A stretch of 64,000 bases of DNA, from assembly GCF_013359755.1 (NCBI RefSeq), contig NZ_JABMCJ010000083.1:124001-188000 (forward strand), given 5' to 3'. The translations under genes and the position numbers were made by a program. The stretch comes from Tardiphaga robiniae (GTDB lineage Bacteria; Pseudomonadota; Alphaproteobacteria; Rhizobiales; Xanthobacteraceae). This document shows, piece after piece, positions 1 through 64,000 of this stretch. The notes below the pieces were generated by a model. That model saw only the letters and a program-made list of their open reading frames with translations. It had not been told where the DNA came from and did not search any database. The first letter of the stretch is position 1. The number at the start of each line of letters is the position of its first letter.

Positions 1-37
1 ATCCAAGCCTACCGGCTCACCCTTCGCAACTGCAGGA

Positions 38-391
38 TTAGAAGATGCCTATGCGCTCACCGAGCGCATACAGCCAGGTCATGCCGGCGATCACAAGTGC
101 GACGCCGACGGCCGCCGATCCCATATCCTTCACACGCCCGATCTGCGGATCGTGTTCGGTGGTGAGCCGGTCGGCCAGTTTCTCGATGGCGGTGTTGAGC
201 AGTTCGACGGTGAGCAGCAGCAAAACCACCGCCACCAGCTCGAGCCGACGCGCTGCGGTGGTGCCGATGAGAAATGACAGCGGCACCGCGAGGAGCAGTG
301 CAAACAGCTCCTCGCGAATGGCCTGCTCCGATCGCGTCGCGAAGGTCAGGCCATTCCAGGTATTGATGCAGGCCCGCCAGAGGCGCGACAA
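38..391 (-). CDS. dgkA: Diacylglycerol kinase (prokaryotic DgkA type)
   Basis: This is a small integral membrane kinase that phosphorylates diacylglycerol to phosphatidate with ATP. The 117-residue product has the family's usual length. It has an N-terminal amphipathic stretch (RLWRACINTWNGL), three hydrophobic segments, and the family signature with ELLNTAIEKLADR near residue 70. I chose a TTG start at 391. Upstream the frame stays open but the translation is arginine-rich nonsense that overlaps the DAHP synthase gene, and homology begins only here. The start lies 2 bases after the stop of the DAHP synthase gene, so the two are likely cotranscribed with translational coupling. The function call is secure; the non-ATG start is inferred. 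Confidence 0.88.
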   Translation of the reverse strand: MSRLWRACINTWNGLTFATRSEQAIREELFALLLAVPLSFLIGTTAARRLELVAVVLLLLTVELLNTAIEKLADRLTTEHDPQIGRVKDMGSAAVGVALVIAGMTWLYALGERIGIF

Positions 392-393
392 GT

Positions 394-1782
394 TTAGAGA
401 CCCGATGCCACCGGCAGCGGCTCCGCCCTGTCGACGCGGGACGTCTTCAGCAATTCGGCGATCAGGAACGCCATGTCGATGGATTGCTCGGCATTCAGAC
501 GGGGATCGCAGACCGTGTGGTAGCGGTCGTTGAGGTCCTCGTCCGAAATGGCGCGCGCGCCACCGGTGCATTCCGTCACGTTCTGGCCGGTCATCTCCAG
601 ATGCACGCCGCCCGGATGGGTGCCTTCGGCGGCATGGATCTGGAAGAACGACTTCACCTCGGACAGGATACGATCGAATGGACGGGTCTTGTAGCCGGAA
701 TTCGACGTGATGGTGTTGCCGTGCATCGGATCGCACGACCATACCACCGAGCGCCCTTCCTTCTGCACCGCGCGGATGAAGCCCGGCAGATGCTCCCCAA
801 CCTTCTCGTGGCCGAAGCGGTTGATCAGCGTCAGGCGGCCGGGCTCATTGTCCGGATTGAGGACGTCGATCAGCTTCAGCAGTTCATCCGGCTTCAGCGA
901 CGGGCCGCACTTCAGGCCGATCGGATTCTTGATGCCGCGGAAGTATTCCACATGGGCATGATCGAGCTGCCGCGTACGGTCGCCGATCCAGATCATGTGG
1001 CCGGAGGTCGCGTACCAGTCGCCCGTCGTGGAATCGACGCGCGTGAAGGCCTGCTCATAGCCGAGCAACAGCGCTTCGTGGCTGGTGTAGAAATCCGTCG
1101 ACCGCAGTTCCGGGTGGCTTTCCAGATTGAGGCCGCAGGCGCGCATGAAGTTCAGCGCGTCCGAGATGCGGTCGGCCAGTTCCTTGTAACGGCGCGACTG
1201 CTGCGAATCCTTCAGGAAGCCGAGCATCCACTGGTGCACGCTGCCGAGATTGGCGAAGCCGCCGGTCGCGAAAGCGCGCAGCAGATTCAGCGTCGCCGCC
1301 GACTGGCGATAGGCCATCAGCTGGCGCTGCGGATCGGGCACGCGGGATTCTGGCGTGAAGGCGATGTCATTGATGATGTCGCCGCGATAGCTCGGCAGCT
1401 CGACGCCGTTGAGCTTCTCCATCGGCGACGACCGCGGCTTGGCGAACTGGCCGGCGATACGGCCGATCTTCACCACGGGCAGCGCGCCGGCATAGGTCAG
1501 CACCACCGACATCTGCAGGAAGGCGCGGAAGAAATCGCGGATATTGTTGGCGCCATGCTCAGCAAAGCTCTCGGCGCAATCGCCGCCCTGCAGCAGGAAG
1601 GCCTCGCCGGCAGCCACGCGGGCGAGCGACTTCTTCAGATTGCGGGCCTCGCCTGCAAAAACCAGCGGCGGAAACGTGGCAAGCTGCGCCTCGACATCGC
1701 CAAGGGCCTTGAGATCCGGGTATTCCGGCATTTGCAGCACGGGCTTGCCGCGCCAGCTATCGGGCGTCCACCGCTCGGACAT
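394..1782 (-). CDS. aroG: Class II 3-deoxy-7-phosphoheptulonate (DAHP) synthase
   Basis: It condenses phosphoenolpyruvate and erythrose 4-phosphate to DAHP, the first step of the shikimate pathway. The 462-residue protein is of the plant/mycobacterial class II type. Visible motifs are [17 protein letters not shown] around residue 124, [18 protein letters not shown] around 263, GLKCGPSL around 288, and [12 protein letters not shown] around 347, which carry the PEP- and metal-binding residues. An ATG at 1782 is preceded by AGGAGA at a good distance; a GTG one codon upstream is less well placed. The enzyme is cytoplasmic. No regulatory extension is obvious. The symbol follows mycobacterial usage; some genomes call class II enzymes aroF. 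Confidence 0.95.
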
Positions 1783-1941
1783 CACTTCTCTCCTGAAAAC
1801 CGCGCTTTATGGCTGCGGAGGCCGCGTTATACACAGCACAGATGGGGATCGCCAGTTCGAAATCCACATTGCGCCCCAAGCCCTTGCAGCCAAAGCCGAA
1901 TTCGCATTTGCTAGGCCCGGGTAAGGAACATATGGGACACC

Positions 1942-2862
1942 ATGGGAGAAACTGCGGTGTCGGAGGCTGCACTGGACGACGCTTTTGCCGATGACATCAC
2001 CTTCCAGGCGACCGACGGCTATTCGTTGGGCGCGACGCTATACCTGCCCCGCGGCGCCCGTACCCACGCGGTTCTGATCAATTCCGCAACCGCCGTTCCC
2101 CGCAAAATCTACAGAGGCTTCGCCAGCTACCTCGCCAGCCGCGGCTGCGCCGTGCTGACCTATGACTACCGCGGCACCGGGGATTCGCGGCCCAAGGCCG
2201 ATCCCCTGTCCGACCGGTCGAACGCGCTGGTGGGCTTCAAGGCGTCCATGACCGACTGGGCTGCGCTCGATGTTACCGCCGCGGTGACCTGGATGCGCGA
2301 GCGCTACAAGACGATGCCGCTCGCCTTTGTCGGCCATTCCTTCGGCGGTCAGGCGCTCGGCCTGATCCCCAACAATTCCGAAGTGTCGCGCGCCCTGCTC
2401 ATCGCGGCACAAGCCGGCACCTGGCGACTGATGACGCCGCCGGAGGGCTACCGCATCTATGCGCTGATGAAATTCGTCGGCGCGCCGCTGGCGCGCGTCA
2501 TCGGCTATGCGCCCGGCAGGATAGGCCTTGGCTACGATCTGCCACGCGACGTGTTTCTGGAATGGGCCAATTGGGTGACCAGCGACCGCTATTTCTTCGA
2601 CGACAGCAAATTGCGGGCACTCGTGAATTTTCCACGTTACCGCGGCGAGATGCGGGCCCTGAGCTTTTCGGACGATCCATGGGCGACACGCGCCGCCGTC
2701 GAAATGCTCTGCGCCGGCTTCACGTCGATCAAGCCGGAGATCGACAGTATCCGCCCCATCGAGGCCGGCTCGAAAAAGGTCGGCCATTTCGGCTTCTTCC
2801 GGCCGGAGCACCGCGACACACTGTGGCGCGGCGCGGCTGAGTGGATCCAGATGCAAGATTAG
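1942..2862 (+). CDS. Alpha/beta hydrolase (COG4757-like)
   Basis: This is a cytoplasmic alpha/beta-hydrolase-fold protein of unknown substrate, 306 residues. The strand after the first sheet reads YDYRGTGDSRP, the nucleophile elbow is GHSFGG with Ser133, and a likely catalytic His is in KKVGHFGFF near the C-terminus. The cap region between them is short. The ATG at 1942 has no strong ribosome binding site directly ahead; a GTG at 1957 follows GGGAGAAACTGC and could be the true start. It stands alone, divergent from the DAHP synthase gene, and is followed by an intergenic palindromic element. A specific reaction cannot be assigned. Confidence 0.85.
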   Translation: MGETAVSEAALDDAFADDITFQATDGYSLGATLYLPRGARTHAVLINSATAVPRKIYRGFASYLASRGCAVLTYDYRGTGDSRPKADPLSDRSNALVGFKASMTDWAALDVTAAVTWMRERYKTMPLAFVGHSFGGQALGLIPNNSEVSRALLIAAQAGTWRLMTPPEGYRIYALMKFVGAPLARVIGYAPGRIGLGYDLPRDVFLEWANWVTSDRYFFDDSKLRALVNFPRYRGEMRALSFSDDPWATRAAVEMLCAGFTSIKPEIDSIRPIEAGSKKVGHFGFFRPEHRDTLWRGAAEWIQMQD

Positions 2863-2896
2863 GGGCACATCATTGAAGCCGCAGATCATCGATCCG

Positions 2897-3012
2897 CCCT
2901 CATCCTGAGGAGCGGTCGTCTTCGACCGCGTCTCGAAGGATGGCCACAAACACCGATACGTTGCATCTCATGGTTCGAGACGCGCGCAAGGGCGCGCTCC
3001 TCACCATGAGGG
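2897..3012. repeat. Intergenic palindromic repeat, double hairpin
   Basis: Two stem-loops lie in an overall inverted arrangement. The left edge (CCCTCATCCTGAGGAGCG) mirrors the right edge (CGCTCCTCACCATGAGGG). The inner arms both contain the TCGAGACGCG / CGCGTCTCGA motif. This layout is typical of the short extragenic repeats scattered through Bradyrhizobiaceae genomes; that is recall, not a search. It sits just past the hydrolase gene and 6 bases beyond the gor stop codon. Confidence 0.8.
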
Positions 3013-3018
3013 CTGGTG

Positions 3019-4404
3019 TTACTCCGCGGCTTCGCGCACGTAGCGCGCGGTCGGCGTGCGCATCGTCACGAGTTCCTCGGCCGCACTCGGATGCACGGCC
3101 ACGGTGGCATCGAAATCAGCCTTGGTGGCCTTCAGCTTCACGCAGATGCCCAGCACCTGGATGAGTTCGGCCGATTCCGGTCCGACGATATGGGCGCCGA
3201 CCACGATATCCGTCGCGCCGTCGACCACCAGCTTCATCAATACACGGCTTTCGCTGCCGGAAATCGTCGATTTGATCGACCGGAAATTGGTCTTGTAGAT
3301 ATCGACGTGGCTGAAGGTGGCGCGCGCCTCTTCTTCGCTCATGCCGACAGTGCCGACTTCCGGCTGGGTGAACACCGCGGTCGGGATATTGCTGTGATCG
3401 ACCTTCACGGTCTTCTTGCCGAAGACCGTATCGGCAAAGGCGTGGCCTTCGCGGATCGCCACCGGCGTGAGGTTGACCCGATTGGTGACGTCACCGACCG
3501 CGTAGATATGCGGCACATTGGTCTGCGAGAACTCATTGACGATGATGCCGCCATGGGCGGGCTTGAGTGCAACGCCAGCCTTCTCGAGACCGAGATTGGC
3601 GGTGTTCGGATTGCGGCCGATCGCGAACAACACCTGATCGGATGCGATGCTTGCGCCGCTGGACAGATGCGTCGTGAATTCGTGCCGGTGTTTCTCGACC
3701 TTGGTCACCGTGCAGCCGGTCAGGATGGTGATGCCATCCTTTTCCATCTCGCTGCGGACATGGGCGCGCACGTCTTCATCGAAGCCGCGCAGGATGTTGT
3801 CGCCGCGATAGATCACCGTCACGTCGGAGCCCAATCCTGCAAAGATGCAGGCAAATTCGAGCGCGATATAGCCGCCGCCCTGGATCACGATGCGCCTCGG
3901 CAGTTCGGGCAGATGAAACACCTCGTTGGAGGAAATCACATGCTCGATGCCGGGAATCGCCGGCCCATGATTGGGCGCGCCGCCGGTCGCAATCAAGATA
4001 TGCTTGGCGTTCACCGTCTCGCCGGTGCCGAGGCGCAGCGTGTGCGGATCCTCGAACACTGCGCGGGTCTTGACGGTCGTCGCGCCGGTCTTCTCCACAT
4101 TGGACTGATAGATGCCCTCGAGCCGGGCGATCTCCTTGTCCTTGTTGGCGATGAAGGTCGACCAGTCGAACGTCGCCGTCGGGATGGTCCAACCGAAACC
4201 GGCGGCATCGTCGATCTCGCGCTGGACATGCGAGGCATAGACCATCAGCTTCTTCGGCACGCAGCCGCGGATCACGCAGGTGCCGCCGAAGCGATATTCC
4301 TCGGCCACCATGACCTTCGCGCCGTAGCCGGCCGCGATACGGGCGGCGCGCACGCCGCCAGAACCACCACCAATGACAAACAGATCGACGTCGACGTCAG
4401 CCAT
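3019..4404 (-). CDS. gor: Glutathione-disulfide reductase
   Basis: This FAD flavoenzyme reduces glutathione disulfide with NADPH in the cytoplasm. The 461-residue product has the N-terminal FAD motif GGGSGGVRAARIAA, and the redox-active disulfide in GGTCVIRGCVPKK with Cys43 and Cys48. A second nucleotide-binding motif (QGGGYIALEFA) lies near residue 175. The C-terminal dimerisation domain ends with the HPSAAEE motif carrying the catalytic His. The ATG is preceded by GGAGCGATC. The DUF2059 gene lies 54 bases upstream and rpiA beyond it, all on the same strand, an arrangement frequently seen in Rhizobiales. Confidence 0.96.
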   Translation of the reverse strand: MADVDVDLFVIGGGSGGVRAARIAAGYGAKVMVAEEYRFGGTCVIRGCVPKKLMVYASHVQREIDDAAGFGWTIPTATFDWSTFIANKDKEIARLEGIYQSNVEKTGATTVKTRAVFEDPHTLRLGTGETVNAKHILIATGGAPNHGPAIPGIEHVISSNEVFHLPELPRRIVIQGGGYIALEFACIFAGLGSDVTVIYRGDNILRGFDEDVRAHVRSEMEKDGITILTGCTVTKVEKHRHEFTTHLSSGASIASDQVLFAIGRNPNTANLGLEKAGVALKPAHGGIIVNEFSQTNVPHIYAVGDVTNRVNLTPVAIREGHAFADTVFGKKTVKVDHSNIPTAVFTQPEVGTVGMSEEEARATFSHVDIYKTNFRSIKSTISGSESRVLMKLVVDGATDIVVGAHIVGPESAELIQVLGICVKLKATKADFDATVAVHPSAAEELVTMRTPTARYVREAAE

Positions 4405-4458
4405 GATCGCTCCGAACTGGGGGCTGAGACCCGGGATGACGGGCCTCAGCTTACGCCC

Positions 4459-4998
4459 TTAGATTTCCTTGCCGCGCTTGCGCATTTCAGCGCGGAACAG
4501 GCCGTTGACCTGCTCCGAAAACTGCTGCGCCCACTGCTGCATATAGGTCATGCTGGCGGAAATCGACTGGGGCTCCTGCACCAGAAGTTTCTGGCCGAGC
4601 GGCGACTTGTAGAAAGTCGCAAGGTCCTTCAACTCCGCCTCGGTGAAGTCGCTGGCATAGATCTTCGCCATCTGCTCGGTGATCTCCTTGTCGCGCCCGG
4701 CCATCGTCTGCGCGATGGTGATGGCGACCTCGTTGAGATCCTTCTGATAGTTCAGATTGCTCTGCAGCAGCGAATCCTTGACGCGCTGAACCATGTTCGG
4801 CACGGCATTGGCATACATCGCGCTGGCGTTCTTCATCGCCAGAATTTCCTTGGCGTAAGCGATCGCAGCTGGCGATGCCGGCTTGATCGGACGAGCCTGT
4901 CCTTCCGGAGATGCCTGCTGCGCGGAGACCGGCAGCGCGATCACTGCAACGCTGAGCGCCAGACCGGCGGACAGCAGCATGTGCGAGAGCTTCTTCAT
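4459..4998 (-). CDS. DUF2059 exported protein
   Basis: This is a secreted or periplasmic protein of unknown function, 179 residues. It starts with a clear Sec signal peptide (MKKLSHMLLSAGLALSV, cleavage expected after VSAQ). The mature part is helical and contains FYKSPLGQKLL around residue 137, the hallmark of DUF2059. The ATG at 4998 is preceded by AAGGAGAATTGG. The same frame continues open upstream through rpiA in an arginine-rich translation that is a shadow of rpiA. The gene follows rpiA by 23 bases and precedes gor, so all three are probably one transcript. Confidence 0.9.
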   Translation of the reverse strand: MKKLSHMLLSAGLALSVAVIALPVSAQQASPEGQARPIKPASPAAIAYAKEILAMKNASAMYANAVPNMVQRVKDSLLQSNLNYQKDLNEVAITIAQTMAGRDKEITEQMAKIYASDFTEAELKDLATFYKSPLGQKLLVQEPQSISASMTYMQQWAQQFSEQVNGLFRAEMRKRGKEI

Positions 4999-5021
4999 TC
5001 CAATTCTCCTTGATTGCGCCG

Positions 5022-5720
5022 TTACGGACGCTCGAAAACGCGAATTCCCTGCGATCCTGCCAGCATGGCGGTGCTTGCCAGACCGATAAACAAACCGTGC
5101 TCGACCACGCCCGGAATGGCGCCGAGCAGCCCGGCCAGTCGGGGCGCATCGGTGATGGTCCCGAGCCGGGCGTCGATGATCCAGTGGCCACCATCGGTGA
5201 CGAAAGCATGGCCGTCCTTGCCGCTGCGAATGGCCATTTCGCCGTGCAACCCGCACTTGGCGAACACATCGGCAATCGCGCGGCGTGTGGCCGACAGGCC
5301 GAACGGGATCACTTCCACAGGCAGCGGGAAGCGGCCGAGGGTCGGCACCCATTTGGAATCGTCGGCGATGACAATCATGCGGTCGGACGCCGCCGCCACG
5401 ATCTTCTCGCGGAGCAATGCGCCGCCGCCGCCCTTGATGAGATTCAGCGCCGGATCGACTTCGTCGGCACCGTCGACCGTGAGATCGAGCCGATCGACCT
5501 CGTCGAGTGTGGTCAACGGCACGCCGCAACGTTCGGCATCGGCCCGCGTGGCCTCAGACGTCGGAACGCCAATAACCTTGAGACCGCCCGCCACGCGTTC
5601 ACCCAGCAGTTCGACGAAGTGCTTTGCTGTCGATCCCGTGCCGAGTCCGAGCTTCATGCCATCACGCACATGTTCGAGCGCCTTTGCGGCAGCCTGTCGT
5701 TTCAGCTCGTCCATATTCAT
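5022..5720 (-). CDS. rpiA: Ribose-5-phosphate isomerase A
   Basis: It interconverts ribose 5-phosphate and ribulose 5-phosphate in the pentose phosphate pathway. The 232-residue protein has the phosphate-binding loop [11 protein letters not shown] near residue 25, the catalytic DGADEVDP near residue 85, and [11 protein letters not shown] near residue 98. The length is normal for the family. Two ATG codons (5720 and 5714) are possible starts. It is the first gene of the rpiA - DUF2059 - gor group and is divergent from gph. Confidence 0.96.
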
Positions 5721-5826
5721 CGGCGCAGCGGTCCTTGCGGTTCACAATCGGTCCCGCGGACGGGATGCGCCGCATATCTAGCGACGTTTGGGGGCAAGGA
5801 ACAGGGCGAAGGACGTGCTTTCCCGG

Positions 5827-5867
5827 GGAATGCAGACCTGCATTCCAAGGGATGCCGGACCGCATCC
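5827..5867. repeat. Two adjacent intergenic palindromes between rpiA and gph
   Basis: The first is an inverted repeat with 9-bp arms (GGAATGCAG-AC-CTGCATTCC, 5827-5846). The second has 6-bp arms (GGATGC ... GCATCC, 5850-5867). Both lie in the divergent spacer between rpiA and gph. They could be an extragenic repeat or an operator; no direct evidence separates these. Confidence 0.5.
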
Positions 5868-5911
5868 GGGACCCCTTGCGGGATCGGCCGATGACCGGTA
5901 GCGATCCCTGC

Positions 5912-6604
5912 ATGACAGATGCTTCCCCTGCTCCCCTCGTCGTTTTCGACCTCGACGGCACCCTCGTCGATACCGCCCCCGATCTCATCAGCGCGCTGAA
6001 TCATGTGCTCCATCAGGAGGGGTTGGCCCCCGTCCCGCTGGAATCTGCGCGGAAAATGATCGGCCAGGGCGCCCGGCGCCTGATCGAACGCGGGCTCGAG
6101 CTTGAAGGGCGGGAAATGACCCCGGACGAGGTCACACGCCTGACCGGGGATTTCATCGCTTATTACGCGGAGCATATCGCTGACGAGTCGCGCCCCTTCG
6201 AGGGGCTGATTGGCGCGCTCGACGAGATGGCGGGGCGTGGCTACCGCTTCGCGGTTTGCACCAACAAGCTGGAATGGCTGTCGAAGCTGCTGCTCGACAA
6301 GCTGGAGCTGACGGACCGATTCGCGGCGATCTGCGGCGCCGACACCTTCGGCGTCGCGAAGCCCGATCCCGTCATCCTGCAGCAGACGGTAGCGCGTGCC
6401 GGTGGCGTGATGTCGTCCGTTGTCATGGTCGGCGATGCCGGCCCCGATGTCGGTGTGGCGCGGCGGGCCAACGTCCCGGTGATCGGCGTTACATTCGGCT
6501 ATACCGATGTCCCGATTATCGAACTCAAGCCCGACATCGTGATCGACCATTTCCGCGATCTACCGACGACTGTCGACCGCCTGTTGCCACGCCGCCTCGC
6601 CTAG
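5912..6604 (+). CDS. gph: Phosphoglycolate phosphatase (HAD superfamily)
   Basis: This HAD-family phosphatase removes 2-phosphoglycolate, a by-product of oxygenase activity and DNA repair. The 230-residue protein opens with the nucleophile motif FDLDGTLVDTAPD, followed by a four-helix cap. Motif II is CTNKLEW near residue 119, Lys of motif III lies in GVAKPDP near 150, and motif IV is MVGDAGPDVGVARRA near 172. The ATG at 5912 begins MTDASPAP; an ATG at 5891 would add seven residues, and neither has a good ribosome binding site. The substrate is inferred from family resemblance; related sugar phosphatases cannot be excluded. Confidence 0.85.
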   Translation: MTDASPAPLVVFDLDGTLVDTAPDLISALNHVLHQEGLAPVPLESARKMIGQGARRLIERGLELEGREMTPDEVTRLTGDFIAYYAEHIADESRPFEGLIGALDEMAGRGYRFAVCTNKLEWLSKLLLDKLELTDRFAAICGADTFGVAKPDPVILQQTVARAGGVMSSVVMVGDAGPDVGVARRANVPVIGVTFGYTDVPIIELKPDIVIDHFRDLPTTVDRLLPRRLA

Positions 6605-6647
6605 CCTGTTCAGATAATTGAGTTTCTCAGGTTGTTCGGCGGCTTCG

Positions 6648-6663
6648 TTAACCATCAATTAAC
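6648..6663 (+). promoter_or_regulatory. Candidate CtrA binding site
   Basis: The sequence TTAACCATCAATTAAC fits the full CtrA consensus TTAA-N7-TTAAC and also contains the TTAACCAT half-site form. It lies about 90 bases upstream of the lipoprotein start at 6754, where a cell-cycle-regulated promoter would be expected. This is a motif match only. Confidence 0.6.
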
Positions 6664-6753
6664 TATAAGCGGCCTGCGTGTTGCGTCATATGTACGACGC
6701 TCCTATGGTTGCCGGGGGATGGCGGCTAGCCGCAAAACGTGACGGATATACCC

Positions 6754-7197
6754 ATGCGTAGAGTAATAGTTTTGGCAGCGGCAGGCCTGAGCCTGGCCGG
6801 TTGCACGTCGTTCTCCATGGACGCATTCAAGTCGGCACCGGAACCGGTTACCGTACAATTCGACTCGGTTCCGCCCGGCGCAGAGGTGGTCACGTCGATT
6901 GGCCCGAGCTGCAAGACCCCGTGCTCGCTGCCTCTGGCAACGGAAACCGGGTTCAGCGCAACCTTTACCCTCGCAAAATTTCAGCCGATGACAGTTCCGG
7001 TGACCATTACCCGCGTTCCCGGGGACTTCACCTCGCCGGCACGGACCACGGTCGATCCGAGCCCGGTCGTCGCCGAGTTGCAGCCTGCGACACCGCCACG
7101 CCGCGCCCGCAAGGCTGCCAAGCGCGCAGCAGCGCCTGCCGCGGCCCCGGCGGCCGCCGCATCTGCGGCGGGCTCGCCGTTCCCCGCGCCTCGCTGA
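6754..7197 (+). CDS. Outer-membrane lipoprotein, PEGA-like
   Basis: This is a 147-residue lipoprotein of unknown function. The signal peptide MRRVIVLAAAGLSLAGC ends in a lipobox with the lipidated Cys17. Residues 30-95 (PVTVQFDSVPPGAEV and onward) look like a small PEGA-type beta domain with two further cysteines (CKTPC). The tail is rich in Ala, Pro, Arg and Lys, consistent with an extended or wall-binding segment. A GTG at 6739 would place five extra residues before the signal peptide, so I prefer the ATG at 6754. A CtrA-type box lies upstream, suggesting cell-cycle control. Confidence 0.82.
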   Translation: MRRVIVLAAAGLSLAGCTSFSMDAFKSAPEPVTVQFDSVPPGAEVVTSIGPSCKTPCSLPLATETGFSATFTLAKFQPMTVPVTITRVPGDFTSPARTTVDPSPVVAELQPATPPRRARKAAKRAAAPAAAPAAAASAAGSPFPAPR

Positions 7198-7309
7198 TCC
7201 ACCAAACATATACGTTGGCGTGATTGTGCCAGCTGCAACACGTGACTAGATTGAACGTGCGGCGTTTTTCGCCGCGCGAGCAATTCATGTTTTGCAGTCA
7301 GGCATCTGA

Positions 7310-8341
7310 ATGACCGTCTCCGAGTTGAGCCCCGCCCTGGCCTCCTCTGCCATGACCGATCCGTTCGGTCGGCGGATCAACTATTTGCGTGTCTCGGTGA
7401 CCGACCGCTGCGATCTGCGCTGCTTCTATTGCATGTCGGAAGACATGACGTTCCTGCCCAAGGCCGACCTGCTGACGCTGGAAGAGCTCGACCGGCTCTG
7501 CTCGGCGTTCATCGCCAAGGGCGTTACCAAGCTGCGGCTCACTGGCGGCGAACCGCTTGTCCGGCGCAACGTCATGGGCCTCGTGCGTTCGCTGTCGCGC
7601 CACCTCAAGACCGGCGCGCTGAAAGAGCTGACGCTGACCACCAATGGCTCGCTGTTGTCCAAATATGCCGCTGAGCTCGCGGATTGCGGCGTGAAGCGCA
7701 TCAACGTCTCCCTGGACACGCTCGATCCCGCGAAATTCCGCGCCATTACGCGCTGGGGCGACCTCAACAAGGTGCTGGCCGGGATCGACGCGGCGCAGGC
7801 TGCGGGCCTGGCCGTGAAGATCAATGCCGTCGCCTTGAAGAACATGAATGAGGACGAGATCCCCTCATTGATCGAATGGGCCCACGGCCGCGATATGGCG
7901 CTGACGCTGATCGAAGTGATGCCGATGGGCGATATCGGCGAAGGCCGTATCGACCAGTATGTGCCGCTGTCTATGCTGCGCGCACGCCTCGCCAGTCAGT
8001 TCACGATGACCGATCTGCCCGACGATACCGGCGGTCCTGCCCGCTATGTTCGCGTTGCTGAAACTGGCGGCAAGATCGGCTTCATCACGCCGATGACCCA
8101 TAATTTCTGCGAGGCGTGCAATCGCGTGCGCATCACCTGCACCGGAACGATCCATACCTGCCTGGGCCACGAGGATGCCTCCGACCTCCGCAAGCCGCTG
8201 CGGGCTTCCGCCGACAACGACCTCCTGAACGCCACGATCGACCGCGCCATCGGCCTGAAGCCGAAGGGGCATGATTTCATCATCGATCGCCGCCACAACC
8301 GGCCGAGCGTCAGCCGGCATATGAGCGTGACCGGGGGGTAA
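7310..8341 (+). CDS. moaA: GTP 3',8-cyclase (molybdenum cofactor synthesis)
   Basis: This radical SAM enzyme starts molybdenum cofactor synthesis by converting GTP to 3',8-cyclo-7,8-dihydro-GTP. The 343-residue protein has the radical SAM cluster motif CDLRCFYC near residue 36 and TGGEPL near 80. The C-terminal cluster motif [13 protein letters not shown] lies near 267. The family's double-glycine C-terminus is present (SVTGG). The start at 7310 gives a 14-residue leader; an ATG at 7352 (MTDPFGR) is an alternative. The product is relevant to the molybdenum hydroxylase encoded further along the window. Confidence 0.96.
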
Positions 8342-8392
8342 CCCACCGGCGGTGCTCCGTCCTTCCCCCTCGACCAATGGCCTGCGACAAAC

Positions 8393-8411
8393 CGTCAATT
8401 TCCGATTGACG
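8393..8411. promoter_or_regulatory. Inverted repeat upstream of dctQ (possible operator)
   Basis: A perfect inverted repeat with 7-bp arms and a 5-bp spacer (CGTCAAT-TTCCG-ATTGACG) sits 117 bases ahead of the dctQ start, in the moaA-dctQ spacer. Its size suits a dimeric transcription factor. No regulator gene is adjacent, so its partner is unknown. Confidence 0.45.
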
Positions 8412-8527
8412 ATTGCATGACGCGCTGAAATGGTGCCGCCGAATTCTTTCGCCCAGCGGAAAAAGCTGCGCTTTCTCAGTGAGAAAGACGTGATGAGCGG
8501 ACAGCGGGGCGACTTTCGGGGGGAACT

Positions 8528-9064
8528 GTGGACGTACTCAAATTCACACGTGCGATCGATGCACTGAGCGATGTGTTCGGCTTCATCGCCAAGTGGCTCG
8601 TGCTGCTTGCCTGCCTCGTCAGCGCCGGCAACGCCACGATCCGTTATCTCTTCAACTATTCGTCGAACGGCTGGCTCGAAATCCAGTGGTACATGTTCGC
8701 GGGCATCGTGTTCTTCGGCGCGGCGCAGACACTGCGCCTCAATGAGCATGTGCGCGTCGATCTGCTCTATTCGGCCGTCTCCGATCGCGCGCGGCTGTGG
8801 ATCGACATCATCGGCCTCTGCATCTTCCTGCTGCCGGCGATGACATACCTCACTTACATGACGTTCCCGTTTTTCCTGAATTCCTGGAATTCGCAGGAAG
8901 TCTCCAGCAATGCGGGCGGCCTGATCCTGTGGCCGGTGAAGCTTGTGCTGCCGCTCGGCTTTGGTCTGCTGCTACTGCAGGGTGTGGCCGAACTCGCCAA
9001 GCGCATCGCCGCGCTCGCCGGCGTCGTCAAGATCGACACCCATTACGAAGCGCCGCTGCAATAG
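8528..9064 (+). CDS. dctQ: TRAP transporter small membrane subunit (DctQ)
   Basis: This is the small integral membrane subunit of a tripartite ATP-independent periplasmic transporter. The 178-residue protein has four predicted membrane segments (about residues 18-38, 54-72, 92-115, 134-155). The conserved EIQWYMFAGIVFFGAAQTLR segment lies after the first one, with a charged N-terminal loop. The start is GTG at 8528 after GGGGGGAACT. It is followed 75 bases later by dctM. Two TakP-like binding proteins encoded at 11.8-14.2 kb are the probable partners. Confidence 0.9.
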   Translation: MDVLKFTRAIDALSDVFGFIAKWLVLLACLVSAGNATIRYLFNYSSNGWLEIQWYMFAGIVFFGAAQTLRLNEHVRVDLLYSAVSDRARLWIDIIGLCIFLLPAMTYLTYMTFPFFLNSWNSQEVSSNAGGLILWPVKLVLPLGFGLLLLQGVAELAKRIAALAGVVKIDTHYEAPLQ

Positions 9065-9139
9065 CGGCGTTCGCTTTTTCAGCCTCTCGCATTTCGACCA
9101 ATCCGTTCGATAGAACCAGTTCGATAGTCAGGACCACCG

Positions 9140-10549
9140 ATGTTTTCCTACGGCGTGTTCCCCCCGCTGATGTTCGGCACCATGATCTGCTTCATGGTGT
9201 TCGGCTTCCCGGTCGCCTTCTCGCTGGCCGCGGTCGGCCTGTTCTTCGGCATTCTCGGCATCTTCACCGGTCACTTCGATCCGTCCTTCCTGCAGGCGCT
9301 GCCGTTCCGCTTCTACGGCACGATCTCGAACGACCTGCTGCTGTCGATCCCGTTCTTCACTTTCATGGGCGCGATCCTCGAGCGCTGCGGCCTTGCTGAA
9401 GACCTGCTCGAAGGCACCGGCCAGCTGTTCGGCAAGATCCCCGGCGGCCTCGCTTATGCGGTGATCCTCGTCGGCGCCGTGCTCGGCGCCATCACCGGCA
9501 CCGTTGCTGCTTCGGTCATCGCCATGGGCGTGATCTCGCTGCCGATCATGATGCGCTACGGCTACGACATGAAGCTCGCCACCGGCGTCATCGCCGCATC
9601 GGGCACCATCACGCAGCTCATCCCTCCGTCGCTGGTGCTGATCGTACTCGCCGACCAGCTCGGCCGTTCGGTCGGCGACATGTATCTCGGCGCCATCGGC
9701 CCTTCGATCATCCAGGTCGTGATCTTCATTCTCTATATCGTCGTATTGTCGATCCTGAAGCCGAGCGCGATGCCGCCGATCCCGGAACATGCGCGCGAGC
9801 CCATGAACTGGAAGCTCATCAGCCGTGTGCTGTGGGGCATGATCCCCTCGATCGTGCTGATCTTCCTCGTGCTCGGCACCATCGGCCTCGGCCTCGCGAC
9901 GCCCACCGAAGCCGGCGCCATGGGCGCGGTCGGCGCGATGGTGCTCGCCGCGCTGCATCGCCGCCTGACCTGGCCGTTGATCGACCAGGCGATGACATCG
10001 ACCATGCGCCTGACCTCGATGGTGGTGTTCATCCTAATCGGCTCGACCTGCTTCAGCCTCGTCTTCCAGGGCATGGATGGTGCGCGCTGGATCGAGCATC
10101 TGCTCACCGGCCTGCCCGGCGGCGCGATCGGCTTCCTGATCTTCGTGAACATCTTCGTGTTCTTCCTGGCGTTCTTTCTCGACTTCTTCGAGATCGCCTT
10201 CATCATCATCCCGTTGCTGGCGCCGGTCGCGGCAAAGCTCGGCATCGATCTCGTCTGGTTCGGCGTGCTGCTCTGCGTGAACATGCAGACGTCGTTCATG
10301 CATCCGCCGTTCGGCTTCGCACTGTTCTATCTGCGCGGCATTGCACCGCCCGAAGTGAAGAGCCGCGATATCTATCTCGGCGCACTGCCATGGGTCGGGA
10401 TGCAGATCATCCTGGTGATCATCGTGATCTACTGGCCCGGTCTCGTGACCTACTGGATCGACAACACGGCTGTGGATACGTCCAACGTGAAAATCGAGAT
10501 CCCGCAGATCGAGATGCCGGCAATGCCCGATTTCGGACCAGCAAAATAG
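9140..10549 (+). CDS. dctM: TRAP transporter large permease (DctM)
   Basis: This is the large permease subunit that drives sodium- or proton-coupled uptake. The 469-residue protein has about 12 hydrophobic segments and the family motifs GTVAASVIAMG near residue 128 and PPSLVLIVLAD near 159. Its length and the extended C-terminal tail (about 40 residues rich in Ile, Pro and Met) fit the TRAP DctM class that pairs with TakP-type binding proteins. The ATG follows AGGACCACCG. It is cotranscribed with dctQ. Confidence 0.92.
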   Translation: MFSYGVFPPLMFGTMICFMVFGFPVAFSLAAVGLFFGILGIFTGHFDPSFLQALPFRFYGTISNDLLLSIPFFTFMGAILERCGLAEDLLEGTGQLFGKIPGGLAYAVILVGAVLGAITGTVAASVIAMGVISLPIMMRYGYDMKLATGVIAASGTITQLIPPSLVLIVLADQLGRSVGDMYLGAIGPSIIQVVIFILYIVVLSILKPSAMPPIPEHAREPMNWKLISRVLWGMIPSIVLIFLVLGTIGLGLATPTEAGAMGAVGAMVLAALHRRLTWPLIDQAMTSTMRLTSMVVFILIGSTCFSLVFQGMDGARWIEHLLTGLPGGAIGFLIFVNIFVFFLAFFLDFFEIAFIIIPLLAPVAAKLGIDLVWFGVLLCVNMQTSFMHPPFGFALFYLRGIAPPEVKSRDIYLGALPWVGMQIILVIIVIYWPGLVTYWIDNTAVDTSNVKIEIPQIEMPAMPDFGPAK

Positions 10550-10591
10550 CGGATAACGTTACTATTGCGCTTTACGATCAGGGGATAACCG

Positions 10592-10939
10592 ATGCTGCAT
10601 GAAGGAAGTTGCCATTGCGGCAACATCGCCTTTGAAGTCGAGGGCGACTTCAATTCGGCCATCGACTGCAACTGTTCGATGTGCCGGCGGCGCGGCGGCC
10701 TGCTCGCTTTCGTTCCACGCGACAAACTGGTGCTGAAGACCGCGAAAGAAAGCCTGTCGACCTATACGTTCAATCACCACGCCATTCAGCATCACTTCTG
10801 CAGCACCTGCGGCATTGCCCCGTTCGGCGAAGGAAAAGCCCCGAACGGAATGATGATGGCATCGGTCAATGTGCGCTGTCTGCCTGCGGTCGATCTGAGC
10901 GCTCTGAATATCCAGCAATTCGACGGCAAGGATCGCTAA
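10592..10939 (+). CDS. GFA/CENP-V family zinc protein
   Basis: This is a small cytoplasmic protein of the GFA (glutathione-dependent formaldehyde-activating) fold, 115 residues. The zinc-binding cysteines are visible: GSCHCGN near residue 6, DCNCSMCRRRG near 29, and FCSTCG near 71. The biochemical role of most members is unknown and the formaldehyde link is disputed. It follows dctM by 42 bases and converges on the hydratase gene with only 5 bases between the stop codons. Confidence 0.9.
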   Translation: MLHEGSCHCGNIAFEVEGDFNSAIDCNCSMCRRRGGLLAFVPRDKLVLKTAKESLSTYTFNHHAIQHHFCSTCGIAPFGEGKAPNGMMMASVNVRCLPAVDLSALNIQQFDGKDR

Positions 10940-10944
10940 CGCGC

Positions 10945-11694
10945 TCAGCCGACAAACACTATCTCGGCTTCACCAAGCTTTTCAAATCGCACCACACAGC
11001 GATCACCGGGCTTCAGGAACGGCATGCCGGTCCAGCTGCCTGTCGTGACGATATGCCCTGCTTTCAAGCCTCCGGCATCCCGCCACATATTGGCCAGCGC
11101 GATTGCAGCGGCAAGCGGATCGTCGGTCGGATGGCCGCCTTTGCGCTCCAGCACCGTCTCGCCGTTCACAACAAACGTGATGTGCAGGTTCGGCAAATCG
11201 AGATGTGACCAGTCGGCCATCTCAGGCCCGAGCACCAGCCCGCCATTGATCCCGCAATCGGCGAGCTGCTCCAACCGCGGCCGGCTCGTCGGCTCCCGAA
11301 ACCGGCTGGAGACCACCTCGATGGCCGGCAGCACGGCCACGGATTGCGCAATCTCTTCGCGCGTATAAGGCGCGGCGCGCGCCGGCATATCGCGGGTAAA
11401 GCGGAAGGCTACCTCGCCTTCGACGCCGAGATGCGGGACTTCGGCCACCGACATATGCGCCGGGCTCGAACGGATCATCCGGGCTTCGATCAGACCACGT
11501 GTCGGTTCGCCCTCGGGCGGCGCACCGGCCTTAAAGGCACCAATGGGCTGTCCGACGAGAGTGGCCACGCGATCCTGAATCTCGTGCGCCTCTCCTACCG
11601 AAGACGGCGTTACCGGAAGTCCTTCGATCTGCGTCCCGTTGCGGCGCGCTTCGGCAAGAATGTCGGCGGCCGTTTCGATTTCAGATTCGGTCAT
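10945..11694 (-). CDS. 2-keto-4-pentenoate hydratase / FAH-family enzyme
   Basis: This member of the fumarylacetoacetate-hydrolase superfamily, 249 residues, resembles 2-oxopent-4-enoate hydratases and 4-oxalocrotonate decarboxylases. These add water to, or decarboxylate, products of aromatic meta-cleavage. Visible features are GAFKAGAPP near residue 54, HLGVEGEVAFRF near 83, a metal-binding ADSG/NGG-like segment (DCGINGGLVLG) and TTGSWTGMPFLKPGD near the C-terminus. The ATG at 11694 follows a GGAGGGAG site; upstream in-frame sequence is noncoding and includes a terminator hairpin. A 2-oxoacid substrate would fit the TakP-like binding proteins encoded beside it. Confidence 0.83.
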   Translation of the reverse strand: MTESEIETAADILAEARRNGTQIEGLPVTPSSVGEAHEIQDRVATLVGQPIGAFKAGAPPEGEPTRGLIEARMIRSSPAHMSVAEVPHLGVEGEVAFRFTRDMPARAAPYTREEIAQSVAVLPAIEVVSSRFREPTSRPRLEQLADCGINGGLVLGPEMADWSHLDLPNLHITFVVNGETVLERKGGHPTDDPLAAAIALANMWRDAGGLKAGHIVTTGSWTGMPFLKPGDRCVVRFEKLGEAEIVFVG

Positions 11695-11777
11695 GGCAAA
11701 TTCGGCTCCCTCCAGGAACAGAACACTTAGCGGATTCGCGGTCCGCGCACCGGCTAAGGGAGACCGCTTCAACAAGA

Positions 11778-11812
11778 AGCCTGGCCTTCTCACGAAGGCC
11801 GGGCTCCTTTTT
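11778..11812. terminator. Terminator hairpin behind first TakP-like gene
   Basis: A 12-bp stem with one T-G wobble and a TCAC loop (core GGCCTTC-TCAC-GAAGGCC) lies 16 bases past the stop of the upstream binding-protein gene. The T-tract is good on the plus strand (five T) but degraded to CTTCTTG on the minus strand. Its core resembles the terminator at 13028-13059. Confidence 0.6.
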
Positions 11813-11828
11813 CCGAAACAGTCTTCGA

Positions 11829-13076
<1,248 letters not shown>

Positions 13077-13082
13077 TTAAGA

Positions 13083-14171
<1,089 letters not shown>

Positions 14172-14374
14172 TCAAGCTCTCCTTTTGCGGGCGTTTTCCC
14201 TAGAATTCCTTTGAGCATATTCAGCGGCAAATCGTTGCGCGATTCAACCGAAGACGCTCTGGTGCAGAGGCTGTCTAACACGGTTATTCGGCCGCGGAAA
14301 ACACGACGAACGTCGTTGCCAGCCCAATTGAACGAAAGTTCTATGCGACATCTCGGCCCCGGCCACCGGCCGGC

Positions 14375-15556
14375 TTACGCTGCCGCAATAACGCCCTGCA
14401 ACCGATCGCGGATCTGCGTGCCGATGGCCCGATAGATCGCGGCGTGCGGGCCGTTGGGCTCGCTCACGACCACCGGCGTGCCGGCATCCGACATGGCGCG
14501 GATGGACATATGCAGCGGCACCTCGCCGAGGAACGGCACCTTAAGCCGCTCTGCCTCATGACGGGCGCCGCCATGGCCGAAAATGTCGGATCGGGTGCCG
14601 CATTCCGGGCATTGGAAATAGCTCATGTTCTCGATGATCCCGAGCACGGGCACATTGACCTTGGTAAACATCGCAAGGCCGCGCCTCGCATCGATCAGCG
14701 CCAGATCCTGCGGCGTCGAGACGATCACGGCGCCCTTCAGGGGCACGTTCTGCGCCAGCGTGAGCTGTGCATCTCCGGTGCCGGGGGGCATGTCGACGAT
14801 AAGGACGTCGAGCGTGCCCCAGGCGACATCGCGCAACATCTGGGTGATCGCCGACATCACCATCGGCCCGCGCCAGATCATCGCGGTCTCTTCCTCGACC
14901 AGGAAGCCGATCGACATGATCGACAGACCGAAGCGTTCGATCGGGATCATCTTCCTGTTGTCGTCCAGGGTCGGCTTTTCATTGATGCCGGTCAGCCGCG
15001 GCACCGAAGGACCATAGATATCGGCGTCGAGCAGACCGACCTTCAGGCCGAGATCGCGCAGGCCCAGCGCCAGATTGAGCGCCGTCGTGGACTTGCCGAC
15101 ACCGCCCTTCCCCGAGGCCACCGCGATGATCGCGGCAACGCCAGGAATTTCAGCCTGTTTTGACATTGGCGAGTTGGCCGGGTTCGCATGCGGGCGATGC
15201 GCCGAGACCGGCTGCACGCCGCCGGACTGCGGACCATGCGAATGCCCACCGGGACCATGGGAATGCCCTGCATGGTCGTGGCGCTGCGGCGCAGGCGGTG
15301 CGCTGCCCGGCTTGCGCTCGGCGGTCAGCGCGACCATTGCACCTGTGACACCAGGGATCGCTCGCACTGCGGCTTCCGCCTGCGCGCGCACGCTTTCCCA
15401 GGCCCGCGCTTCAGCGGCGTCCACATTGATCGAAAACAGCACCTTGCCGTCGGTCACGACGATCTCGGACAAAACATCCGCATGGATCAGCGGCACGCCG
15501 CGCGGCGATGTCACCTTGGCCAGACCATCCAGAACCTGCTGCTGCGAAACGCTCAA
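14375..15556 (-). CDS. apbC: Mrp/ApbC iron-sulfur cluster carrier ATPase
   Basis: This P-loop NTPase binds and transfers iron-sulfur clusters to apo-proteins. The 393-residue product has an N-terminal MIP18/DUF59 domain (residues 1-75) and a His-, Gly- and Pro-rich linker (HDHAGHSHGPGGHSHGP, about 95-130) that may bind metal. The deviant Walker A motif GKGGVGKST lies near residue 150. The cluster-binding CPEC near 315 and the MPPGTGD motif follow. Such histidine-rich linkers are common in Rhizobiales. It is divergent from the following dehydrogenase gene. Confidence 0.93.
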   Translation of the reverse strand: MSVSQQQVLDGLAKVTSPRGVPLIHADVLSEIVVTDGKVLFSINVDAAEARAWESVRAQAEAAVRAIPGVTGAMVALTAERKPGSAPPAPQRHDHAGHSHGPGGHSHGPQSGGVQPVSAHRPHANPANSPMSKQAEIPGVAAIIAVASGKGGVGKSTTALNLALGLRDLGLKVGLLDADIYGPSVPRLTGINEKPTLDDNRKMIPIERFGLSIMSIGFLVEEETAMIWRGPMVMSAITQMLRDVAWGTLDVLIVDMPPGTGDAQLTLAQNVPLKGAVIVSTPQDLALIDARRGLAMFTKVNVPVLGIIENMSYFQCPECGTRSDIFGHGGARHEAERLKVPFLGEVPLHMSIRAMSDAGTPVVVSEPNGPHAAIYRAIGTQIRDRLQGVIAAA

Positions 15557-15869
15557 TGCGTGTCTCCCGATCGACGGACAAACTAGACCGCACAGATAGA
15601 GAACTTCCGCCCTAAGTCCATGCCGTTTCTAGGCTATGTTGAGAATTCCGAGATTGCTCTGGCACAAGACCGGCACCAGATTTTCTTTTGCAGCGCACCA
15701 TAAGCGGCTGCAGCCATGAGCGGTAACGGGGGCTTTGCCGCGTCCTGTGCAGCGACTATGCTGGCGCTCCTCATCACCAGCGATCTCGCCGCCACCAACC
15801 AGGGCGGCGCCTCACTTCCCAACAGTCGACGTTCGGCAGCAAAGCCGACAGCATCCAAAGGGTACGGAC
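15557..15869. other. Divergent spacer between apbC and the dehydrogenase gene
   Basis: These 313 bases must carry both divergent promoters. Open frames that enter the spacer from the dehydrogenase side translate to low-complexity, non-conserved sequence, so I see no gene. No clear operator or hairpin was found. Confidence 0.5.
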
Positions 15870-16739
15870 ATGGCCAAAGTTGCATTTATCGGTCTCGGCG
15901 TCATGGGTTTCCCCATGGCCGGTCACCTTGCCACCAAGGGCGGCCACGAGGTCACCGTCTACAACCGCAACGCAGCCAAGGCCAAAGCATGGGTGGAGAA
16001 GTTCGGCGGCAAGTCCGCAGCAACCCCGAAAGCGGCTGCCGAAGGCCAGGACTTCGTGATGTGCTGCGTCGGCAATGACGACGACCTGCGCTCGGTCACC
16101 ATCGGCGCTGACGGCGCATTCAGCGGCATGACCAAGGGCGCGATCTTCGTCGATCACACCACCGCCTCCGCCGAAGTGGCCCGCGAGCTCGATGCTGCGG
16201 CGACCAAAGCCGGCTTCCAGTTCATCGACGCGCCAGTGTCGGGCGGCCAAGCTGGCGCAGAGAACGGCGCCCTGACCGTAATGTGTGGCGGCACCCAAGC
16301 GGCCTATGCCAAGGTCGAGCCGATCATCACCGCCTACGCCAAGATGCAGAAGCTGCTCGGCCCCGCGGGCTCCGGCCAGCTCACCAAGATGGTCAACCAG
16401 ATCTGCATCGCCGGCCTTGTCGAGGCGCTGTCCGAAGGCATTCACTTCGCCAAGAAGGCCGGTCTCGATGTGAATGCGGTGGTCGAGGTGATCTCCAAGG
16501 GCGCCGCGCAGTCGTGGCAGATGGAGAACCGTCACAAGACCATGAATGACGGAAAATTCGACTTCGGCTTCGCCGTCGAATGGATGCGCAAGGACCTCTC
16601 GATCTGTCTCGCCGAGGCCCGCCGCAACGGCGCCAGCCTGCCGGTCACGGCCACTGTCGATCAGTTCTACGGCGAGGTCGAAGCGCTCGGTGGCAAGCGG
16701 TGGGACACTTCAAGCCTCTTGGCAAGATTGCCCCGGTAA
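15870..16739 (+). CDS. 3-hydroxyisobutyrate dehydrogenase-family oxidoreductase
   Basis: This beta-hydroxyacid dehydrogenase of 289 residues acts on a 3-hydroxyacid such as 3-hydroxyisobutyrate, tartronate semialdehyde or a relative. The N-terminal NAD(P) motif is FIGLGVMGFPMAGHL. The substrate-binding signature is FIDAPVSGGQAGAENG near residue 118. The catalytic Lys lies in GQLTKMVNQI near residue 171. The ATG at 15870 starts directly on the Rossmann strand, and the long in-frame extension upstream has no homology-like content. The exact substrate cannot be told. Confidence 0.9.
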   Translation: MAKVAFIGLGVMGFPMAGHLATKGGHEVTVYNRNAAKAKAWVEKFGGKSAATPKAAAEGQDFVMCCVGNDDDLRSVTIGADGAFSGMTKGAIFVDHTTASAEVARELDAAATKAGFQFIDAPVSGGQAGAENGALTVMCGGTQAAYAKVEPIITAYAKMQKLLGPAGSGQLTKMVNQICIAGLVEALSEGIHFAKKAGLDVNAVVEVISKGAAQSWQMENRHKTMNDGKFDFGFAVEWMRKDLSICLAEARRNGASLPVTATVDQFYGEVEALGGKRWDTSSLLARLPR

Positions 16740-16923
16740 CCATCTAGGTTTCCTGAACAAATCACGGCGGAACGGCGTCCTGCAGGCGCCCTCCGTCGAT
16801 ACCATTTTTATTGAATATTAACCGGATTACGTCGTTCTTTAAGGCACCTCTTAATGATTGTGCGGCACAGATAGGGTCTGTGAAAAACCGCGCGCGTTTG
16901 CGTGCAGGATTTGTGTACGAGTG

Positions 16924-18525
16924 ATGAGTGAGCCCGCCGCCAGGCCCGAGGTCGTCCAGCTTCCGGCTGAAACGCCCGTCGCTGTTCCGCCGCGCAATCG
17001 CCGGGCGGCACAACAGCGGGTGCGCGAAGCGCGCGACCGGCTGACCTCGACATCGGGAACGCGACCCGCTTTCGATCGCGAACTGCTCCGCCAATACGCC
17101 CAGACCCGCCTCTCCGCCTCGCTCGTCATCACGCTTCTGGTGGTCGGCACAGGCATCCTGTTCGGGTTCTGGATGCAGCCGCTGCCGGCCGCCGCATGGT
17201 CATGCGGAATGCTGTGCATTCACGCGGTGATCCTGCGCGCCTGCAATCGCTATCTGGCGGAAACACCGACACCCAGCAGCACGCATAAATGGCGGCTGCG
17301 CTTTATCTTTCTGGACCTGCTCTACGGCCTGTCGTGGACGGTGATCCTGGTGCATCCGACCGGTGTCGACGTCGTCTCCAATTCGCTGATGATGTTCCTG
17401 ATGCTGCTGGTGGTCGCGGTCTCCAGCATGCTCGCCGCGAGCCTGCCGATTGCCGCCTTTGCCGCCACCGCGCCGGTGACCCTCGGCGTGGCGCTGAGCT
17501 TCATCCTGCGCGGCACCTTCGACAACTACGTGCTGGCCGTTTTGGCTGTCGCAGCCGAAGGCTATTTCGCGCTTCTGGCGCAGCGGCTGCATTCGACCAC
17601 GCTCGCGACGCTGGAAGCCCGCGCCGAGAAGGACGCCCTGATCGGCGAGCTCGAACAGGCCAAGGCGATCTCCGACGAAGCGCGCCACCGCGCCGAAGCC
17701 GCCAATGTCGCCAAGTCGCGCTTCCTTGCGCAGATGAGCCATGAATTGCGCACGCCGCTGAACGCCATTCTCGGCTTCTCCGAAGTGATGAAGAGCGAGA
17801 TCTTCGGTGGCCATGCCGTGCCGGTCTACAAGGACTATTCCGCCGACATCCATAATTCCGGCGTGCACCTTCTGAATCTCATCAACGAGATCCTCGATCT
17901 GTCACGCATCGAAGCCGGCCGCTACGAGCTGAACGAAGAAGCCGTGTCACTCGTGCATGTCGTCGCGGACTGCCATCACCTCCTGAAGCTGCGCGCATCG
18001 AGCCGCGGCATTACCATCCACGAAGTATTCGAACACGGCATGCCGCGGGTCTGGGGCGACGAGCGCGCCTGCCGCCAGATCGTGCTGAACCTGCTGTCGA
18101 ATTCGATCAAGTTCACGCCGCAGGGCGGCGAGATCTGGCTCAAGGTCGGCTGGACCGCCTCCGGCGGCCAGTATCTGAGCTGCAGGGACACCGGCTCGGG
18201 CATCGCCGAAGACGAGATCCCGATCGTGCTGGCCTCCTTCGGCCAGGGATCGAACTCGATCAAATCGGCCGAACAGGGTGCCGGTCTCGGTCTGCCGATC
18301 GCCAAGAGCCTGATCGACATGCATGGCGGCACATTCACGCTGAAATCGAAACTGCGAGTCGGCACCGAGGTGATCATCACTTTCCCGCCGGAGCGTGTGA
18401 TGTCTGCGCTTGCGCCGATGGCGCCCGATGGGCCACCGCTGCAGCCCGATTACGAGATGAACGTCGCCGACGAAAAGCGTCGGGCCCGTAACAAACCCAT
18501 CATGAATGCAGGAACAGGGCTGTGA
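16924..18525 (+). CDS. Membrane sensor histidine kinase (PleC/DivJ-like core)
   Basis: This 533-residue hybrid-free histidine kinase has five or six hydrophobic segments (about residues 63-225) and a short coiled coil. The HisKA domain has the phospho-acceptor His273 in FLAQMSHELRTPLNAILGF. The ATPase domain shows the N box (NLLSNSIKFTPQGG), G1 (DTGSGIAEDE) and G2 (GAGLGLPIAKSL). There is no obvious periplasmic sensor domain. The start at the ATG following GTG at 16921 is chosen over an upstream frame extension containing several cysteines. No response regulator is adjacent. The H-box is of the cell-cycle kinase type found widely in Alphaproteobacteria. Confidence 0.9.
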   Translation: MSEPAARPEVVQLPAETPVAVPPRNRRAAQQRVREARDRLTSTSGTRPAFDRELLRQYAQTRLSASLVITLLVVGTGILFGFWMQPLPAAAWSCGMLCIHAVILRACNRYLAETPTPSSTHKWRLRFIFLDLLYGLSWTVILVHPTGVDVVSNSLMMFLMLLVVAVSSMLAASLPIAAFAATAPVTLGVALSFILRGTFDNYVLAVLAVAAEGYFALLAQRLHSTTLATLEARAEKDALIGELEQAKAISDEARHRAEAANVAKSRFLAQMSHELRTPLNAILGFSEVMKSEIFGGHAVPVYKDYSADIHNSGVHLLNLINEILDLSRIEAGRYELNEEAVSLVHVVADCHHLLKLRASSRGITIHEVFEHGMPRVWGDERACRQIVLNLLSNSIKFTPQGGEIWLKVGWTASGGQYLSCRDTGSGIAEDEIPIVLASFGQGSNSIKSAEQGAGLGLPIAKSLIDMHGGTFTLKSKLRVGTEVIITFPPERVMSALAPMAPDGPPLQPDYEMNVADEKRRARNKPIMNAGTGL

Positions 18526-18570
18526 TTTCGACGCTTGCGCAAGCGAGCCGATCCGCTTCAATATTACTGG

Positions 18571-18789
18571 ATGAGCAAAGAAACGCCGTGCATCGCAGTC
18601 TGCTTCATCGACCCCAAGACCAAGCTCTGCCTCGGCTGCGGACGCACGCTGCCGGAGATCGCGCGCTGGGGAAAAATGGACAGCGCGGAGCGTCTGGATA
18701 CGATGGCACTACTGCCGGCCCGCATGGCCGAGGCGGGGCTGGAGCCTTCGTCGACATACGCAGCGAAGAGGACATCCGCGGCCACCTGA
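18571..18789 (+). CDS. DUF1289 cysteine-rich small protein
   Basis: This 72-residue cytoplasmic protein carries the DUF1289 cysteine pattern: TPCIAVCFIDPKTKLC then LGCGRT, four closely spaced cysteines suggesting a metal or iron-sulfur site. The following segment (LPEIARWGKMDSAER) is the family's second signature. Function is unknown. It lies 45 bases after the kinase gene and 10 bases before the protease-like gene, so the three may be one transcript. Confidence 0.88.
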   Translation: MSKETPCIAVCFIDPKTKLCLGCGRTLPEIARWGKMDSAERLDTMALLPARMAEAGLEPSSTYAAKRTSAAT

Positions 18790-18799
18790 GAGGCTCGCC

Positions 18800-19312
18800 A
18801 TGAGTCGGGTCTTTCTTCTCGTCATCGTCATTGTCGCGACGGCAGGCGCCGCCCTCGCCTATGGCGATCCCAAGCAGATCTCCAAGGCCGGCAATCTCGT
18901 CACAGAAATTTTGCGCAAGCAGAGCCCGCCGCCACTGCGGCTGGTCGACGTCCCGCGCGGCAACACTGGCGAGTTCGGGCTTCAGGTCAAGATCAACGGC
19001 GTCCAGACGGCGATGGTGATCGATACCGGCGCAACCTCGGTGGTGCTGACTTATGAAACCGCAAAGGCCGCGGGCCTGCCGCTCGAATTGCTCGACTACA
19101 ATGTCGACGTCGAGACTGCGGGCGGCCGCACCAAGGCGGCGCGATTGACGCTGGATCGTCTGGCGGTCGGCAAACTGGTCGAGCGATCCGTCCCGGCACT
19201 GGTGGTGCCGCGCGGCCAGATGAAGACCAACCTGCTCGGGATGAGCTTTCTCGATCGCCTGGAAAGCTGGGAAGTACGCGCCGACAGACTGATGCTGCGC
19301 GGCTATCCGTAA
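18800..19312 (+). CDS. TIGR02281 retropepsin-like aspartic protease
   Basis: This 170-residue protein has an N-terminal membrane anchor or signal (MSRVFLLVIVIVATAGAAL) and a retropepsin-like domain. The active-site motif is VIDTGATSVVL with Asp75. The C-terminal LLGMSFLDRLESWEV is the TIGR02281 signature. It probably acts in the periplasm, anchored to the inner membrane. Single-domain members are thought to dimerise as retroviral proteases do. Its substrate is unknown. The stop codon directly abuts the dusA stop codon on the other strand. Confidence 0.88.
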   Translation: MSRVFLLVIVIVATAGAALAYGDPKQISKAGNLVTEILRKQSPPPLRLVDVPRGNTGEFGLQVKINGVQTAMVIDTGATSVVLTYETAKAAGLPLELLDYNVDVETAGGRTKAARLTLDRLAVGKLVERSVPALVVPRGQMKTNLLGMSFLDRLESWEVRADRLMLRGYP

Positions 19313-20359
19313 CTAAGCCGCGACCGACTCCGCAGGCTCGTCCTCGACCTGCGCAATGGCTTCTCGGAGCACATTGATGCTCGCACCATGCTTGACGCCA
19401 TTCTCCGCCAGATAACGCCGGAATGCGCGTGCGCCGCGCACGCCGTGGAATGCGCCGACGAAATGCCGTGTGATCGAATGCAGCCGCGTGCCCTGCGCGA
19501 GTTGATCCTCGATATAGGGCATCATCGCCGCGAAGGCGTCTTTCATCGTCGCATGCGGCGCGGGCTCGCCGAACAATTCGGGATCCACCGACAGCAGCCG
19601 CCACGGCTCCTGATAGGCCGCGCGGCCGAGCATCGCGCCATCCACATGCGCCAGATGTTCGGCGGCTTCAGTGATGCCGATGATGCCGCCATTGATGACG
19701 ATCGGCACGTCGGGCATTGCCGCCTTGAGCCGATAGACGCGGTCGTAGTTCAGCGGCGGAATGTTGCGGTTCTCTTTCGGCGACAGGCCATTGAGCCACG
19801 CCTTGCGCGCATGGACGATCAGACCATCGGCGCCGGCGGCGACCACCGCGCGTGCCAGCGTATCGAGTGCGACTTCGGGATCCTGATCGTCGATGCCGAT
19901 GCGGCACTTGACGGTGACCGGCACGTCCACGGCCTGCTTCATCGCGGCCACACCGCGCGCCACCAGATCCGGCTCGGCCATCAGGCACGCCCCGAAGCGC
20001 CCGTCCTTCACACGATCCGAGGGGCAGCCAACATTGATGTTGATTTCGTCATAGCCGAAATCCACGCCGATCTTCGCAGCCTCCGCGAGGTGCGCCGGCT
20101 CCGAACCACCAAGCTGCAGCGCCACCGGATGTTCACTGTCGTCAAAGCCAAGCAGCCGCGCACGGTCGCCATGGATCACGGCGCCCGTCGTCAGCATCTC
20201 CGTATAGAGCCGCGCCCGTCGCGACAGCAGACGATGGAAGACGCGGCAATGCCGGTCAGTCCAGTCCATCATCGGGGCAATGGAAAAGCGCCAGTCTAAC
20301 ATATTGTTTTCATTGAACTTTGTGATTTTAGTCCGTGTATCTGATTTTTGGGCTGACAT
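19313..20359 (-). CDS. dusA: tRNA-dihydrouridine(20/20a) synthase
   Basis: This FMN enzyme reduces uridine 20/20a in the tRNA D-loop. The product is 348 residues from the ATG at 20359, or 329 from the ATG at 20302 (MLDWRF). Family members often have a short N-terminal extension, so the longer form is listed. Motifs are APMMDWTDRHCR, YTEMLTTGA, NINVGCPSDRV with the catalytic cysteine (Cys112 in the long form), KCRIGIDD, and HARKAWLNGLSPKENR, which is typical of DusA. It converges on the protease-like gene. Confidence 0.95.
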   Translation of the reverse strand: MSAQKSDTRTKITKFNENNMLDWRFSIAPMMDWTDRHCRVFHRLLSRRARLYTEMLTTGAVIHGDRARLLGFDDSEHPVALQLGGSEPAHLAEAAKIGVDFGYDEININVGCPSDRVKDGRFGACLMAEPDLVARGVAAMKQAVDVPVTVKCRIGIDDQDPEVALDTLARAVVAAGADGLIVHARKAWLNGLSPKENRNIPPLNYDRVYRLKAAMPDVPIVINGGIIGITEAAEHLAHVDGAMLGRAAYQEPWRLLSVDPELFGEPAPHATMKDAFAAMMPYIEDQLAQGTRLHSITRHFVGAFHGVRGARAFRRYLAENGVKHGASINVLREAIAQVEDEPAESVAA

Positions 20360-20487
20360 ATGGTCAGAGCCACAGAGCTAAAGCATTTTCCTTTCTTTTC
20401 AACTGCTTGATCAGATCTCAGTCCTGTTCGCGGAGATTTCCCCTCGCCGGCACAGTATTGCGGTACCGGATGACCCAAGAGCAGCGA

Positions 20488-22788
20488 TTACATGTCCACG
20501 GTCATCGACAGGAGATACGTACGCGGTGCTCCCAGGAAGAACGTTCCGAATGAGGCCACGCTGGACCAGTAATTCGCACCGGTCACATTCTGAACGTTCG
20601 CGCGGAAAACCGTCTTCCTGCCGTTGATTGCCGTCGTGTAACGGGTACCGAGATCGAGTCGCGTCCAGTCCGGAATCGGTTGCTTGTTCGCTGTATCGAC
20701 GAACTGCTTGCCCGTGTAGATGACTGCCCCATTCAAAGTGAGCCCCCTCACCCACGGGAGATCCCACTCGGCGCCAATATTGGCCTGTACGTTCGGAACG
20801 CCGATTGGCGTGTTACCCACGTTAGCCGCGACAGCGGTCTTCGTCAGGGTGCCATCCAGCAGCGACAAGCCTCCGAGGACACGGATATCGGGCATGAGTT
20901 CGCCATAGACGTTGAATTCGAGCCCACGGACTTGCTGTTCGGCGGTCGCCGCGAAGCGTCCGCCGGACAGCTCGCCGCTCGCCTTCGATATCTCGAAGGC
21001 GCTGAAGGTGGTGGCGAACCGACCGAAGTCCAGCTTGATGCCGGCCTCGTACTGCTTGGCGATGTAGGGCGAGAGTACTTCGCCGAAATTGGAAGCGGTC
21101 TGGGGCGCGACGTCGCCTCGGCTTAGACCTTCGATATAGTTCGCGTACAGAGAGACGTTGTCCCGGGGCCGGATGACGAGACCAACCACTGGGGTAGTCG
21201 CGCTCCTGTCGTAGGACGACGTGAGCGTTCCGACATTGGAGAGATAGTTGTTCGCCTCGATGCCCTGGCGCCGGACACCCAAAGTCAACAAGACACGCTC
21301 ATCGAGCACGGACAAGGTGTCAGCAATCGAGAGCCCCGTGAGTTCACTGTCCGAGAGCCGAGGGCGCTCGCTGATCTCGTTCGCGAACTGGGTCGGCGCC
21401 ACCGTCGGATTATAGATGTTCGACGTGACCAGACTGCCATTGGTGAGTCGCCGGTACAGCGCGTCATGATAGACCGAAGCCTGGAAGGCGACCGCGTGGT
21501 GGACGACGCCGGTATCGAAGCGGGCGCGGACGCCACCATCATATGTGGTTCGATCGATGCTAAGCCCGAAAAATTGAGGCGTTGCGGTCGTGTCACCGCT
21601 CGTATTGATGATCGTCGGAAGACCGAAGAATCGCTCGACGTTAGTCCGAGATCCGCCCACGTCGGCGAACAGCGTAACCTGATCGCTTACATCGTATTCG
21701 GTCCGCAGCAAGGCAGATTGATCGTTGATGTGCGACCATTCCCATGGTTGCGTCATGTTCAACCGACCATCCGGCGCCTTTGATACTTGCAGGCCGGGAG
21801 CCATGAGAAAGGGACGTGACGGAGCGTCGAACCGATCGGTCTGGGCGATGAGGTAGAGCCAGGACCTGAACCGTTCGCCCTGATAGTCAAGGGCCAGCGA
21901 TCCGACACCTGTCGTTTCGGACTGGCGGTCAATGGGCGTATCGCCGTCGCGCAGGCTGCCGTTGACGCGCACGCCCCATTCCTTGCTGTCACCGTAACGC
22001 CTCGCAATATCCCAGTGGCCACCGAACTGTGCGGCAGAACCGTAACTTGCGGTGAAGCGGGTCAAGTCCTCTCCCGCGCGCTTGGGCACGACATTGATGA
22101 CGCCGCCGACGCCGCCATTGGGCGCAATGCCCGAGAGCGCGGCTGAGGGGCCCTTGAGCACTTCGATGCGCTCGACGTAATCCGTGAAGATGCGGTATGT
22201 CGGCGCGATCCCATAAAGGCCCTCGAAGGCGAACTCACCGCTGTTGCCTTCGTTGACCGGGAAGCCGCGAATGTTGAAGGAATCGAGCACACCGCCCGTT
22301 GGGTGGGAACTGCGCACGGAAGGATCCAAGATCAAGGCATCCGCAGCCGTCGCCGCCTGCTGATCCCGGATGAACTTGTCCGTGTAACTCGTCATATTGA
22401 ACGGCGACTTCATCGTATCGGTGTTTCCGAGCAGTCCCAGCCGTCCGCCTTGAGCGACCTGGCCGCCTGCAAAGGCGGGCACGACACCCGGCTGCGACGG
22501 CCGCGATTGCGCCGCGACGATTTGCGTTTGCGGGGCGTCAGACACCGTGGCGCGCCGCGAAGTTGATCGGACCCCGGCGACATTTCGTTTGATTGGTGCG
22601 CGGCGGACCAACCGCTGCGTCGGAGCATCGACGGTCACAGGAGGAAGAGCGGTGGCGCCTTGCGGTGTTTGGGATTGAGCAGGCGATTCAAACCACGCCA
22701 CAAACGCCACGCCACCTAGTAGTGTCACGCCAAAGCGAGCCACCGTCCGAACCCCACCTGCAAGTCGCATTCCCAGAAAGTCCTTCAT
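20488..22788 (-). CDS. TonB-dependent siderophore receptor
   Basis: This outer-membrane beta-barrel receptor for a ferric siderophore is 766 residues from the ATG at 22788. A signal peptide (RTVARFGVTLLGGVAFVA, ending near SPAQSQ) is followed by a TonB-box-like ALPPVTVDAP, a variable linker, and the plug domain (SFNIRGFP, EVLKGPSAALSG, GGVINVVPKR). The long barrel ends in PRTYLLSMTVDM, without the usual terminal aromatic. It resembles the FhuE/FoxA/FpvA class. An ATG at 22770 is also possible. No adjacent iron-uptake ABC genes or sigma/anti-sigma pair are present, so it is an orphan receptor. A weak Irr-like motif lies in the upstream gap. Confidence 0.9.
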   Translation of the reverse strand: MKDFLGMRLAGGVRTVARFGVTLLGGVAFVAWFESPAQSQTPQGATALPPVTVDAPTQRLVRRAPIKRNVAGVRSTSRRATVSDAPQTQIVAAQSRPSQPGVVPAFAGGQVAQGGRLGLLGNTDTMKSPFNMTSYTDKFIRDQQAATAADALILDPSVRSSHPTGGVLDSFNIRGFPVNEGNSGEFAFEGLYGIAPTYRIFTDYVERIEVLKGPSAALSGIAPNGGVGGVINVVPKRAGEDLTRFTASYGSAAQFGGHWDIARRYGDSKEWGVRVNGSLRDGDTPIDRQSETTGVGSLALDYQGERFRSWLYLIAQTDRFDAPSRPFLMAPGLQVSKAPDGRLNMTQPWEWSHINDQSALLRTEYDVSDQVTLFADVGGSRTNVERFFGLPTIINTSGDTTATPQFFGLSIDRTTYDGGVRARFDTGVVHHAVAFQASVYHDALYRRLTNGSLVTSNIYNPTVAPTQFANEISERPRLSDSELTGLSIADTLSVLDERVLLTLGVRRQGIEANNYLSNVGTLTSSYDRSATTPVVGLVIRPRDNVSLYANYIEGLSRGDVAPQTASNFGEVLSPYIAKQYEAGIKLDFGRFATTFSAFEISKASGELSGGRFAATAEQQVRGLEFNVYGELMPDIRVLGGLSLLDGTLTKTAVAANVGNTPIGVPNVQANIGAEWDLPWVRGLTLNGAVIYTGKQFVDTANKQPIPDWTRLDLGTRYTTAINGRKTVFRANVQNVTGANYWSSVASFGTFFLGAPRTYLLSMTVDM

Positions 22789-23464
22789 CAACAGCACGTC
22801 GGCCGACGCGAAATGGTTCCGCACGTGGCCTGCAACGACCATAGCTCCGAGATCCGCTCTCCGCGTCCGAGCAGGGCCGACACTCAACGTGAATCATTTT
22901 CTCCGCAGAATCGCATTCCGCGTTAGCCGCCTGTGCCTCATCGGCAACGTCCGATTGCTCGTGATCTGCAGCGCTTCACTAGAGAGACGCCATCGTCACC
23001 GCAACGCTAATGCACGCGCTGCGATTTAGAATGCCTCGATCATCGACGAATCGAGTCAGTTGAAATCGTGTCTGGAAAGATTCCAAAGGTGCTTTGAAAG
23101 ACTCAAAATCAGTGCCGTTGAAATTTGGCAGGAAGATAGACGCAGCGCTCTCGTCAGCGAGCCATGCTTTTCCTGGACGCGGCAACGTAATAGGCTGCGC
23201 TTTTCTGGAACGCTCCAGACATCGTCACGGCCGACTGTTGCGCGCAACCATTTCGTTCCTGTCGCTGTCATTACGACGACAATCTGCAGCAGCTCAAGAT
23301 GCGCAAATCAAAGGGAACGTGAAGAGCTCTGGCGATGGTTCGATGGGCCGCCGTCGTCTACTAATATGGTCGCCCTGTTTTCATAGCGGCGAGCAGCCTG
23401 ACTGGCGCCGCGGCCCGTGCAGAGAAATCGACTTTCGATGTCGTTCGTGGAGCCGAACTACAGC
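22789..23464. other. Long intergenic region upstream of the siderophore receptor
   Basis: These 676 bases hold no convincing gene; the open frames translate to biased, unfamiliar sequence. Base composition is more AT-rich than the flanks around 23.0-23.1 kb. A palindrome TCTGGAA-AGA-TTCCAAA at 23071-23087 and a TTTAGAA half-site at 23025 resemble the rhizobial iron control element (TTTAGAA-N3-TTCTAAA). They may serve the receptor gene, but lie about 240-300 bases from its start. Confidence 0.4.
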
Positions 23465-24733
23465 TCAGTCCTTGTATTCATACAACAAGCGGGCGCGGAT
23501 CGTACCTTCCAGCGCCCGAATATCTGCCAGCACCCGCTCGCTATCCGCCGCCGATGCATCGGCATCGAGAACGACATAGCCGATGTCGTTGTTGGTCTCG
23601 TAATATTGCGCGGCAATGTTGACTGCGTGGCGCGCCAGCACCTCGTTCAGCCGTCCCAGCATACCCGGAACGTTGCGCTGGACCTGGATGAATCGGGTAC
23701 CTGACGGACGCGCCGGCAGTTGCACCTGCGGGAAGTTCACCGTGCCCATAGTCGACCCGCTGTCGCTGTAGTCGATCAGTTTACGTGCGACTTCCGCACC
23801 GATGCGCTCCTGAGCTTCTTCGGTGGAGCCGCCGACATGCGGCGTCAGGATGACGTTCTCCAGACCCTGCAGCGGGGTCACGAAGCGCTCCTGATTGGAG
23901 CTGGGCTCGACGGGGAATACGTCGACGGCCGCACCGCGCAATTTGCCCTGGCGCAGTGCATCGGCCAGCGCATCGAGATCGACCACGGTGCCGCGGCTGT
24001 TGTTGATGAAATAGGCGCCGTCCTTCATGGCGGCGAATTCGTCGCGACCGATCATCCCCTGCGTGGCCGGGGTTTCCGGCACATGCATGCTGACCACATC
24101 GCTCTGCGCCAGCAGTTCCTGCAGGCTTCCGACAGGTTCGGTGTTGCCGTGACGCAATCGATCGGTGTGATCGTAGAAGATCACGCGCATGCCCAGCGCT
24201 TCCGCCAGGTTCGAGAGCTGCGAGCCGATGCTGCCGTAACCGACGATGCCGAGCGTCTTACCGCGCACTTCATAGCTGTTATTGGCCGATTTCTCCCAAC
24301 CGCCTTCATGCGCCAGGTTGGAGCGCGAGATGATCCGGCGGAACAGCATGACGATCTCGCCGATCACCAGTTCGGCAACCGAGCGCGTATTCGAGAACGG
24401 CGCGTTGAACACGGGAATGCCGCTGCGGCGCGCCGCGTCGATATCCACCTGATTGGTGCCAACGCTGAAGCAGCCGATCGCGATCAGCCGGTCCGCGGCA
24501 TCGAGCACGTCCTGGGTGATCTGCGTGCGCGACCGGATACCGAGAATGTGTACGCCCTTGAGTGCTTCCTTCAGCTCATTGCCACCGAGCGCCTTGGAGA
24601 GCCGCGTCACGCTCGAATAGCCCGCCGCCTCGATCAGCTCGACCGCGCTGTCGTTCACGCCTTCGAGCAGAAGGATTTTGATCTTGTCTTTCGGGAGGGA
24701 AAGCTGCGGCAAAGGCAGGCTGTTCATGGTCAC
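23465..24733 (-). CDS. serA: D-3-phosphoglycerate dehydrogenase (short, ACT-domain type)
   Basis: It oxidises 3-phosphoglycerate, the first step of serine synthesis. The 422-residue length matches the E. coli-type enzyme. The substrate domain ends at about residue 105. The NAD motif is GIVGYGSIGSQL near residue 161. Catalytic Arg, Glu and His lie in NNSRGTVVD, DVFPVEP and TPHVGGST. A C-terminal ACT domain (FIQVQRNVPGML onward, about 345-422) suggests serine feedback. The GTG at 24733 lies 10 bases after AAGGA; the ATG at 24727 is an alternative. The E. coli form can also reduce 2-oxoglutarate; whether this one does is unknown. Confidence 0.93.
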   Translation of the reverse strand: MTMNSLPLPQLSLPKDKIKILLLEGVNDSAVELIEAAGYSSVTRLSKALGGNELKEALKGVHILGIRSRTQITQDVLDAADRLIAIGCFSVGTNQVDIDAARRSGIPVFNAPFSNTRSVAELVIGEIVMLFRRIISRSNLAHEGGWEKSANNSYEVRGKTLGIVGYGSIGSQLSNLAEALGMRVIFYDHTDRLRHGNTEPVGSLQELLAQSDVVSMHVPETPATQGMIGRDEFAAMKDGAYFINNSRGTVVDLDALADALRQGKLRGAAVDVFPVEPSSNQERFVTPLQGLENVILTPHVGGSTEEAQERIGAEVARKLIDYSDSGSTMGTVNFPQVQLPARPSGTRFIQVQRNVPGMLGRLNEVLARHAVNIAAQYYETNNDIGYVVLDADASAADSERVLADIRALEGTIRARLLYEYKD

Positions 24734-24932
24734 GGTCGCGGAGTCCTTTGAGCAATGAATGAGATAGAAACCACGCTGGAGCGGTAAAGCCCCGGTTGGT
24801 CCGGCTCACATCGTCTGGTTTGGTTTGGCGCCTGTTTAACGTCACCGCACCGATCTTGCTACGGGTATCTAACCCATTGAAATCACTTATCTCTGATCCA
24901 AGGTCATAGAGAAGCCGGCTCGGGACCGCGCT

Positions 24933-26303
24933 GTGGCCTGCGAGAATCTGGAGCAGCCTGCGCGCCCGCGCGCTCCCTCGGGGAACGGAACAGGACCCGG
25001 GAAATTGTCACGTGACTTCAGTACGAGGCGCGGACAGCGCCTTCCTTCCCCAGCCTCAAGGTGCCCCATTTCCGATCTCGATCCCGATACCACCGAGCAT
25101 GCTGATTTGCGCGGCGGACATTCGCCGTGGTTTGCCGGCCTGCAGCATGCCCCCCGTCAGCCCCTCACCGAAGACATCACATGCGATGCCCTGATCGTCG
25201 GCGGCGGCATCACCGGCGCCCTGATGGCCGAGCAACTGACGCGGCAGGGACTGGATGTGGTGATCGTCGATCGCGAATTGCCTGGGCGCGGCAGTACAGT
25301 AGCGAGCACGTCGATGCTGCTGTGGGAGATCGATCGATCGCTGCAGGAGCTGACACATCTCTATGGCTATGAGCGCGCCGCGCGTGCCTATCGCGCCAGC
25401 TATGACGCCGTCCATGGATTGAAGGCGCTGGTCCGGACGCTCGACCTGCGATGCGACATGCGCGCGAAGGACTCGCTCTATCTTGCCGCAGGCGAGAGTG
25501 CCAAAGGGCTGATCGAGGAACACGCGCTTCGCGCGCGCGCCGGTCTGCCCGGCACACTCCTCGATCACAAGACCCTCCTGTCCGAATACGACATTGCCCG
25601 GGCCGGTGCCATCATCTCGCCGGACTCGGCAGATTCCGATCCGTTGCAACTGGCACTGGGGCTGCTGAATGTCGCGACGGCGCGCGGCGCGCGATTATTC
25701 GAGGCGGAGACGACCGCGTTCGACTCCGCAGGCCACGCCGTCGGCGTTCAATTGACTGACGGCCACACCATCGAGGCCCGCCACGTCGTGCTGGCCACCG
25801 GCTATGTGATGCCCGATATCGTGCACACAACGGTACAGAAACCCTCTTCGAGCTGGGCGATCGCGACGAAGCCGCAGCCGGACAGACTCTGGCGCGACGG
25901 CGTGCTGATCTGGGAAGACAGCAAGGATTATCTCTACGCCCGAACCACCGCATCCGGCCGCATCATCATCGGCGGCGAAGACAGCGACGAGATCATCGAT
26001 CCTGATGCACGCGATGCCCTGATCCCTGCCAAGGCACGAGCGCTGAAGGAGAAGCTCGCATCACTCTGGCCACGCGCCGAACTTGCCATCGACTATCGCT
26101 GGGCCGGTACTTTCGACACCACGCGCGATGGCCTGCCCCTGATCGGCCCTGTCCCCGGCCATCCGCATCTCTATGCCGCCTATGGTTATGGCGGGAACGG
26201 CATCACCTTCAGTTATCTCGCAGCGCAACTGATCGGCGGGATGATCGCGGGCAAACGCTCGCCATTGCTAGATGACTTCGCGCTGCAGCGCGATATCGCC
26301 TGA
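24933..26303 (+). CDS. FAD-dependent oxidoreductase (DAO family)
   Basis: This D-amino-acid-oxidase-fold flavoprotein probably oxidises an amino acid or amine. The FAD motif is ALIVGGGITGALMAEQL, followed by VIVDRELPGRGSTVAS. The C-terminal part has GTFDTTRDGLPLIGPV and YGYGGNGITFS, typical of glycine-oxidase/DadA-like relatives of the YurR group. The start is uncertain: the first in-frame start is GTG at 24933, giving 456 residues. Recognisable sequence begins only around ISDLDPDTTEHADLR (codon at 25069), where AAGGTGCCCC precedes an ATT codon, and no ATG, GTG or TTG is conveniently placed there. No partner genes are evident. Confidence 0.82.
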   Translation: MACENLEQPARPRAPSGNGTGPGKLSRDFSTRRGQRLPSPASRCPISDLDPDTTEHADLRGGHSPWFAGLQHAPRQPLTEDITCDALIVGGGITGALMAEQLTRQGLDVVIVDRELPGRGSTVASTSMLLWEIDRSLQELTHLYGYERAARAYRASYDAVHGLKALVRTLDLRCDMRAKDSLYLAAGESAKGLIEEHALRARAGLPGTLLDHKTLLSEYDIARAGAIISPDSADSDPLQLALGLLNVATARGARLFEAETTAFDSAGHAVGVQLTDGHTIEARHVVLATGYVMPDIVHTTVQKPSSSWAIATKPQPDRLWRDGVLIWEDSKDYLYARTTASGRIIIGGEDSDEIIDPDARDALIPAKARALKEKLASLWPRAELAIDYRWAGTFDTTRDGLPLIGPVPGHPHLYAAYGYGGNGITFSYLAAQLIGGMIAGKRSPLLDDFALQRDIA

Positions 26304-26393
26304 AACTTAGCGCGCTCGACTCGGCGAATTCAGCTATCCCCATGTGATCAAAACGCAGGCGGCGAACGCCCCGTTTTGCGTCAGCGACACTGA

Positions 26394-26427
26394 TTGACTT
26401 CCAAAAGACGATTGTTAGCATACAAGT
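26394..26427 (+). promoter_or_regulatory. Promoter with operator-like palindrome ahead of the Mo hydroxylase operon
   Basis: A TTGACT (26394-26399) and TAGCAT (26416-26421) with a 16-base spacer look like a housekeeping promoter. The -10 hexamer overlaps TTAGCATACAAGT (26415-26427), which matches the island's shared TTTGCNTACAAAC motif at 9 of the 12 specified positions. A repressor bound there would block the promoter. Confidence 0.5.
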
Positions 26428-26460
26428 GAATTTTGGCCCTCCTGCCCGGGGTTTTTCCAT

Positions 26461-27318
26461 ATGAAGCCGGCGCCGTTCACGCGACACGTCCCACGCACCG
26501 TGGATGAAGTTGTGAGTGCATTGGCCGAGTTTGCGCCGCTCGATGGCCGCATTCTGGCGGGCGGCCAGAGCCTGGTGCCGATCATGGCGTTCCGCATGGC
26601 GCGGCCAGCACACTTGATCGATATCAATGAGGTCGAAGGGCTCGACCGCCTCGCTGTCGACGGCGACTATCTCTCGATTGGCGCGCGGGTGCGCCACGGC
26701 GCATTCCACAAGCCTGTCATCGACGGTCCGCTCGGTAAGCTCCTCGCTTTCGTGGTCAGCCACATCGCGCATTATCCAATCCGCATGCGCGGCACGTTTT
26801 GTGGCAGCCTCGCCCATGCCGACCCTGCATCGGAATGGTGCCTCGTCGCGGCAACACTGGACGCCAGTCTGGTGGTGAAGAGCGTGCGTGGCGAACGCAT
26901 CGTGCCGGTCACCGATTTCCTCGAAGGCATCATGTCGACGTCGCTGGCCGAGGATGAGTTCCTCGCCGAAGCGCGGTTGCCGCTGCTACCCGACGATACC
27001 AAATTCGGCTTCTATGAATTCAGCCGCCGTGCCGGCGATTTTGCAATGTCGGCAGCGCTCGTCACCTATCGCCTTGTTGATGGCGTGATCGCCGATGCAC
27101 ATGTCGGCATCGGCGGTGCCGAGGATCGTGCGCGACGCATTCTCGAAGCCGAAGATGTCTTGAACGGTAACGCTCCCTCGCCGGACCTGTTCGTCGCCGC
27201 CGGTGAAGCCGCAGCGAATGCAATCGAACCGCTGGAGGATATTCAGACCACGGCCGAATATCGCTGCGATCTGGTCCGCGCCGTGACGCGCCGCGCGCTG
27301 GAGCGGTCATTGCTATGA
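26461..27318 (+). CDS. Mo hydroxylase FAD subunit (CoxM/CutM-like)
   Basis: This is the medium, FAD-binding subunit of a xanthine-oxidase-family molybdenum hydroxylase, 285 residues. The FAD-binding signatures are ILAGGQSLVP near residue 36 and RGTFCGSLAHADPASE near 111, the CoxM-type TIGG-like loop. A C-terminal CO-dehydrogenase flavoprotein domain follows (residues 175-280). It passes electrons from the iron-sulfur subunit to the acceptor. It is the first gene of a four-gene operon with ATGA/GTGA overlaps throughout. Substrate is not shown by this subunit. Confidence 0.93.
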   Translation: MKPAPFTRHVPRTVDEVVSALAEFAPLDGRILAGGQSLVPIMAFRMARPAHLIDINEVEGLDRLAVDGDYLSIGARVRHGAFHKPVIDGPLGKLLAFVVSHIAHYPIRMRGTFCGSLAHADPASEWCLVAATLDASLVVKSVRGERIVPVTDFLEGIMSTSLAEDEFLAEARLPLLPDDTKFGFYEFSRRAGDFAMSAALVTYRLVDGVIADAHVGIGGAEDRARRILEAEDVLNGNAPSPDLFVAAGEAAANAIEPLEDIQTTAEYRCDLVRAVTRRALERSLL

Positions 27319-29669
27319 CGGTCCATACCAAGGGCTCCGGTACGACCTGGGTCGGGCGTTCGATCCGCAGACTCGAGGATCCCGCCCTCGTCACCGGCCG
27401 CGGCCGCTTCACGGCGGATATGCCGGCCACACACTGGGTGCGCTTCGTCCGCAGCAGCGTGGCTGCCGGAACGATCGAGAACATCACGGCACCGGAGCGC
27501 GCAGGCATCGTCACGGCCAAGGACCTCGCAAAGCTGAAGCCGATCCGGCCGATGCTGAGCAAGTTCAACTATGTCGCCGTGGGTCAGCCGATCCTTGCCG
27601 ATGGCGTGGTGCGGTTCACAGGAGAGTCCATCGCGGCCGTCTACGCGCCGAGCAAGGATCAGGCGGAGGACATTGCCGATCAGGTCGAGGTCGAGATATC
27701 CGAAGGCGCACCGCTGATCGATGCGATGGATGCGCTCGCCGAAGGTGCTCCGCTGGTTCACGCCGACACCAAGCACAACGTGATCGTCGAGGGTCGCATC
27801 GCGACACCCGGCTTCGAGGATGTTTGGAAGACCGCACACAAGGTGCTGCACGTTGAAGCGCGCTCGCATCGTCAGAATGCGACGCCGATGGAAACCCGCG
27901 CAGGTCATGCCGCCTATGACGGATCGACCGGCCGCGTGACGCTGACCTGCACCACGCAGATGCCGCATCTGACACGCACGGCGGTGTGCGATATCCTCGG
28001 TATTCCCGAATCCGATCTGCGCGTCGTCGCTCCCGATGTCGGTGGCGGCTTCGGCCAAAAGATGTCGCTGGCGCCGGAATATGTGCTGCTGGTCTGGCTG
28101 GCGCGCAAATTGCGCAGCTCCGTGGCCTGGACCGAGGATCGCCGCGAAAACCTGATTGCGAGCTTTCACAGCCGCGATCAACACGTCCAGCTCGAAGGCG
28201 CATTCGACAAGAGCGGAAAGCTGCTCGCTTTGCGCGGCGACATTGTCGCCAATATCGGCGCCTATTCCTGTTTCCCGACGACCTGCGGCGTCGAGCCCTT
28301 GATGGCACTGGCCGAGCTCCCCGGCCCCTATGACGTCCGCGCCTATGACTGTCGCTCGCGCGGCGTGATGACCAATACCTGTCCGATGGCGCCCTATCGC
28401 GGCGTCTCGCGGCCGGTCATCACCTTCGTGCTCGAACGCTTGATGGACAAGGCTGCCGCAGCCTTCGGCATAGAGCCGACCGAACTACGCCGCCGCAATC
28501 TGATCGACAAGTTCCCTTACACGTCGGCGACCGGGCTCGTCTTCGATGACGGTAGCTACAAGGAAACCATGGAGATGGCCATCAAGGCCATCGACCTCGA
28601 CGCATTCCGCAAGCGCCAGAAGATCGCGCGCGATGCCGGCCGCTATCTCGGTATCGGCTTTGCCACCTTCTCCGAGCGTACTGGCTATGGCAGCCCGGCT
28701 TTCGCGGCACGCGGGATGGAGATCACTCCGGGCTTCGAGACCGTGTATCTGACCATCGATCCCTCGGGCTTCGTCGAAGCGCGGATCGGCTCGTCGCCGC
28801 ATGGCCAGGGACTGCGCACATCACTGGCGCAGATCATCGCCGACGAGATCGGCATCGATCCGGAATTCATCAAGGTGGTTCACGGCGACACAGACCGCTC
28901 GCCCTATGGCTGGGGCACATTCGCCAGCCGCTCGCTGGTGCTCTCGGGCGGCGCCAGCTTGCTTGCGGCGCAGAAGATCCGCGCCAAACTGCTGAAGATG
29001 GCGAGCCATTTCCTTGAAGCAGCGCCCGAAGACATCACGCTGCAGTCCGGCTCGGCGCATGTCATCGGCACCGATCGCTCCGTCACCATCGCGTCGATGG
29101 CGCGTGCGGCCTATCACCAGACCCACATCTTCAAGGGCGAGATCGAACCGGGTCTCACCGAAACCGGCACTTACGATCCATCCGGAACCTTCTCCAATGC
29201 CTGCCATGTCGCCATCGTCGAGGTCGATATCGAGACTGGCCGCGTCGAGATGGAGAAATTTCTGGTCGTAGAGGATGCCGGGCTGATCATCAATCCGATG
29301 ATCGCCGACGGCCAAGTCCATGGCGGCGTCGCGCAGGGCATCGGCAACGCGCTGCTGGAAGAGATCATCTATGACGAGACCGGAAACATCCTGACCAGCA
29401 CGCTGGCGGATTTCCTGCCGCCGACGACACACGAAATTCCCGAGATCGAGCTGCATCACGTCGAGACCCTGACCGGCAATTCGATCACCAAAGCCAAGGG
29501 CCTCGGCGAAGGCGGCGCCATCGGCGCGCCGGCAGCGGTGATCTCCGCAATCAACGATGCGCTGTCGCCATTCGGAATCTCCATCGACGAAATGCCGGCA
29601 ACGCCGCAGCGCATTCGTGCGGCCCTGCGCAGCAGCGGAAAATTGCCAAGCAACGGAAAACTTGCATGA
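27315..29669 (+). CDS. Mo hydroxylase large subunit, copy 1 (CoxL-like)
   Basis: This is a molybdopterin-binding catalytic subunit, 784 residues, of the xanthine-oxidase family. It has the aldehyde-oxidase a/b hammerhead domain (about 20-130) and the Mo-binding domains after it. VGGGFGQKM near residue 240 is a cofactor loop. The active-site loop reads PYRGVSR (Tyr361-Arg366), not the AYRCSFR of true form I CO dehydrogenase, so it is not a CO dehydrogenase. The catalytic base is probably Glu732 in GLGEGGAIG. The start overlaps the FAD subunit stop in ATGA. A second full-length large subunit follows the iron-sulfur subunit. The substrate is likely aromatic, heterocyclic or an aldehyde. Confidence 0.92.
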   Translation: MTVHTKGSGTTWVGRSIRRLEDPALVTGRGRFTADMPATHWVRFVRSSVAAGTIENITAPERAGIVTAKDLAKLKPIRPMLSKFNYVAVGQPILADGVVRFTGESIAAVYAPSKDQAEDIADQVEVEISEGAPLIDAMDALAEGAPLVHADTKHNVIVEGRIATPGFEDVWKTAHKVLHVEARSHRQNATPMETRAGHAAYDGSTGRVTLTCTTQMPHLTRTAVCDILGIPESDLRVVAPDVGGGFGQKMSLAPEYVLLVWLARKLRSSVAWTEDRRENLIASFHSRDQHVQLEGAFDKSGKLLALRGDIVANIGAYSCFPTTCGVEPLMALAELPGPYDVRAYDCRSRGVMTNTCPMAPYRGVSRPVITFVLERLMDKAAAAFGIEPTELRRRNLIDKFPYTSATGLVFDDGSYKETMEMAIKAIDLDAFRKRQKIARDAGRYLGIGFATFSERTGYGSPAFAARGMEITPGFETVYLTIDPSGFVEARIGSSPHGQGLRTSLAQIIADEIGIDPEFIKVVHGDTDRSPYGWGTFASRSLVLSGGASLLAAQKIRAKLLKMASHFLEAAPEDITLQSGSAHVIGTDRSVTIASMARAAYHQTHIFKGEIEPGLTETGTYDPSGTFSNACHVAIVEVDIETGRVEMEKFLVVEDAGLIINPMIADGQVHGGVAQGIGNALLEEIIYDETGNILTSTLADFLPPTTHEIPEIELHHVETLTGNSITKAKGLGEGGAIGAPAAVISAINDALSPFGISIDEMPATPQRIRAALRSSGKLPSNGKLA

Positions 29670-30145
29670 GCGACAAGACCGACATCACCCTCATCATCAA
29701 CGGCCAGTCCCACGCCATTCGCGTGGAGTCGCGCCGGACCCTCGCCGACGCGATCCGCGAGGATTGCGGTCAAACGGGTACGCATATCGGCTGTGAGCAC
29801 GGCGTGTGCGGCGCGTGCACCGTGCTCGTGAATGGCGAGCCCGTGCGCGCGTGCCTGATGTTCGCGCAGCAGGCGGACGGCAAGCAGATCCGCACCGTCG
29901 AAGGCCTCGCCAATGGCGACGAGATGCACCCGATGCAGCGCGCCTTCATGGAGAACCACGGCCTGCAATGCGGTTTCTGCACACCCGGCTTCCTGATGCT
30001 CGCCGTCGGCGTGCTGGAGCGCGAGCCGGATATTTCCGACCGTGATCTGGTCGACGTGCTGTCGTCGAACCTGTGCCGCTGCACCGGCTATCAGAACATC
30101 ATCAAGGCGGTCCGCGCCGCCGCGGTGGAGATGCGCCAGTCGTGA
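29666..30145 (+). CDS. Mo hydroxylase [2Fe-2S] subunit (CoxS-like)
   Basis: This small iron-sulfur subunit, 159 residues, binds two [2Fe-2S] clusters. The plant-ferredoxin-like site is CEHGVCGAC followed by a fourth Cys in RACLMF (residues 44-70). The second site is CGFCTPG with LCRCTGYQN (about 107-147). It relays electrons from the Mo site to the FAD subunit. It overlaps both neighbours by 4 bases and is the only iron-sulfur subunit for the two large subunits in the operon. Confidence 0.95.
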   Translation: MSDKTDITLIINGQSHAIRVESRRTLADAIREDCGQTGTHIGCEHGVCGACTVLVNGEPVRACLMFAQQADGKQIRTVEGLANGDEMHPMQRAFMENHGLQCGFCTPGFLMLAVGVLEREPDISDRDLVDVLSSNLCRCTGYQNIIKAVRAAAVEMRQS

Positions 30146-32454
30146 GTGCTGCCGCGAAAGCGACCTTGGTCGGCAAGTCCGTCCTCCGCAAGGAAGACGG
30201 CCCGCTGCTGCGCGGCCAGGGTAAATTTGCTGCGGACATCAATTTCCCGAACCAGCTTTACATGCGCGTGGTGCGTTCGACCTATGCCCACGGCAACATC
30301 GTCTCGGTCGACCTCGCGCCGGCGCTCGCCATTCCCGGCGTGGTCGCCGCATGGAGCTTTGCCGATGTCTCCGAGATCCCGCCAATCGACTTTCGCCTGA
30401 CCCGGCTGGAGCAGCTCGCCGCCTATCGCCAGACTATTCTGGCCAAGGACAAGGTGCGCTATGTCGGCGATCCCGTCGCCGTCGTGTTCGCCGAAGACCC
30501 CTATCTTGCCGAAGATGCCGCCGAGCATGTCGAGGTCGAGATCGAGGAACTGCCGGTGATCCTGCAGGCCGATGGCGAGATCGGCGAGTTCCGCGACGGA
30601 CTACCGACCGAGACCGCGCTGATCGAGAAAGGTTATGGCGACGTCGATGGAGCGTTCGCCAAAGCGCATGCCGTAGTCAGCCTTTCGCTCTCCATCGGCC
30701 GTCATTCCGGCGTTCCCCTGGAGACGCGCGGGGCCATTGGCCGTTACATCGCCGAGACAGACATGCTGGAAATGTACGGCGCGGCAAAGGTCCCGCACTG
30801 GAATCGCGACCAGCTCGCCAAGATGTTTGGCCGCACCGCTGCCAACACCAATCTGTTCGAAGGCCATGTCGGCGGCGGCTTCGGCATTCGCGGCGAGATG
30901 TATCCCGAGGACGTACTGGTGTGTCTGGCCGCGCTGCGCCTCGGCCGCCCGGTAAAATGGATCGAGGATCGCCGCGAGCATCTGATCGCGGCCAATCACT
31001 CGCGGCAGCAGACCCATCACATCCGCGCGGCGATCGATCACGACGGCAATATTTTGGCGATCGACAACGAGTTCTTCCACGATCAGGGCGGCTATATGCG
31101 CACGCATGCCGCCACCGTGCCCGACCTCGCCGCTGCGATGCTGCCCGGCCCCTATCGCATTCCCGCCTATCGCGTGCTCGGCCATATCCGCCTGACCAAC
31201 AAGACGCCTGGCGGCACCTATCGCGCGCCCGGCCGCTATGAGAGCACTTTCGTGCGCGAACGCTTGCTGGATGCGGTCGCGGCCAAAGTGGGGATCAACG
31301 GCGTCGAGGTCCGCCGCCGCAACCTCATCGCGACCAGCGAGATGCCGGTCACGCGTGCATTGGAAACGCTCGGCACCGACATCGTGCTGGATTCAGGCGA
31401 TTATCCAAAGTTGCTGGACAAGGCGCTGAATGGCATCGGCTGGGACGACCTGCAGACGCAGATTACGTCGCGTCGCAAGGCGGGCGAACTGGTCGGCTCC
31501 GGTGTCGCCATGTTCGTCGAGAAAAGCGGTCTTGGCCCGTTCGACGATGTGCGGATCAATGTCGGGACCGACGGGCTCGTGGAAGTCGTCACCGGCGCCG
31601 CTTCGGTCGGCCAGGGCGTCGAAACGGTCATCGCTCAGATTTGCGCAGAGAAACTCGGCGCCAGCTATGACAATGTCAGCGTGATCCACGGCCAGACCAA
31701 CCGTATCGCCAGAGGCCTCGGCGCCTTCGCCTCACGCGTCTCCGTGATGACGGGCGAAGCGACGCGGCAAGCCGCACTGAAGCTGCGCGACAGGGCTCTC
31801 GCGGCCGCAGCCGAATTGATGCAATTGACGGCCGATCAACTCGATATCGTCGATGGCGAGATTGTCCGCCTCGATGGCGGTACCGGTCCATCCATGACGC
31901 TCGCCGAGATCGCAAAGGCGCTGGAACCGGGAGGCAATCTGGTTGGTGATAGCGAACCTGGCCTGTTCGCCGAAGCGTCGTTCGAATCCAAGCATATGAC
32001 TTACCCATACGGCGTCCATGTCGCCGTCGTCTCGCTCGCCCGCGACACTGGCGGCATCAGCGTCGAGCGGTATCTTGTCGCCTATGACATCGGCAAAGCG
32101 ATCAACCCGATGCTGGTCGATGGCCAAATCGTTGGTGGCGTTGCCCAAGGCATCGGTGGTGCGCTTTATGAAGAGTTCACCTACGACGACCGCGGCGAAC
32201 CGCTGGCGGTAACCTTCGCCGACTATTTGATGCCGACGGCCCGCGAAGTACCTGATGTCGAAGTGATCATTTCCGAGGATGCGCCGAGCCCGCTCAACCC
32301 AATGGGGCTCAAGGGCGCCGGCGAAGGCGGCACCAATGCCGTCGGCGCGGCGATTGCAGCGGCGATCGACGACGCGCTCGGCCAGCCCGGCGCCATCACG
32401 CAGCTGCCAGTCTCGCCGCAACGGATCAAGGCGCTGCTCAATAGCAAAATGTGA
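30142..32454 (+). CDS. Mo hydroxylase large subunit, copy 2 (CoxL-like)
   Basis: This second complete molybdopterin-binding subunit, 770 residues, is distinct in sequence from copy 1. It starts at a GTG overlapping the coxS stop (GTGA); the frame extends upstream only as a shadow of coxS. It has the hammerhead domain near its N-terminus, VGGGFGIRGEM near residue 248, the active-site loop TYRAPGR (Tyr360-Arg365), and the catalytic Glu728 in GAGEGGTN. Like copy 1 it lacks the CO dehydrogenase Cys. It may share the single FAD and iron-sulfur subunits with copy 1 to give two alternative enzymes. Its stop directly abuts the marR stop. Confidence 0.92.
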   Translation: MSAAAKATLVGKSVLRKEDGPLLRGQGKFAADINFPNQLYMRVVRSTYAHGNIVSVDLAPALAIPGVVAAWSFADVSEIPPIDFRLTRLEQLAAYRQTILAKDKVRYVGDPVAVVFAEDPYLAEDAAEHVEVEIEELPVILQADGEIGEFRDGLPTETALIEKGYGDVDGAFAKAHAVVSLSLSIGRHSGVPLETRGAIGRYIAETDMLEMYGAAKVPHWNRDQLAKMFGRTAANTNLFEGHVGGGFGIRGEMYPEDVLVCLAALRLGRPVKWIEDRREHLIAANHSRQQTHHIRAAIDHDGNILAIDNEFFHDQGGYMRTHAATVPDLAAAMLPGPYRIPAYRVLGHIRLTNKTPGGTYRAPGRYESTFVRERLLDAVAAKVGINGVEVRRRNLIATSEMPVTRALETLGTDIVLDSGDYPKLLDKALNGIGWDDLQTQITSRRKAGELVGSGVAMFVEKSGLGPFDDVRINVGTDGLVEVVTGAASVGQGVETVIAQICAEKLGASYDNVSVIHGQTNRIARGLGAFASRVSVMTGEATRQAALKLRDRALAAAAELMQLTADQLDIVDGEIVRLDGGTGPSMTLAEIAKALEPGGNLVGDSEPGLFAEASFESKHMTYPYGVHVAVVSLARDTGGISVERYLVAYDIGKAINPMLVDGQIVGGVAQGIGGALYEEFTYDDRGEPLAVTFADYLMPTAREVPDVEVIISEDAPSPLNPMGLKGAGEGGTNAVGAAIAAAIDDALGQPGAITQLPVSPQRIKALLNSKM

Positions 32455-32916
32455 TCAGGTAATCTTCTTCAGCAACCGCGTCAGTGTGCGTTGCTCTTCG
32501 GCGGTCAAGGGGCGCAGCGTCTTGGCGCTGACGTCCGCTGCAACACGGATTGCCGCATCGACCACACGGGCGCCCTTCTCGGTCAGCGACACCGCACGGC
32601 GACGGCGATCCGTAGGGTCGCTACCGGTGGTGATGAAGCCGCGCAGGCCCAGCCGATCCACAACCCCCTTGATGGTCGCGGCATCGAGATAGACCAGCCG
32701 CCCCAGATGGTTCTGTGAACTCGGGCCGACCTCATGCAGCTTCGCCAGCACGGCGAATTGCGTCTGGGTCAGATCCTCGATCATGTTGGACATGAAGATG
32801 GAGGTGTGGCGCTGCATCGCCACGCGCATCAGGAAGCCGACTTGGGAGTCGAGGACATAGTCCGGCGATGGCTCCGCGGTCGGAAGGGCCTTCAGCTTGG
32901 TCGGTTTCTGCGCCAT
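32455..32916 (-). CDS. MarR-family transcriptional regulator
   Basis: This 153-residue winged-helix regulator is a dimer by family habit. The recognition region is NHLGRLVYLDAATIKGVV near residue 73 and the wing is DPTDRRRRAVSLTEKG near 104. MarR proteins of this size often control aromatic catabolism and respond to the substrate or its CoA ester. It is the last gene on the minus-strand Liv transporter unit (69 bases after livF) and converges on the Mo hydroxylase operon with no gap. It is the only regulator in the island, so it is the prime candidate to bind the TTTGCNTACAAAC palindromes; that link is inferred. Confidence 0.92.
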   Translation of the reverse strand: MAQKPTKLKALPTAEPSPDYVLDSQVGFLMRVAMQRHTSIFMSNMIEDLTQTQFAVLAKLHEVGPSSQNHLGRLVYLDAATIKGVVDRLGLRGFITTGSDPTDRRRRAVSLTEKGARVVDAAIRVAADVSAKTLRPLTAEEQRTLTRLLKKIT

Positions 32917-32985
32917 GTCGTCCCCGATGATCTCTTGCTAGTTATGAACGATCTTCGGTTGCCGCGACAGTTGAAGTTTTGGTCG

Positions 32986-33714
32986 TTACACCGTCAAATA
33001 AGCGCGTTGAATGTCAATATTCTCCGCCAGCTCGGTCATGGTGCCGTTCCATTGGATCTGGCCCTTTTCGAGGACGTAGGCCCTGTCCGAGACCAGTTCG
33101 GCGAAATGCACGTTCTGCTCCGACAGCAGGATCGACACTCCAGCCTTTTTCAGTTCGAGAATGGTATTGGCCATCAGTTCGACGATCAGCGGGGCGACCC
33201 CTTCGGACGGTTCATCAAGCAGGATCAGCAGCGGATTGCCCATCAGCGTCCGCGCCACGGTGAGCATCTGCTGTTCGCCACCGCTCATCCGCCCTCCCGG
33301 ACGGTTCGGCATTTCGCCCAAGTTCGGGAACAGCGCCAGCAGCTTCTCTTCGGTCCAGACCGGCGCCGGCACGCCGTCGCTGAACTTGCGTGGCGGCTGG
33401 CGGCCGATATCGAGATTTTCCAGCACCGTCAGATCGGAGAAAATACGACGGTCTTCCGGCGTGAAGCCGAGGCCGAGCCGCGCGATCTCGTAAGGCTGCC
33501 GGCCGGAGATATCGTGGCCATCGAACCGGATCTTGCCGGTAGACTGCGCCATCAGGCCCATGATGGCTTTCATGGTCGTGGTCTTGCCGGCACCGTTGCG
33601 GCCCATCAGTGCGACGACTTCGCCGCGCCCGACATTCAGGCTGAGGTCATAGAGGATCTGCGCGGCGCCGTAAGACGCACCGAGATTTTCGACCGAGAGC
33701 ATCGGGGCACTCAT
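32986..33714 (-). CDS. livF: Branched-chain-type ABC transporter ATPase (LivF-like)
   Basis: This 242-residue ATPase subunit belongs to the hydrophobic amino acid uptake (HAAT) class. Walker A is GRNGAGKTT, the signature is MSGGEQQMLTVART, and Walker B is LILLDEPSEG. The ATG at 33714 shares one base with the livG stop (TGATG), so a TTG one codon earlier is less likely. It pairs with LivG on the cytoplasmic face. In this catabolic context the substrate may be an aromatic acid rather than leucine. Confidence 0.93.
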   Translation of the reverse strand: MSAPMLSVENLGASYGAAQILYDLSLNVGRGEVVALMGRNGAGKTTTMKAIMGLMAQSTGKIRFDGHDISGRQPYEIARLGLGFTPEDRRIFSDLTVLENLDIGRQPPRKFSDGVPAPVWTEEKLLALFPNLGEMPNRPGGRMSGGEQQMLTVARTLMGNPLLILLDEPSEGVAPLIVELMANTILELKKAGVSILLSEQNVHFAELVSDRAYVLEKGQIQWNGTMTELAENIDIQRAYLTV

Positions 33715-34481
33715 CAATGCGCCTCCGATTTCTGGAAAGTCTTGCCGGTGCCGAAATACACTTCCCTCACCTGCGGATTGTCGCGGATCGACTTCGCATC
33801 GCCGTCGGCGATCAGCCGGCCCCGCGCCAGAACGATTATGCGATCGGCGAAGGCGAACACCACATCCATCGAATGTTCGGTGAACAGCACGGAGATGCCC
33901 TTCTCGATCACCAGACGTTTCACCAGCGCAATCAGGTCGTTGCGCTCCTTGGGCGCCATGCCGGCCGTCGGCTCGTCCATCAGCAGCAGCCTTGGATCGT
34001 TCGCGAGCGCAATCGCAAGCTCGACACGCTTGACGTCGCCATAAGCCAGTTCACGGCTCGGCCGATCAGCGGCGTCCTGCATGCCGACCTGGGCCAGCAA
34101 CTCCAGCGCGCGCTCGCGATGCAGCGAGGATGCCGGCTTCCACAGCCGGTAGACCTGATTGGCGTGGGAGATCAGCGGCATCTGCACATTCTCGACGACC
34201 GTCATCGAGTTGAAGGTGGCGGCGACCTGAAAGGTACGACCAATACCAAGGCGCCAGATATCGCGCGGTTTCCTGCCGTTGAGCTTGGCGCCCTCGAACC
34301 AGATCTCGCCGGAATCCGGCGGCAACTGGCCGTTGATCATGTTGAAACAGGTCGACTTTCCGGCGCCATTGGGGCCGATCAGCGCGAGGAATTCACCACG
34401 CTTGATGTCGAACGACACTTCGTTGACGGCACGCACGCCGCCGAAGGATTTCGAGAGGGAACGAATGGCGAGGTCGCTCAT
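33714..34481 (-). CDS. livG: Branched-chain-type ABC transporter ATPase (LivG-like)
   Basis: This is the second ATPase of the HAAT transporter, 255 residues. Walker A is GPNGAGKST, the signature region is LAYGDVKRVELAIALA with LAYGD replacing the canonical LSGGQ as usual in LivG, and Walker B is LLLMDEPTAGM. The BCA_ABC C-terminal tail is present (REVYFGTG). It overlaps the fused permease gene by 4 bases (ATGA). Confidence 0.94.
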   Translation of the reverse strand: MSDLAIRSLSKSFGGVRAVNEVSFDIKRGEFLALIGPNGAGKSTCFNMINGQLPPDSGEIWFEGAKLNGRKPRDIWRLGIGRTFQVAATFNSMTVVENVQMPLISHANQVYRLWKPASSLHRERALELLAQVGMQDAADRPSRELAYGDVKRVELAIALANDPRLLLMDEPTAGMAPKERNDLIALVKRLVIEKGISVLFTEHSMDVVFAFADRIIVLARGRLIADGDAKSIRDNPQVREVYFGTGKTFQKSEAH

Positions 34482-36376
34482 GATGCGGCCTTCGATGTTG
34501 TCTTTCGTCGTGAGATCAGCTTGACGAAGCCGCCGACGATGCCACTCGGGAAGGCCAGCACCAGCAACAGGATGATGCCGCCAAGCAATGCACGCCAGTA
34601 TTCCGTCGAACGCATCATGAAATCTTGCAGCACCGCATAGACCGACGCGCCGACGATTGGGCCGGTCAGCGTCTGGATGCCACCGAGCAGCACCATGACG
34701 AGACCATCAATGGAGCGGCTGACACCGATGGTCTCCGGCGAAATCGAGCCCTTGGCGAAGGCGAACAATCCACCAGCGATGCCGCAGATGCCGCCAGCAA
34801 TGGCGAAGGCCAGCCAGTGCACGCGCTTGACGTCGAGACCGATCGCTTCGGCGCGCAAGGGAGAGTCGCGCCCTGCCCGCATCGCGTAACCGAATGGCGC
34901 GAACAGGAATTTGCGGAGTAGCAACACCCCGAGCGCAGCGAGTGCGAGTGTCAGGAAATAGAATGCTCCACGGCTGTCGAATGGCACCGACGGCCACACC
35001 CCGAGCACGCCGTTGGAGCCACCTGTGAGTGTTTCCCACTGGAACACCGCCGCCCATACGATCTGGGCGAAGGCGAGTGTGAGCATCGCCAGATAGACAC
35101 CAGACAGACGCACGGCGAACCAGCCGAACAGCAGCGCGCCGACCAACGCCAGCACTGGCGCGGCTGCCAGTGCGAGCCCCATCGGCGCAGCAAACCATTT
35201 CACCAGCAGCGCTGCGCCGTAAGCACCGAGGCCGAAATAGGCCGCATGGCCGAAGGAATGCATGCCACCCGGCCCCATGATGAAATGCAGGCTGGTTGCA
35301 AACAGCACGGCAATCAACACGTCGATGCCGAGCACGAGCGTATAGGGCGAGTTCTTGGCGATCAGTGGCAGGCACACGAGAACGACAAGAAGGATGAGGC
35401 CCGCGATCTTCGTAGCTGCTGTCGCAGAACGCAGCGGCTCTTCGGGCTCCGCGACACTGCGCACAGCCACCTGCTCCCGACCGAGCAAGCCGTAGGGCCG
35501 CGCGATCAGCACCGCGGCCATCACGAGGAATTCCGCCACCAGCGTGAGCTTCGAGAAGTTCACCGTGAAGCCGCCAAAATTCACGACGCCAAGGCCGATG
35601 CACAACGCCTTCACCTCGGCGATGATGACCGCCGCAAGATAGGCGCCGGAGATCGAGCCCATGCCGCCGACCACAACGACGACGAAGGCGTCGCCGATCA
35701 CGATCAGATCGGTCGCCAATGTTGCGGGCTCACGCGCGATCTGCAGCGCGCCGCCAAGGCCTGCGAGCAAAGCGCCCAGCGCGAACACGCCCGTAAACAG
35801 CATGGCCTGGTTGACGCCAAGCGCGCCGACCATCTCACGGTCCTGCGTGGCTGCACGCATCAAGCGACCGAAGCGGGTCTTGGCCAGCGCCAGATGCAGC
35901 ATCCACAGCACGAAGGGGCCGACGAAAATCAGGAAGATATCGTAAGTGGGCAGCCGGCGGCCGAGCACCTCGATGGAGCCGGTCAGGCCTGGCGCGCGCG
36001 GGCCAAGCAAATCCTCAGGACCCCAGATACACAGCGTCGCGTCGTTGATAACGAGCACCAGCGCGAAAGTGGCGAGCAATTGAAACAACTCAGGTGCGCG
36101 ATAGATCCGCCGCAGCAGAAGGATCTCGATCGCAGCGCCGATCAAGGCCACCAGCAATGCGGTCAGAACAATGCCGCCCCAGAAGCCGACGGCACCGCCG
36201 ACCTTGGTGGCGATGCTATAGGCGATATAGGTCCCGATCATATAGAGGGACCCGTGAGCGATATTGACGATCCGGGTGACGCCGAAAATCAGCGACAGCC
36301 CGGCGGCCACGAAGAACAGGCCGGAGGCGGCCGACAGGCCGTTCAGCGCCTGAAACAGAAACGCGTTGAAACTCAT
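34478..36376 (-). CDS. Fused LivH-LivM ABC permease
   Basis: This 632-residue protein carries both permease halves of a HAAT transporter in one chain. The LivH half (about residues 1-295) has GLSLIFGVTRIVNIAHGS near 27 and GGMGSISGAYLAA near 240. A polar linker (SVAEPEEPLRSA, near 310) joins it to the LivM half (about 325-632), which has GPGGMHSFGHAAYFGLGAYG and GGIQTLTGPIVGA. Each half has eight or so membrane segments. Fusion of this kind is found in some proteobacterial Liv systems but separate genes are the rule. It lies 70 bases downstream of the binding-protein gene. Confidence 0.93.
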   Translation of the reverse strand: MSFNAFLFQALNGLSAASGLFFVAAGLSLIFGVTRIVNIAHGSLYMIGTYIAYSIATKVGGAVGFWGGIVLTALLVALIGAAIEILLLRRIYRAPELFQLLATFALVLVINDATLCIWGPEDLLGPRAPGLTGSIEVLGRRLPTYDIFLIFVGPFVLWMLHLALAKTRFGRLMRAATQDREMVGALGVNQAMLFTGVFALGALLAGLGGALQIAREPATLATDLIVIGDAFVVVVVGGMGSISGAYLAAVIIAEVKALCIGLGVVNFGGFTVNFSKLTLVAEFLVMAAVLIARPYGLLGREQVAVRSVAEPEEPLRSATAATKIAGLILLVVLVCLPLIAKNSPYTLVLGIDVLIAVLFATSLHFIMGPGGMHSFGHAAYFGLGAYGAALLVKWFAAPMGLALAAAPVLALVGALLFGWFAVRLSGVYLAMLTLAFAQIVWAAVFQWETLTGGSNGVLGVWPSVPFDSRGAFYFLTLALAALGVLLLRKFLFAPFGYAMRAGRDSPLRAEAIGLDVKRVHWLAFAIAGGICGIAGGLFAFAKGSISPETIGVSRSIDGLVMVLLGGIQTLTGPIVGASVYAVLQDFMMRSTEYWRALLGGIILLLVLAFPSGIVGGFVKLISRRKTTSKAAS

Positions 36377-36389
36377 CGGAGGAATCCCC

Positions 36390-36414
36390 CTCCCCGCGTT
36401 GAACGTGCGGGGAG
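36390..36414 (-). other. Stem-loop between binding-protein gene and permease gene
   Basis: A perfect 8-bp stem (CTCCCCGC / GCGGGGAG) with a 9-base loop and no T-tract. It sits at the 3' end of the binding-protein message, where such hairpins commonly protect the upstream transcript and raise binding-protein yield over permease. Confidence 0.5.
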
Positions 36415-36446
36415 AGTATCAACGGCGATCATCGTCGTACTTCCTG

Positions 36447-37670
36447 TTACTCGGTCGCGGGACGGAGCTTCTTCACTTCAGCGTCGCTGGGCAGCACCGA
36501 TGCACCATCGACATATTTGAAGTCGCTCATGGTGCCCTTGCCGCCTTCAAGCGCGATCTTGCCGACATAGGCTCCCATGGTCGCCTGGTGATCGCTGGCG
36601 CGATACATGAACGGACCGAACGGGCTGTCGAGCTTCAGACCTTCAAAGGCCGTAATCAGTTTGTCAGTGTCCGTCGAACCTGCCTTGGCGATACCGGCAG
36701 CCAGAGAAGTCATCGTGACATAGCCGACGATCGACCCGAGACGCGGATAGTCGTTGTACTTCTTCTGATAGGCCGTCAGGAACGCCAGGTATTCTGGGGT
36801 CTTGATCTTATCCCAGGGATAGCCGGTAACGATCCAGCCGACCGGCGCTTCTTCCTTCACCGGATCGAGATATTCCGGCTCTCCCGACAGCAGGCTCACG
36901 ACGGTGCGATCCTTGAACACGCCGCGTGTGGTGCCTTCACGGACCAGCTTGGAGAAGTCCGCGCCGAACAGCACGTTGAAGATCGCGTCCGGCTTGGCAT
37001 CGTCGATGGCCTGCACCACGGCGCCAGCATCAACCTTGCCGAGCGGCGGTGCCTGCTCGGTGACGAATTCGATGTCAGGCTGCTTCGCCTTCATCATTTC
37101 CTTGAAGGTCGCGACAGCCGCCTGGCCATATTCGAAGTTCGGATAGACCAGTGCCCAGCGCTTCTTCTTGGCAGCCAGCGCATCCGGCAGCAGCATTGCG
37201 ACCTGCATATAGGTCGTGGCACGCAGGCGGAACGTATACTTGTTGCCGTTCTGCCAGGTGATCTTGTCGGTCAGCGGCTCTGCGGCAAGAAAGAACACTT
37301 TCTTCTTGCCGGCGAATTCGGTCACCGCGAGACCGATATGCGAGAGGAACGTGCCGGCGATAATGTTGACGCCTTCGCGCGTCACCAGCTCATCAGCCAC
37401 GCGTACTGCATCGCCCGGCGTCGAGCCATCATCGCGCGAGATCACTTCAAGCTTCTTGCCAAGCACGCCGCCCTTGGCATTGATCTGCTCGATCGCCAGC
37501 TCCCAGCCCTTCTTGTAGGGATCGAGGAACGCGGTCTGTGTCTTGTAGCTGTTGAGCTCACCGATCTTGATCGTGTCCTGCGCAAGAACCGCGTGGCCGA
37601 ACGACAATGTCAGTGCGCCGGCCATTGTGCCGGCAATCGCGAGTGAGTGAAGGGAACGAGCCGTCATCAT
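36447..37670 (-). CDS. ABC transporter substrate-binding protein (LivK-like)
   Basis: This periplasmic binding protein of the type I (peripla_BP_6) fold has 407 residues. It has a Sec signal (SLHSLAIAGTMAGALTLSF, cleavage after AVLAQ). Mature landmarks are IKIGELNSYKTQTAFLDPYKKG, INAKGGVLGKKLEVI and DDGSTPGDAVRVADEL, typical of the family. It is the first gene of the minus-strand transporter operon that ends with marR. Relatives in Rhizobiales often bind aromatic acids; the ligand here is unknown. A TTTGTACGCAAA palindrome lies about 120 bases upstream. Confidence 0.92.
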   Translation of the reverse strand: MMTARSLHSLAIAGTMAGALTLSFGHAVLAQDTIKIGELNSYKTQTAFLDPYKKGWELAIEQINAKGGVLGKKLEVISRDDGSTPGDAVRVADELVTREGVNIIAGTFLSHIGLAVTEFAGKKKVFFLAAEPLTDKITWQNGNKYTFRLRATTYMQVAMLLPDALAAKKKRWALVYPNFEYGQAAVATFKEMMKAKQPDIEFVTEQAPPLGKVDAGAVVQAIDDAKPDAIFNVLFGADFSKLVREGTTRGVFKDRTVVSLLSGEPEYLDPVKEEAPVGWIVTGYPWDKIKTPEYLAFLTAYQKKYNDYPRLGSIVGYVTMTSLAAGIAKAGSTDTDKLITAFEGLKLDSPFGPFMYRASDHQATMGAYVGKIALEGGKGTMSDFKYVDGASVLPSDAEVKKLRPATE

Positions 37671-37972
37671 GATCGAACTCCGTTGTGATCGACGTTTGCG
37701 ATAGAAGTGATTCTCGCCGAAGCCTTCGCAAGAAACGGATCAACCGTTCGCTCTTGCGTCGCTTGCAGCCCCATGTTTGCAACGCGAATTAGTTTGTACG
37801 CAAATAGTCCGGCGCACCCTCTTCGTTGTCAAGACCGGTCTTGGTGCAACATGCCTAGCACATCGCCGAAGTTTTGATCATCTGATGTCGGCCGATGCGC
37901 ACGCATCTGCGACCGAATTTCGCAGAGCTGCGCGGCAGCGATATTCCGCCGCCGCGCGTTCTGTTTTGACGA
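37671..37972. other. Intergenic region upstream of the Liv-type operon
   Basis: These 302 bases separate the SDR stop from the binding-protein start, both on the minus strand. They hold the operator-like palindrome at 37792-37804 and an imperfect GC-rich hairpin at about 37930-37958 (GCGCGGC / GCCGCGC arms) close behind the SDR gene. No small gene is apparent. Confidence 0.5.
37792..37804 (-). promoter_or_regulatory. TTTGCNTACAAAC operator candidate, Liv operon
   Basis: GTTTGTACGCAAA on the plus strand reads TTTGCGTACAAAC on the gene's strand. It is the best palindrome among five related sites in the island and lies about 122 bases upstream of the binding-protein start. Confidence 0.55.
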
Positions 37973-38782
37973 CTACCGGTCGCGGAAGCGATCCATCAGC
38001 GCCTTGTCCTGACCGCCATCGATTTCGATCATGGTGCCGTTCGCCATCTGCACCAGAGGCGATGCGAGCATGACAACGAGGTTTGCAACTTCCTCGACTT
38101 CGGCGATACGGCCGAGTGGGATCGAAGCGGGCGCCAGCTTGTCGGCTTCCTCGTAGGAAATCTTCATGTCGCGCGACATCGCGTTGACGAGGCCGGCCCA
38201 GCGCTCGGTACGAACCGGGCCCGGATTGACGGCGCAGAACGAGATGTTGTGACGGCCGTACTGACCTGCGAGCGACAGGGTCATGTTCTGGCCGGCAGCG
38301 TTCGCCGCACCCGGCGCGATTTCCCAATAGGACGGCTTGACACCGTCATTGCCGATCAGATTGACCACGCGGCCGCCACCCTGCTTGACCATGATCGGCA
38401 GCGCGTAGCGCAGGCAGCGCACATAGCCCATGAATTTGAGCTGCAGCGCCTGTTCCCAGTCGGCTTCGGTGAGCGTCTCGATCACGCCGCCCGGCGCCGA
38501 ACCGGCATTGTTGATCATCAGATCGATGCTGCCGAGTTCCTTGGCGGCCTTCTCGACGAAAGCCTTGGCATCCGCATCCTTGGTGAGGTCGGCGGTGATT
38601 GCGACAACCGTCACGCCGTAGGCGTTGCGGATTTCTTCAGCAGTCTTTTCCAGTGGCTCCATGCGGCGAGCGCAGATGGCGACATTGACGCCCTCCTTTG
38701 CCAGCGTCATGGCGATCGCCTTGCCGATACCTTCGCTGCCGCCGGTGACGAGAGCGCATTTGCCTTTGAGTTGGAGATCCAT
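37973..38782 (-). CDS. SDR-fold protein lacking the catalytic triad
   Basis: This 269-residue classical SDR-like protein has an intact nucleotide-binding motif (TGGSEGIGKAIA near residue 14), NNAG near 90, and PGPVRTERW near 185. The catalytic Ser-Tyr-Lys triad is absent: aligned positions are Gly144, Pro157 and Asn161, with the normal 13-residue spacing retained. The fold is otherwise complete and no frameshift is seen, so it is likely functional in a different way. It is the last gene of a hydrolase - crotonase - SDR unit on the minus strand. Its reaction is unknown. Confidence 0.85.
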   Translation of the reverse strand: MDLQLKGKCALVTGGSEGIGKAIAMTLAKEGVNVAICARRMEPLEKTAEEIRNAYGVTVVAITADLTKDADAKAFVEKAAKELGSIDLMINNAGSAPGGVIETLTEADWEQALQLKFMGYVRCLRYALPIMVKQGGGRVVNLIGNDGVKPSYWEIAPGAANAAGQNMTLSLAGQYGRHNISFCAVNPGPVRTERWAGLVNAMSRDMKISYEEADKLAPASIPLGRIAEVEEVANLVVMLASPLVQMANGTMIEIDGGQDKALMDRFRDR

Positions 38783-38834
38783 GTGCGTGTCCTTCTGAGG
38801 TTGGCGGAAATGAAAACGAAAATTCTTAGGTCAA

Positions 38835-39623
38835 TCAGCTTCCTGTAAAGCGCGGGGGTCGTTTCTCGGCAAAGGCCTTGCGGCCTTCGGCGTAGTCGGC
38901 GCTGGCGTCGGCCGCGGCATAGAACTGCTCGGCTTCAGCCAGGAGTTCGGCGTTGTTGGTGCTGAGTGCACGGATCGCAGCCTTGGCCGCCTTGATCGTC
39001 AGCGGCGCATTGCCCGCGATCTTCCTTGCAAGCTCGCCGGCCAGCGATTCAATGTCAGCCTTCGGTGCGATGATATGCACCGCGCCCAGCGCATGAGCGC
39101 GTATGGCAGGCAGACGATCCGCCGTGAACAAGACTTGCCGCGTCGCACCGGCGCCGAACACGCGGATAAAGCGCGCGATACCGCGCGGATCGTAGCCCAG
39201 ACCAAGCTTGGCGGCGGGTACTGCGAAGAAGGCATCATCCGCAGCAACGCGCATGTCGCAACTCGCAGCAACGGATGACCCGGCACCCATGCAGCCGCCA
39301 TAGATCAGGCCGATGGTCGGCTGCGGGATCGCCTCGATCGCCAGACAGGTATTCTCGACCAGATCGTCATAGGCCCGGGCATTGCCCTCGCCTGATCGAG
39401 CCGTGGCAAAGTCGGAAATGTCTGCGCCTGCGGAAAACATCAGGTCGCCCTCGCCGCGGATGACCACGACACGGATATCCTTGCGGGTGGCGACGTCGCC
39501 GGCAAAGGCGGCGATCTTGTTCCACATCGCCGTGGAGATCGCGTTACGTCGTGCCGGATTGGCCAGACGCAGCGTCGCGATGCCGTCCGCAATATCAATG
39601 ACGATATCGCCGGGCGTGCTCAT
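38835..39623 (-). CDS. Enoyl-CoA hydratase/isomerase-family protein lacking both catalytic glutamates
   Basis: This is a crotonase-fold protein of 262 residues. The oxyanion hole is present (FSAGADISDF near residue 63 and GCMGAGS near 110). The two acid-base glutamates of classical enoyl-CoA hydratase (rat Glu144 and Glu164) are replaced by Ser117 and Ala137, again 20 residues apart. The segment reads VPAAKLGLGYDPRG. It may bind an acyl-CoA and catalyse another crotonase reaction such as isomerisation, hydrolysis or decarboxylation. It begins 3 bases after the stop of the hydrolase gene, so the two are surely cotranscribed. Confidence 0.88.
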   Translation of the reverse strand: MSTPGDIVIDIADGIATLRLANPARRNAISTAMWNKIAAFAGDVATRKDIRVVVIRGEGDLMFSAGADISDFATARSGEGNARAYDDLVENTCLAIEAIPQPTIGLIYGGCMGAGSSVAASCDMRVAADDAFFAVPAAKLGLGYDPRGIARFIRVFGAGATRQVLFTADRLPAIRAHALGAVHIIAPKADIESLAGELARKIAGNAPLTIKAAKAAIRALSTNNAELLAEAEQFYAAADASADYAEGRKAFAEKRPPRFTGS

Positions 39624-39626
39624 CGC

Positions 39627-40487
39627 TCAGGCCGCCGGCTTGTGCGACATCCAGCGACCGGACTCGGCCGCCGGGAAAAGCTCAGCCAGCGCTGCATTGA
39701 ATGCCGCCGGCTCTTCGCTGGTGATGGTATGGCCGGCACGCGGCAATACCAGAAGACCTGCTGTCGGCACCGTACGCTTGAGAAAGATGCTGGGATCGAG
39801 GCACCAATCGTCCTCGTCGCCAACGATGATCAGCAGTGGCGGCGTGAATTTCTCGAGTTGCGGCTTCATCTCCCACAGCATCGGCCGCTTGGCCTGCAGC
39901 TCGCGCATGGTCAGCGCGTGCCCGACCGGAGAATGATCCGCCAGCATGCGCGCAAACTCGGCGAAACCACGCGGGTCCTTGTTCTTGTGCGTCTGACGCG
40001 TTGCACCATCGGCATAGCGCGCTGCAGCGGTCGGAAAATCGACCGTCTCGAACATTTTTGCGGTTTCGCGCGAGGCTGCACGGCCCTGCTCCACAAAAGC
40101 AGGATCGGGGCTGGAGCCGTAGCCGCAGCTCGCAGCCGTCACCGACAAGCAACGATCGGGATAATGAATGCCGACATGCAGCGCCGTCGACGCGCCCATG
40201 GAATGACCGACGATATGCGCCTTGTCGATCTTCAGTGCATCCATCAATGCGATGACGTCATCGCGTGCAATATCCTGGCCGTAACGCGCTGGATCGGTCG
40301 GTACATCCGATGGCGGATAACCGCGCTGGCTGTAGGTAACGCAACGATAGGAGCGCGAGAAGTAACGAAGCTGCGGCTCCCAGGTGCGGTAATCCCCCGC
40401 ATACTCATGGACGAAAACCACAGGACTCCCGGTGCCGACTTCCTCATAATAGAGTTGCGTCCCGTCGGGCGTCGTCACGTGCGGCAT
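39627..40487 (-). CDS. Alpha/beta hydrolase of the catabolic island
   Basis: This 286-residue alpha/beta hydrolase has the oxyanion region FVHEYAGDYRTW, nucleophile elbow GHSMGAS with Ser96, an acid in VGDEDDWCLDP near residue 233 and the catalytic His in RAGHTITSEEP near 260. It looks like enzymes cleaving ring-opened C-C bonds, lactones or esters; the precise substrate is unknown. It is the first gene of a unit with the crotonase and SDR proteins. An operator-like TTTGCACACAAAC lies about 31 bases upstream of its start. Confidence 0.88.
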   Translation of the reverse strand: MPHVTTPDGTQLYYEEVGTGSPVVFVHEYAGDYRTWEPQLRYFSRSYRCVTYSQRGYPPSDVPTDPARYGQDIARDDVIALMDALKIDKAHIVGHSMGASTALHVGIHYPDRCLSVTAASCGYGSSPDPAFVEQGRAASRETAKMFETVDFPTAAARYADGATRQTHKNKDPRGFAEFARMLADHSPVGHALTMRELQAKRPMLWEMKPQLEKFTPPLLIIVGDEDDWCLDPSIFLKRTVPTAGLLVLPRAGHTITSEEPAAFNAALAELFPAAESGRWMSHKPAA

Positions 40488-40517
40488 CGTCGCCTCCTGC
40501 AGTCAGAGCAGATTTCA

Positions 40518-40530
40518 TTTGCACACAAAC
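40518..40530 (-). promoter_or_regulatory. TTTGCNTACAAAC operator candidate, hydrolase unit
   Basis: TTTGCACACAAAC reads as a near-palindrome 31 bases ahead of the alpha/beta hydrolase start, in the divergent spacer shared with the NitT-type transporter unit. Confidence 0.55.
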
Positions 40531-40594
40531 GAAATGCTAGTAGCGTTATTTCACGACTGCAAGAGGATTTAGTGGATTCAATTTTGGCATATCA

Positions 40595-40607
40595 TTTGCT
40601 TACAAAC
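40595..40607 (+). promoter_or_regulatory. TTTGCNTACAAAC operator candidate, NitT-type ABC unit
   Basis: TTTGCTTACAAAC lies 66 bases upstream of the NitT/TauT binding-protein start. It is 65 bases from the matching site serving the divergent hydrolase unit, so a single regulator could control both directions. Confidence 0.55.
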
Positions 40608-40673
40608 AAATATCGCAACGCCGCATAAACCGATCGAAAAGCCACGCGCCACAACGTTTCTTGAGGAGATGTC

Positions 40674-41654
40674 ATGACCGGTCTTTCGCGACGCGCCTTC
40701 ACAATGGGCACGGCTGCTACGCTGATGAGCACCGCGCTCGCAACAAATTCGCAGGCGCAGGCGCCGACAAAAATCCGCGTGGGTAGCCTGACACTTCCCG
40801 TCTTCGCGCCGATCATCATCAACATCATGAAGGCGCAGAAGTTCGATACCAAGAACGGTTTCGAGGCCGAAGTTCAGGTCTATCCTTCTTTCTCCTCTTA
40901 TTATGCGGGCCTCGCCACCGGTGAAATCGACACGCTGATCGGCGGGCCCACCTACTTCCAGAAGCTGCGCCTCGAAGGCGTGCCGCTGCAAATCGTCGCA
41001 ACAGGTGCCACACTCGCCGACCTCGTCATCATCACCAAGGACCCGGCCATCAAGTCGCTGGCCGACCTCAAAGGCAAGCAACTCGCCGCCGACATGGGCA
41101 GCGGGCAATTCCAGATCCTGTCGATCTACGCGAAGTCCAAAAAGATGGACCTGGCCAAGGACATGACATTGGTCAACGCGAATTTCGCTGTAGCGCGTGC
41201 GCAGCTTGCCGCCGGCCGCGTCGATGCCGCGATGATCATCGAGCCGATCGCCACCATGATGATGAAGGACGATCCGTCGCTGAAGATCATCTTCAACGCC
41301 AATGACGGATGGAAGGAGATTGCGGGCACCACCGGCTGGGAGCTGGTCTACGCCATGCGCGAGGATACCATCAAAAAGGCGCCGGACGCGCCCAAGAAAT
41401 TCGTCGCGGCGCTTGCGGACGTCACCAAATATCTGCGCAGCGATCCGGACGGTGCCGACAAGATCGCAGTCGACACCGTGAAGCTGCCGCCCGGCATCTT
41501 GAAGGAAGCCGTGCTCGCCAAGCGCTGGGACTTCGACGCCAAGCCAGCCTGGGACACTACCGAACGCAAGAGCATCTGGGATACGTTCGAGCGCGCCGTC
41601 GCCGCCGGCTTCCATCCAAAGCTGCCTGACGAAGCGATCATCTATGTCCCCTGA
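40674..41654 (+). CDS. NitT/TauT-type ABC substrate-binding protein
   Basis: This 326-residue periplasmic binding protein of the NMT1/SsuA fold has a Tat-like signal (LSRRAFTMGTAATLM, ending near NSQAQA). The mature part has KIRVGSLTLPVFAPIIINIM, YYAGLATGEIDTLIGG near residue 80 and ARAQLAAGRVDAAMIIEP near 180, typical of the family. Ligands in this group include sulfonates, pyrimidines and aromatic compounds. The permease start lies inside its last codons (11-base overlap). Its promoter region is shared with the divergent hydrolase unit. Confidence 0.9.
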   Translation: MTGLSRRAFTMGTAATLMSTALATNSQAQAPTKIRVGSLTLPVFAPIIINIMKAQKFDTKNGFEAEVQVYPSFSSYYAGLATGEIDTLIGGPTYFQKLRLEGVPLQIVATGATLADLVIITKDPAIKSLADLKGKQLAADMGSGQFQILSIYAKSKKMDLAKDMTLVNANFAVARAQLAAGRVDAAMIIEPIATMMMKDDPSLKIIFNANDGWKEIAGTTGWELVYAMREDTIKKAPDAPKKFVAALADVTKYLRSDPDGADKIAVDTVKLPPGILKEAVLAKRWDFDAKPAWDTTERKSIWDTFERAVAAGFHPKLPDEAIIYVP

Positions 41655-42459
41655 CGAGCCGAGACCTGCCACGCCATTCGAGGAACCGATCTTCGAAAGG
41701 TCACCGCGAAGCCTGATGATCTCCAGCCTGCCGCGCGAGACGATCATATCGATCGTGCTCTTCGCGATGGTCTGGCAGATCATGTCCTATCTGGCACCGT
41801 CACTGGGCATCCCCGCTTTCGCAATCCCGGGCCTTGGCCGTATTGCCGAAAGCCTGACCAAGATCACCCCGCTCGACGTCGCGGTGACGCTCGGCCGCGT
41901 GCTGCTGTCGCTGGTCGTGTCATTCGTCATCGGACTACTGGTGGCAGTGCTGATGTATCTGTCCGAAAGCCTCGAGAAATATTTGCGGCCGATGGTGCGG
42001 ATCCTGATGGCGGTACCGGTCGTCTCCTGGATCCTGTTCGCGGTGCTGTGGTTCAAGGGCGTCGAATTCCGCATCGTCTTCGTGCTGGTCGTGGTCTGCG
42101 CCCCGGTCTTCACCGTCGATTCCCTCGACAACATGCGCGAGGTGTCGCGCGATCTGAAGCAGATGATCCGCTCATTCAGGCCGACGCCGTTGCAGTTCTT
42201 TCACAAGCTGATGCTGCCGGCGATCACGCCGGGGATCATCACGAGCTGGAAGATCACGCTCAGCCTGGCCATCCGCGTCGTGACCATCGCCGAGCTGGTC
42301 GGCGCAGTGACCGGCATCGGGCATCAGCTCTCGGTGGCGCAGGAATTGTTTTCGGTGGCCGACGTGTTTGCCTGGACGCTGGTGCTGGTCGTGCTGCTGT
42401 TCTTCCTCGAAGCATTGCTCGTCAGGCTCGAAACACACGTATTGCGGTGGCGGGCATGA
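41644..42459 (+). CDS. NitT/TauT-type ABC permease
   Basis: This is a membrane subunit of 271 residues with about six hydrophobic segments after a 35-residue polar N-terminus. The BPD_transp_1 signature (coupling to the ATPase) is in FFHKLMLPAITPGIITSW near residue 180, with ELVGAVTGIG near 218. It lies between the binding protein and the ATPase and overlaps both. Confidence 0.92.
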   Translation: MSPDEPRPATPFEEPIFERSPRSLMISSLPRETIISIVLFAMVWQIMSYLAPSLGIPAFAIPGLGRIAESLTKITPLDVAVTLGRVLLSLVVSFVIGLLVAVLMYLSESLEKYLRPMVRILMAVPVVSWILFAVLWFKGVEFRIVFVLVVVCAPVFTVDSLDNMREVSRDLKQMIRSFRPTPLQFFHKLMLPAITPGIITSWKITLSLAIRVVTIAELVGAVTGIGHQLSVAQELFSVADVFAWTLVLVVLLFFLEALLVRLETHVLRWRA

Positions 42460-43238
42460 CGGCAGCTTCAGCGCCCATCGAGATCGCGCAGTTGCGCAAG
42501 GTGTTTCGCCAGACCACATCCGGCCAGTCGATCACTGCCATCGATCATTTGTCGCTGCGGATCGAGCCCGGCGAACTCATCGCCATCGTGGGCAAGACCG
42601 GTTGCGGTAAGTCGACCCTGTTCGACCTCTTGATCGGACTCGAACATCCTACCGCCGGCAGCATCACCATCGGCGGCAAGACGCCCTATGACGACTTCAA
42701 CGCCTTCCGCGGCAAGATCGCGACGATCTTCCAGCAGGACCGGCTGTTTCCGTGGCGCTCCGCACTCGACAACGTCAAGCTTCCGCTCGAACTGATCGGC
42801 ATCGCCGACGATGTTCAGCAGGAGCGCGCTCTGACGTGGCTGAAACGGCTGGGATTGGAAAAATTCGCCAATGCCTATCCGCGCGAACTTTCCGGCGGCA
42901 TGCGCCAGCGTGTTGCGATTGCGCGCGCCTTTGCCGTACAGCCGGAGATCCTGCTGGCGGATGAGTCCTTCAGCGCGTTGGATGAAGTCACCGCCAACGA
43001 GCTCCGCAAGACCTTCGTCGATCTGGCTCGCGAGTTTAAATCGACCGCGATCCTGATCACGCATCAACTCGAAGAAGCCATGGCCGTGGGTGACCGCATT
43101 GTTGTGTTCGGCAAGTCGGCGACGCTTTTGGCGGACGTGCGAATGTCGGACTGGGATCGTGCGGACTATCCCCTGCTCCGCGAGGCGATTCAGAATACGC
43201 TGCAGGCAAACGTGCCAGATGCGAGACTGAGGCGCTAG
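42456..43238 (+). CDS. NitT/TauT-type ABC ATPase
   Basis: This is the ATPase subunit, 260 residues, starting at the ATGA overlap with the permease gene. Walker A is GKTGCGKST, the Q-loop is FQQDRLFPWRS, the signature LSGGMRQRVAIARA, and Walker B is LLADESFSALD with Ser in place of the usual Pro. The H-loop is LITHQLEEAM. The in-frame extension upstream is a shadow of the permease gene. A palindromic repeat follows the stop. Confidence 0.93.
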   Translation: MTAASAPIEIAQLRKVFRQTTSGQSITAIDHLSLRIEPGELIAIVGKTGCGKSTLFDLLIGLEHPTAGSITIGGKTPYDDFNAFRGKIATIFQQDRLFPWRSALDNVKLPLELIGIADDVQQERALTWLKRLGLEKFANAYPRELSGGMRQRVAIARAFAVQPEILLADESFSALDEVTANELRKTFVDLAREFKSTAILITHQLEEAMAVGDRIVVFGKSATLLADVRMSDWDRADYPLLREAIQNTLQANVPDARLRR

Positions 43239-43260
43239 ACAACGATCCACCGACCTCTCC

Positions 43261-43350
43261 ACGTCTTGCCCGGGCTTGTCCCGGGCATCCACGACTTGAC
43301 CGCTAGTCCAGACGGACGTGGATGGCCGGGACAAGCCCGGCCATGACGGT
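43261..43350. repeat. Intergenic inverted repeat, second family
   Basis: Two long arms about 33 bases each face one another: 43261-43293 contains GCCCGGGCTTGTCCCGGGC and 43317-43350 contains GGCCGGGACAAGCCCGGCC, with CATCCACG / CGTGGATG inside. The whole can fold as one long hairpin or two small ones. This type is common between genes in Bradyrhizobiaceae (recall). Lying between convergent genes it may also act in transcription termination. Confidence 0.75.
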
Positions 43351-43366
43351 GTGGAACTACACTACA

Positions 43367-44215
43367 TCACCCCATGATCGCCTTCGCCGCGTTCCCCATG
43401 GCTTCCACCGAGGCATCGCCCGTATCCGTGAAGCACAGGATACGACACGGGCATGACTCAAGCCCATCATAGCGCCACGGGAATGCGCCGATCAGGCAAC
43501 GCTGGTTCAGCATTAGCTCGATGTCGCCGCCGATATTCTCGGCATGCAACAAGCCTTCCTGGAACGCGTAATTATGGAACGGAAACATGTCGGCAGTCAC
43601 GTGGCGGCCCGAGAGCTTGTGATTATACTCAAACGTGCCGAAGAATTCCGCCGGCGTCTTGCCGTGCTTCTTGGTGAACTGCGCAGCGATGTCCGGCCGC
43701 ATGTTGCGGATCGAGGTGTTCATCGAGTGATCGCAGGAGCCGGTGTCCATGCCGAACCACTTGATCTTCTTCTCAAGCATCCAGTGCAGCGTGTCGAGGT
43801 TCGGACCGGGGTGATAGCAGAAGTACTTCACCAGATCCTGCTGCGCCTGGCCTTCGTAATATTTGTGCCAGCCGGTGTGCAGGATCAGAATATCGCCTTC
43901 GCGAATATCTGCCCCTGACTTTTCGAGCATCTCAGGCGTGATCACCGCCCAGTCGTGCATCTGGCTGGAGATATCGACGACAACGCCGCGATTGAACAGG
44001 TAGTCCAGCGGCAGCGAGGCCATGTCGCCCTTGCGCCCGTCGGTGGCGTGCATCGCGCCGTCGAAATGGGTGCCGGCATGCAGCGCCGTCTCGATCCGCT
44101 GCGCCACGATCATCTGCGTCTGCAGGTTCTGCGCATAATACATCTTGTTGCCGGCATAGCCGACCCAGCCGGGCGTGTGGATGTTCATGACGTGGGAGAG
44201 ATCGACGACTTTCAT
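43367..44215 (-). CDS. Cyclase-family metal-dependent hydrolase
   Basis: This 282-residue protein belongs to the cyclase / kynurenine-formamidase-like superfamily (COG1878). The metal-binding motif HAGTHFDGAMH lies near residue 44, with WAVITPEML, DILILHTGWHKYY near 105 and GMDTGSCDHS near 150. These enzymes hydrolyse amide or lactone bonds using a bivalent metal. The ATG at 44215 follows AAGGACAGCACC; upstream in-frame ATGs (44230, 44278) are less well placed. It is divergent from pncB and carries an island-type operator candidate upstream, so it probably belongs to the same catabolic pathway. Confidence 0.87.
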   Translation of the reverse strand: MKVVDLSHVMNIHTPGWVGYAGNKMYYAQNLQTQMIVAQRIETALHAGTHFDGAMHATDGRKGDMASLPLDYLFNRGVVVDISSQMHDWAVITPEMLEKSGADIREGDILILHTGWHKYYEGQAQQDLVKYFCYHPGPNLDTLHWMLEKKIKWFGMDTGSCDHSMNTSIRNMRPDIAAQFTKKHGKTPAEFFGTFEYNHKLSGRHVTADMFPFHNYAFQEGLLHAENIGGDIELMLNQRCLIGAFPWRYDGLESCPCRILCFTDTGDASVEAMGNAAKAIMG

Positions 44216-44263
44216 GGTGCTGTCCTTCATCGTTTCGGGGCGCCCACCGGCAGGTGGAAATCG

Positions 44264-44276
44264 TAAGCATGCAAAC
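44264..44276 (-). promoter_or_regulatory. TTTGCNTACAAAC-like site, cyclase gene
   Basis: TAAGCATGCAAAC differs from the island consensus TTTGCNTACAAAC at three of twelve specified positions. It lies about 49 bases upstream of the cyclase start, in the spacer shared with the divergent pncB gene. Confidence 0.4.
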
Positions 44277-44498
44277 AATTCTACGCAATGCCCGCAGATG
44301 CAGGATCAGGGCCAGAAAGGCCGGGCTGCCACGACAATCCTCGATTGTGAAAGCGCCGTTCAGCGCTTGCGTTGACATCGATAAACCCGGCGGATACGCC
44401 AATTTAATGAACTGCTGCAAAGACAGCGTCAGCGATGCGGCCACTGCCGTTTCGGTGCAGGTGCCACGATCAGGCACGTTACCAGGAGTGGCGTTGCC

Positions 44499-45800
44499 AT
44501 GATGGATTTCGCCACCCGGGTCCACAATCACAACTACCGGCTTGATCCGATCATCCGGTCGCTGCTGGACACCGACTTCTACAAATTCCTGATGCACCAG
44601 TTCATCTGGATGCTTTATCCGAAGGTGCCCGTGACCTTCGGCCTGATCAACCGGACCAAGACCGTCCGCCTTGCCGAGATCATTCCGGAAGCGGTGCTGC
44701 GAGCGCAGCTCGATCACGCCCGCACGCTTTCATTCCGCGAGAACGAACTGATCTGGCTGGCCGGCAACCGCTTCTATGGCCGCCGCGACATTTTCCGTCC
44801 TGAATATATCGAATATCTGCGCAGCTTCAGGTTGCCTGACTACAAGCTTGAGACCATCGATGGTCAATATGTCCTCACCTTCGAAGGTGACTGGGCCGAA
44901 GTCACGATGTGGGAGATCTACGCCCTCGCCATCGTCAGCGAATTGCGATCGCGGATCGCCATGGCCACGCTGGACAAGTTCGAGTTGGATATTCTCTACG
45001 CACAGACCAAGACCAAAATCTGGAACAAGATCAAGAAGCTGAAATCCTATCCGGACATGCGGCTCGCGGAATTCGGCACCCGTCGCCGCCACGGCTTCCT
45101 GTGGCAAGAATGGGTGACGGACGCGATGGCCAACGAGCTTGGCCGCAGCTTCGTCGGAACGTCGAATGCCCTGCTCGCCTTCAAGCATTCATTCGAAGCC
45201 ATCGGCACCAATTCGCACGAACTGCCGATGGTGTTCGCCTGCCTCGCCGAAAACGACGACCAGCTGAAGACCGCGCAATATGACGTGCTGGCGAAATGGC
45301 AGGAGGTCTATGACGGCGAATTGCTGATCATTCTGCCCGATACGTTCGGCATGACGCAGTTCCTGCGCGACGCACCGCCCTGGGCCTCACAATGGACCGG
45401 CATGCGCATGGACAGCAAGGAGCCGGTTGCGGCGGGCGAAGAGATGATCGCCTGGTACGCCATGCGTGGCGAGGATCCGCGCAAGAAGCGCGCGATGTTC
45501 AGCGACGGTCTCGAAGTCGATCTGATGATCGATCTGCATCAGCGTTTTCGTGGGCGCATCCGCGAGAGCTTCGGCTGGGGCACCATGGCCACCAACGACT
45601 TCCGCGGCGCCCATCCGCGCGGGCTCGATTCACTCGACCCGATCAGCCTGGTCTGCAAGGTCACCTATGCCAACGGCCGCTCGGCCGTGAAGCTGTCGGA
45701 CAATCCCGCCAAGACCACCGGCAGCAGCCCTGCAGAGATCGAACGCTATCTACGCATCTTCGGCCGTGAGGGCGTCGCCGAACAGCCGGTGATCGTCTAG
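44499..45800 (+). CDS. pncB: Nicotinate phosphoribosyltransferase
   Basis: It makes nicotinate mononucleotide from nicotinate, PRPP and ATP in NAD salvage. The 433-residue protein has LLDTDFYKFLMHQF near residue 22, EFGTRRRHGF near 189, and the phospho-accepting His240 in GTNSHELPM. SLVCKVTYANGR and KLSDNPAKTTG follow near the C-terminus. Two consecutive ATG codons (44499, 44502) follow AGGAG. It looks like a housekeeping gene, yet it shares a promoter region with the cyclase gene; a role in recycling a pyridine compound cannot be ruled out. It ends in a bidirectional terminator. Confidence 0.94.
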   Translation: MMDFATRVHNHNYRLDPIIRSLLDTDFYKFLMHQFIWMLYPKVPVTFGLINRTKTVRLAEIIPEAVLRAQLDHARTLSFRENELIWLAGNRFYGRRDIFRPEYIEYLRSFRLPDYKLETIDGQYVLTFEGDWAEVTMWEIYALAIVSELRSRIAMATLDKFELDILYAQTKTKIWNKIKKLKSYPDMRLAEFGTRRRHGFLWQEWVTDAMANELGRSFVGTSNALLAFKHSFEAIGTNSHELPMVFACLAENDDQLKTAQYDVLAKWQEVYDGELLIILPDTFGMTQFLRDAPPWASQWTGMRMDSKEPVAAGEEMIAWYAMRGEDPRKKRAMFSDGLEVDLMIDLHQRFRGRIRESFGWGTMATNDFRGAHPRGLDSLDPISLVCKVTYANGRSAVKLSDNPAKTTGSSPAEIERYLRIFGREGVAEQPVIV

Positions 45801-45816
45801 CCAGAACCACAAACGC

Positions 45817-45852
45817 AAAAAAGCGCCGCCCGGTTTCCCGGACGGCGCTTTG
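45817..45852. terminator. Bidirectional terminator between pncB and acyl-CoA synthetase gene
   Basis: A GC-rich stem (AGCGCCGCCCGG / CCGGACGGCGCT, one mismatch) with a TTTC loop, flanked by A6 on the left and TTTG on the right. The minus-strand T-tract is strong, so it mainly ends the synthetase transcript. Confidence 0.8.
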
Positions 45853-45874
45853 TTCTTGTGTATCGGAAGGCCGC

Positions 45875-48037
45875 TTACAGAAGCCCCGCTCCCCGCGCCC
45901 ACTTGTACTTAGCGCCGAGCACCTCGACCGGAAGCTCGGTCGAATAAGCGTAAGCCGGAATGCCGTTCTGGTAGAGATATTCGGCGGCTTCCTCGACTTC
46001 CACGTCGCCCGCAAGCGAAGCGACCATCGGCTTCTCGATGCCCTTGGCCTTCATCTCGTTCTTGATCTCGACCATGTTGCGCGCGAACACCATCGGCGGC
46101 GTCACGATCGTGTGCCAGTAGCCGAGGATCAGCGAGTGGATGCGATCATCGGTGAGACCCAGCTTCACGGTGTTGACGTAAGTGATCGGCGGTTCGCCAC
46201 CGGTGATGTCGACCGGGTTGCCGGCGGCACCGAACGGCGGAATGAACTTGCGGAACGCCGCATCCAGATCCGGCGGCATCGCCATCAGCGACATGCCGTT
46301 ATCGACCACCGCATCGGACAGCAGCACGCCCGAACCACCGGCACCGGTGATGATCAGCACGTTCTCGCCCTTCGGCGTCGGCAGTACGGGAATGCCACGG
46401 GCGAATTCGAGCAGCTGGCGCAGCGAGCGGGCGCGAATGACGCCCGACTGCTTCAGCACGTCCTCATAGATCTTGTCGTTGCCGGCAAGTGCGCCGGTAT
46501 GCGACGAGGCGGCCTTGGCGCCGGCCGAGGTACGGCCTGCCTTGAGGACGACAACCGGCTTCTTCTTGGAGACGCGCTTGGCGGCTTCGGCGAAGGCACG
46601 GCCATCCTTCAGATCCTCGCAGTGCTGCGCGATGATCGTGGTGTTGGGATCCTGCTCGAAGAACGCCAGCAGATCGTCCTCGTCGATATCCGACTTGTTG
46701 CCGAGGCCGACGATCGCCGACACGCCCATCTTGGCAGAGCGCGAGAAGCCAATGATCGCCATGCCGATGCCGCCGGACTGCGACGACAATGCCGCCGAGC
46801 CCTTCACGTCATACGCTGTACAGAAAGTCGCGCAGAGATTGGCCGGCGTATAATAGAAGCCATAGATATTCGGCCCCATCAGACGGACGTCGTATTTCTT
46901 GCCGATTTCGACAATCTCTTCCTGCAATGCAGGCTCGTTGGCTTCGGCAAAGCCCGACGGGATCAGCACCGCGCCCGGAATTTTCTTCTCGCCGCATTCG
47001 ATCAGCGCACCTGCAACGAACTTGGCGGGAATCGCGAATACCGCGGTGTCGATCACGCCCGGAACATCCTTGACGCTCTTATAGGCCTTGCGGCCCATGA
47101 TCTCTTCAGCCTTCGGATGGATCGGGTAGATGTCGCCCTTGTAGCCACCGTTGATGAGGTTCTTCATCACCGAATTGCCGATCTTGCCGTCTTCGGCGGA
47201 GGCGCCGATCACGGCGACGGCCTTCGGCATCATGATGCGGTTCATTGCCGTGACGATTTCGGCGTTGGAGCGCGGCGCGGGGCGCGGTTTGTAGTCGAAA
47301 TCGACGACGATGCGCACGTCGGCGGCAATCGCGTCTTTCTTGGTGGCGAAGACCGGGTTGAGATCGAGTTCGACCATTTCCGGGAAATCGCTGACGAGCT
47401 GCGATACCTTGACGATGATGTCGGCCAGCGCTTCGCGGTTGGCGGGATCGCCGCCGCGTACGCCATGCAGCATCTCGGCGGCCTGAATGCCATCGAGCAT
47501 CGACAGCGCGTCATCATTGGTGGCGGGCGCGAGGCGGAAAGTGACGTCCTTCAGCACTTCGACGAGCACGCCGCCGAGGCCGAAGGCCACCAGCTTGCCG
47601 AACGAACCATCGGTGATCGAACCGATGATCACTTCGGTGCCGCCCATCAGCATCTGCTGAACCTGGATACCTTCTATCTTGGCATCGGCCTTGTACTTCT
47701 TGGCATTGGCCAGAATGGTGTCGTAAGCTTTCTGCGCGTCTTCGGCGGTCTTAACGCCGACAATGACACCGCCCGCTTCGGTCTTGTGGAGAATGTCCGG
47801 CGAGACGATCTTCATCACGACCGGGAAGCCCATGCCGCTTGCCATCTTGGCAGCGTCAGCGGCTGAGGTGGCCACGCCTTCTTTCGGCACGGGAATGCCG
47901 TATGCGTCACACACAAGCTTGCCCTCGGGGGCGGTCAGGCTGGTGCGCTTGTCGGCTTTGACCGCATCTAGAACTTTGCGGACGGCCTGTTTCGCCGATG
48001 GTGTTGCTTCTTTGACGGCAAGATTCGATTGGGACAT
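45875..48037 (-). CDS. Acyl-CoA synthetase (NDP-forming type, fused beta-alpha)
   Basis: This 720-residue acyl-CoA ligase belongs to the NDP-forming (acetate-CoA ligase, ADP-forming) superfamily. The ATP-grasp domain comes first (about residues 20-245; PVVMKIVSPDILHKTEAGGV). The CoA-binding Rossmann domain follows (VAVIGASAEDGKIGN near 275), then two succinyl-CoA-ligase-like domains with the phospho-His in SSHTGALAG near 510. The ATG at 48037 follows AAGGAGGAAGCC. It is divergent from the GntR gene, with two TGGCAT-N5-ATRCCA operators between. In this oxalate locus it may activate oxalate or another dicarboxylate to start the CoA cycle; that substrate is inferred from position. Confidence 0.87.
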   Translation of the reverse strand: MSQSNLAVKEATPSAKQAVRKVLDAVKADKRTSLTAPEGKLVCDAYGIPVPKEGVATSAADAAKMASGMGFPVVMKIVSPDILHKTEAGGVIVGVKTAEDAQKAYDTILANAKKYKADAKIEGIQVQQMLMGGTEVIIGSITDGSFGKLVAFGLGGVLVEVLKDVTFRLAPATNDDALSMLDGIQAAEMLHGVRGGDPANREALADIIVKVSQLVSDFPEMVELDLNPVFATKKDAIAADVRIVVDFDYKPRPAPRSNAEIVTAMNRIMMPKAVAVIGASAEDGKIGNSVMKNLINGGYKGDIYPIHPKAEEIMGRKAYKSVKDVPGVIDTAVFAIPAKFVAGALIECGEKKIPGAVLIPSGFAEANEPALQEEIVEIGKKYDVRLMGPNIYGFYYTPANLCATFCTAYDVKGSAALSSQSGGIGMAIIGFSRSAKMGVSAIVGLGNKSDIDEDDLLAFFEQDPNTTIIAQHCEDLKDGRAFAEAAKRVSKKKPVVVLKAGRTSAGAKAASSHTGALAGNDKIYEDVLKQSGVIRARSLRQLLEFARGIPVLPTPKGENVLIITGAGGSGVLLSDAVVDNGMSLMAMPPDLDAAFRKFIPPFGAAGNPVDITGGEPPITYVNTVKLGLTDDRIHSLILGYWHTIVTPPMVFARNMVEIKNEMKAKGIEKPMVASLAGDVEVEEAAEYLYQNGIPAYAYSTELPVEVLGAKYKWARGAGLL

Positions 48038-48075
48038 GGCTTCCTCCTTCACGTCTTTTCCAATAGACGGATTGA

Positions 48076-48092
48076 TGGCATTTGGTATGCCA
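48076..48092. promoter_or_regulatory. GntR operator candidate O1
   Basis: TGGCAT-TTGGT-ATGCCA is a perfect inverted repeat with 6-bp arms. It lies 39 bases upstream of the acyl-CoA synthetase start in the spacer divergent from the GntR gene. Confidence 0.7.
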
Positions 48093-48156
48093 GAAACTTG
48101 ATTGTCAAGGCGCGTTGCAGCGCAAAATTGCTGAAATAGCTGTCATCTTGACATGC

Positions 48157-48173
48157 TGGCATCTGGTATGCCA
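48157..48173. promoter_or_regulatory. GntR operator candidate O2
   Basis: TGGCAT-CTGGT-ATGCCA is a perfect inverted repeat 52 bases upstream of the GntR start. It differs from O1 at one spacer base, and suggests autoregulation. Confidence 0.7.
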
Positions 48174-48224
48174 AAAATTCTTGACGTTATTTCTGTGGTA
48201 GGACATCTCGACTGGAGATGATTC

Positions 48225-48956
48225 ATGCCCACGCGAAAACAAACCAAGGCGCCGTCCGTCATGTCTGAAGCCGATATCGCGATCGTTCGGATTGCACCGG
48301 AGACCAGCTTCAAGACCAAGGCCTATGAAGCCTTGAAAGAAGCCATTCTTAAGATGGACATCTACACCTCGCCCGATCCGGTGATGCTCGATGAGCGCGC
48401 CCTGTCGGAACGGCTCGGTGTCAGCCGCACACCTATCCGCGAAGCCATTGCGATGCTGGAGCAGGATGGCTTCGTAAAGACCGTGCCACGCCGCGGCATC
48501 GTCGTTGTCAGAAAGACCAAGGTCGAGATCGTCGACATGATCCGCGCCTGGGCGGCGCTGGAAAGCATGGCCGCGCGTCTGATCACGACCACCGCACGCA
48601 AGAAAGATATCTCGGCGCTGCGCGACTTCTTTAAGGACTTCAACAAGGACCGTCTGCCGCAGGACCACGTTGAGGAATATTCGAAGGCGAATATCGCTTT
48701 CCACCAGGCACTGATCTCGCTCAGCGAGTCGCCAGTGCTGGTCGATATGACCAACGATATTCTGCTGCATGTGCGTGGCTATCGTCAGCTGACCATCGGA
48801 CGCACGGACCGTACCGCGACGTCCCTGCCCGAACATCTGGCCATCATCGAAGCGCTTGAAGAGCGCAACACCGAGCTCGCGGAAAAGCGCGCGCGCGATC
48901 ACACGCTCGGTCTGGCTTCTTATGTCGAAGCCCACGGCCAGGAATTGTTTACGTAA
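48225..48956 (+). CDS. GntR-family regulator, FadR (FCD) subfamily
   Basis: This 243-residue regulator has an N-terminal winged helix ([17 protein letters not shown], then [20 protein letters not shown] near residue 60, wing VPRRGIVVV) and a C-terminal all-helical FCD ligand domain (about 100-240). Candidate metal-binding histidines lie in [16 protein letters not shown] and [12 protein letters not shown] regulators usually sense organic acids. It stands directly before oxc (85 bases) and divergent from the acyl-CoA synthetase. Seven related 17-bp palindromes in the locus, two in its own promoter region, are the likely targets. Oxalate, oxalyl-CoA or formyl-CoA would be sensible effectors but this is inference. 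Confidence 0.92.
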
Positions 48957-49041
48957 GCGCCGTCTCGCGACGGTTCACCACTCCGCACCACGTCCAATTG
49001 AGCAACGACCAACAGTCACAAGAAAAGTCAGGGAGAGCGGG

Positions 49042-50781
49042 ATGTCCGCAGTAGTCCAGAGCATCGATACCAACGCAGCCGCCGAGCAGGAATTGACCGA
49101 TGGCTTCCATCTGATCATCGATGCACTCAAGCTCAATGGCCTCAACACGATCTATGGCGTGCCGGGCATTCCGATTACCGACTTCGGCCGCATGGCGCAG
49201 GCCGAGGGGATCCGCGTGCTCTCGTTCCGCCACGAACAGGCCGCAGGCTATGCCGCATCGATCGCCGGCTATCTCACCAAGAAGCCCGGCGTCTGTTTGA
49301 CCGTGTCGGCTCCCGGCTTCCTCAACGGCCTTACGGCGCTGGCTCACGCCACCACCAACTGCTTCCCGATGATCCTGATCTCGGGCTCGTCCGAGCGCGA
49401 GATTGTCGACCTGCAGCAGGGCGACTATGAGGAAATGGATCAGCTCGCGATCGCCAAGCCGCTATGTAAGGCCGCGTTTCGCGTGCTGCATGCGGCCGAC
49501 ATCGGCATCGGTCTCGCCCGCGCGATCCGCGCCGCAGTGTCCGGTCGTCCCGGCGGCGTCTATCTCGATCTGCCTGCCAAGCTGTTCGGTCAGGTGATGA
49601 ACGCCGACGCCGGCAAGAAATCGCTGGTCAAGGTGATCGACGCCGCGCCGGCGCAGATCCCTGCCCCGGATTCGATTAAGCGCGCGCTCGACGTGCTGAA
49701 ATCGGCGAAGAAGCCGCTGATCATCCTCGGCAAAGGCGCCGCTTATGCGCAGGCCGACGATGCCGTGAAGGCGCTGGTCGAAACCTCCGGCATTCCGTTC
49801 CTGCCCATGAGCATGGCCAAGGGCCTTCTGCCTGACACCCATCCGCAGTGTGCGGGTGCTGCACGCTCCACCGTGCTGAAGGATTCGGACGTCGTCATGC
49901 TGATCGGCGCACGCCTGAACTGGCTGCTGTCGCACGGCAAGGGCAAGAGCTGGGGTGATGCACCGAAGAAGTTCATCCAGATCGACATCGAGCCGAAGGA
50001 AATGGACTCCAACGTCGAGATCGTCGCACCTGTTGTCGGCGATATCGGCTCCTGTGTCGCCGCTCTGCTCGATGGCATGGGCAAGGGCTGGCAGAAGGCG
50101 CCGGTAGACTGGGCCAATGCCGTCACCAAGAAGCGTGAAGAGAACGTTGCCAAGATGGCGCCGCGCCTGATGAACAACAACTCGCCGATGGATTATCACG
50201 GCGCGCTCGGCGTTCTGCGCACCATCATCGCCGAACGTCCCGACGCGATGCTCGTCAATGAAGGTGCCAATACACTCGATCTCGCCCGCGGCATCGTCGA
50301 CATGTATCAGCCGCGCAAGCGCATCGATGTCGGCACCTGGGGCATCATGGGCATCGGCATGGGCTATTGCATCGCCGCTGCGGTCGAGACCGGCAAGCCC
50401 GTGCTCGCGATCGAAGGCGACAGCGCCTTCGGTTTCTCCGGCATGGAGGTGGAGACGATCTGCCGCTACAATCTGCCGGTCTGCATCGTTGTCTTCAATA
50501 ATGACGGCATCTATCGCGGCACCGACGTCAATCCGACCGGCGGTTCCGACGTGGCACCGACGGTCTTCGTCAAGGGCTCGCGCTACGACAAGATGATGGA
50601 AGCCTTCGGCGGCATCGGCGTGAACGCGACCTCGCCCGACGAACTCAAGCGCGCCGTCAATGCGGCGATGGATTCCGGCAAGCCGACGCTCATCAATGCG
50701 GTGATCGATCCGGCGGCCGGCAGCGAGAGCGGCCGTATCGGCAACCTCAATCCGCAGAGCGTGCTCAGCAAGAAGAAATAA
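49042..50781 (+). CDS. oxc: Oxalyl-CoA decarboxylase
   Basis: This thiamine-diphosphate enzyme decarboxylates oxalyl-CoA to formyl-CoA. The 579-residue protein has the cofactor-activating Glu65 ([12 protein letters not shown]), the Tyr129-Glu130 pair ([10 protein letters not shown]) and Tyr491 (NNDGIYRG). These match Glu56, Tyr120, Glu121 and Tyr483 of the Oxalobacter enzyme. The diphosphate-binding motif is [13 protein letters not shown] with NND. The ATG at 49042 follows GGGAGAGCGG; a 62-residue upstream frame overlaps the regulator gene and is spurious. It works in a cycle with frc, and a hairpin between the two may lower frc expression. Confidence 0.97.
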
Positions 50782-50790
50782 CACATCAGG

Positions 50791-50818
50791 CGGGGTCGCG
50801 AGACCCCGTCTCCTTTTC
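50791..50818 (+). terminator. Terminator or attenuator between oxc and frc
   Basis: A perfect 7-bp stem CGGGGTC / GACCCCG with a GCGA tetraloop is followed by TCTCCTTTTCTC. It lies 9 bases past the oxc stop and 42 before the frc start. It could be a partial terminator or an mRNA-stabilising hairpin. Confidence 0.6.
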
Positions 50819-50860
50819 TCATATGCCGAGGCGGCAAAACTAGTTTACGGGAGCAAAACA

Positions 50861-52138
50861 ATGACACAGGCGCTCAAAGGCGTTCGCATTCTGGACTTCA
50901 CCCACGTTCAATCTGGCCCGACCTGCACGCAGTTGCTGGCATGGTTTGGCGCTGATGTGATCAAGGTCGAACGGCCCGGCGTTGGCGACATCACCCGCGG
51001 CCAATTGCAGGACGTGCCGAATGTGGACAGCCTGTATTTTACCATGCTGAACCACAACAAGCGCTCGATCACCCTCGACACCAAGAACCCGAAGGGCAAG
51101 GAAGTGCTCACCGCGCTGATGAAAGAGTGCGATGTTCTCGTCGAGAACTTCGGACCCGGCGTGCTCGACCGCATGGGCTTCCCGTTCGAAAAGATTCAGC
51201 AGATCAACCCGAAGATGATCGTCGCCTCGATCAAGGGGTTTGGTCCAGGTCCCTATGAGGACTGCAAGGTCTATGAGAACGTCGCGCAGTGCACCGGCGG
51301 CGCAGCTTCCACCACCGGCTTCCGCGACGGCCTGCCACTCGTCACCGGCGCGCAGATCGGCGATAGCGGCACTGGCCTGCATCTCGCACTCGGCATCGTC
51401 ACCGCGCTGTATCAGCGCACGCAAACCGGCAAAGGCCAGAAGGTCACCGCCGCGATGCAGGACGGCGTGCTCAACCTGTCGCGCGTCAAGCTGCGCGACC
51501 AGCAGCGCCTCGCTCACGGTCCGCTCAAGGAATACAGCCAGTTCGGCGAAGGCATTCCGTTCGGCGATGCCGTGCCCCGCGCGGGCAACGACTCCGGCGG
51601 TGGTCAGCCCGGCCGCATCCTGAAGTGCAAGGGCTGGGAAACCGACCCGAACGCCTACATCTACTTCATCACTCAGGCGCCGGTGTGGGAGAAGATCTGC
51701 GACGTGATCGGCGAACCGACCTGGAAGACCGACCCGGCCTATGCCAAGCCGGCGGTGCGCCTGCCCAAGCTCAACGCGATCTTCGCGCGCATCGAACAGT
51801 GGACGATGACCAAGACCAAATTCGAGGCGATGGAAATCCTCAATCAGGACGACATCCCGTGCGGCCCGATCCTGTCCATGAAGGAACTGGCCGAAGACCA
51901 GTCACTGCGTGCGACCGGCACCGTGGTCGAGGTCGATCACCCCGAGCGCGGCAAGTATCTGTCGGTTGGCAATCCGATTAAGCTATCGGAAAGCCCCACC
52001 GAAGTGACGCGCTCGCCCCTGCTCGGCGAACATACCGACGAAATCCTCAGGCAAGTGCTGGGCTTCAGCGATCATCAGGTGGCCGAAATCCACGATTCAG
52101 GCGCGCTCGACCCGCCGCGCAAGGTTGCCGCTGAGTAA
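50861..52138 (+). CDS. frc: Formyl-CoA:oxalate CoA-transferase
   Basis: This class III CoA-transferase moves CoA from formyl-CoA to oxalate, giving oxalyl-CoA for Oxc and free formate. The 425-residue protein has the N-terminal [16 protein letters not shown] and [10 protein letters not shown]. The catalytic Asp168 in IGDSGTGLH matches Asp169 of the Oxalobacter enzyme. The glycine loop is SGGGQP near 246. The ATG follows GGGAGCAAAACA. It ends with a clear terminator. Closely related YfdW-like enzymes exist, but pairing with oxc makes the assignment firm. Confidence 0.97.
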
Positions 52139-52169
52139 TTTCACCAGTTATTTCAAATAATTACATGCG

Positions 52170-52196
52170 AAAGGCCGCCGATTGGCGGCCTTTTTC
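52170..52196 (+). terminator. Rho-independent terminator behind frc
   Basis: Stem GGCCGCC / GGCGGCC with a GATT loop and a five-T tract, 32 bases after the frc stop. Confidence 0.88.
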
Positions 52197-52295
52197 ATTT
52201 ATGGTGATCCAAGCGGAACTTTAATAAGAAAATCAAATCGACCTATATCGCACTGCGAAATCCTCATGCTGCCATGCAAACAAGACAATTGTCCT

Positions 52296-52312
52296 TGGCA
52301 TCTGGTATACGT
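52296..52312 (+). promoter_or_regulatory. GntR operator candidate O3 (degenerate)
   Basis: TGGCAT-CTGGT-ATACGT has the same left arm and spacer as O2 but a decayed right arm. It lies 59 bases ahead of the small-protein start at 52372. Confidence 0.5.
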
Positions 52313-52371
52313 AAATTGATCCCAGATGATGAGGCGCCAAGACGCGGCGGCCTCCAGCAAAGGATCAAATC

Positions 52372-52509
52372 ATGTCGAAGACTGCTTCTCTCGACCTTAC
52401 CACGTCCACCAGCTTCTTCGCTCGTTTCATTGCCTCGCTCGATCGCGCGCTGATGGCCAGCGCACGCATCTCGGCCCGCAACGGCGACCTGCCCCGCTTC
52501 GGCCTGTAA
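52372..52509 (+). CDS. Small protein of 45 residues, unannotated type
   Basis: I do not recognise this gene with certainty. It encodes 45 residues starting MSKTASLDLTTSTSFF and ending NGDLPRFGL. The N-terminus is polar and Ser/Thr-rich. The middle (FFARFIASLDRALMASARI) could form an amphipathic helix. The tail is basic with a Gly-Leu end, loosely recalling DUF1127 peptides. The ATG follows AAAGGATCAAATC. An operator half-match (O3) stands upstream and a strong terminator downstream, so it is a self-contained transcription unit within the oxalate locus. The coding call rests on these flanking signals and sensible codon use. Confidence 0.7.
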   Translation: MSKTASLDLTTSTSFFARFIASLDRALMASARISARNGDLPRFGL

Positions 52510-52575
52510 GGCTGCAACTTCACTACGTTTGCGCGGCTAGCCCGCGCAAAATTCTCTGCGTTCCTCCCGACGACT

Positions 52576-52604
52576 GGCCCCGGATTTCCGGGGCCGTTTT
52601 TTTT
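52576..52604 (+). terminator. Strong terminator behind the small-protein gene
   Basis: Stem GGCCCCGG / CCGGGGCC with an ATTT loop, then G and eight T. It is preceded by a second hairpin (TTTGCGCGG / CCGCGCAAA) nearer the stop codon. Confidence 0.9.
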
Positions 52605-53008
52605 GTTTGTGTAGTTGCATCGCAGCGACGTCTCGCGCTCCCTGCGACATTTCAGCCTCCCCGGCTTTTAACGGCTCTAATCGCTTGCCGCTTGGCATAT
52701 CGCATACCAAAATGCGCGAACGGTAATGCTTCACGTCTGAATAGAAAGCATACCTGGGGAGGACAAAGGCTGCGCTGCCTTCGCGGGCACGCGATGCCGT
52801 ATGCGCAATGACAGAGCGATCCAGACCCACTCATCCTTTTTGCAGGCGAGCCGCTTCGATGCTCGACAGTCTGACGTGCGCATATGGCGCATGCAAGGGC
52901 GCGTTTGAACACCTGCAGTCAGGACATTCGAAGGAAGACCCGACCACGCACTGACGATTTCAAAGTCGACGAACGATCGACGCTATCAAAACGAATGGGA
53001 GAGAAACA
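52605..53008. other. Promoter region of the tctCBA operon
   Basis: These 404 bases carry operator O4 at 52693-52709 and a long 5' leader of about 300 bases before tctC. A GGGGAGG ribosome-site-like sequence at about 52756 has no start codon at a proper distance. A 31-codon frame at 52859-52954 lacks support. No other feature was found. Confidence 0.5.
52693..52709 (+). promoter_or_regulatory. GntR operator candidate O4
   Basis: TGGCAT-ATCGC-ATACCA keeps both arms (with the C/T change allowed in other sites). It lies about 300 bases upstream of tctC. Confidence 0.65.
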
Positions 53009-54022
53009 ATGAAACGCCTTGGTTCATGTCTCACGCTGGCCGCCGCTGCATCCATTCTCTGCCTGGGAGCGTCTCTCCCGGCATCTGCTGCATGGGAGCC
53101 GACGCGCCCCGTCGAATTGATCGTTCCCGCAGGCACCGGCGGCGGCGCTGATCAGATGGCGCGCACCATTCAGGGCATCATTACCAAGCACAGCCTGATG
53201 AAGCAGCCGCTTGTCGTCATCAACAAGTCGGGTGGCGCGGGCGGTGAAGGTTTCCTCGACGTGAAGTCGGCGAACAACAATCCGCACAAGATCATCATCA
53301 CGTTGTCTAACCTGTTCACGACGCCGCTCGCCACCGGCATTCCCTTCAATTGGAAGGATCTCACCCCGGTCGCAATGCTGGCACTCGACGAGTTCGTGCT
53401 GTGGGTAAATGCCGACAAACCGTACAAGACGGTGAAGGACTATATCGACGCCGTGAAGGCTGCGCCGGCCGGCACGATCAAGATGGGCGGCACGGGCTCG
53501 AAGCAGGAAGACCAGATCATCACGGTCGCGGTCGAGAAGGCGATCGGCAGCAAGTTCACTTACATCCCTTACAAGGGCGGCGGTGAAGTTGCAGTGCAGC
53601 TCGTTGGTCAGCACGTCGACTCAACCGTGAACAATCCGATCGAGGCAGTCGCGCAGTGGCGCGGCGGCAAGGTGCGTCCGCTCTGCGTCTTCGACAGCAA
53701 GCCGATGGCCTATGACGAGCAGGTCGCCGACGGCAAGGGCTGGAAGGACATTCCGACCTGCAAGTCACAGGGGCTCGACATCGAATATGTGATGCTGCGC
53801 GGCATCTTCATGGGGCCGAAAGCGACGAAGGATCAGATCGATTATTATGTCGAACTGTTCAAGAAGGTCCGCGCGACGCCCGAGTGGCAGGACCTGATGA
53901 AGAGCGGCGCCTTCAACACGACCTTCATGACCGGCGGTGAATATGCCAGCTGGGTTGGCACCGAAGAGAAGCGCCACGAGACGCTGATGAAGGAAGCCGG
54001 CTTCCTCGCGCAAGGCAACTGA
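53009..54022 (+). CDS. tctC: Tripartite tricarboxylate transporter binding protein (TctC/Bug family)
   Basis: This periplasmic binding protein has 337 residues. A Sec signal (GSCLTLAAAASILCLGAS, cleavage near ASAA) precedes the mature chain, which opens with WEPTRPVELIVPAGTGGGADQMAR, the Bug-family carboxylate-binding loop. FTYIPYKGGGEVAVQLVG near residue 180 is the second family hallmark. It captures a carboxylate for TctAB; given the setting, oxalate or a related dicarboxylate is a fair guess. The ATG follows GAGAGAAACA. A 12-bp hairpin lies after its stop. Confidence 0.92.
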   Translation: MKRLGSCLTLAAAASILCLGASLPASAAWEPTRPVELIVPAGTGGGADQMARTIQGIITKHSLMKQPLVVINKSGGAGGEGFLDVKSANNNPHKIIITLSNLFTTPLATGIPFNWKDLTPVAMLALDEFVLWVNADKPYKTVKDYIDAVKAAPAGTIKMGGTGSKQEDQIITVAVEKAIGSKFTYIPYKGGGEVAVQLVGQHVDSTVNNPIEAVAQWRGGKVRPLCVFDSKPMAYDEQVADGKGWKDIPTCKSQGLDIEYVMLRGIFMGPKATKDQIDYYVELFKKVRATPEWQDLMKSGAFNTTFMTGGEYASWVGTEEKRHETLMKEAGFLAQGN

Positions 54023-54037
54023 CGCAGGCGCCATGAC

Positions 54038-54066
54038 GCCGGACCTGATCGCACATCAGGTCCGGC
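54038..54066 (+). other. Stem-loop between tctC and tctB
   Basis: A perfect 12-bp stem (GCCGGACCTGAT / ATCAGGTCCGGC) with a CGCAC loop and no T-tract begins 16 bases after the tctC stop. It probably stabilises the tctC message or limits read-through to the membrane subunits. Confidence 0.65.
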
Positions 54067-54112
54067 ACATGCAACACGCTGATCGACGCTGATCTCTCAC
54101 ACAGAGTTGTCC

Positions 54113-54610
54113 ATGACCACGCAGCAATCTCACAACGTAGGCCCGTCCCACAAATCCGTCGAAGCCGGCGTCACCACCGTCATCGGCCTGTTCGGCGCCA
54201 TCGTCGTCTATGGCAGCGTCAAGGCCGGCATCAACTGGGGCGCAGAGGGACCGAAAGCCGGATTCTTTCCGTTCTATATCGGGCTGTTCATCATCATCTC
54301 CAGCCTCGTCAATATCTGGAACACGCTGCGCGAGGACGACGGCAGCCTTTTCGCCGAATGGGGCCAGTTGCGCCAGGTTTTCAGCGTCGTCATTCCCACC
54401 GGCATCTATGTCGGCGTCCTGCCGTTCATCGGACTCTACGTGTCCTCGATGATTTTCATCGCATGGTTCATGCGCTGGCTTGGCAAATATGAGTGGCCGA
54501 TCATCGCCGCGATCTCTCTCGGCATGCCTGTCGTCACCTACCTGATCTTCGAACGCTGGTTTCTCGTGCCGCTCCCCAAAGGACCGCTTGAGGATCTGCT
54601 CGGTCTCTGA
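54113..54610 (+). CDS. tctB: TTT small membrane subunit (TctB)
   Basis: This 165-residue small membrane subunit has four predicted membrane segments (about residues 20-38, 52-70, 88-122 in two spans, 130-148). The family has poor sequence conservation, so its place between tctC and tctA is the main evidence, helped by GPKAGFFPFYIGLFIIISS, the usual TctB motif. The ATG at 54113 is preferred over a TTG at 54107. Confidence 0.88.
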   Translation: MTTQQSHNVGPSHKSVEAGVTTVIGLFGAIVVYGSVKAGINWGAEGPKAGFFPFYIGLFIIISSLVNIWNTLREDDGSLFAEWGQLRQVFSVVIPTGIYVGVLPFIGLYVSSMIFIAWFMRWLGKYEWPIIAAISLGMPVVTYLIFERWFLVPLPKGPLEDLLGL

Positions 54611-54667
54611 TTTCCGCGATCTTTAATTCCGTTGCGTCTGCCGGTCTCTTTCTGAGGACTACTCGAA

Positions 54668-56173
54668 ATGGAAGAAATTGCTAATCTGTTCCAGGGCTTT
54701 GCGGTCGCGCTGCAGCCATTCAACATCGCGGTGATGGTGCTCGGCATCGTGCTGGGCGTCATCATCGGCGTGCTGCCCGGCCTTGGCGGCGCCAATGGCG
54801 TTGCAATCCTGCTGCCCCTCACCTTCAGCATGCCGCCGACATCGGCCATCATCATGCTGTCCTGCATCTATTGGGGCGCATTGTTCGGAGGTGCGATCAC
54901 CTCGATCCTGTTCAACATCCCCGGAGAGCCATGGTCGGTGGCCACGACATTCGACGGCTATCCGATGGCGCAGCAGGGCAAGGCTGCCGAAGCACTAACC
55001 GCCGCCTTCACCTCCTCTTTCGTTGGCGCACTGTTCGCCGTCGTCATGATCACCTTGGTCGCGCCGCTGGTCGCAGGCTTCGCCTTACGATTCGGACCCG
55101 CGGAGAAGTTCGCGGTCTATTTCCTGGCGTTCTGCAGTTTCGTCGGGCTGAGTAAGGAGCCACCTTTCAAGACCATTGCGGCGATGATGATCGGTTTTGC
55201 CCTCGCCGCGGTCGGCCTCGATTCCATTACCGGACAACTGCGACTCACGTTTGGTTCGACCGAACTTCTCAATGGCTTCGACTTCCTGATCGCAGTCATC
55301 GGCCTGTTCGGCCTTGGCGAAATCTTCCTCACCATGGAGGAAGGCCTGCGCTTCCAGGGCGGCAAGGCGAAGATCGATCTTCGCGTCGTGCTCCGTACCT
55401 GGATGAGCTTGCCGCAATACTGGATGACGTCACTGCGCTCCTGCGTGATCGGTTGCTGGATGGGTGTCACGCCCGCAGGTGCGACACCGGCATCGTTCAT
55501 GAGTTACGGGATCGCCAAGCGCGTCTCCAAGAACGGCAACAATTTCGGCAAGGGCGAGATCGAAGGCGTTATCGCTCCGGAAACGGCCGCGCATGCCGCC
55601 GGTACCGCAGCCCTACTTCCGATGCTCTCGCTCGGCGTCCCCGGTTCGCCAACTGCCGCTGTGCTTCTTGGTGGTCTGCTGATCTGGGGCCTGCAGCCCG
55701 GCCCGATGCTATTCGTCGAGCAGAAGGAGTTCGTCTGGGGCCTGATCGCCTCGATGTATCTCGGCAATCTCGTCGGCCTGATCATCGTGCTGACCTGCGT
55801 ACCGATCTTCGCAGCGATCCTGCGGGTTCCATTCAGCATCATCGCACCTCTTATCCTGGTGCTCTGTGCGATCGGAGCCTACTCCGTCCACAACTCGACC
55901 TTCGACGTGGTGATGATGCTGGTATTCGGAATCATCGGTTACGCACTGAAGAAGTGTAACTATCCCCTCGCCCCGCTGGTGCTGGCCATCGTGCTTGGCG
56001 ACAAGGCCGAGGAAGCCTTCCGTCAGTCGCTGCTGGGGTCGCAGGGATCGCTCGGGATCTTCTTCTCGAACACGCTGGTGAGCAGCATCATGATCCTCGG
56101 CCTGATCGCGCTGTTCTGGTCGGTGATCCAGAACGGCTTCACCCGGCTGCGTACTCGCACTGCAGCAGCGTAA
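54668..56173 (+). CDS. tctA: TTT large permease (TctA)
   Basis: This is the 501-residue large permease of the tripartite tricarboxylate transporter. It has about 11-12 hydrophobic segments. The conserved loop VLPGLGGANGVAILLPLTF lies near residue 37, and a second motif GVTPAGATPASFMSYG with EGVIAPETAAHAA lies near 265. The ATG follows a GAGGACTACTCGAA stretch. It ends with a GC-rich hairpin terminator. Confidence 0.94.
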   Translation: MEEIANLFQGFAVALQPFNIAVMVLGIVLGVIIGVLPGLGGANGVAILLPLTFSMPPTSAIIMLSCIYWGALFGGAITSILFNIPGEPWSVATTFDGYPMAQQGKAAEALTAAFTSSFVGALFAVVMITLVAPLVAGFALRFGPAEKFAVYFLAFCSFVGLSKEPPFKTIAAMMIGFALAAVGLDSITGQLRLTFGSTELLNGFDFLIAVIGLFGLGEIFLTMEEGLRFQGGKAKIDLRVVLRTWMSLPQYWMTSLRSCVIGCWMGVTPAGATPASFMSYGIAKRVSKNGNNFGKGEIEGVIAPETAAHAAGTAALLPMLSLGVPGSPTAAVLLGGLLIWGLQPGPMLFVEQKEFVWGLIASMYLGNLVGLIIVLTCVPIFAAILRVPFSIIAPLILVLCAIGAYSVHNSTFDVVMMLVFGIIGYALKKCNYPLAPLVLAIVLGDKAEEAFRQSLLGSQGSLGIFFSNTLVSSIMILGLIALFWSVIQNGFTRLRTRTAAA

Positions 56174-56201
56174 GTAACGATACAGATAACTGTTCAAACC
56201 C

Positions 56202-56230
56202 AAAAGCCGGCGGTCTGGACCGCCGGCTTT
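56202..56230 (+). terminator. Terminator behind tctA
   Basis: Stem AAAGCCGGCGGT / ACCGCCGGCTTT with a CTGG loop, 29 bases past the tctA stop; the T-tract beyond the stem is short. Confidence 0.8.
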
Positions 56231-56311
56231 GTGCTGTCTTGTAGTATCGCAGTACAGCATTCAGTCATGCGAAACTTGCAGCGGCAAATTGGCAAGATTT
56301 CGCTTGTTAGT

Positions 56312-56328
56312 TGGCATATCATATACCA
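56312..56328 (+). promoter_or_regulatory. GntR operator candidate O5
   Basis: TGGCAT-ATCAT-ATACCA, 54 bases upstream of the first OxlT-like gene. Confidence 0.68.
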
Positions 56329-56382
56329 AACTATCCTTCGCAGCTGTCGAGCTCTCAATAGAACAGCGCTTTAGGAGGAACT

Positions 56383-57672
56383 ATGACTGATGCAGTTCAC
56401 GGGGTGGCACCAGCTGCCGCACGTGTCAGCGATGCCTACCGCTGGACACAACTTGCCATCGGCGTTGGCGCGATGGTGATGATCGCCAACTATCAATACG
56501 GCTGGACGTTCTTCGTCCCCGACATCCAGAAGAAGTTCGGCTGGGATCGTGCGTCGATCCAGTGGGCCTTCACCCTCTTCGTTCTGTTCGAGACCTGGCT
56601 GGTGCCGGTCGAAGGATGGTTCGTCGATAAATACGGCCCGAAGCTCGTCGTCCTTATCGGCGGCATTCTCTGCGGCATCGGCTGGGCGATCAATGCACAG
56701 GCGGAAACGCTCAACGGCTTCTATCTCGGCATGATCGTTGCGGGCATCGGCGCTGGCGGCGTCTACGGCACCTGCGTCGGCAATGCCCTGAAGTGGTTTC
56801 CTGACAAGCGCGGCCTCGCGGCTGGCATCACCGCTGCAGGCTTCGGTGCCGGCTCCGCCCTCACGGTCGCGCCGATCCAGGCCATGATCCAGGATTCCGG
56901 CTTCCAGACTGCATTTCTGTATTTCGGTCTCGGACAAGGCATCATCATCGTGATCCTCTCCTTCTTCCTGTTCGCGCCAAAGGCTGGGCAGGTACCGGCG
57001 GTCACGCAGAACGCCAACGTGATCCAGACCCGCCGCAACTACGCGCCGACAGAAGTCATCCGCCATCCGATCTTCTGGCTGATGTACTTCATGTTCGTGA
57101 TCGTCGGTGCCGGCGGCCTGATGGTGACGGCCAACCTGAAGCCCATTGCGGCCGACTGGAAGATCGACAACGTACCCGTCACGCTGATGGCCATGACGAT
57201 GACGGCGGTTACCTTCGCAGCCACCATCGACCGCGTACTCAACGGCCTGACACGTCCGTTCTTCGGCTGGATCTCCGACATGATCGGCCGCGAGAACACG
57301 ATGTTCATCGCCTTCGGCATGGAAGGCGTCGGAATCTGGGCGCTGTATATGTGGGGTCACGATCCGCTGTGGTTCGTGCTGTTGTCGGGCTTCGTGTTCT
57401 TCGCCTGGGGTGAGATCTATTCGCTCTTCCCATCGACCTGCACCGACACCTTCGGCTCCAAGTTCGCAACGACCAATGCCGGCCTACTCTATACGGCAAA
57501 GGGGACGGCAGCACTTCTGGTGCCGGTCGCGAACTACATGCAGCAGTCGTCGGGCACGTGGGACAGCGTCTTTCTCATTGCAGCCGGCGCCAATATCCTG
57601 GCTTCACTGCTCGCCATTGCGGTGCTGAAGCCTTGGCGTAAGGTCGTCGTCAGCAAGGCGCTTGCGACCTAA
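56383..57672 (+). CDS. oxlT: OxlT-like oxalate/formate antiporter, copy 1 (MFS)
   Basis: This is an MFS transporter of 429 residues with twelve predicted membrane segments. It resembles OxlT, which swaps external oxalate for internal formate. Two charged residues within the membrane, Arg291 (NGLTRPFFGW) and Lys373 (LLYTAKGTAALLVP), are 82 residues apart, close to the spacing of the essential Arg272 and Lys355 of Oxalobacter OxlT. GNALKWFPDKRGLAAG near residue 132 is a family signature. The ATG follows AGGAGGAACT. It has its own operator and terminator, and a paralogue follows. Confidence 0.9.
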   Translation: MTDAVHGVAPAAARVSDAYRWTQLAIGVGAMVMIANYQYGWTFFVPDIQKKFGWDRASIQWAFTLFVLFETWLVPVEGWFVDKYGPKLVVLIGGILCGIGWAINAQAETLNGFYLGMIVAGIGAGGVYGTCVGNALKWFPDKRGLAAGITAAGFGAGSALTVAPIQAMIQDSGFQTAFLYFGLGQGIIIVILSFFLFAPKAGQVPAVTQNANVIQTRRNYAPTEVIRHPIFWLMYFMFVIVGAGGLMVTANLKPIAADWKIDNVPVTLMAMTMTAVTFAATIDRVLNGLTRPFFGWISDMIGRENTMFIAFGMEGVGIWALYMWGHDPLWFVLLSGFVFFAWGEIYSLFPSTCTDTFGSKFATTNAGLLYTAKGTAALLVPVANYMQQSSGTWDSVFLIAAGANILASLLAIAVLKPWRKVVVSKALAT

Positions 57673-57696
57673 AAAACGCAAAAGCCTCAAGAAAAC

Positions 57697-57728
57697 AACG
57701 CGCTCAGCCCTGGCTGGGCGCGTTTTGC
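57697..57728 (+). terminator. Terminator behind first oxlT
   Basis: Long stem AACGCGC-T-CAGCC / GGCTG-G-GCGCGTT with a CT loop, followed by TTGCG; it begins 24 bases past the stop. Confidence 0.8.
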
Positions 57729-57798
57729 GTGGGCGATGCGCTGCTCGCCAAGGCGTGATCACCTTCACGCAACAATCGGCCAAAACCACCTTGCATCG

Positions 57799-57815
57799 TG
57801 GAATATAATATACCA
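57799..57815 (+). promoter_or_regulatory. GntR operator candidate O6
   Basis: TGGAAT-ATAAT-ATACCA, with one change in the left arm, 89 bases upstream of the second OxlT-like gene. Confidence 0.6.
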
Positions 57816-57904
57816 GTCTCCGACCAAGCGACGCCTGCGGCAATACGCCACAACCTTAGCGACACCACGCCGCAAGGGAAAAAGCGCGCATCGGAGGAAA
57901 CACG

Positions 57905-59215
57905 ATGGCTCAGCCAGACTTCACCACCGCGTCCAACCCACCCGGCAGCTTCCGCTGGATTCAACTCGTGATGGGCATCGTCTGCATGGCGATGATCGCC
58001 AATCTGCAATACGGATGGACGCTGTTCGTCGATCCCATCGACGCCAAGTATCACTGGGGTCGCGCCGCGATCCAGCTCGCCTTCACGCTGTTCGTCGTCG
58101 TCGAAACCTGGCTGGTGCCGGTCGAAGCGTGGTTCGTCGACAAATACGGTCCCCGCGTCGTCATCATGTTCGGCGGAGCCATGATCAGCCTCGCCTGGGT
58201 GCTGAACTCCTATGCGGACTCACTGGTGATGCTTTACGCCGGCGCCGTCGTCGGCGGCATCGGCGCCGGTTCGGTCTACGGCACCTGCGTCGGCAATGCT
58301 CTGAAGTGGTTTCCCGATCGCCGCGGCCTCGCTGCGGGCGCCACGGCGGCAGGCTTCGGCGCTGGCGCTGCGATCACCGTCGTGCCGATTGCGCATATGA
58401 TAGCCGAGAGCGGCTATCAGCACGCCTTCTTCACCTTCGGCATCGGCCAGGGCGTGATCGTGTTCATGCTCGCCTTCTTCATGCGTCCGCCTGGGCAGGC
58501 CGTGCCGGTGACGAGGAAACAACTCAATCTGCCGCAGACAAAGACGGATTTCACGCCGCCGCAAGTGCTGCGCAGCCCGATCTTCTGGGTCATGTATCTT
58601 GTCTTCGTGATGGTCGCCGCCGGTGGCTTGATGACCGCAGCGCAGATCGCGCCCATCGCCCACGACTACAATATTGCGAATTCTCCGGTGACACTGGCCG
58701 GCTTCCAGATGGCAGCACTGACCTTCGCCATCTCGCTCGATCGCATCTTCGACGGGTTCGGCCGCCCGCTCTTCGGCTGGTTGTCCGATCAGATCGGTCG
58801 TGAACACACCATGTTCATCGCCTTCGGCACCGCCGCGCTGATGCTGCTGACGCTGTCGGCCTATGGCCACAACCCACTCGTCTTCGTACTGGCGACGGCG
58901 GTCTATTTCGGCGTCTTCGGTGAGATCTACAGTCTGTTTCCGGCGACGTCAGGCGATACGTTCGGCGCCAAATACGCCGCGACGAATAACGGCATGCTCT
59001 ACACCGCAAAGGGCACGGCGGCATTGTTGGTACCACTCGCGAGCCTGATCGCAGCGAGCTATGGATGGCAGGCCGTGTTTGTGATCGCCGTTGCGCTCAA
59101 TGCCACGGCTGCGTTGCTCGCTTTGTTCGTTATCAAGCCGATGCGACGTGCATTCATTCTGGGGAGCGAGCCTGCCGTACCGGAAGCCGCGGCGCACAGC
59201 GCCAAGACCGCCTGA
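57905..59215 (+). CDS. OxlT-like oxalate/formate antiporter, copy 2 (MFS)
   Basis: This second MFS antiporter of the OxlT type has 436 residues and is similar to copy 1 throughout. Arg287 (FGRPLFGWLSD) and Lys369 (MLYTAKGTAALLVP) keep the same 82-residue spacing as in copy 1. GNALKWFPDRRGLAAG is conserved. It differs in the loop after segment 6 and in its C-terminal tail. With its own operator, start site and terminator, it can be expressed independently. The two copies may differ in affinity or in preferred direction of exchange; this is inference. Confidence 0.9.
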   Translation: MAQPDFTTASNPPGSFRWIQLVMGIVCMAMIANLQYGWTLFVDPIDAKYHWGRAAIQLAFTLFVVVETWLVPVEAWFVDKYGPRVVIMFGGAMISLAWVLNSYADSLVMLYAGAVVGGIGAGSVYGTCVGNALKWFPDRRGLAAGATAAGFGAGAAITVVPIAHMIAESGYQHAFFTFGIGQGVIVFMLAFFMRPPGQAVPVTRKQLNLPQTKTDFTPPQVLRSPIFWVMYLVFVMVAAGGLMTAAQIAPIAHDYNIANSPVTLAGFQMAALTFAISLDRIFDGFGRPLFGWLSDQIGREHTMFIAFGTAALMLLTLSAYGHNPLVFVLATAVYFGVFGEIYSLFPATSGDTFGAKYAATNNGMLYTAKGTAALLVPLASLIAASYGWQAVFVIAVALNATAALLALFVIKPMRRAFILGSEPAVPEAAAHSAKTA

Positions 59216-59239
59216 TCGATCGAAGCTTGTTCAAGATTT

Positions 59240-59269
59240 AAGGGGCGCACGCGAGCGCGCCCCTTTTTT
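59240..59269 (+). terminator. Strong terminator behind second oxlT
   Basis: Stem GGGGCGC / GCGCCCC with an eight-base loop and six T, 25 bases past the stop. Confidence 0.88.
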
Positions 59270-59421
59270 CATGCCCAACTGGCATGCCAGACCTCCAACT
59301 GGATTCGCTGGTGCGATAGAAGCACGGCGAAAAACACACGCCACGCAGCAATAAACGTCAGAAACACTGACTTTCTTTCTTGACCACCGGGCTTCGATAT
59401 CCTCGTTTCCGCGTTGACAAC

Positions 59422-59438
59422 TGGCATACCGTATACCA
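59422..59438 (+). promoter_or_regulatory. GntR operator candidate O7 with -35 element
   Basis: TGGCAT-ACCGT-ATACCA lies 54 bases upstream of the CBS-protein start. A consensus -35 hexamer TTGACA (59414-59419) ends two bases before it, so a bound repressor would cover the promoter spacer. Confidence 0.68.
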
Positions 59439-59492
59439 ATCTTGCGCCTACAAGATCGATCCTCAGCCGATCAGCCAAGGGAGGTTATTGCC

Positions 59493-59924
59493 ATGCAAGT
59501 CGGAGATATCCTGCGTAGGAAGAGCACCCGTATCGCCACTGTCCGCATGAACGAGACCGTCGCCATCGCGGCGCAGTTGCTTCGGACGGGCAATATCAGC
59601 GCACTGGTCGTGAAGGACGTGTGCCGCACCGAGGGCAACACCGCGGTCGGCATGTTCTCCGAGCGCGACGTGGTTCGCGCGATCGCCGAACACGGCGCCG
59701 CCGGCGTCAATCGTAAGGTCTCGGATATGATCTCGGTCCAGGAATTGATTTCCTGCCACTCGACCGACACGCTCGAACATGTGCGACACTTGATGAACAA
59801 GCATCACATTCGGCACGTCCCGGTCATCGACGATCACACGCTGATCGGCGTGATCAGCATCCGTGACATCAGCAGGGCGCTCGATCATGAGGATGTACCG
59901 CAAGCGCATGCAGCGGTCGCCTGA
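59493..59924 (+). CDS. Two-CBS-domain protein
   Basis: This 143-residue cytoplasmic protein consists of a pair of CBS domains (a Bateman module) and little else. The first (about residues 5-60) has NISALVVKDVCRTEG and GMFSERDVVRAI. The second (about 75-135) has HHIRHVPVIDDHTLIGVISIRDI. Such modules bind adenine nucleotides or related ligands and adjust partner proteins. The ATG at 59493 follows AAGGGAGG. Operator O7 ties it to the oxalate locus; a link to adenylate or CoA status while growing on oxalate is possible but unproven. Confidence 0.9.
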   Translation: MQVGDILRRKSTRIATVRMNETVAIAAQLLRTGNISALVVKDVCRTEGNTAVGMFSERDVVRAIAEHGAAGVNRKVSDMISVQELISCHSTDTLEHVRHLMNKHHIRHVPVIDDHTLIGVISIRDISRALDHEDVPQAHAAVA

Positions 59925-60036
59925 GGCCTAGCCTCAAGCTCACTTCGCGTTTCATACCGGTATCGACACGGACCGCCAGCGGTCCGTGATGCCAGTTCTT
60001 TTGCCTTGTCCGCGCCCGTTGCCTTGGTGACATTTC

Positions 60037-60342
60037 ATGAAGATCTGCATCTACGGCGCCGACGCCATCGGCGGCTATCTCGGCGTTCAGCTCGCGCGGG
60101 CTGGCGCCGATGTCAGCCTTGTCGCGCGCGGCGCGCATCTTGCGGCGATGCGCGCAAATGGACTGAAGCTGCTGATAGCAGGAGAAGAACACGTCGTGCA
60201 TATCCCCTGCACCGACGATCCAGCAGAACTCGGCGAGCAGGATTATGTCATCATTTTCCTGAAGGCCCATTCGATCACCGGTGTGATCGAACAGATGCAG
60301 CCGCTGCTCGGACCAAGGACACGCATTGTCACCGCGATGAAT
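60037..60342 (+). pseudogene. Truncated ketopantoate reductase (PanE/ApbA), N-terminal part
   Basis: Only about the first 102 residues of a roughly 300-residue 2-dehydropantoate 2-reductase-like protein remain. The NADP motif is YGADAIGGYLG (Asp in place of the first usual Gly), followed by VSLVARGAHLAAMRANGLKL and QDYVIIFLKAHS. Similarity stops after RIVTAMN, where a normal protein would continue GIPWW. The frame then runs on in arginine-rich nonsense to 60468. The catalytic domain is lost, so this is a broken gene. The join with a fumarylacetoacetate-hydrolase tail follows directly. Confidence 0.85.
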
Positions 60343-60343
60343 C

Positions 60344-60484
60344 TCCCACGACATGACCCTGCTGCCGGGCGATCTGATCTGCTGCGGCACCCCTGTCGGC
60401 GTCGGCGTGATGAAGGAGCCTGTCAACACCGTAACCATCGCGATCGAAGGTATCGGCGAGCTACATAACGAATTCCACCAATAG
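60344..60484 (+). pseudogene. C-terminal remnant of a fumarylacetoacetate-hydrolase-family gene
   Basis: In a frame different from the PanE remnant, 46 codons read SHDMTLLPGDLICCGTPVGV and then GVMKEPVNTVTIAIEGIGEL, ending at TAG (60482-60484). This is the conserved C-terminus of FAH-family (2-hydroxyhepta-2,4-diene-1,7-dioate isomerase-like) proteins. It has no start codon or N-terminal domain. It is the right-hand side of a deletion that fused it to the PanE remnant. Confidence 0.85.
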
Positions 60485-60491
60485 GAATTAG

Positions 60492-61631
<1,140 letters not shown>

Positions 61632-61651
61632 ACGGAACGGAAAGCAGAGCC

Positions 61652-62620
61652 ATGAAAGCTTATGTCTACGGCGCCAACGGCGCTGCGATCGGTGATGCCC
61701 CGAAACCCTCACCCACGGGCACGCAGGTGCTGGTCAAGGTGAAGGCCTGCGGCCTCAACCGCGCCGACCTCGGCATGACCAAAGGCCATGTCCACGGTGC
61801 TGCCGGCGGCGTCGGCACGGTGCTGGGAATGGAATGGGCGGGTGAGATCGCCGAACTCGGCCCGGAGGCCAAGGGCGTCAAGGTCGGGGATCGCGTGATG
61901 GGTTCCGGCGGTGCGGCCTTTGCCGAATTCGCAGTCACCGATCACGGCCGGCTGTTCCACATGCCAGCCAGCATGAGCTTCGAGGATGCCTGCACCCTGC
62001 CCGTCGCCATCACCACGATGCACAATGCGCTGGTGACGAATGGCGGACTGCAGCCCGGCCAATCCGTGCTGATCCAGGGCGCCAGCTCCGGCGTCGGCCT
62101 GATGGCGCTGCAGATCGCCAGACTCAAGGGCGCAAAGACGGTGATCGGCTCATCCACCGACCCTGCACGTCGCGCCCGGCTGAAGGACTTCGGCGCCGAC
62201 CTCGCCATCGATTCGAAGGATGCCGGCTGGGTCGATCAGGTGCTCAAGGCCACGGACGGCGACGGCGTCGATCTGATCGTCGACCAGATCTCGGGCCCCG
62301 TCGCCAACCAGAACCTGAAAGCCACGAAGGTGATGGGACGCATCGTCAATGTCGGCCGCCTCGGCGGCACCCACGGCGATTTCAATTTCGATCTCCATGC
62401 CGCACGCCGCATCACCTATATCGGCGTGACCTTCCGCACGAGGTCACTGCAGGAGATTCGCGACATCTTCAGTGCGGTGCGTGCGGACATCTGGCCCGCC
62501 ATCGAAGCCGGCCAACTGAAACTGCCGATCGACAAGGTCTACACATTCGACGACATCGGAACGGCGTTCGACCACATGGAAGCAAACAAGCATCTCGGCA
62601 AGATCGTGGTCACGTTGTAA
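61652..62620 (+). CDS. Quinone-oxidoreductase-like MDR protein
   Basis: This medium-chain reductase/dehydrogenase has 322 residues and resembles zinc-free NADPH:quinone oxidoreductases or enoyl reductases. It has GLNRADLGMTKG near residue 35, TLPVAITTMHNAL near 110, and the NADP motif QGASSGVGLMALQIA near 130. No structural zinc cysteines are seen. It is cotranscribed with the NMO-family gene. A hairpin terminator follows. Confidence 0.9.
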   Translation: MKAYVYGANGAAIGDAPKPSPTGTQVLVKVKACGLNRADLGMTKGHVHGAAGGVGTVLGMEWAGEIAELGPEAKGVKVGDRVMGSGGAAFAEFAVTDHGRLFHMPASMSFEDACTLPVAITTMHNALVTNGGLQPGQSVLIQGASSGVGLMALQIARLKGAKTVIGSSTDPARRARLKDFGADLAIDSKDAGWVDQVLKATDGDGVDLIVDQISGPVANQNLKATKVMGRIVNVGRLGGTHGDFNFDLHAARRITYIGVTFRTRSLQEIRDIFSAVRADIWPAIEAGQLKLPIDKVYTFDDIGTAFDHMEANKHLGKIVVTL

Positions 62621-62646
62621 CGCGCGTTCTGCGAGTCTTCGATTTC

Positions 62647-62677
62647 AACGCCGCGCGTGATTCTCATGCGCGGCGTT
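62647..62677 (+). terminator. Terminator-like hairpin behind the MDR gene
   Basis: Stem AACGCCGCGC / GCGCGGCGTT with an 11-base loop, followed by CCTGTTTC; it starts 26 bases past the stop. Confidence 0.6.
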
Positions 62678-62864
62678 CCTGTTTCGGACTCATGCAAGTA
62701 CCGAACAGTGATGAAATTCTCCGGTGGATACGATTTATTTCACGTTAACGTTTCGTTGACTCTCGACAGCCCTGGCAAAGTGGATTCTTATTGGTCTTGC
62801 GATTCGAAGTGGCGGGGCAGTTGTTTCGAGCGACGCGGGCGAGATTCTTCCGAGGGGGCTAAGT

Positions 62865-64000
62865 ATGTCGCGTGCGCATGCGGACAACGCATGCGTCCAA
62901 TCCGATTCGATCAAAGGATTGGCGCAGTCTATCGCGAAACCGGCCTATCACAGGCTGCTGATCGCAGAGCCGGCACTTCGCCGGGCCGTCCCTACACTTA
63001 TCATCGCTTTTCTCATTACGATCTTCTTCGGCGCCTTCGTGCAGGTGGTCGATCAGAGCCGGCAGAAGCAGGCATCGATGAAGCGCGATCTCGCGGCGCT
63101 CGCCGATCTGCTCGCCGAGCGTCTCGAACGCAACGGCACCATCCGTCAGGATCGTTCTGCTGCCGTCGAGCGCCTGCAGAGCCTGCTGCCCAGTCTGATT
63201 CCATCCTGGGGGATCGCTGGGGGACGCCACGTCATCGTGCTGGGCGCCGATCAGAGCATTCTCGCGCGCGTGCCGATCGACCTGCCGCCGGGCGACGCCA
63301 ATCGCATCCTCGACGTCCTCAGCGCAACACAGACCATGGCTGCGCAGGGTCAACGCACCGACGTTGTCGATGTGAAACTGCCCGACAACAGCCATGCATT
63401 GGCCACCCGTCGCATCGTCAAGGCGCTGCCGGGTCAGGTGGTCGTCATTCAGGAGAATAACGAGCCGATCTGGCGCTCGGACTCCGCGCTGTCGATCACG
63501 CTCTCGGCTACCACCGGTTTCGTGGTGCTGATCCTCGGCTTCGCCTTCCACTGGCAATCGACCCGCGCTCGCGAGGGCGACGCGATCAACGACGCCGTAC
63601 GCGGCCGCATCGACACCGCCCTCAATCGCGGCCGCTGCGGATTGTGGGACTGGGATCTGTCGCGCGGCCGCATCTTCTGGTCGCAGTCGATGTTCACCAT
63701 GCTGGGCCTCGACAGCCGCAGCGACCTGCTGACCTTCGGCGAAGTCAACGCGCTGGTACAATCCGACGACATCAACCTGTTCGAGATCGCCGATCAGCTG
63801 ATTTCGTTCAAGATCGATCACATCGACCAGACCTTCCGCATGCAGCACAGCAACGGCCACTGGATCTGGCTGCAATTGCGCTGCGAACTCGCGCAGGGCC
63901 AGAACGATGGCAGCCAGCACCTGATCGGCATCGCCATCGACGTCACCGAACAGAAGAGCCTCGCCGAGAAGACCGTCGAGGCCGACGTCCGGCTGCGCGA
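62865..64000 (+). CDS. PAS-domain sensor kinase, N-terminal part (runs off the window)
   Basis: The frame from ATG 62865 (MSRAHADNACV) stays open for 378 codons to the window end. A membrane segment near residues 44-60 (AVPTLIIAFLITIFFGAFV) and a second near 210-228 (GFVVLILGFAF) bracket a periplasmic region of about 150 residues. A PAS domain follows (CGLWDWDLSRGRIFWSQS to IGIAIDVTEQK). The closing helix (SLAEKTVEADVRLR) leads into what should be a histidine kinase core beyond position 64000. This layout is that of a membrane-bound PAS histidine kinase conserved in Rhizobiales. The kinase itself is inferred. Confidence 0.85.
   Translation, partial: MSRAHADNACVQSDSIKGLAQSIAKPAYHRLLIAEPALRRAVPTLIIAFLITIFFGAFVQVVDQSRQKQASMKRDLAALADLLAERLERNGTIRQDRSAAVERLQSLLPSLIPSWGIAGGRHVIVLGADQSILARVPIDLPPGDANRILDVLSATQTMAAQGQRTDVVDVKLPDNSHALATRRIVKALPGQVVVIQENNEPIWRSDSALSITLSATTGFVVLILGFAFHWQSTRAREGDAINDAVRGRIDTALNRGRCGLWDWDLSRGRIFWSQSMFTMLGLDSRSDLLTFGEVNALVQSDDINLFEIADQLISFKIDHIDQTFRMQHSNGHWIWLQLRCELAQGQNDGSQHLIGIAIDVTEQKSLAEKTVEADVRLR

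Follow-up and report, generated by a model that had tools for sequence, protein, structure and literature searches.

A conserved 17-bp inverted repeat points to a probable FCD-type GntR repressor over oxalate genes and sucC in Tardiphaga robiniae and its relatives

A cluster of Tardiphaga robiniae genes raises the question of whether oxalate use is governed by a single regulator, and how far its control extends. In the window, the 64,000-nucleotide stretch of DNA analysed here, the equivalogs for oxalyl-CoA decarboxylase (TIGR03254), formyl-CoA transferase (TIGR03253) and the oxalate/formate antiporter (TIGR04259, twice) occur together, identifying an oxalate degradation cluster. Seven copies of the motif TGGCAT-N5-ATRCCA, an inverted repeat of 17 bp that includes a 5-bp spacer, lie between positions 48076 and 59438 (Table 1). 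The acyl-CoA ligase of the cluster carries the Pfam domains ATP-grasp_5, Succ_CoA_lig, CoA_binding_2 and Ligase_CoA_2 and reached no equivalog cut-off in NCBIfam, the 45-residue protein had no match in Pfam or NCBIfam, and an Rfam search of positions 45000-62000 gave no match.

Table 1 Genes of the oxalate cluster and the operator copies at their promoters (window positions).
Feature	Position	Strand	Remarks
NDP-forming acyl-CoA ligase, 720 aa	45875..48037	-	divergent from GntR gene
Operator 1, acyl-CoA ligase promoter	48076..48092	.	exact; TTGACA at 48108-48103, minus strand
Operator 2, GntR-oxc-frc promoter	48157..48173	.	exact; TTGACA at 48148-48153
FCD-type GntR regulator, 243 aa, proposed repressor	48225..48956	+	GntR PF00392, FCD PF07729
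oxc, oxalyl-CoA decarboxylase	49042..50781	+	NF006721 1029 bits, TIGR03254 1022 bits, both over cut-off
frc, formyl-CoA transferase	50861..52138	+	TIGR03253 746 bits, over cut-off
Operator 3, 45-residue protein promoter	52296..52312	.	two mismatches; TTGTCC-N17-TAAATT
45-residue protein	52372..52509	+	homologues 47-98% identical in 56 relatives' loci
Operator 4, tctCBA promoter	52693..52709	.	exact; TTGCCG-N17-CAAAAT
tctC, solute-binding protein, tripartite tricarboxylate transporter	53009..54022	+	PF03401
tctB	54113..54610	+	PF07331
tctA	54668..56173	+	PF01970
Operator 5, oxlT-1 promoter	56312..56328	.	exact; TTGTTA-N17-CAAACT
oxlT-1, oxalate/formate antiporter	56383..57672	+	TIGR04259 653 bits, cut-off 335
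Operator 6, oxlT-2 promoter	57799..57815	.	one mismatch; TTGCAT-N17-CAGTCT
oxlT-2, oxalate/formate antiporter	57905..59215	+	TIGR04259 643 bits, cut-off 335
Operator 7, CBS-domain gene promoter	59422..59438	.	exact; TTGACA-N17-CAATCT
CBS-domain protein, 143 aa	59493..59924	+	Pfam CBS PF00571, two stretches

An earlier note had listed seven copies, all 17 bp long and each in the upstream region of a named gene or operon; a pattern check confirmed all seven coordinates, lengths and placements. Five copies match the motif exactly. The copy at 52296 is degenerate, as the note had it, with two mismatches that both fall in the right arm (TGGCATCTGGTATACGT), and the copy at 57799 carries one mismatch that the note did not mention (TGGAATATAATATACCA). 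In a GC-rich genome, an AT-rich palindrome such as this might recur by chance. When up to two mismatches were allowed, the window held 19 matches on both strands against 8.5 expected (sd 4.05), a number reached by 2 of 100 shuffles, so that the loose motif by itself says little against chance. From the window composition, the exact pattern TGGYAT-N5-ATRCCA is expected 0.7-1.0 times per 6.3-Mb genome and about 0.001-0.002 times per 11.4 kb, and was observed five times in the cluster. Since the pattern was picked after the sites had been seen, the small Poisson P is not clean; a better test is whether sites are conserved before the corresponding genes of relatives.

Comparison of the same locus in relatives, which the earlier note had proposed, was made by footprinting 102 loci, each with a distinct GntR gene, at a site cut-off of 15 bits; as relatives, these loci are not independent samples. 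A site precedes the GntR gene in 101/102 loci (in the single miss, L067, it falls at the predicted start codon), the acyl-CoA ligase gene in 94/94, tctC in 41/44, oxlT1 in 47/49, oxlT2 in 23/23 and the CBS gene in 41/41. The imperfect right end of the site before the 45-residue protein gene recurs as well, with 16-24 bits and in the same place in 56/56 loci. No site was found before the internal genes oxc (0/94), tctB (0/46) and tctA (0/46), and none of 398 coding-region controls attained the cut-off (maximum 6.5 bits). Sites also stayed at the heads of units in loci with altered gene order. A lone match assigned to frc, at position -3822 of L068, is an artefact, the gene beginning past the contig end. 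For the NMO and QOR genes (60636-62620), the 25 and 22 loci of relatives, respectively, gave no site, and both genes were excluded from the regulon. The ligase and GntR operators are 80-82 bp apart in 83/94 loci and 71, 74, 79, 90 or 105 bp apart in the rest, with no firm sign of helical phasing across the 94 loci. Taken together, the operator's presence at every unit, its conservation among species and its absence before internal genes give the picture of a coordinated regulon.

Throughout the Tardiphaga genome, the exact pattern occurs seven times: five copies lie in the cluster, one before sucC and one, C89:67192, inside an ABC-transporter-like gene (L002). The reversed pattern, used as a control, has no exact match. 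One mismatch yields 55 sites, about 50 of them listed, against 10 for the reversed pattern; the genome counts come from pattern searches, in which weak sites with several mismatches are listed in part. The 55 sites and the copy in coding sequence speak for chance, but the empty reversed control and, above all, the conservation at unit starts make this explanation practically negligible; in the pattern searches, sites were not equally frequent elsewhere in the genome. An AT-centred pattern with two mismatches gave four genome sites, as did its reversed control. None of these four was accepted. In L014, C2:39801 shares bases with the start codon of an aldehyde-dehydrogenase-like gene; in L015, C2:121387 falls within an ABC-transporter-like coding region (both genes named by eye); and C65:27075 (L227) and C84:173605 (L228) are not clearly related to any gene start.

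The regulon had been described as local. This proved wrong: the site before chromosomal sucC, which lies on contig C7 of the draft genome while the oxalate cluster lies on C90, is equally good, and in relatives the formate dehydrogenase operon has one too. Chromosomal sucC has the operator upstream in 5/5 Tardiphaga and in 134/146 Bradyrhizobium genomes, and the spacers vary from group to group. Of 40 genomes searched, 12 have the formate dehydrogenase operon and 11 of these carry the operator before it, the alpha subunit being confirmed by TIGR01591 in one genome, G105; Tardiphaga's own formate dehydrogenase locus showed no site, the best score in 11 kb being 5.2 bits. When sucC was followed in 27 genomes with a GntR orthologue, nine had the operator, eight a second copy of the gene, ten neither and none both (the check in G067 covered 161 bp upstream). 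This alternation of sucC operator and second sucC is only suggestive: it is clumped by genus, the eight genomes with a second copy belonging to other genera, and it is broken by Bradyrhizobium G217, where one sucC has the operator, one lacks it and a third lies in the oxalate cluster.

Which protein reads the operator? The GntR regulator combines an N-terminal winged helix-turn-helix (PF00392, 46.9 bits, cut-off 27) with a C-terminal FCD ligand-binding domain (PF07729, 79.1 bits, cut-off 24.3), and a palindromic site stands at its own promoter, at 48157 as in the relatives. Orthologues with about 76% identity or more occur in 27/119 family genomes, its own included, and an orthologue at E<=1e-90 in 144/146 Bradyrhizobium genomes. 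Genomes with the orthologue hold 1-8 exact sites (mean 4.6, n = 27; five hold just one), against 0-1 in those without (mean 0.19, n = 21), although related genomes are not independent samples. Distant homologues, 50-60% identical, retain a site of at least 15 bits before the oxc-adjacent GntR gene in 7/13 loci; in the other six, no GntR gene is preceded by a site of that score, and two of them (L078, L085) adjoin oxc.

Alternatively, a different regulator might read the operator, such as a second FCD-type protein encoded elsewhere in the genome, with the GntR gene as just one of its targets. TGGTAT-like half-sites are found with other FCD regulators. Escherichia coli NanR binds GGTATA repeats, according to the available part of PMC8012715. 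Besides the two oxc-adjacent homologues without a site, similar exact sites near HPP-family-like genes in L183-L185, where no oxalate gene was seen by eye, suggest that another reader may exist. However, the number of sites tracks the presence of the GntR orthologue, the GntR regulator is the sole match at E<=1e-40 in the Tardiphaga genome, its gene itself almost invariably carries the site, and about half of the distant homologues keep it beside oxc. We thus consider another reader improbable. Footprinting and GntR-motif co-occurrence lend strong support to an oxalate regulon with a common operator and the FCD-type GntR protein as its likely binder, as proposed in the earlier note.

The position of the operator within promoters bears on its mode of action. 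In five promoters, it takes up the whole 17-bp spacer and runs up to or into the proposed -10, which fits a repressor; at operator 3, the proposed -10 (52312-52317) begins with the operator's deviating last base. In relatives, TTG recurs a set distance ahead of the operator of GntR (89/91), tctC (35/40), oxlT1 (44/46), oxlT2 (23/23), CBS (39/41), the 45-residue gene (46/56) and the ligase (51/81), against a mean frequency of 0.04-0.05 at any offset, and the hexamer 17 bp on has A/T at positions 2 and 6 for tctC (37/40), oxlT1 (45/46), oxlT2 (23/23), CBS (39/41) and the 45-residue gene (48/56), the TTG and -10 offsets having been picked after the consensus had been viewed. TTGACA (at least 5/6, within 35 bp) showed enrichment upstream of just three operators, those of GntR, the ligase and CBS; it was not above shuffles for the 45-residue gene (4/56), tctC (5/41), oxlT1 (7/46) and oxlT2 (1/23), so that the -35 there is placed by TTG alone. 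The GntR promoter fits a -10 best at 19 bp (53/91), and no clear -10 emerged from 81 relatives' promoters of the ligase. A GntR activator bound between -35 and -10 could be envisaged, the promoter spacer being also the seat of MerR-type activators. MerR promoters, however, have a stretched spacer, whereas the five spacers here are of ordinary length; contact with the proposed -10 likewise argues against activation, and FCD repressors commonly regulate themselves from a divergent region. Activation is therefore very unlikely.

The combination of GntR and FCD domains is common to FCD GntR repressors of catabolic operons such as NanR, LldR, PdhR and the phosphonate regulator PhnR. In NCBIfam, the regulator was best matched by PhnR and NanR, the 18 matches listed also including LldR and PdhR, and stayed below the cut-offs of PhnR (TIGR03338, 94.7 vs 271.5 bits) and NanR (NF003011, 63.7 vs 260 bits). 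The accessible text of PMC8012715 describes E. coli NanR as repressing three operons via promoter-region sites, with binding weakened by the substrate. Its repeats differ from the inverted repeat described here, and the targets here are oxalate degradation genes and a TCA-cycle gene. In the E. coli yfdXWUVE operon, frc and oxc are governed from upstream inverted repeats (PMC3720670, in part), as they probably are in the present cluster; its regulator EvgA, however, belongs to an acid-response two-component system and not to the FCD GntR proteins. Bradyrhizobium diazoefficiens has the same pathway (Frc Bll3156, Oxc Bll3157), metabolizes oxalate and expresses both enzymes in soybean nodules (PMC4926349); the part of that paper available to us does not contain the word GntR and describes no operator. 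Our literature search found no published operator for this FCD-type GntR regulator.

We propose, as very probable on these sequence comparisons, that the GntR protein encoded at 48225-48956 has the 17-bp repeat as its operator and would repress the oxalate genes and sucC until released by an oxalate-derived metabolite; one repressor thus probably switches the whole oxalate pathway. A GntR dimer on the repeat, which occupies the spacer and covers or borders the -10 of sigma-70-type promoters, would keep RNA polymerase off. Upon oxalate entry, oxalate or, more likely, an acyl-CoA derived from it would release the repressor, turning on uptake (tctCBA and both oxlT genes), activation and decarboxylation (acyl-CoA ligase, oxc and frc), the 45-residue protein, the CBS protein and the regulator itself, together with sucC, the unlinked gene of the housekeeping succinyl-CoA ligase. 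The switch would extend, in relatives, to NAD-type formate dehydrogenase. More tentatively, and with more doubt than confidence, the repressor may have captured central metabolism, succinyl-CoA ligase rising with oxalate supply via the sucC operator or, in other genera, via a second sucCD beside the oxalate genes, because oxalate would first be loaded with CoA from succinyl-CoA. As far as the consulted part of PMC3720670 goes, neither of the class III transferases YfdE and UctC yielded detectable product when given succinyl-CoA and oxalate, so that such loading would need a different enzyme, perhaps the acyl-CoA ligase or Frc found here.

For bacteria that encounter oxalate from plants, in soil and in nodules, these results offer a testable switch for an entire pathway in place of a list of neighbouring genes. 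It would span the steps from oxalate import to formate oxidation, the latter in relatives, and its precise operator can be searched for in any genome. The common operator links the 45-residue and CBS proteins to growth on oxalate, and it singles out sucC as a regulon member, which bears on the first activation of oxalate. If the capture of succinyl-CoA ligase holds true, succinyl-CoA would be the priming CoA donor for oxalate growth in Bradyrhizobium and Tardiphaga.

The earlier note had described an oxalate regulon at 48076-59438, marked by seven copies of a 17-bp operator, TGGCAT-N5-ATRCCA, each in front of an oxalate-related unit, and had taken the FCD-type GntR protein for the binder. All seven copies were found where it had placed them; the consensus itself is matched exactly by five, the copies at 57799 and 52296 carrying one and two mismatches, respectively. 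When up to two mismatches are tolerated, the motif is no rarity, as the window contains 19 matches versus 8.5 expected. Exact matches are rare, composition predicting 0.7-1.0 per genome. Genome-wide (6.3 Mb, 94 contigs), exact TGGYAT-N5-ATRCCA occurs seven times: five times within the oxalate cluster, once between mdh and sucC, 73 bp upstream of the sucC start, and once within an ABC-transporter-like gene. With one mismatch allowed, 55 sites are found versus 10 for a reversed-pattern control. An AT-centred pattern with at most one mismatch retrieves seven genome sites, which are six of the seven window operators and the sucC site; the operator at 52296 has three mismatches to it. Four further two-mismatch sites of this pattern appear incidental, the reversed control also yielding four.

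Features of the oxalate cluster and its flank, with the promoters proposed for five units
Feature	Position	Gene or context	Proposed promoter
Operator	48076	divergent ligase gene, 45875-48037 (-)	
Operator	48157	GntR-oxc-frc; GntR gene, 48225-48956	
Operator	52296	45-residue protein gene	TTGTCC-N17-TAAATT
Hairpin-like repeat and T run	near 52585-52605	3' of the 45-residue protein gene (gene to T run, 52372-52605; by eye)	
Operator	52693	tctCBA	TTGCCG-N17-CAAAAT
Operator-to-start interval, ~300 bp	52709-53009	5' of tctC	
Operator	56312	oxlT-1	TTGTTA-N17-CAAACT
Operator	57799	oxlT-2	TTGCAT-N17-CAGTCT
10-bp palindrome TGGCATGCCA, two half-sites without the 17-bp spacing	59280-59289	directly 3' of oxlT-2	
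Operator	59422	CBS gene	TTGACA-N17-CAATCT
Deletion scar	60037-60468	panE2-type reductase/FAH-family fusion	

Oxc (oxalyl-CoA decarboxylase), Frc (formyl-CoA transferase) and both OxlT (oxalate/formate antiporters) score above NCBIfam equivalog cut-offs, domain matches identify TctCBA as a tripartite tricarboxylate transporter, and the 143-residue protein carries CBS domains. The product of the divergent gene (720 residues), an NDP-forming acyl-CoA ligase, attains no equivalog cut-off, and the regulator, with GntR and FCD domains, falls below every named-regulator cut-off. Family searches gave no match for the 45-residue protein; its gene, with the hairpin-like repeat and T run behind it, looks like a unit of its own. 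The ~300-bp interval 5' of tctC has a similar length in relatives (282-410 bp across the 41 loci that carry the site), gave no match in Rfam and is possibly a long leader.

The earlier note had also proposed comparing the locus in relatives, and across 102 loci the operator is kept at the 5' ends of the named units. The footprint sample comprised 40 stretches of family (Xanthobacteraceae) genomes and 80 loci, and the matrix was built solely from the seven window sites; the close-orthologue set comprised 102 loci, all distinct, with GntR 76-100% identical, a site being a match of at least 15 bits. Such a site lies upstream of GntR in 101/102 of these loci, the ligase in 94/94, the 45-residue gene in 56/56, tctC in 41/44, oxlT-1 in 47/49, oxlT-2 in 23/23 and the CBS gene in 41/41; in the sole GntR miss, L067, a site sits at the predicted start codon. 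No site at this cut-off precedes oxc (0/94), tctB (0/46), tctA (0/46), NMO (0/25) or QOR (0/22), coding-region controls gave 0/398, and panE has one in 1/24 loci. A single upstream match for frc (1/100) is an artefact. Where gene order differs, the operators travel with their genes. The right end of the 52296-type site is imperfect in every one of the 56 relatives' loci, TGGCATCTGGTATACAT being the commonest form, and this site therefore seems a conserved weak form rather than a product of decay.

The offsets of promoter elements were taken from the alignments themselves, and the following counts are thus descriptive rather than a blind test: in six promoters TTG lies 7-9 bp 5' of the operator and in the ligase promoter 16 bp 5', versus a frequency of 4-5% at any offset, and the hexamer that follows after 17 bp has A as its second base and T as its sixth for tctC (37/40), oxlT-1 (45/46), oxlT-2 (23/23), the CBS gene (39/41) and the 45-residue gene (48/56). 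This A is the operator's own final base in four of the five promoters, the T lying beyond the operator. At 52296, the proposed -10 begins on the deviating final base, an overlap that may account for the lasting imperfection. In the relatives' alignments, the GntR and ligase promoters show no clear -10 at 17 bp. TTGACA proper is enriched for GntR, the ligase and CBS only, the other four promoters being at or below shuffle level. The operator's placement fits repression through polymerase exclusion.

Exact sites number 1-8 (mean 4.6; five genomes hold one) in the 27 of 119 family genomes whose GntR orthologue is at least about 76% identical, versus 0-1 (mean 0.19) in the 21 without a homologue at E<=1e-40, of which 20 are listed and the last, G117, was assigned by elimination. 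The comparison was confined to these two groups; the other 71 genomes have only more distantly related homologues. At 50-60% GntR identity, 7/13 loci have a site of at least 15 bits 5' of an oxc-adjoining GntR gene; in the other six, including the oxc-adjoining L078 and L085, no GntR gene is preceded by one. These six loci, together with the four promoters in which TTGACA stays at or below shuffle level, speak against the regulon reading and slightly lower our confidence in it. All aligned distant homologues retain the recognition-helix stretch G-SRTP-REA. Such patterns tie the motif to this GntR subfamily, with GntR as its putative binder.

Three genomes from a different genus also carry exact operator-like sites (L183:2020, L184:2062, L185:2023), with HPP-family-like genes close by (by eye). 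In genus g23 (GntR 57% identical), an exact site (L180:6451) lies 51 bp 5' of a panE2-type gene (by eye), and similar sites occur at L181:2051 and L182:2015, L181 also holding a tartronate-semialdehyde-reductase-like gene close by (by eye).

Outside the cluster, a first sample showed the site 73-75 bp upstream of chromosomal sucC in 5/5 Tardiphaga and in its four Bradyrhizobium genomes. Across Bradyrhizobium (the genus of the relative G024), it lies 40-70 bp (gap) 5' of the sucC start in 134/146 genomes, its 17 bp nearly invariant and the spacer to the gene varying between groups. The remaining 12 comprise three assemblies without a detected sucC, three with a near variant (G124, G246, G241) and six without the site, two of which (G133, G170) have an extra sucC. 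The extra sucC(D) of G133 has two strong sites (L281:2930 and 3125), common to it and a divergent stretch encoding glyoxylate carboligase, tartronate semialdehyde reductase and, by eye, an IclR-like protein. In eight family genomes of other genera (G025, G065, G087, G016, G059, G043, G095, G112), the chromosomal sucC lacks the site and a second sucC is present. In six of them this copy is no more than ~10 kb from the GntR gene; G095 has it 43 kb off and G112 on a different contig. The region 5' of this second copy scores 11.7-14.1 bits in seven genomes, as against 6.0 for G095, the 99th percentile of shuffled 400-bp upstreams being 9.0; in G025, NCBIfam confirmed SucC and SucD. Ten of the 27 orthologue genomes have neither an operator-bearing chromosomal sucC nor a second one. 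In the window's draft genome, sucC is on contig C7 and the oxalate cluster on C90.

Because sucC sits behind mdh, transcription from further upstream probably provides its basal level, to which the promoter covered by the operator would add an oxalate-dependent share. Oxalate was reportedly primed with CoA from succinyl-CoA in early work on Pseudomonas oxalaticus. Our guess is that the same donor serves here. What counts against such priming is that neither YfdE nor UctC formed a product when given succinyl-CoA plus oxalate (PMC3720670).

In G105, a NuoE/NuoF-fusion-like subunit precedes a formate dehydrogenase alpha subunit (TIGR01591, 719 bits against a cut-off of 666); a subunit 81-100% identical to the former was found in 12 of 40 genomes searched. 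A site of 18.7-27.7 bits lies 60-172 bp upstream in 11 of the 12, the twelfth, G106 (GntR 58%), reaching 8.2 bits only. In the five Tardiphaga genomes, matches to the fusion-like subunit reach only 39-42%, and the other formate dehydrogenase locus of the window's genome (L241, TIGR01591, 932 bits) has no site in 11 kb.

Beside the cluster, a deletion scar fuses residues 1-102 of 324 of a panE2-type reductase to residues 216-261 of 262 of a FAH-family protein. Among sister Tardiphaga stretches, L285 has both genes near full length, L283 panE2 fragments without FAH and L284 the FAH end only, and neither was found in L286. It looks as if this branch were undergoing repeated loss.

No operator for an oxalate GntR regulator was found in the titles and abstract openings searched; subscription journals and predicted-regulon databases lay outside this search, and a prediction may exist. 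Taken together, import, CoA loading, decarboxylation and CoA transfer stand under one operator, as does formate oxidation in relatives. We consider it very likely that this oxalate regulon is real, well conserved and of a known kind, and that it reaches unexpectedly into central metabolism.
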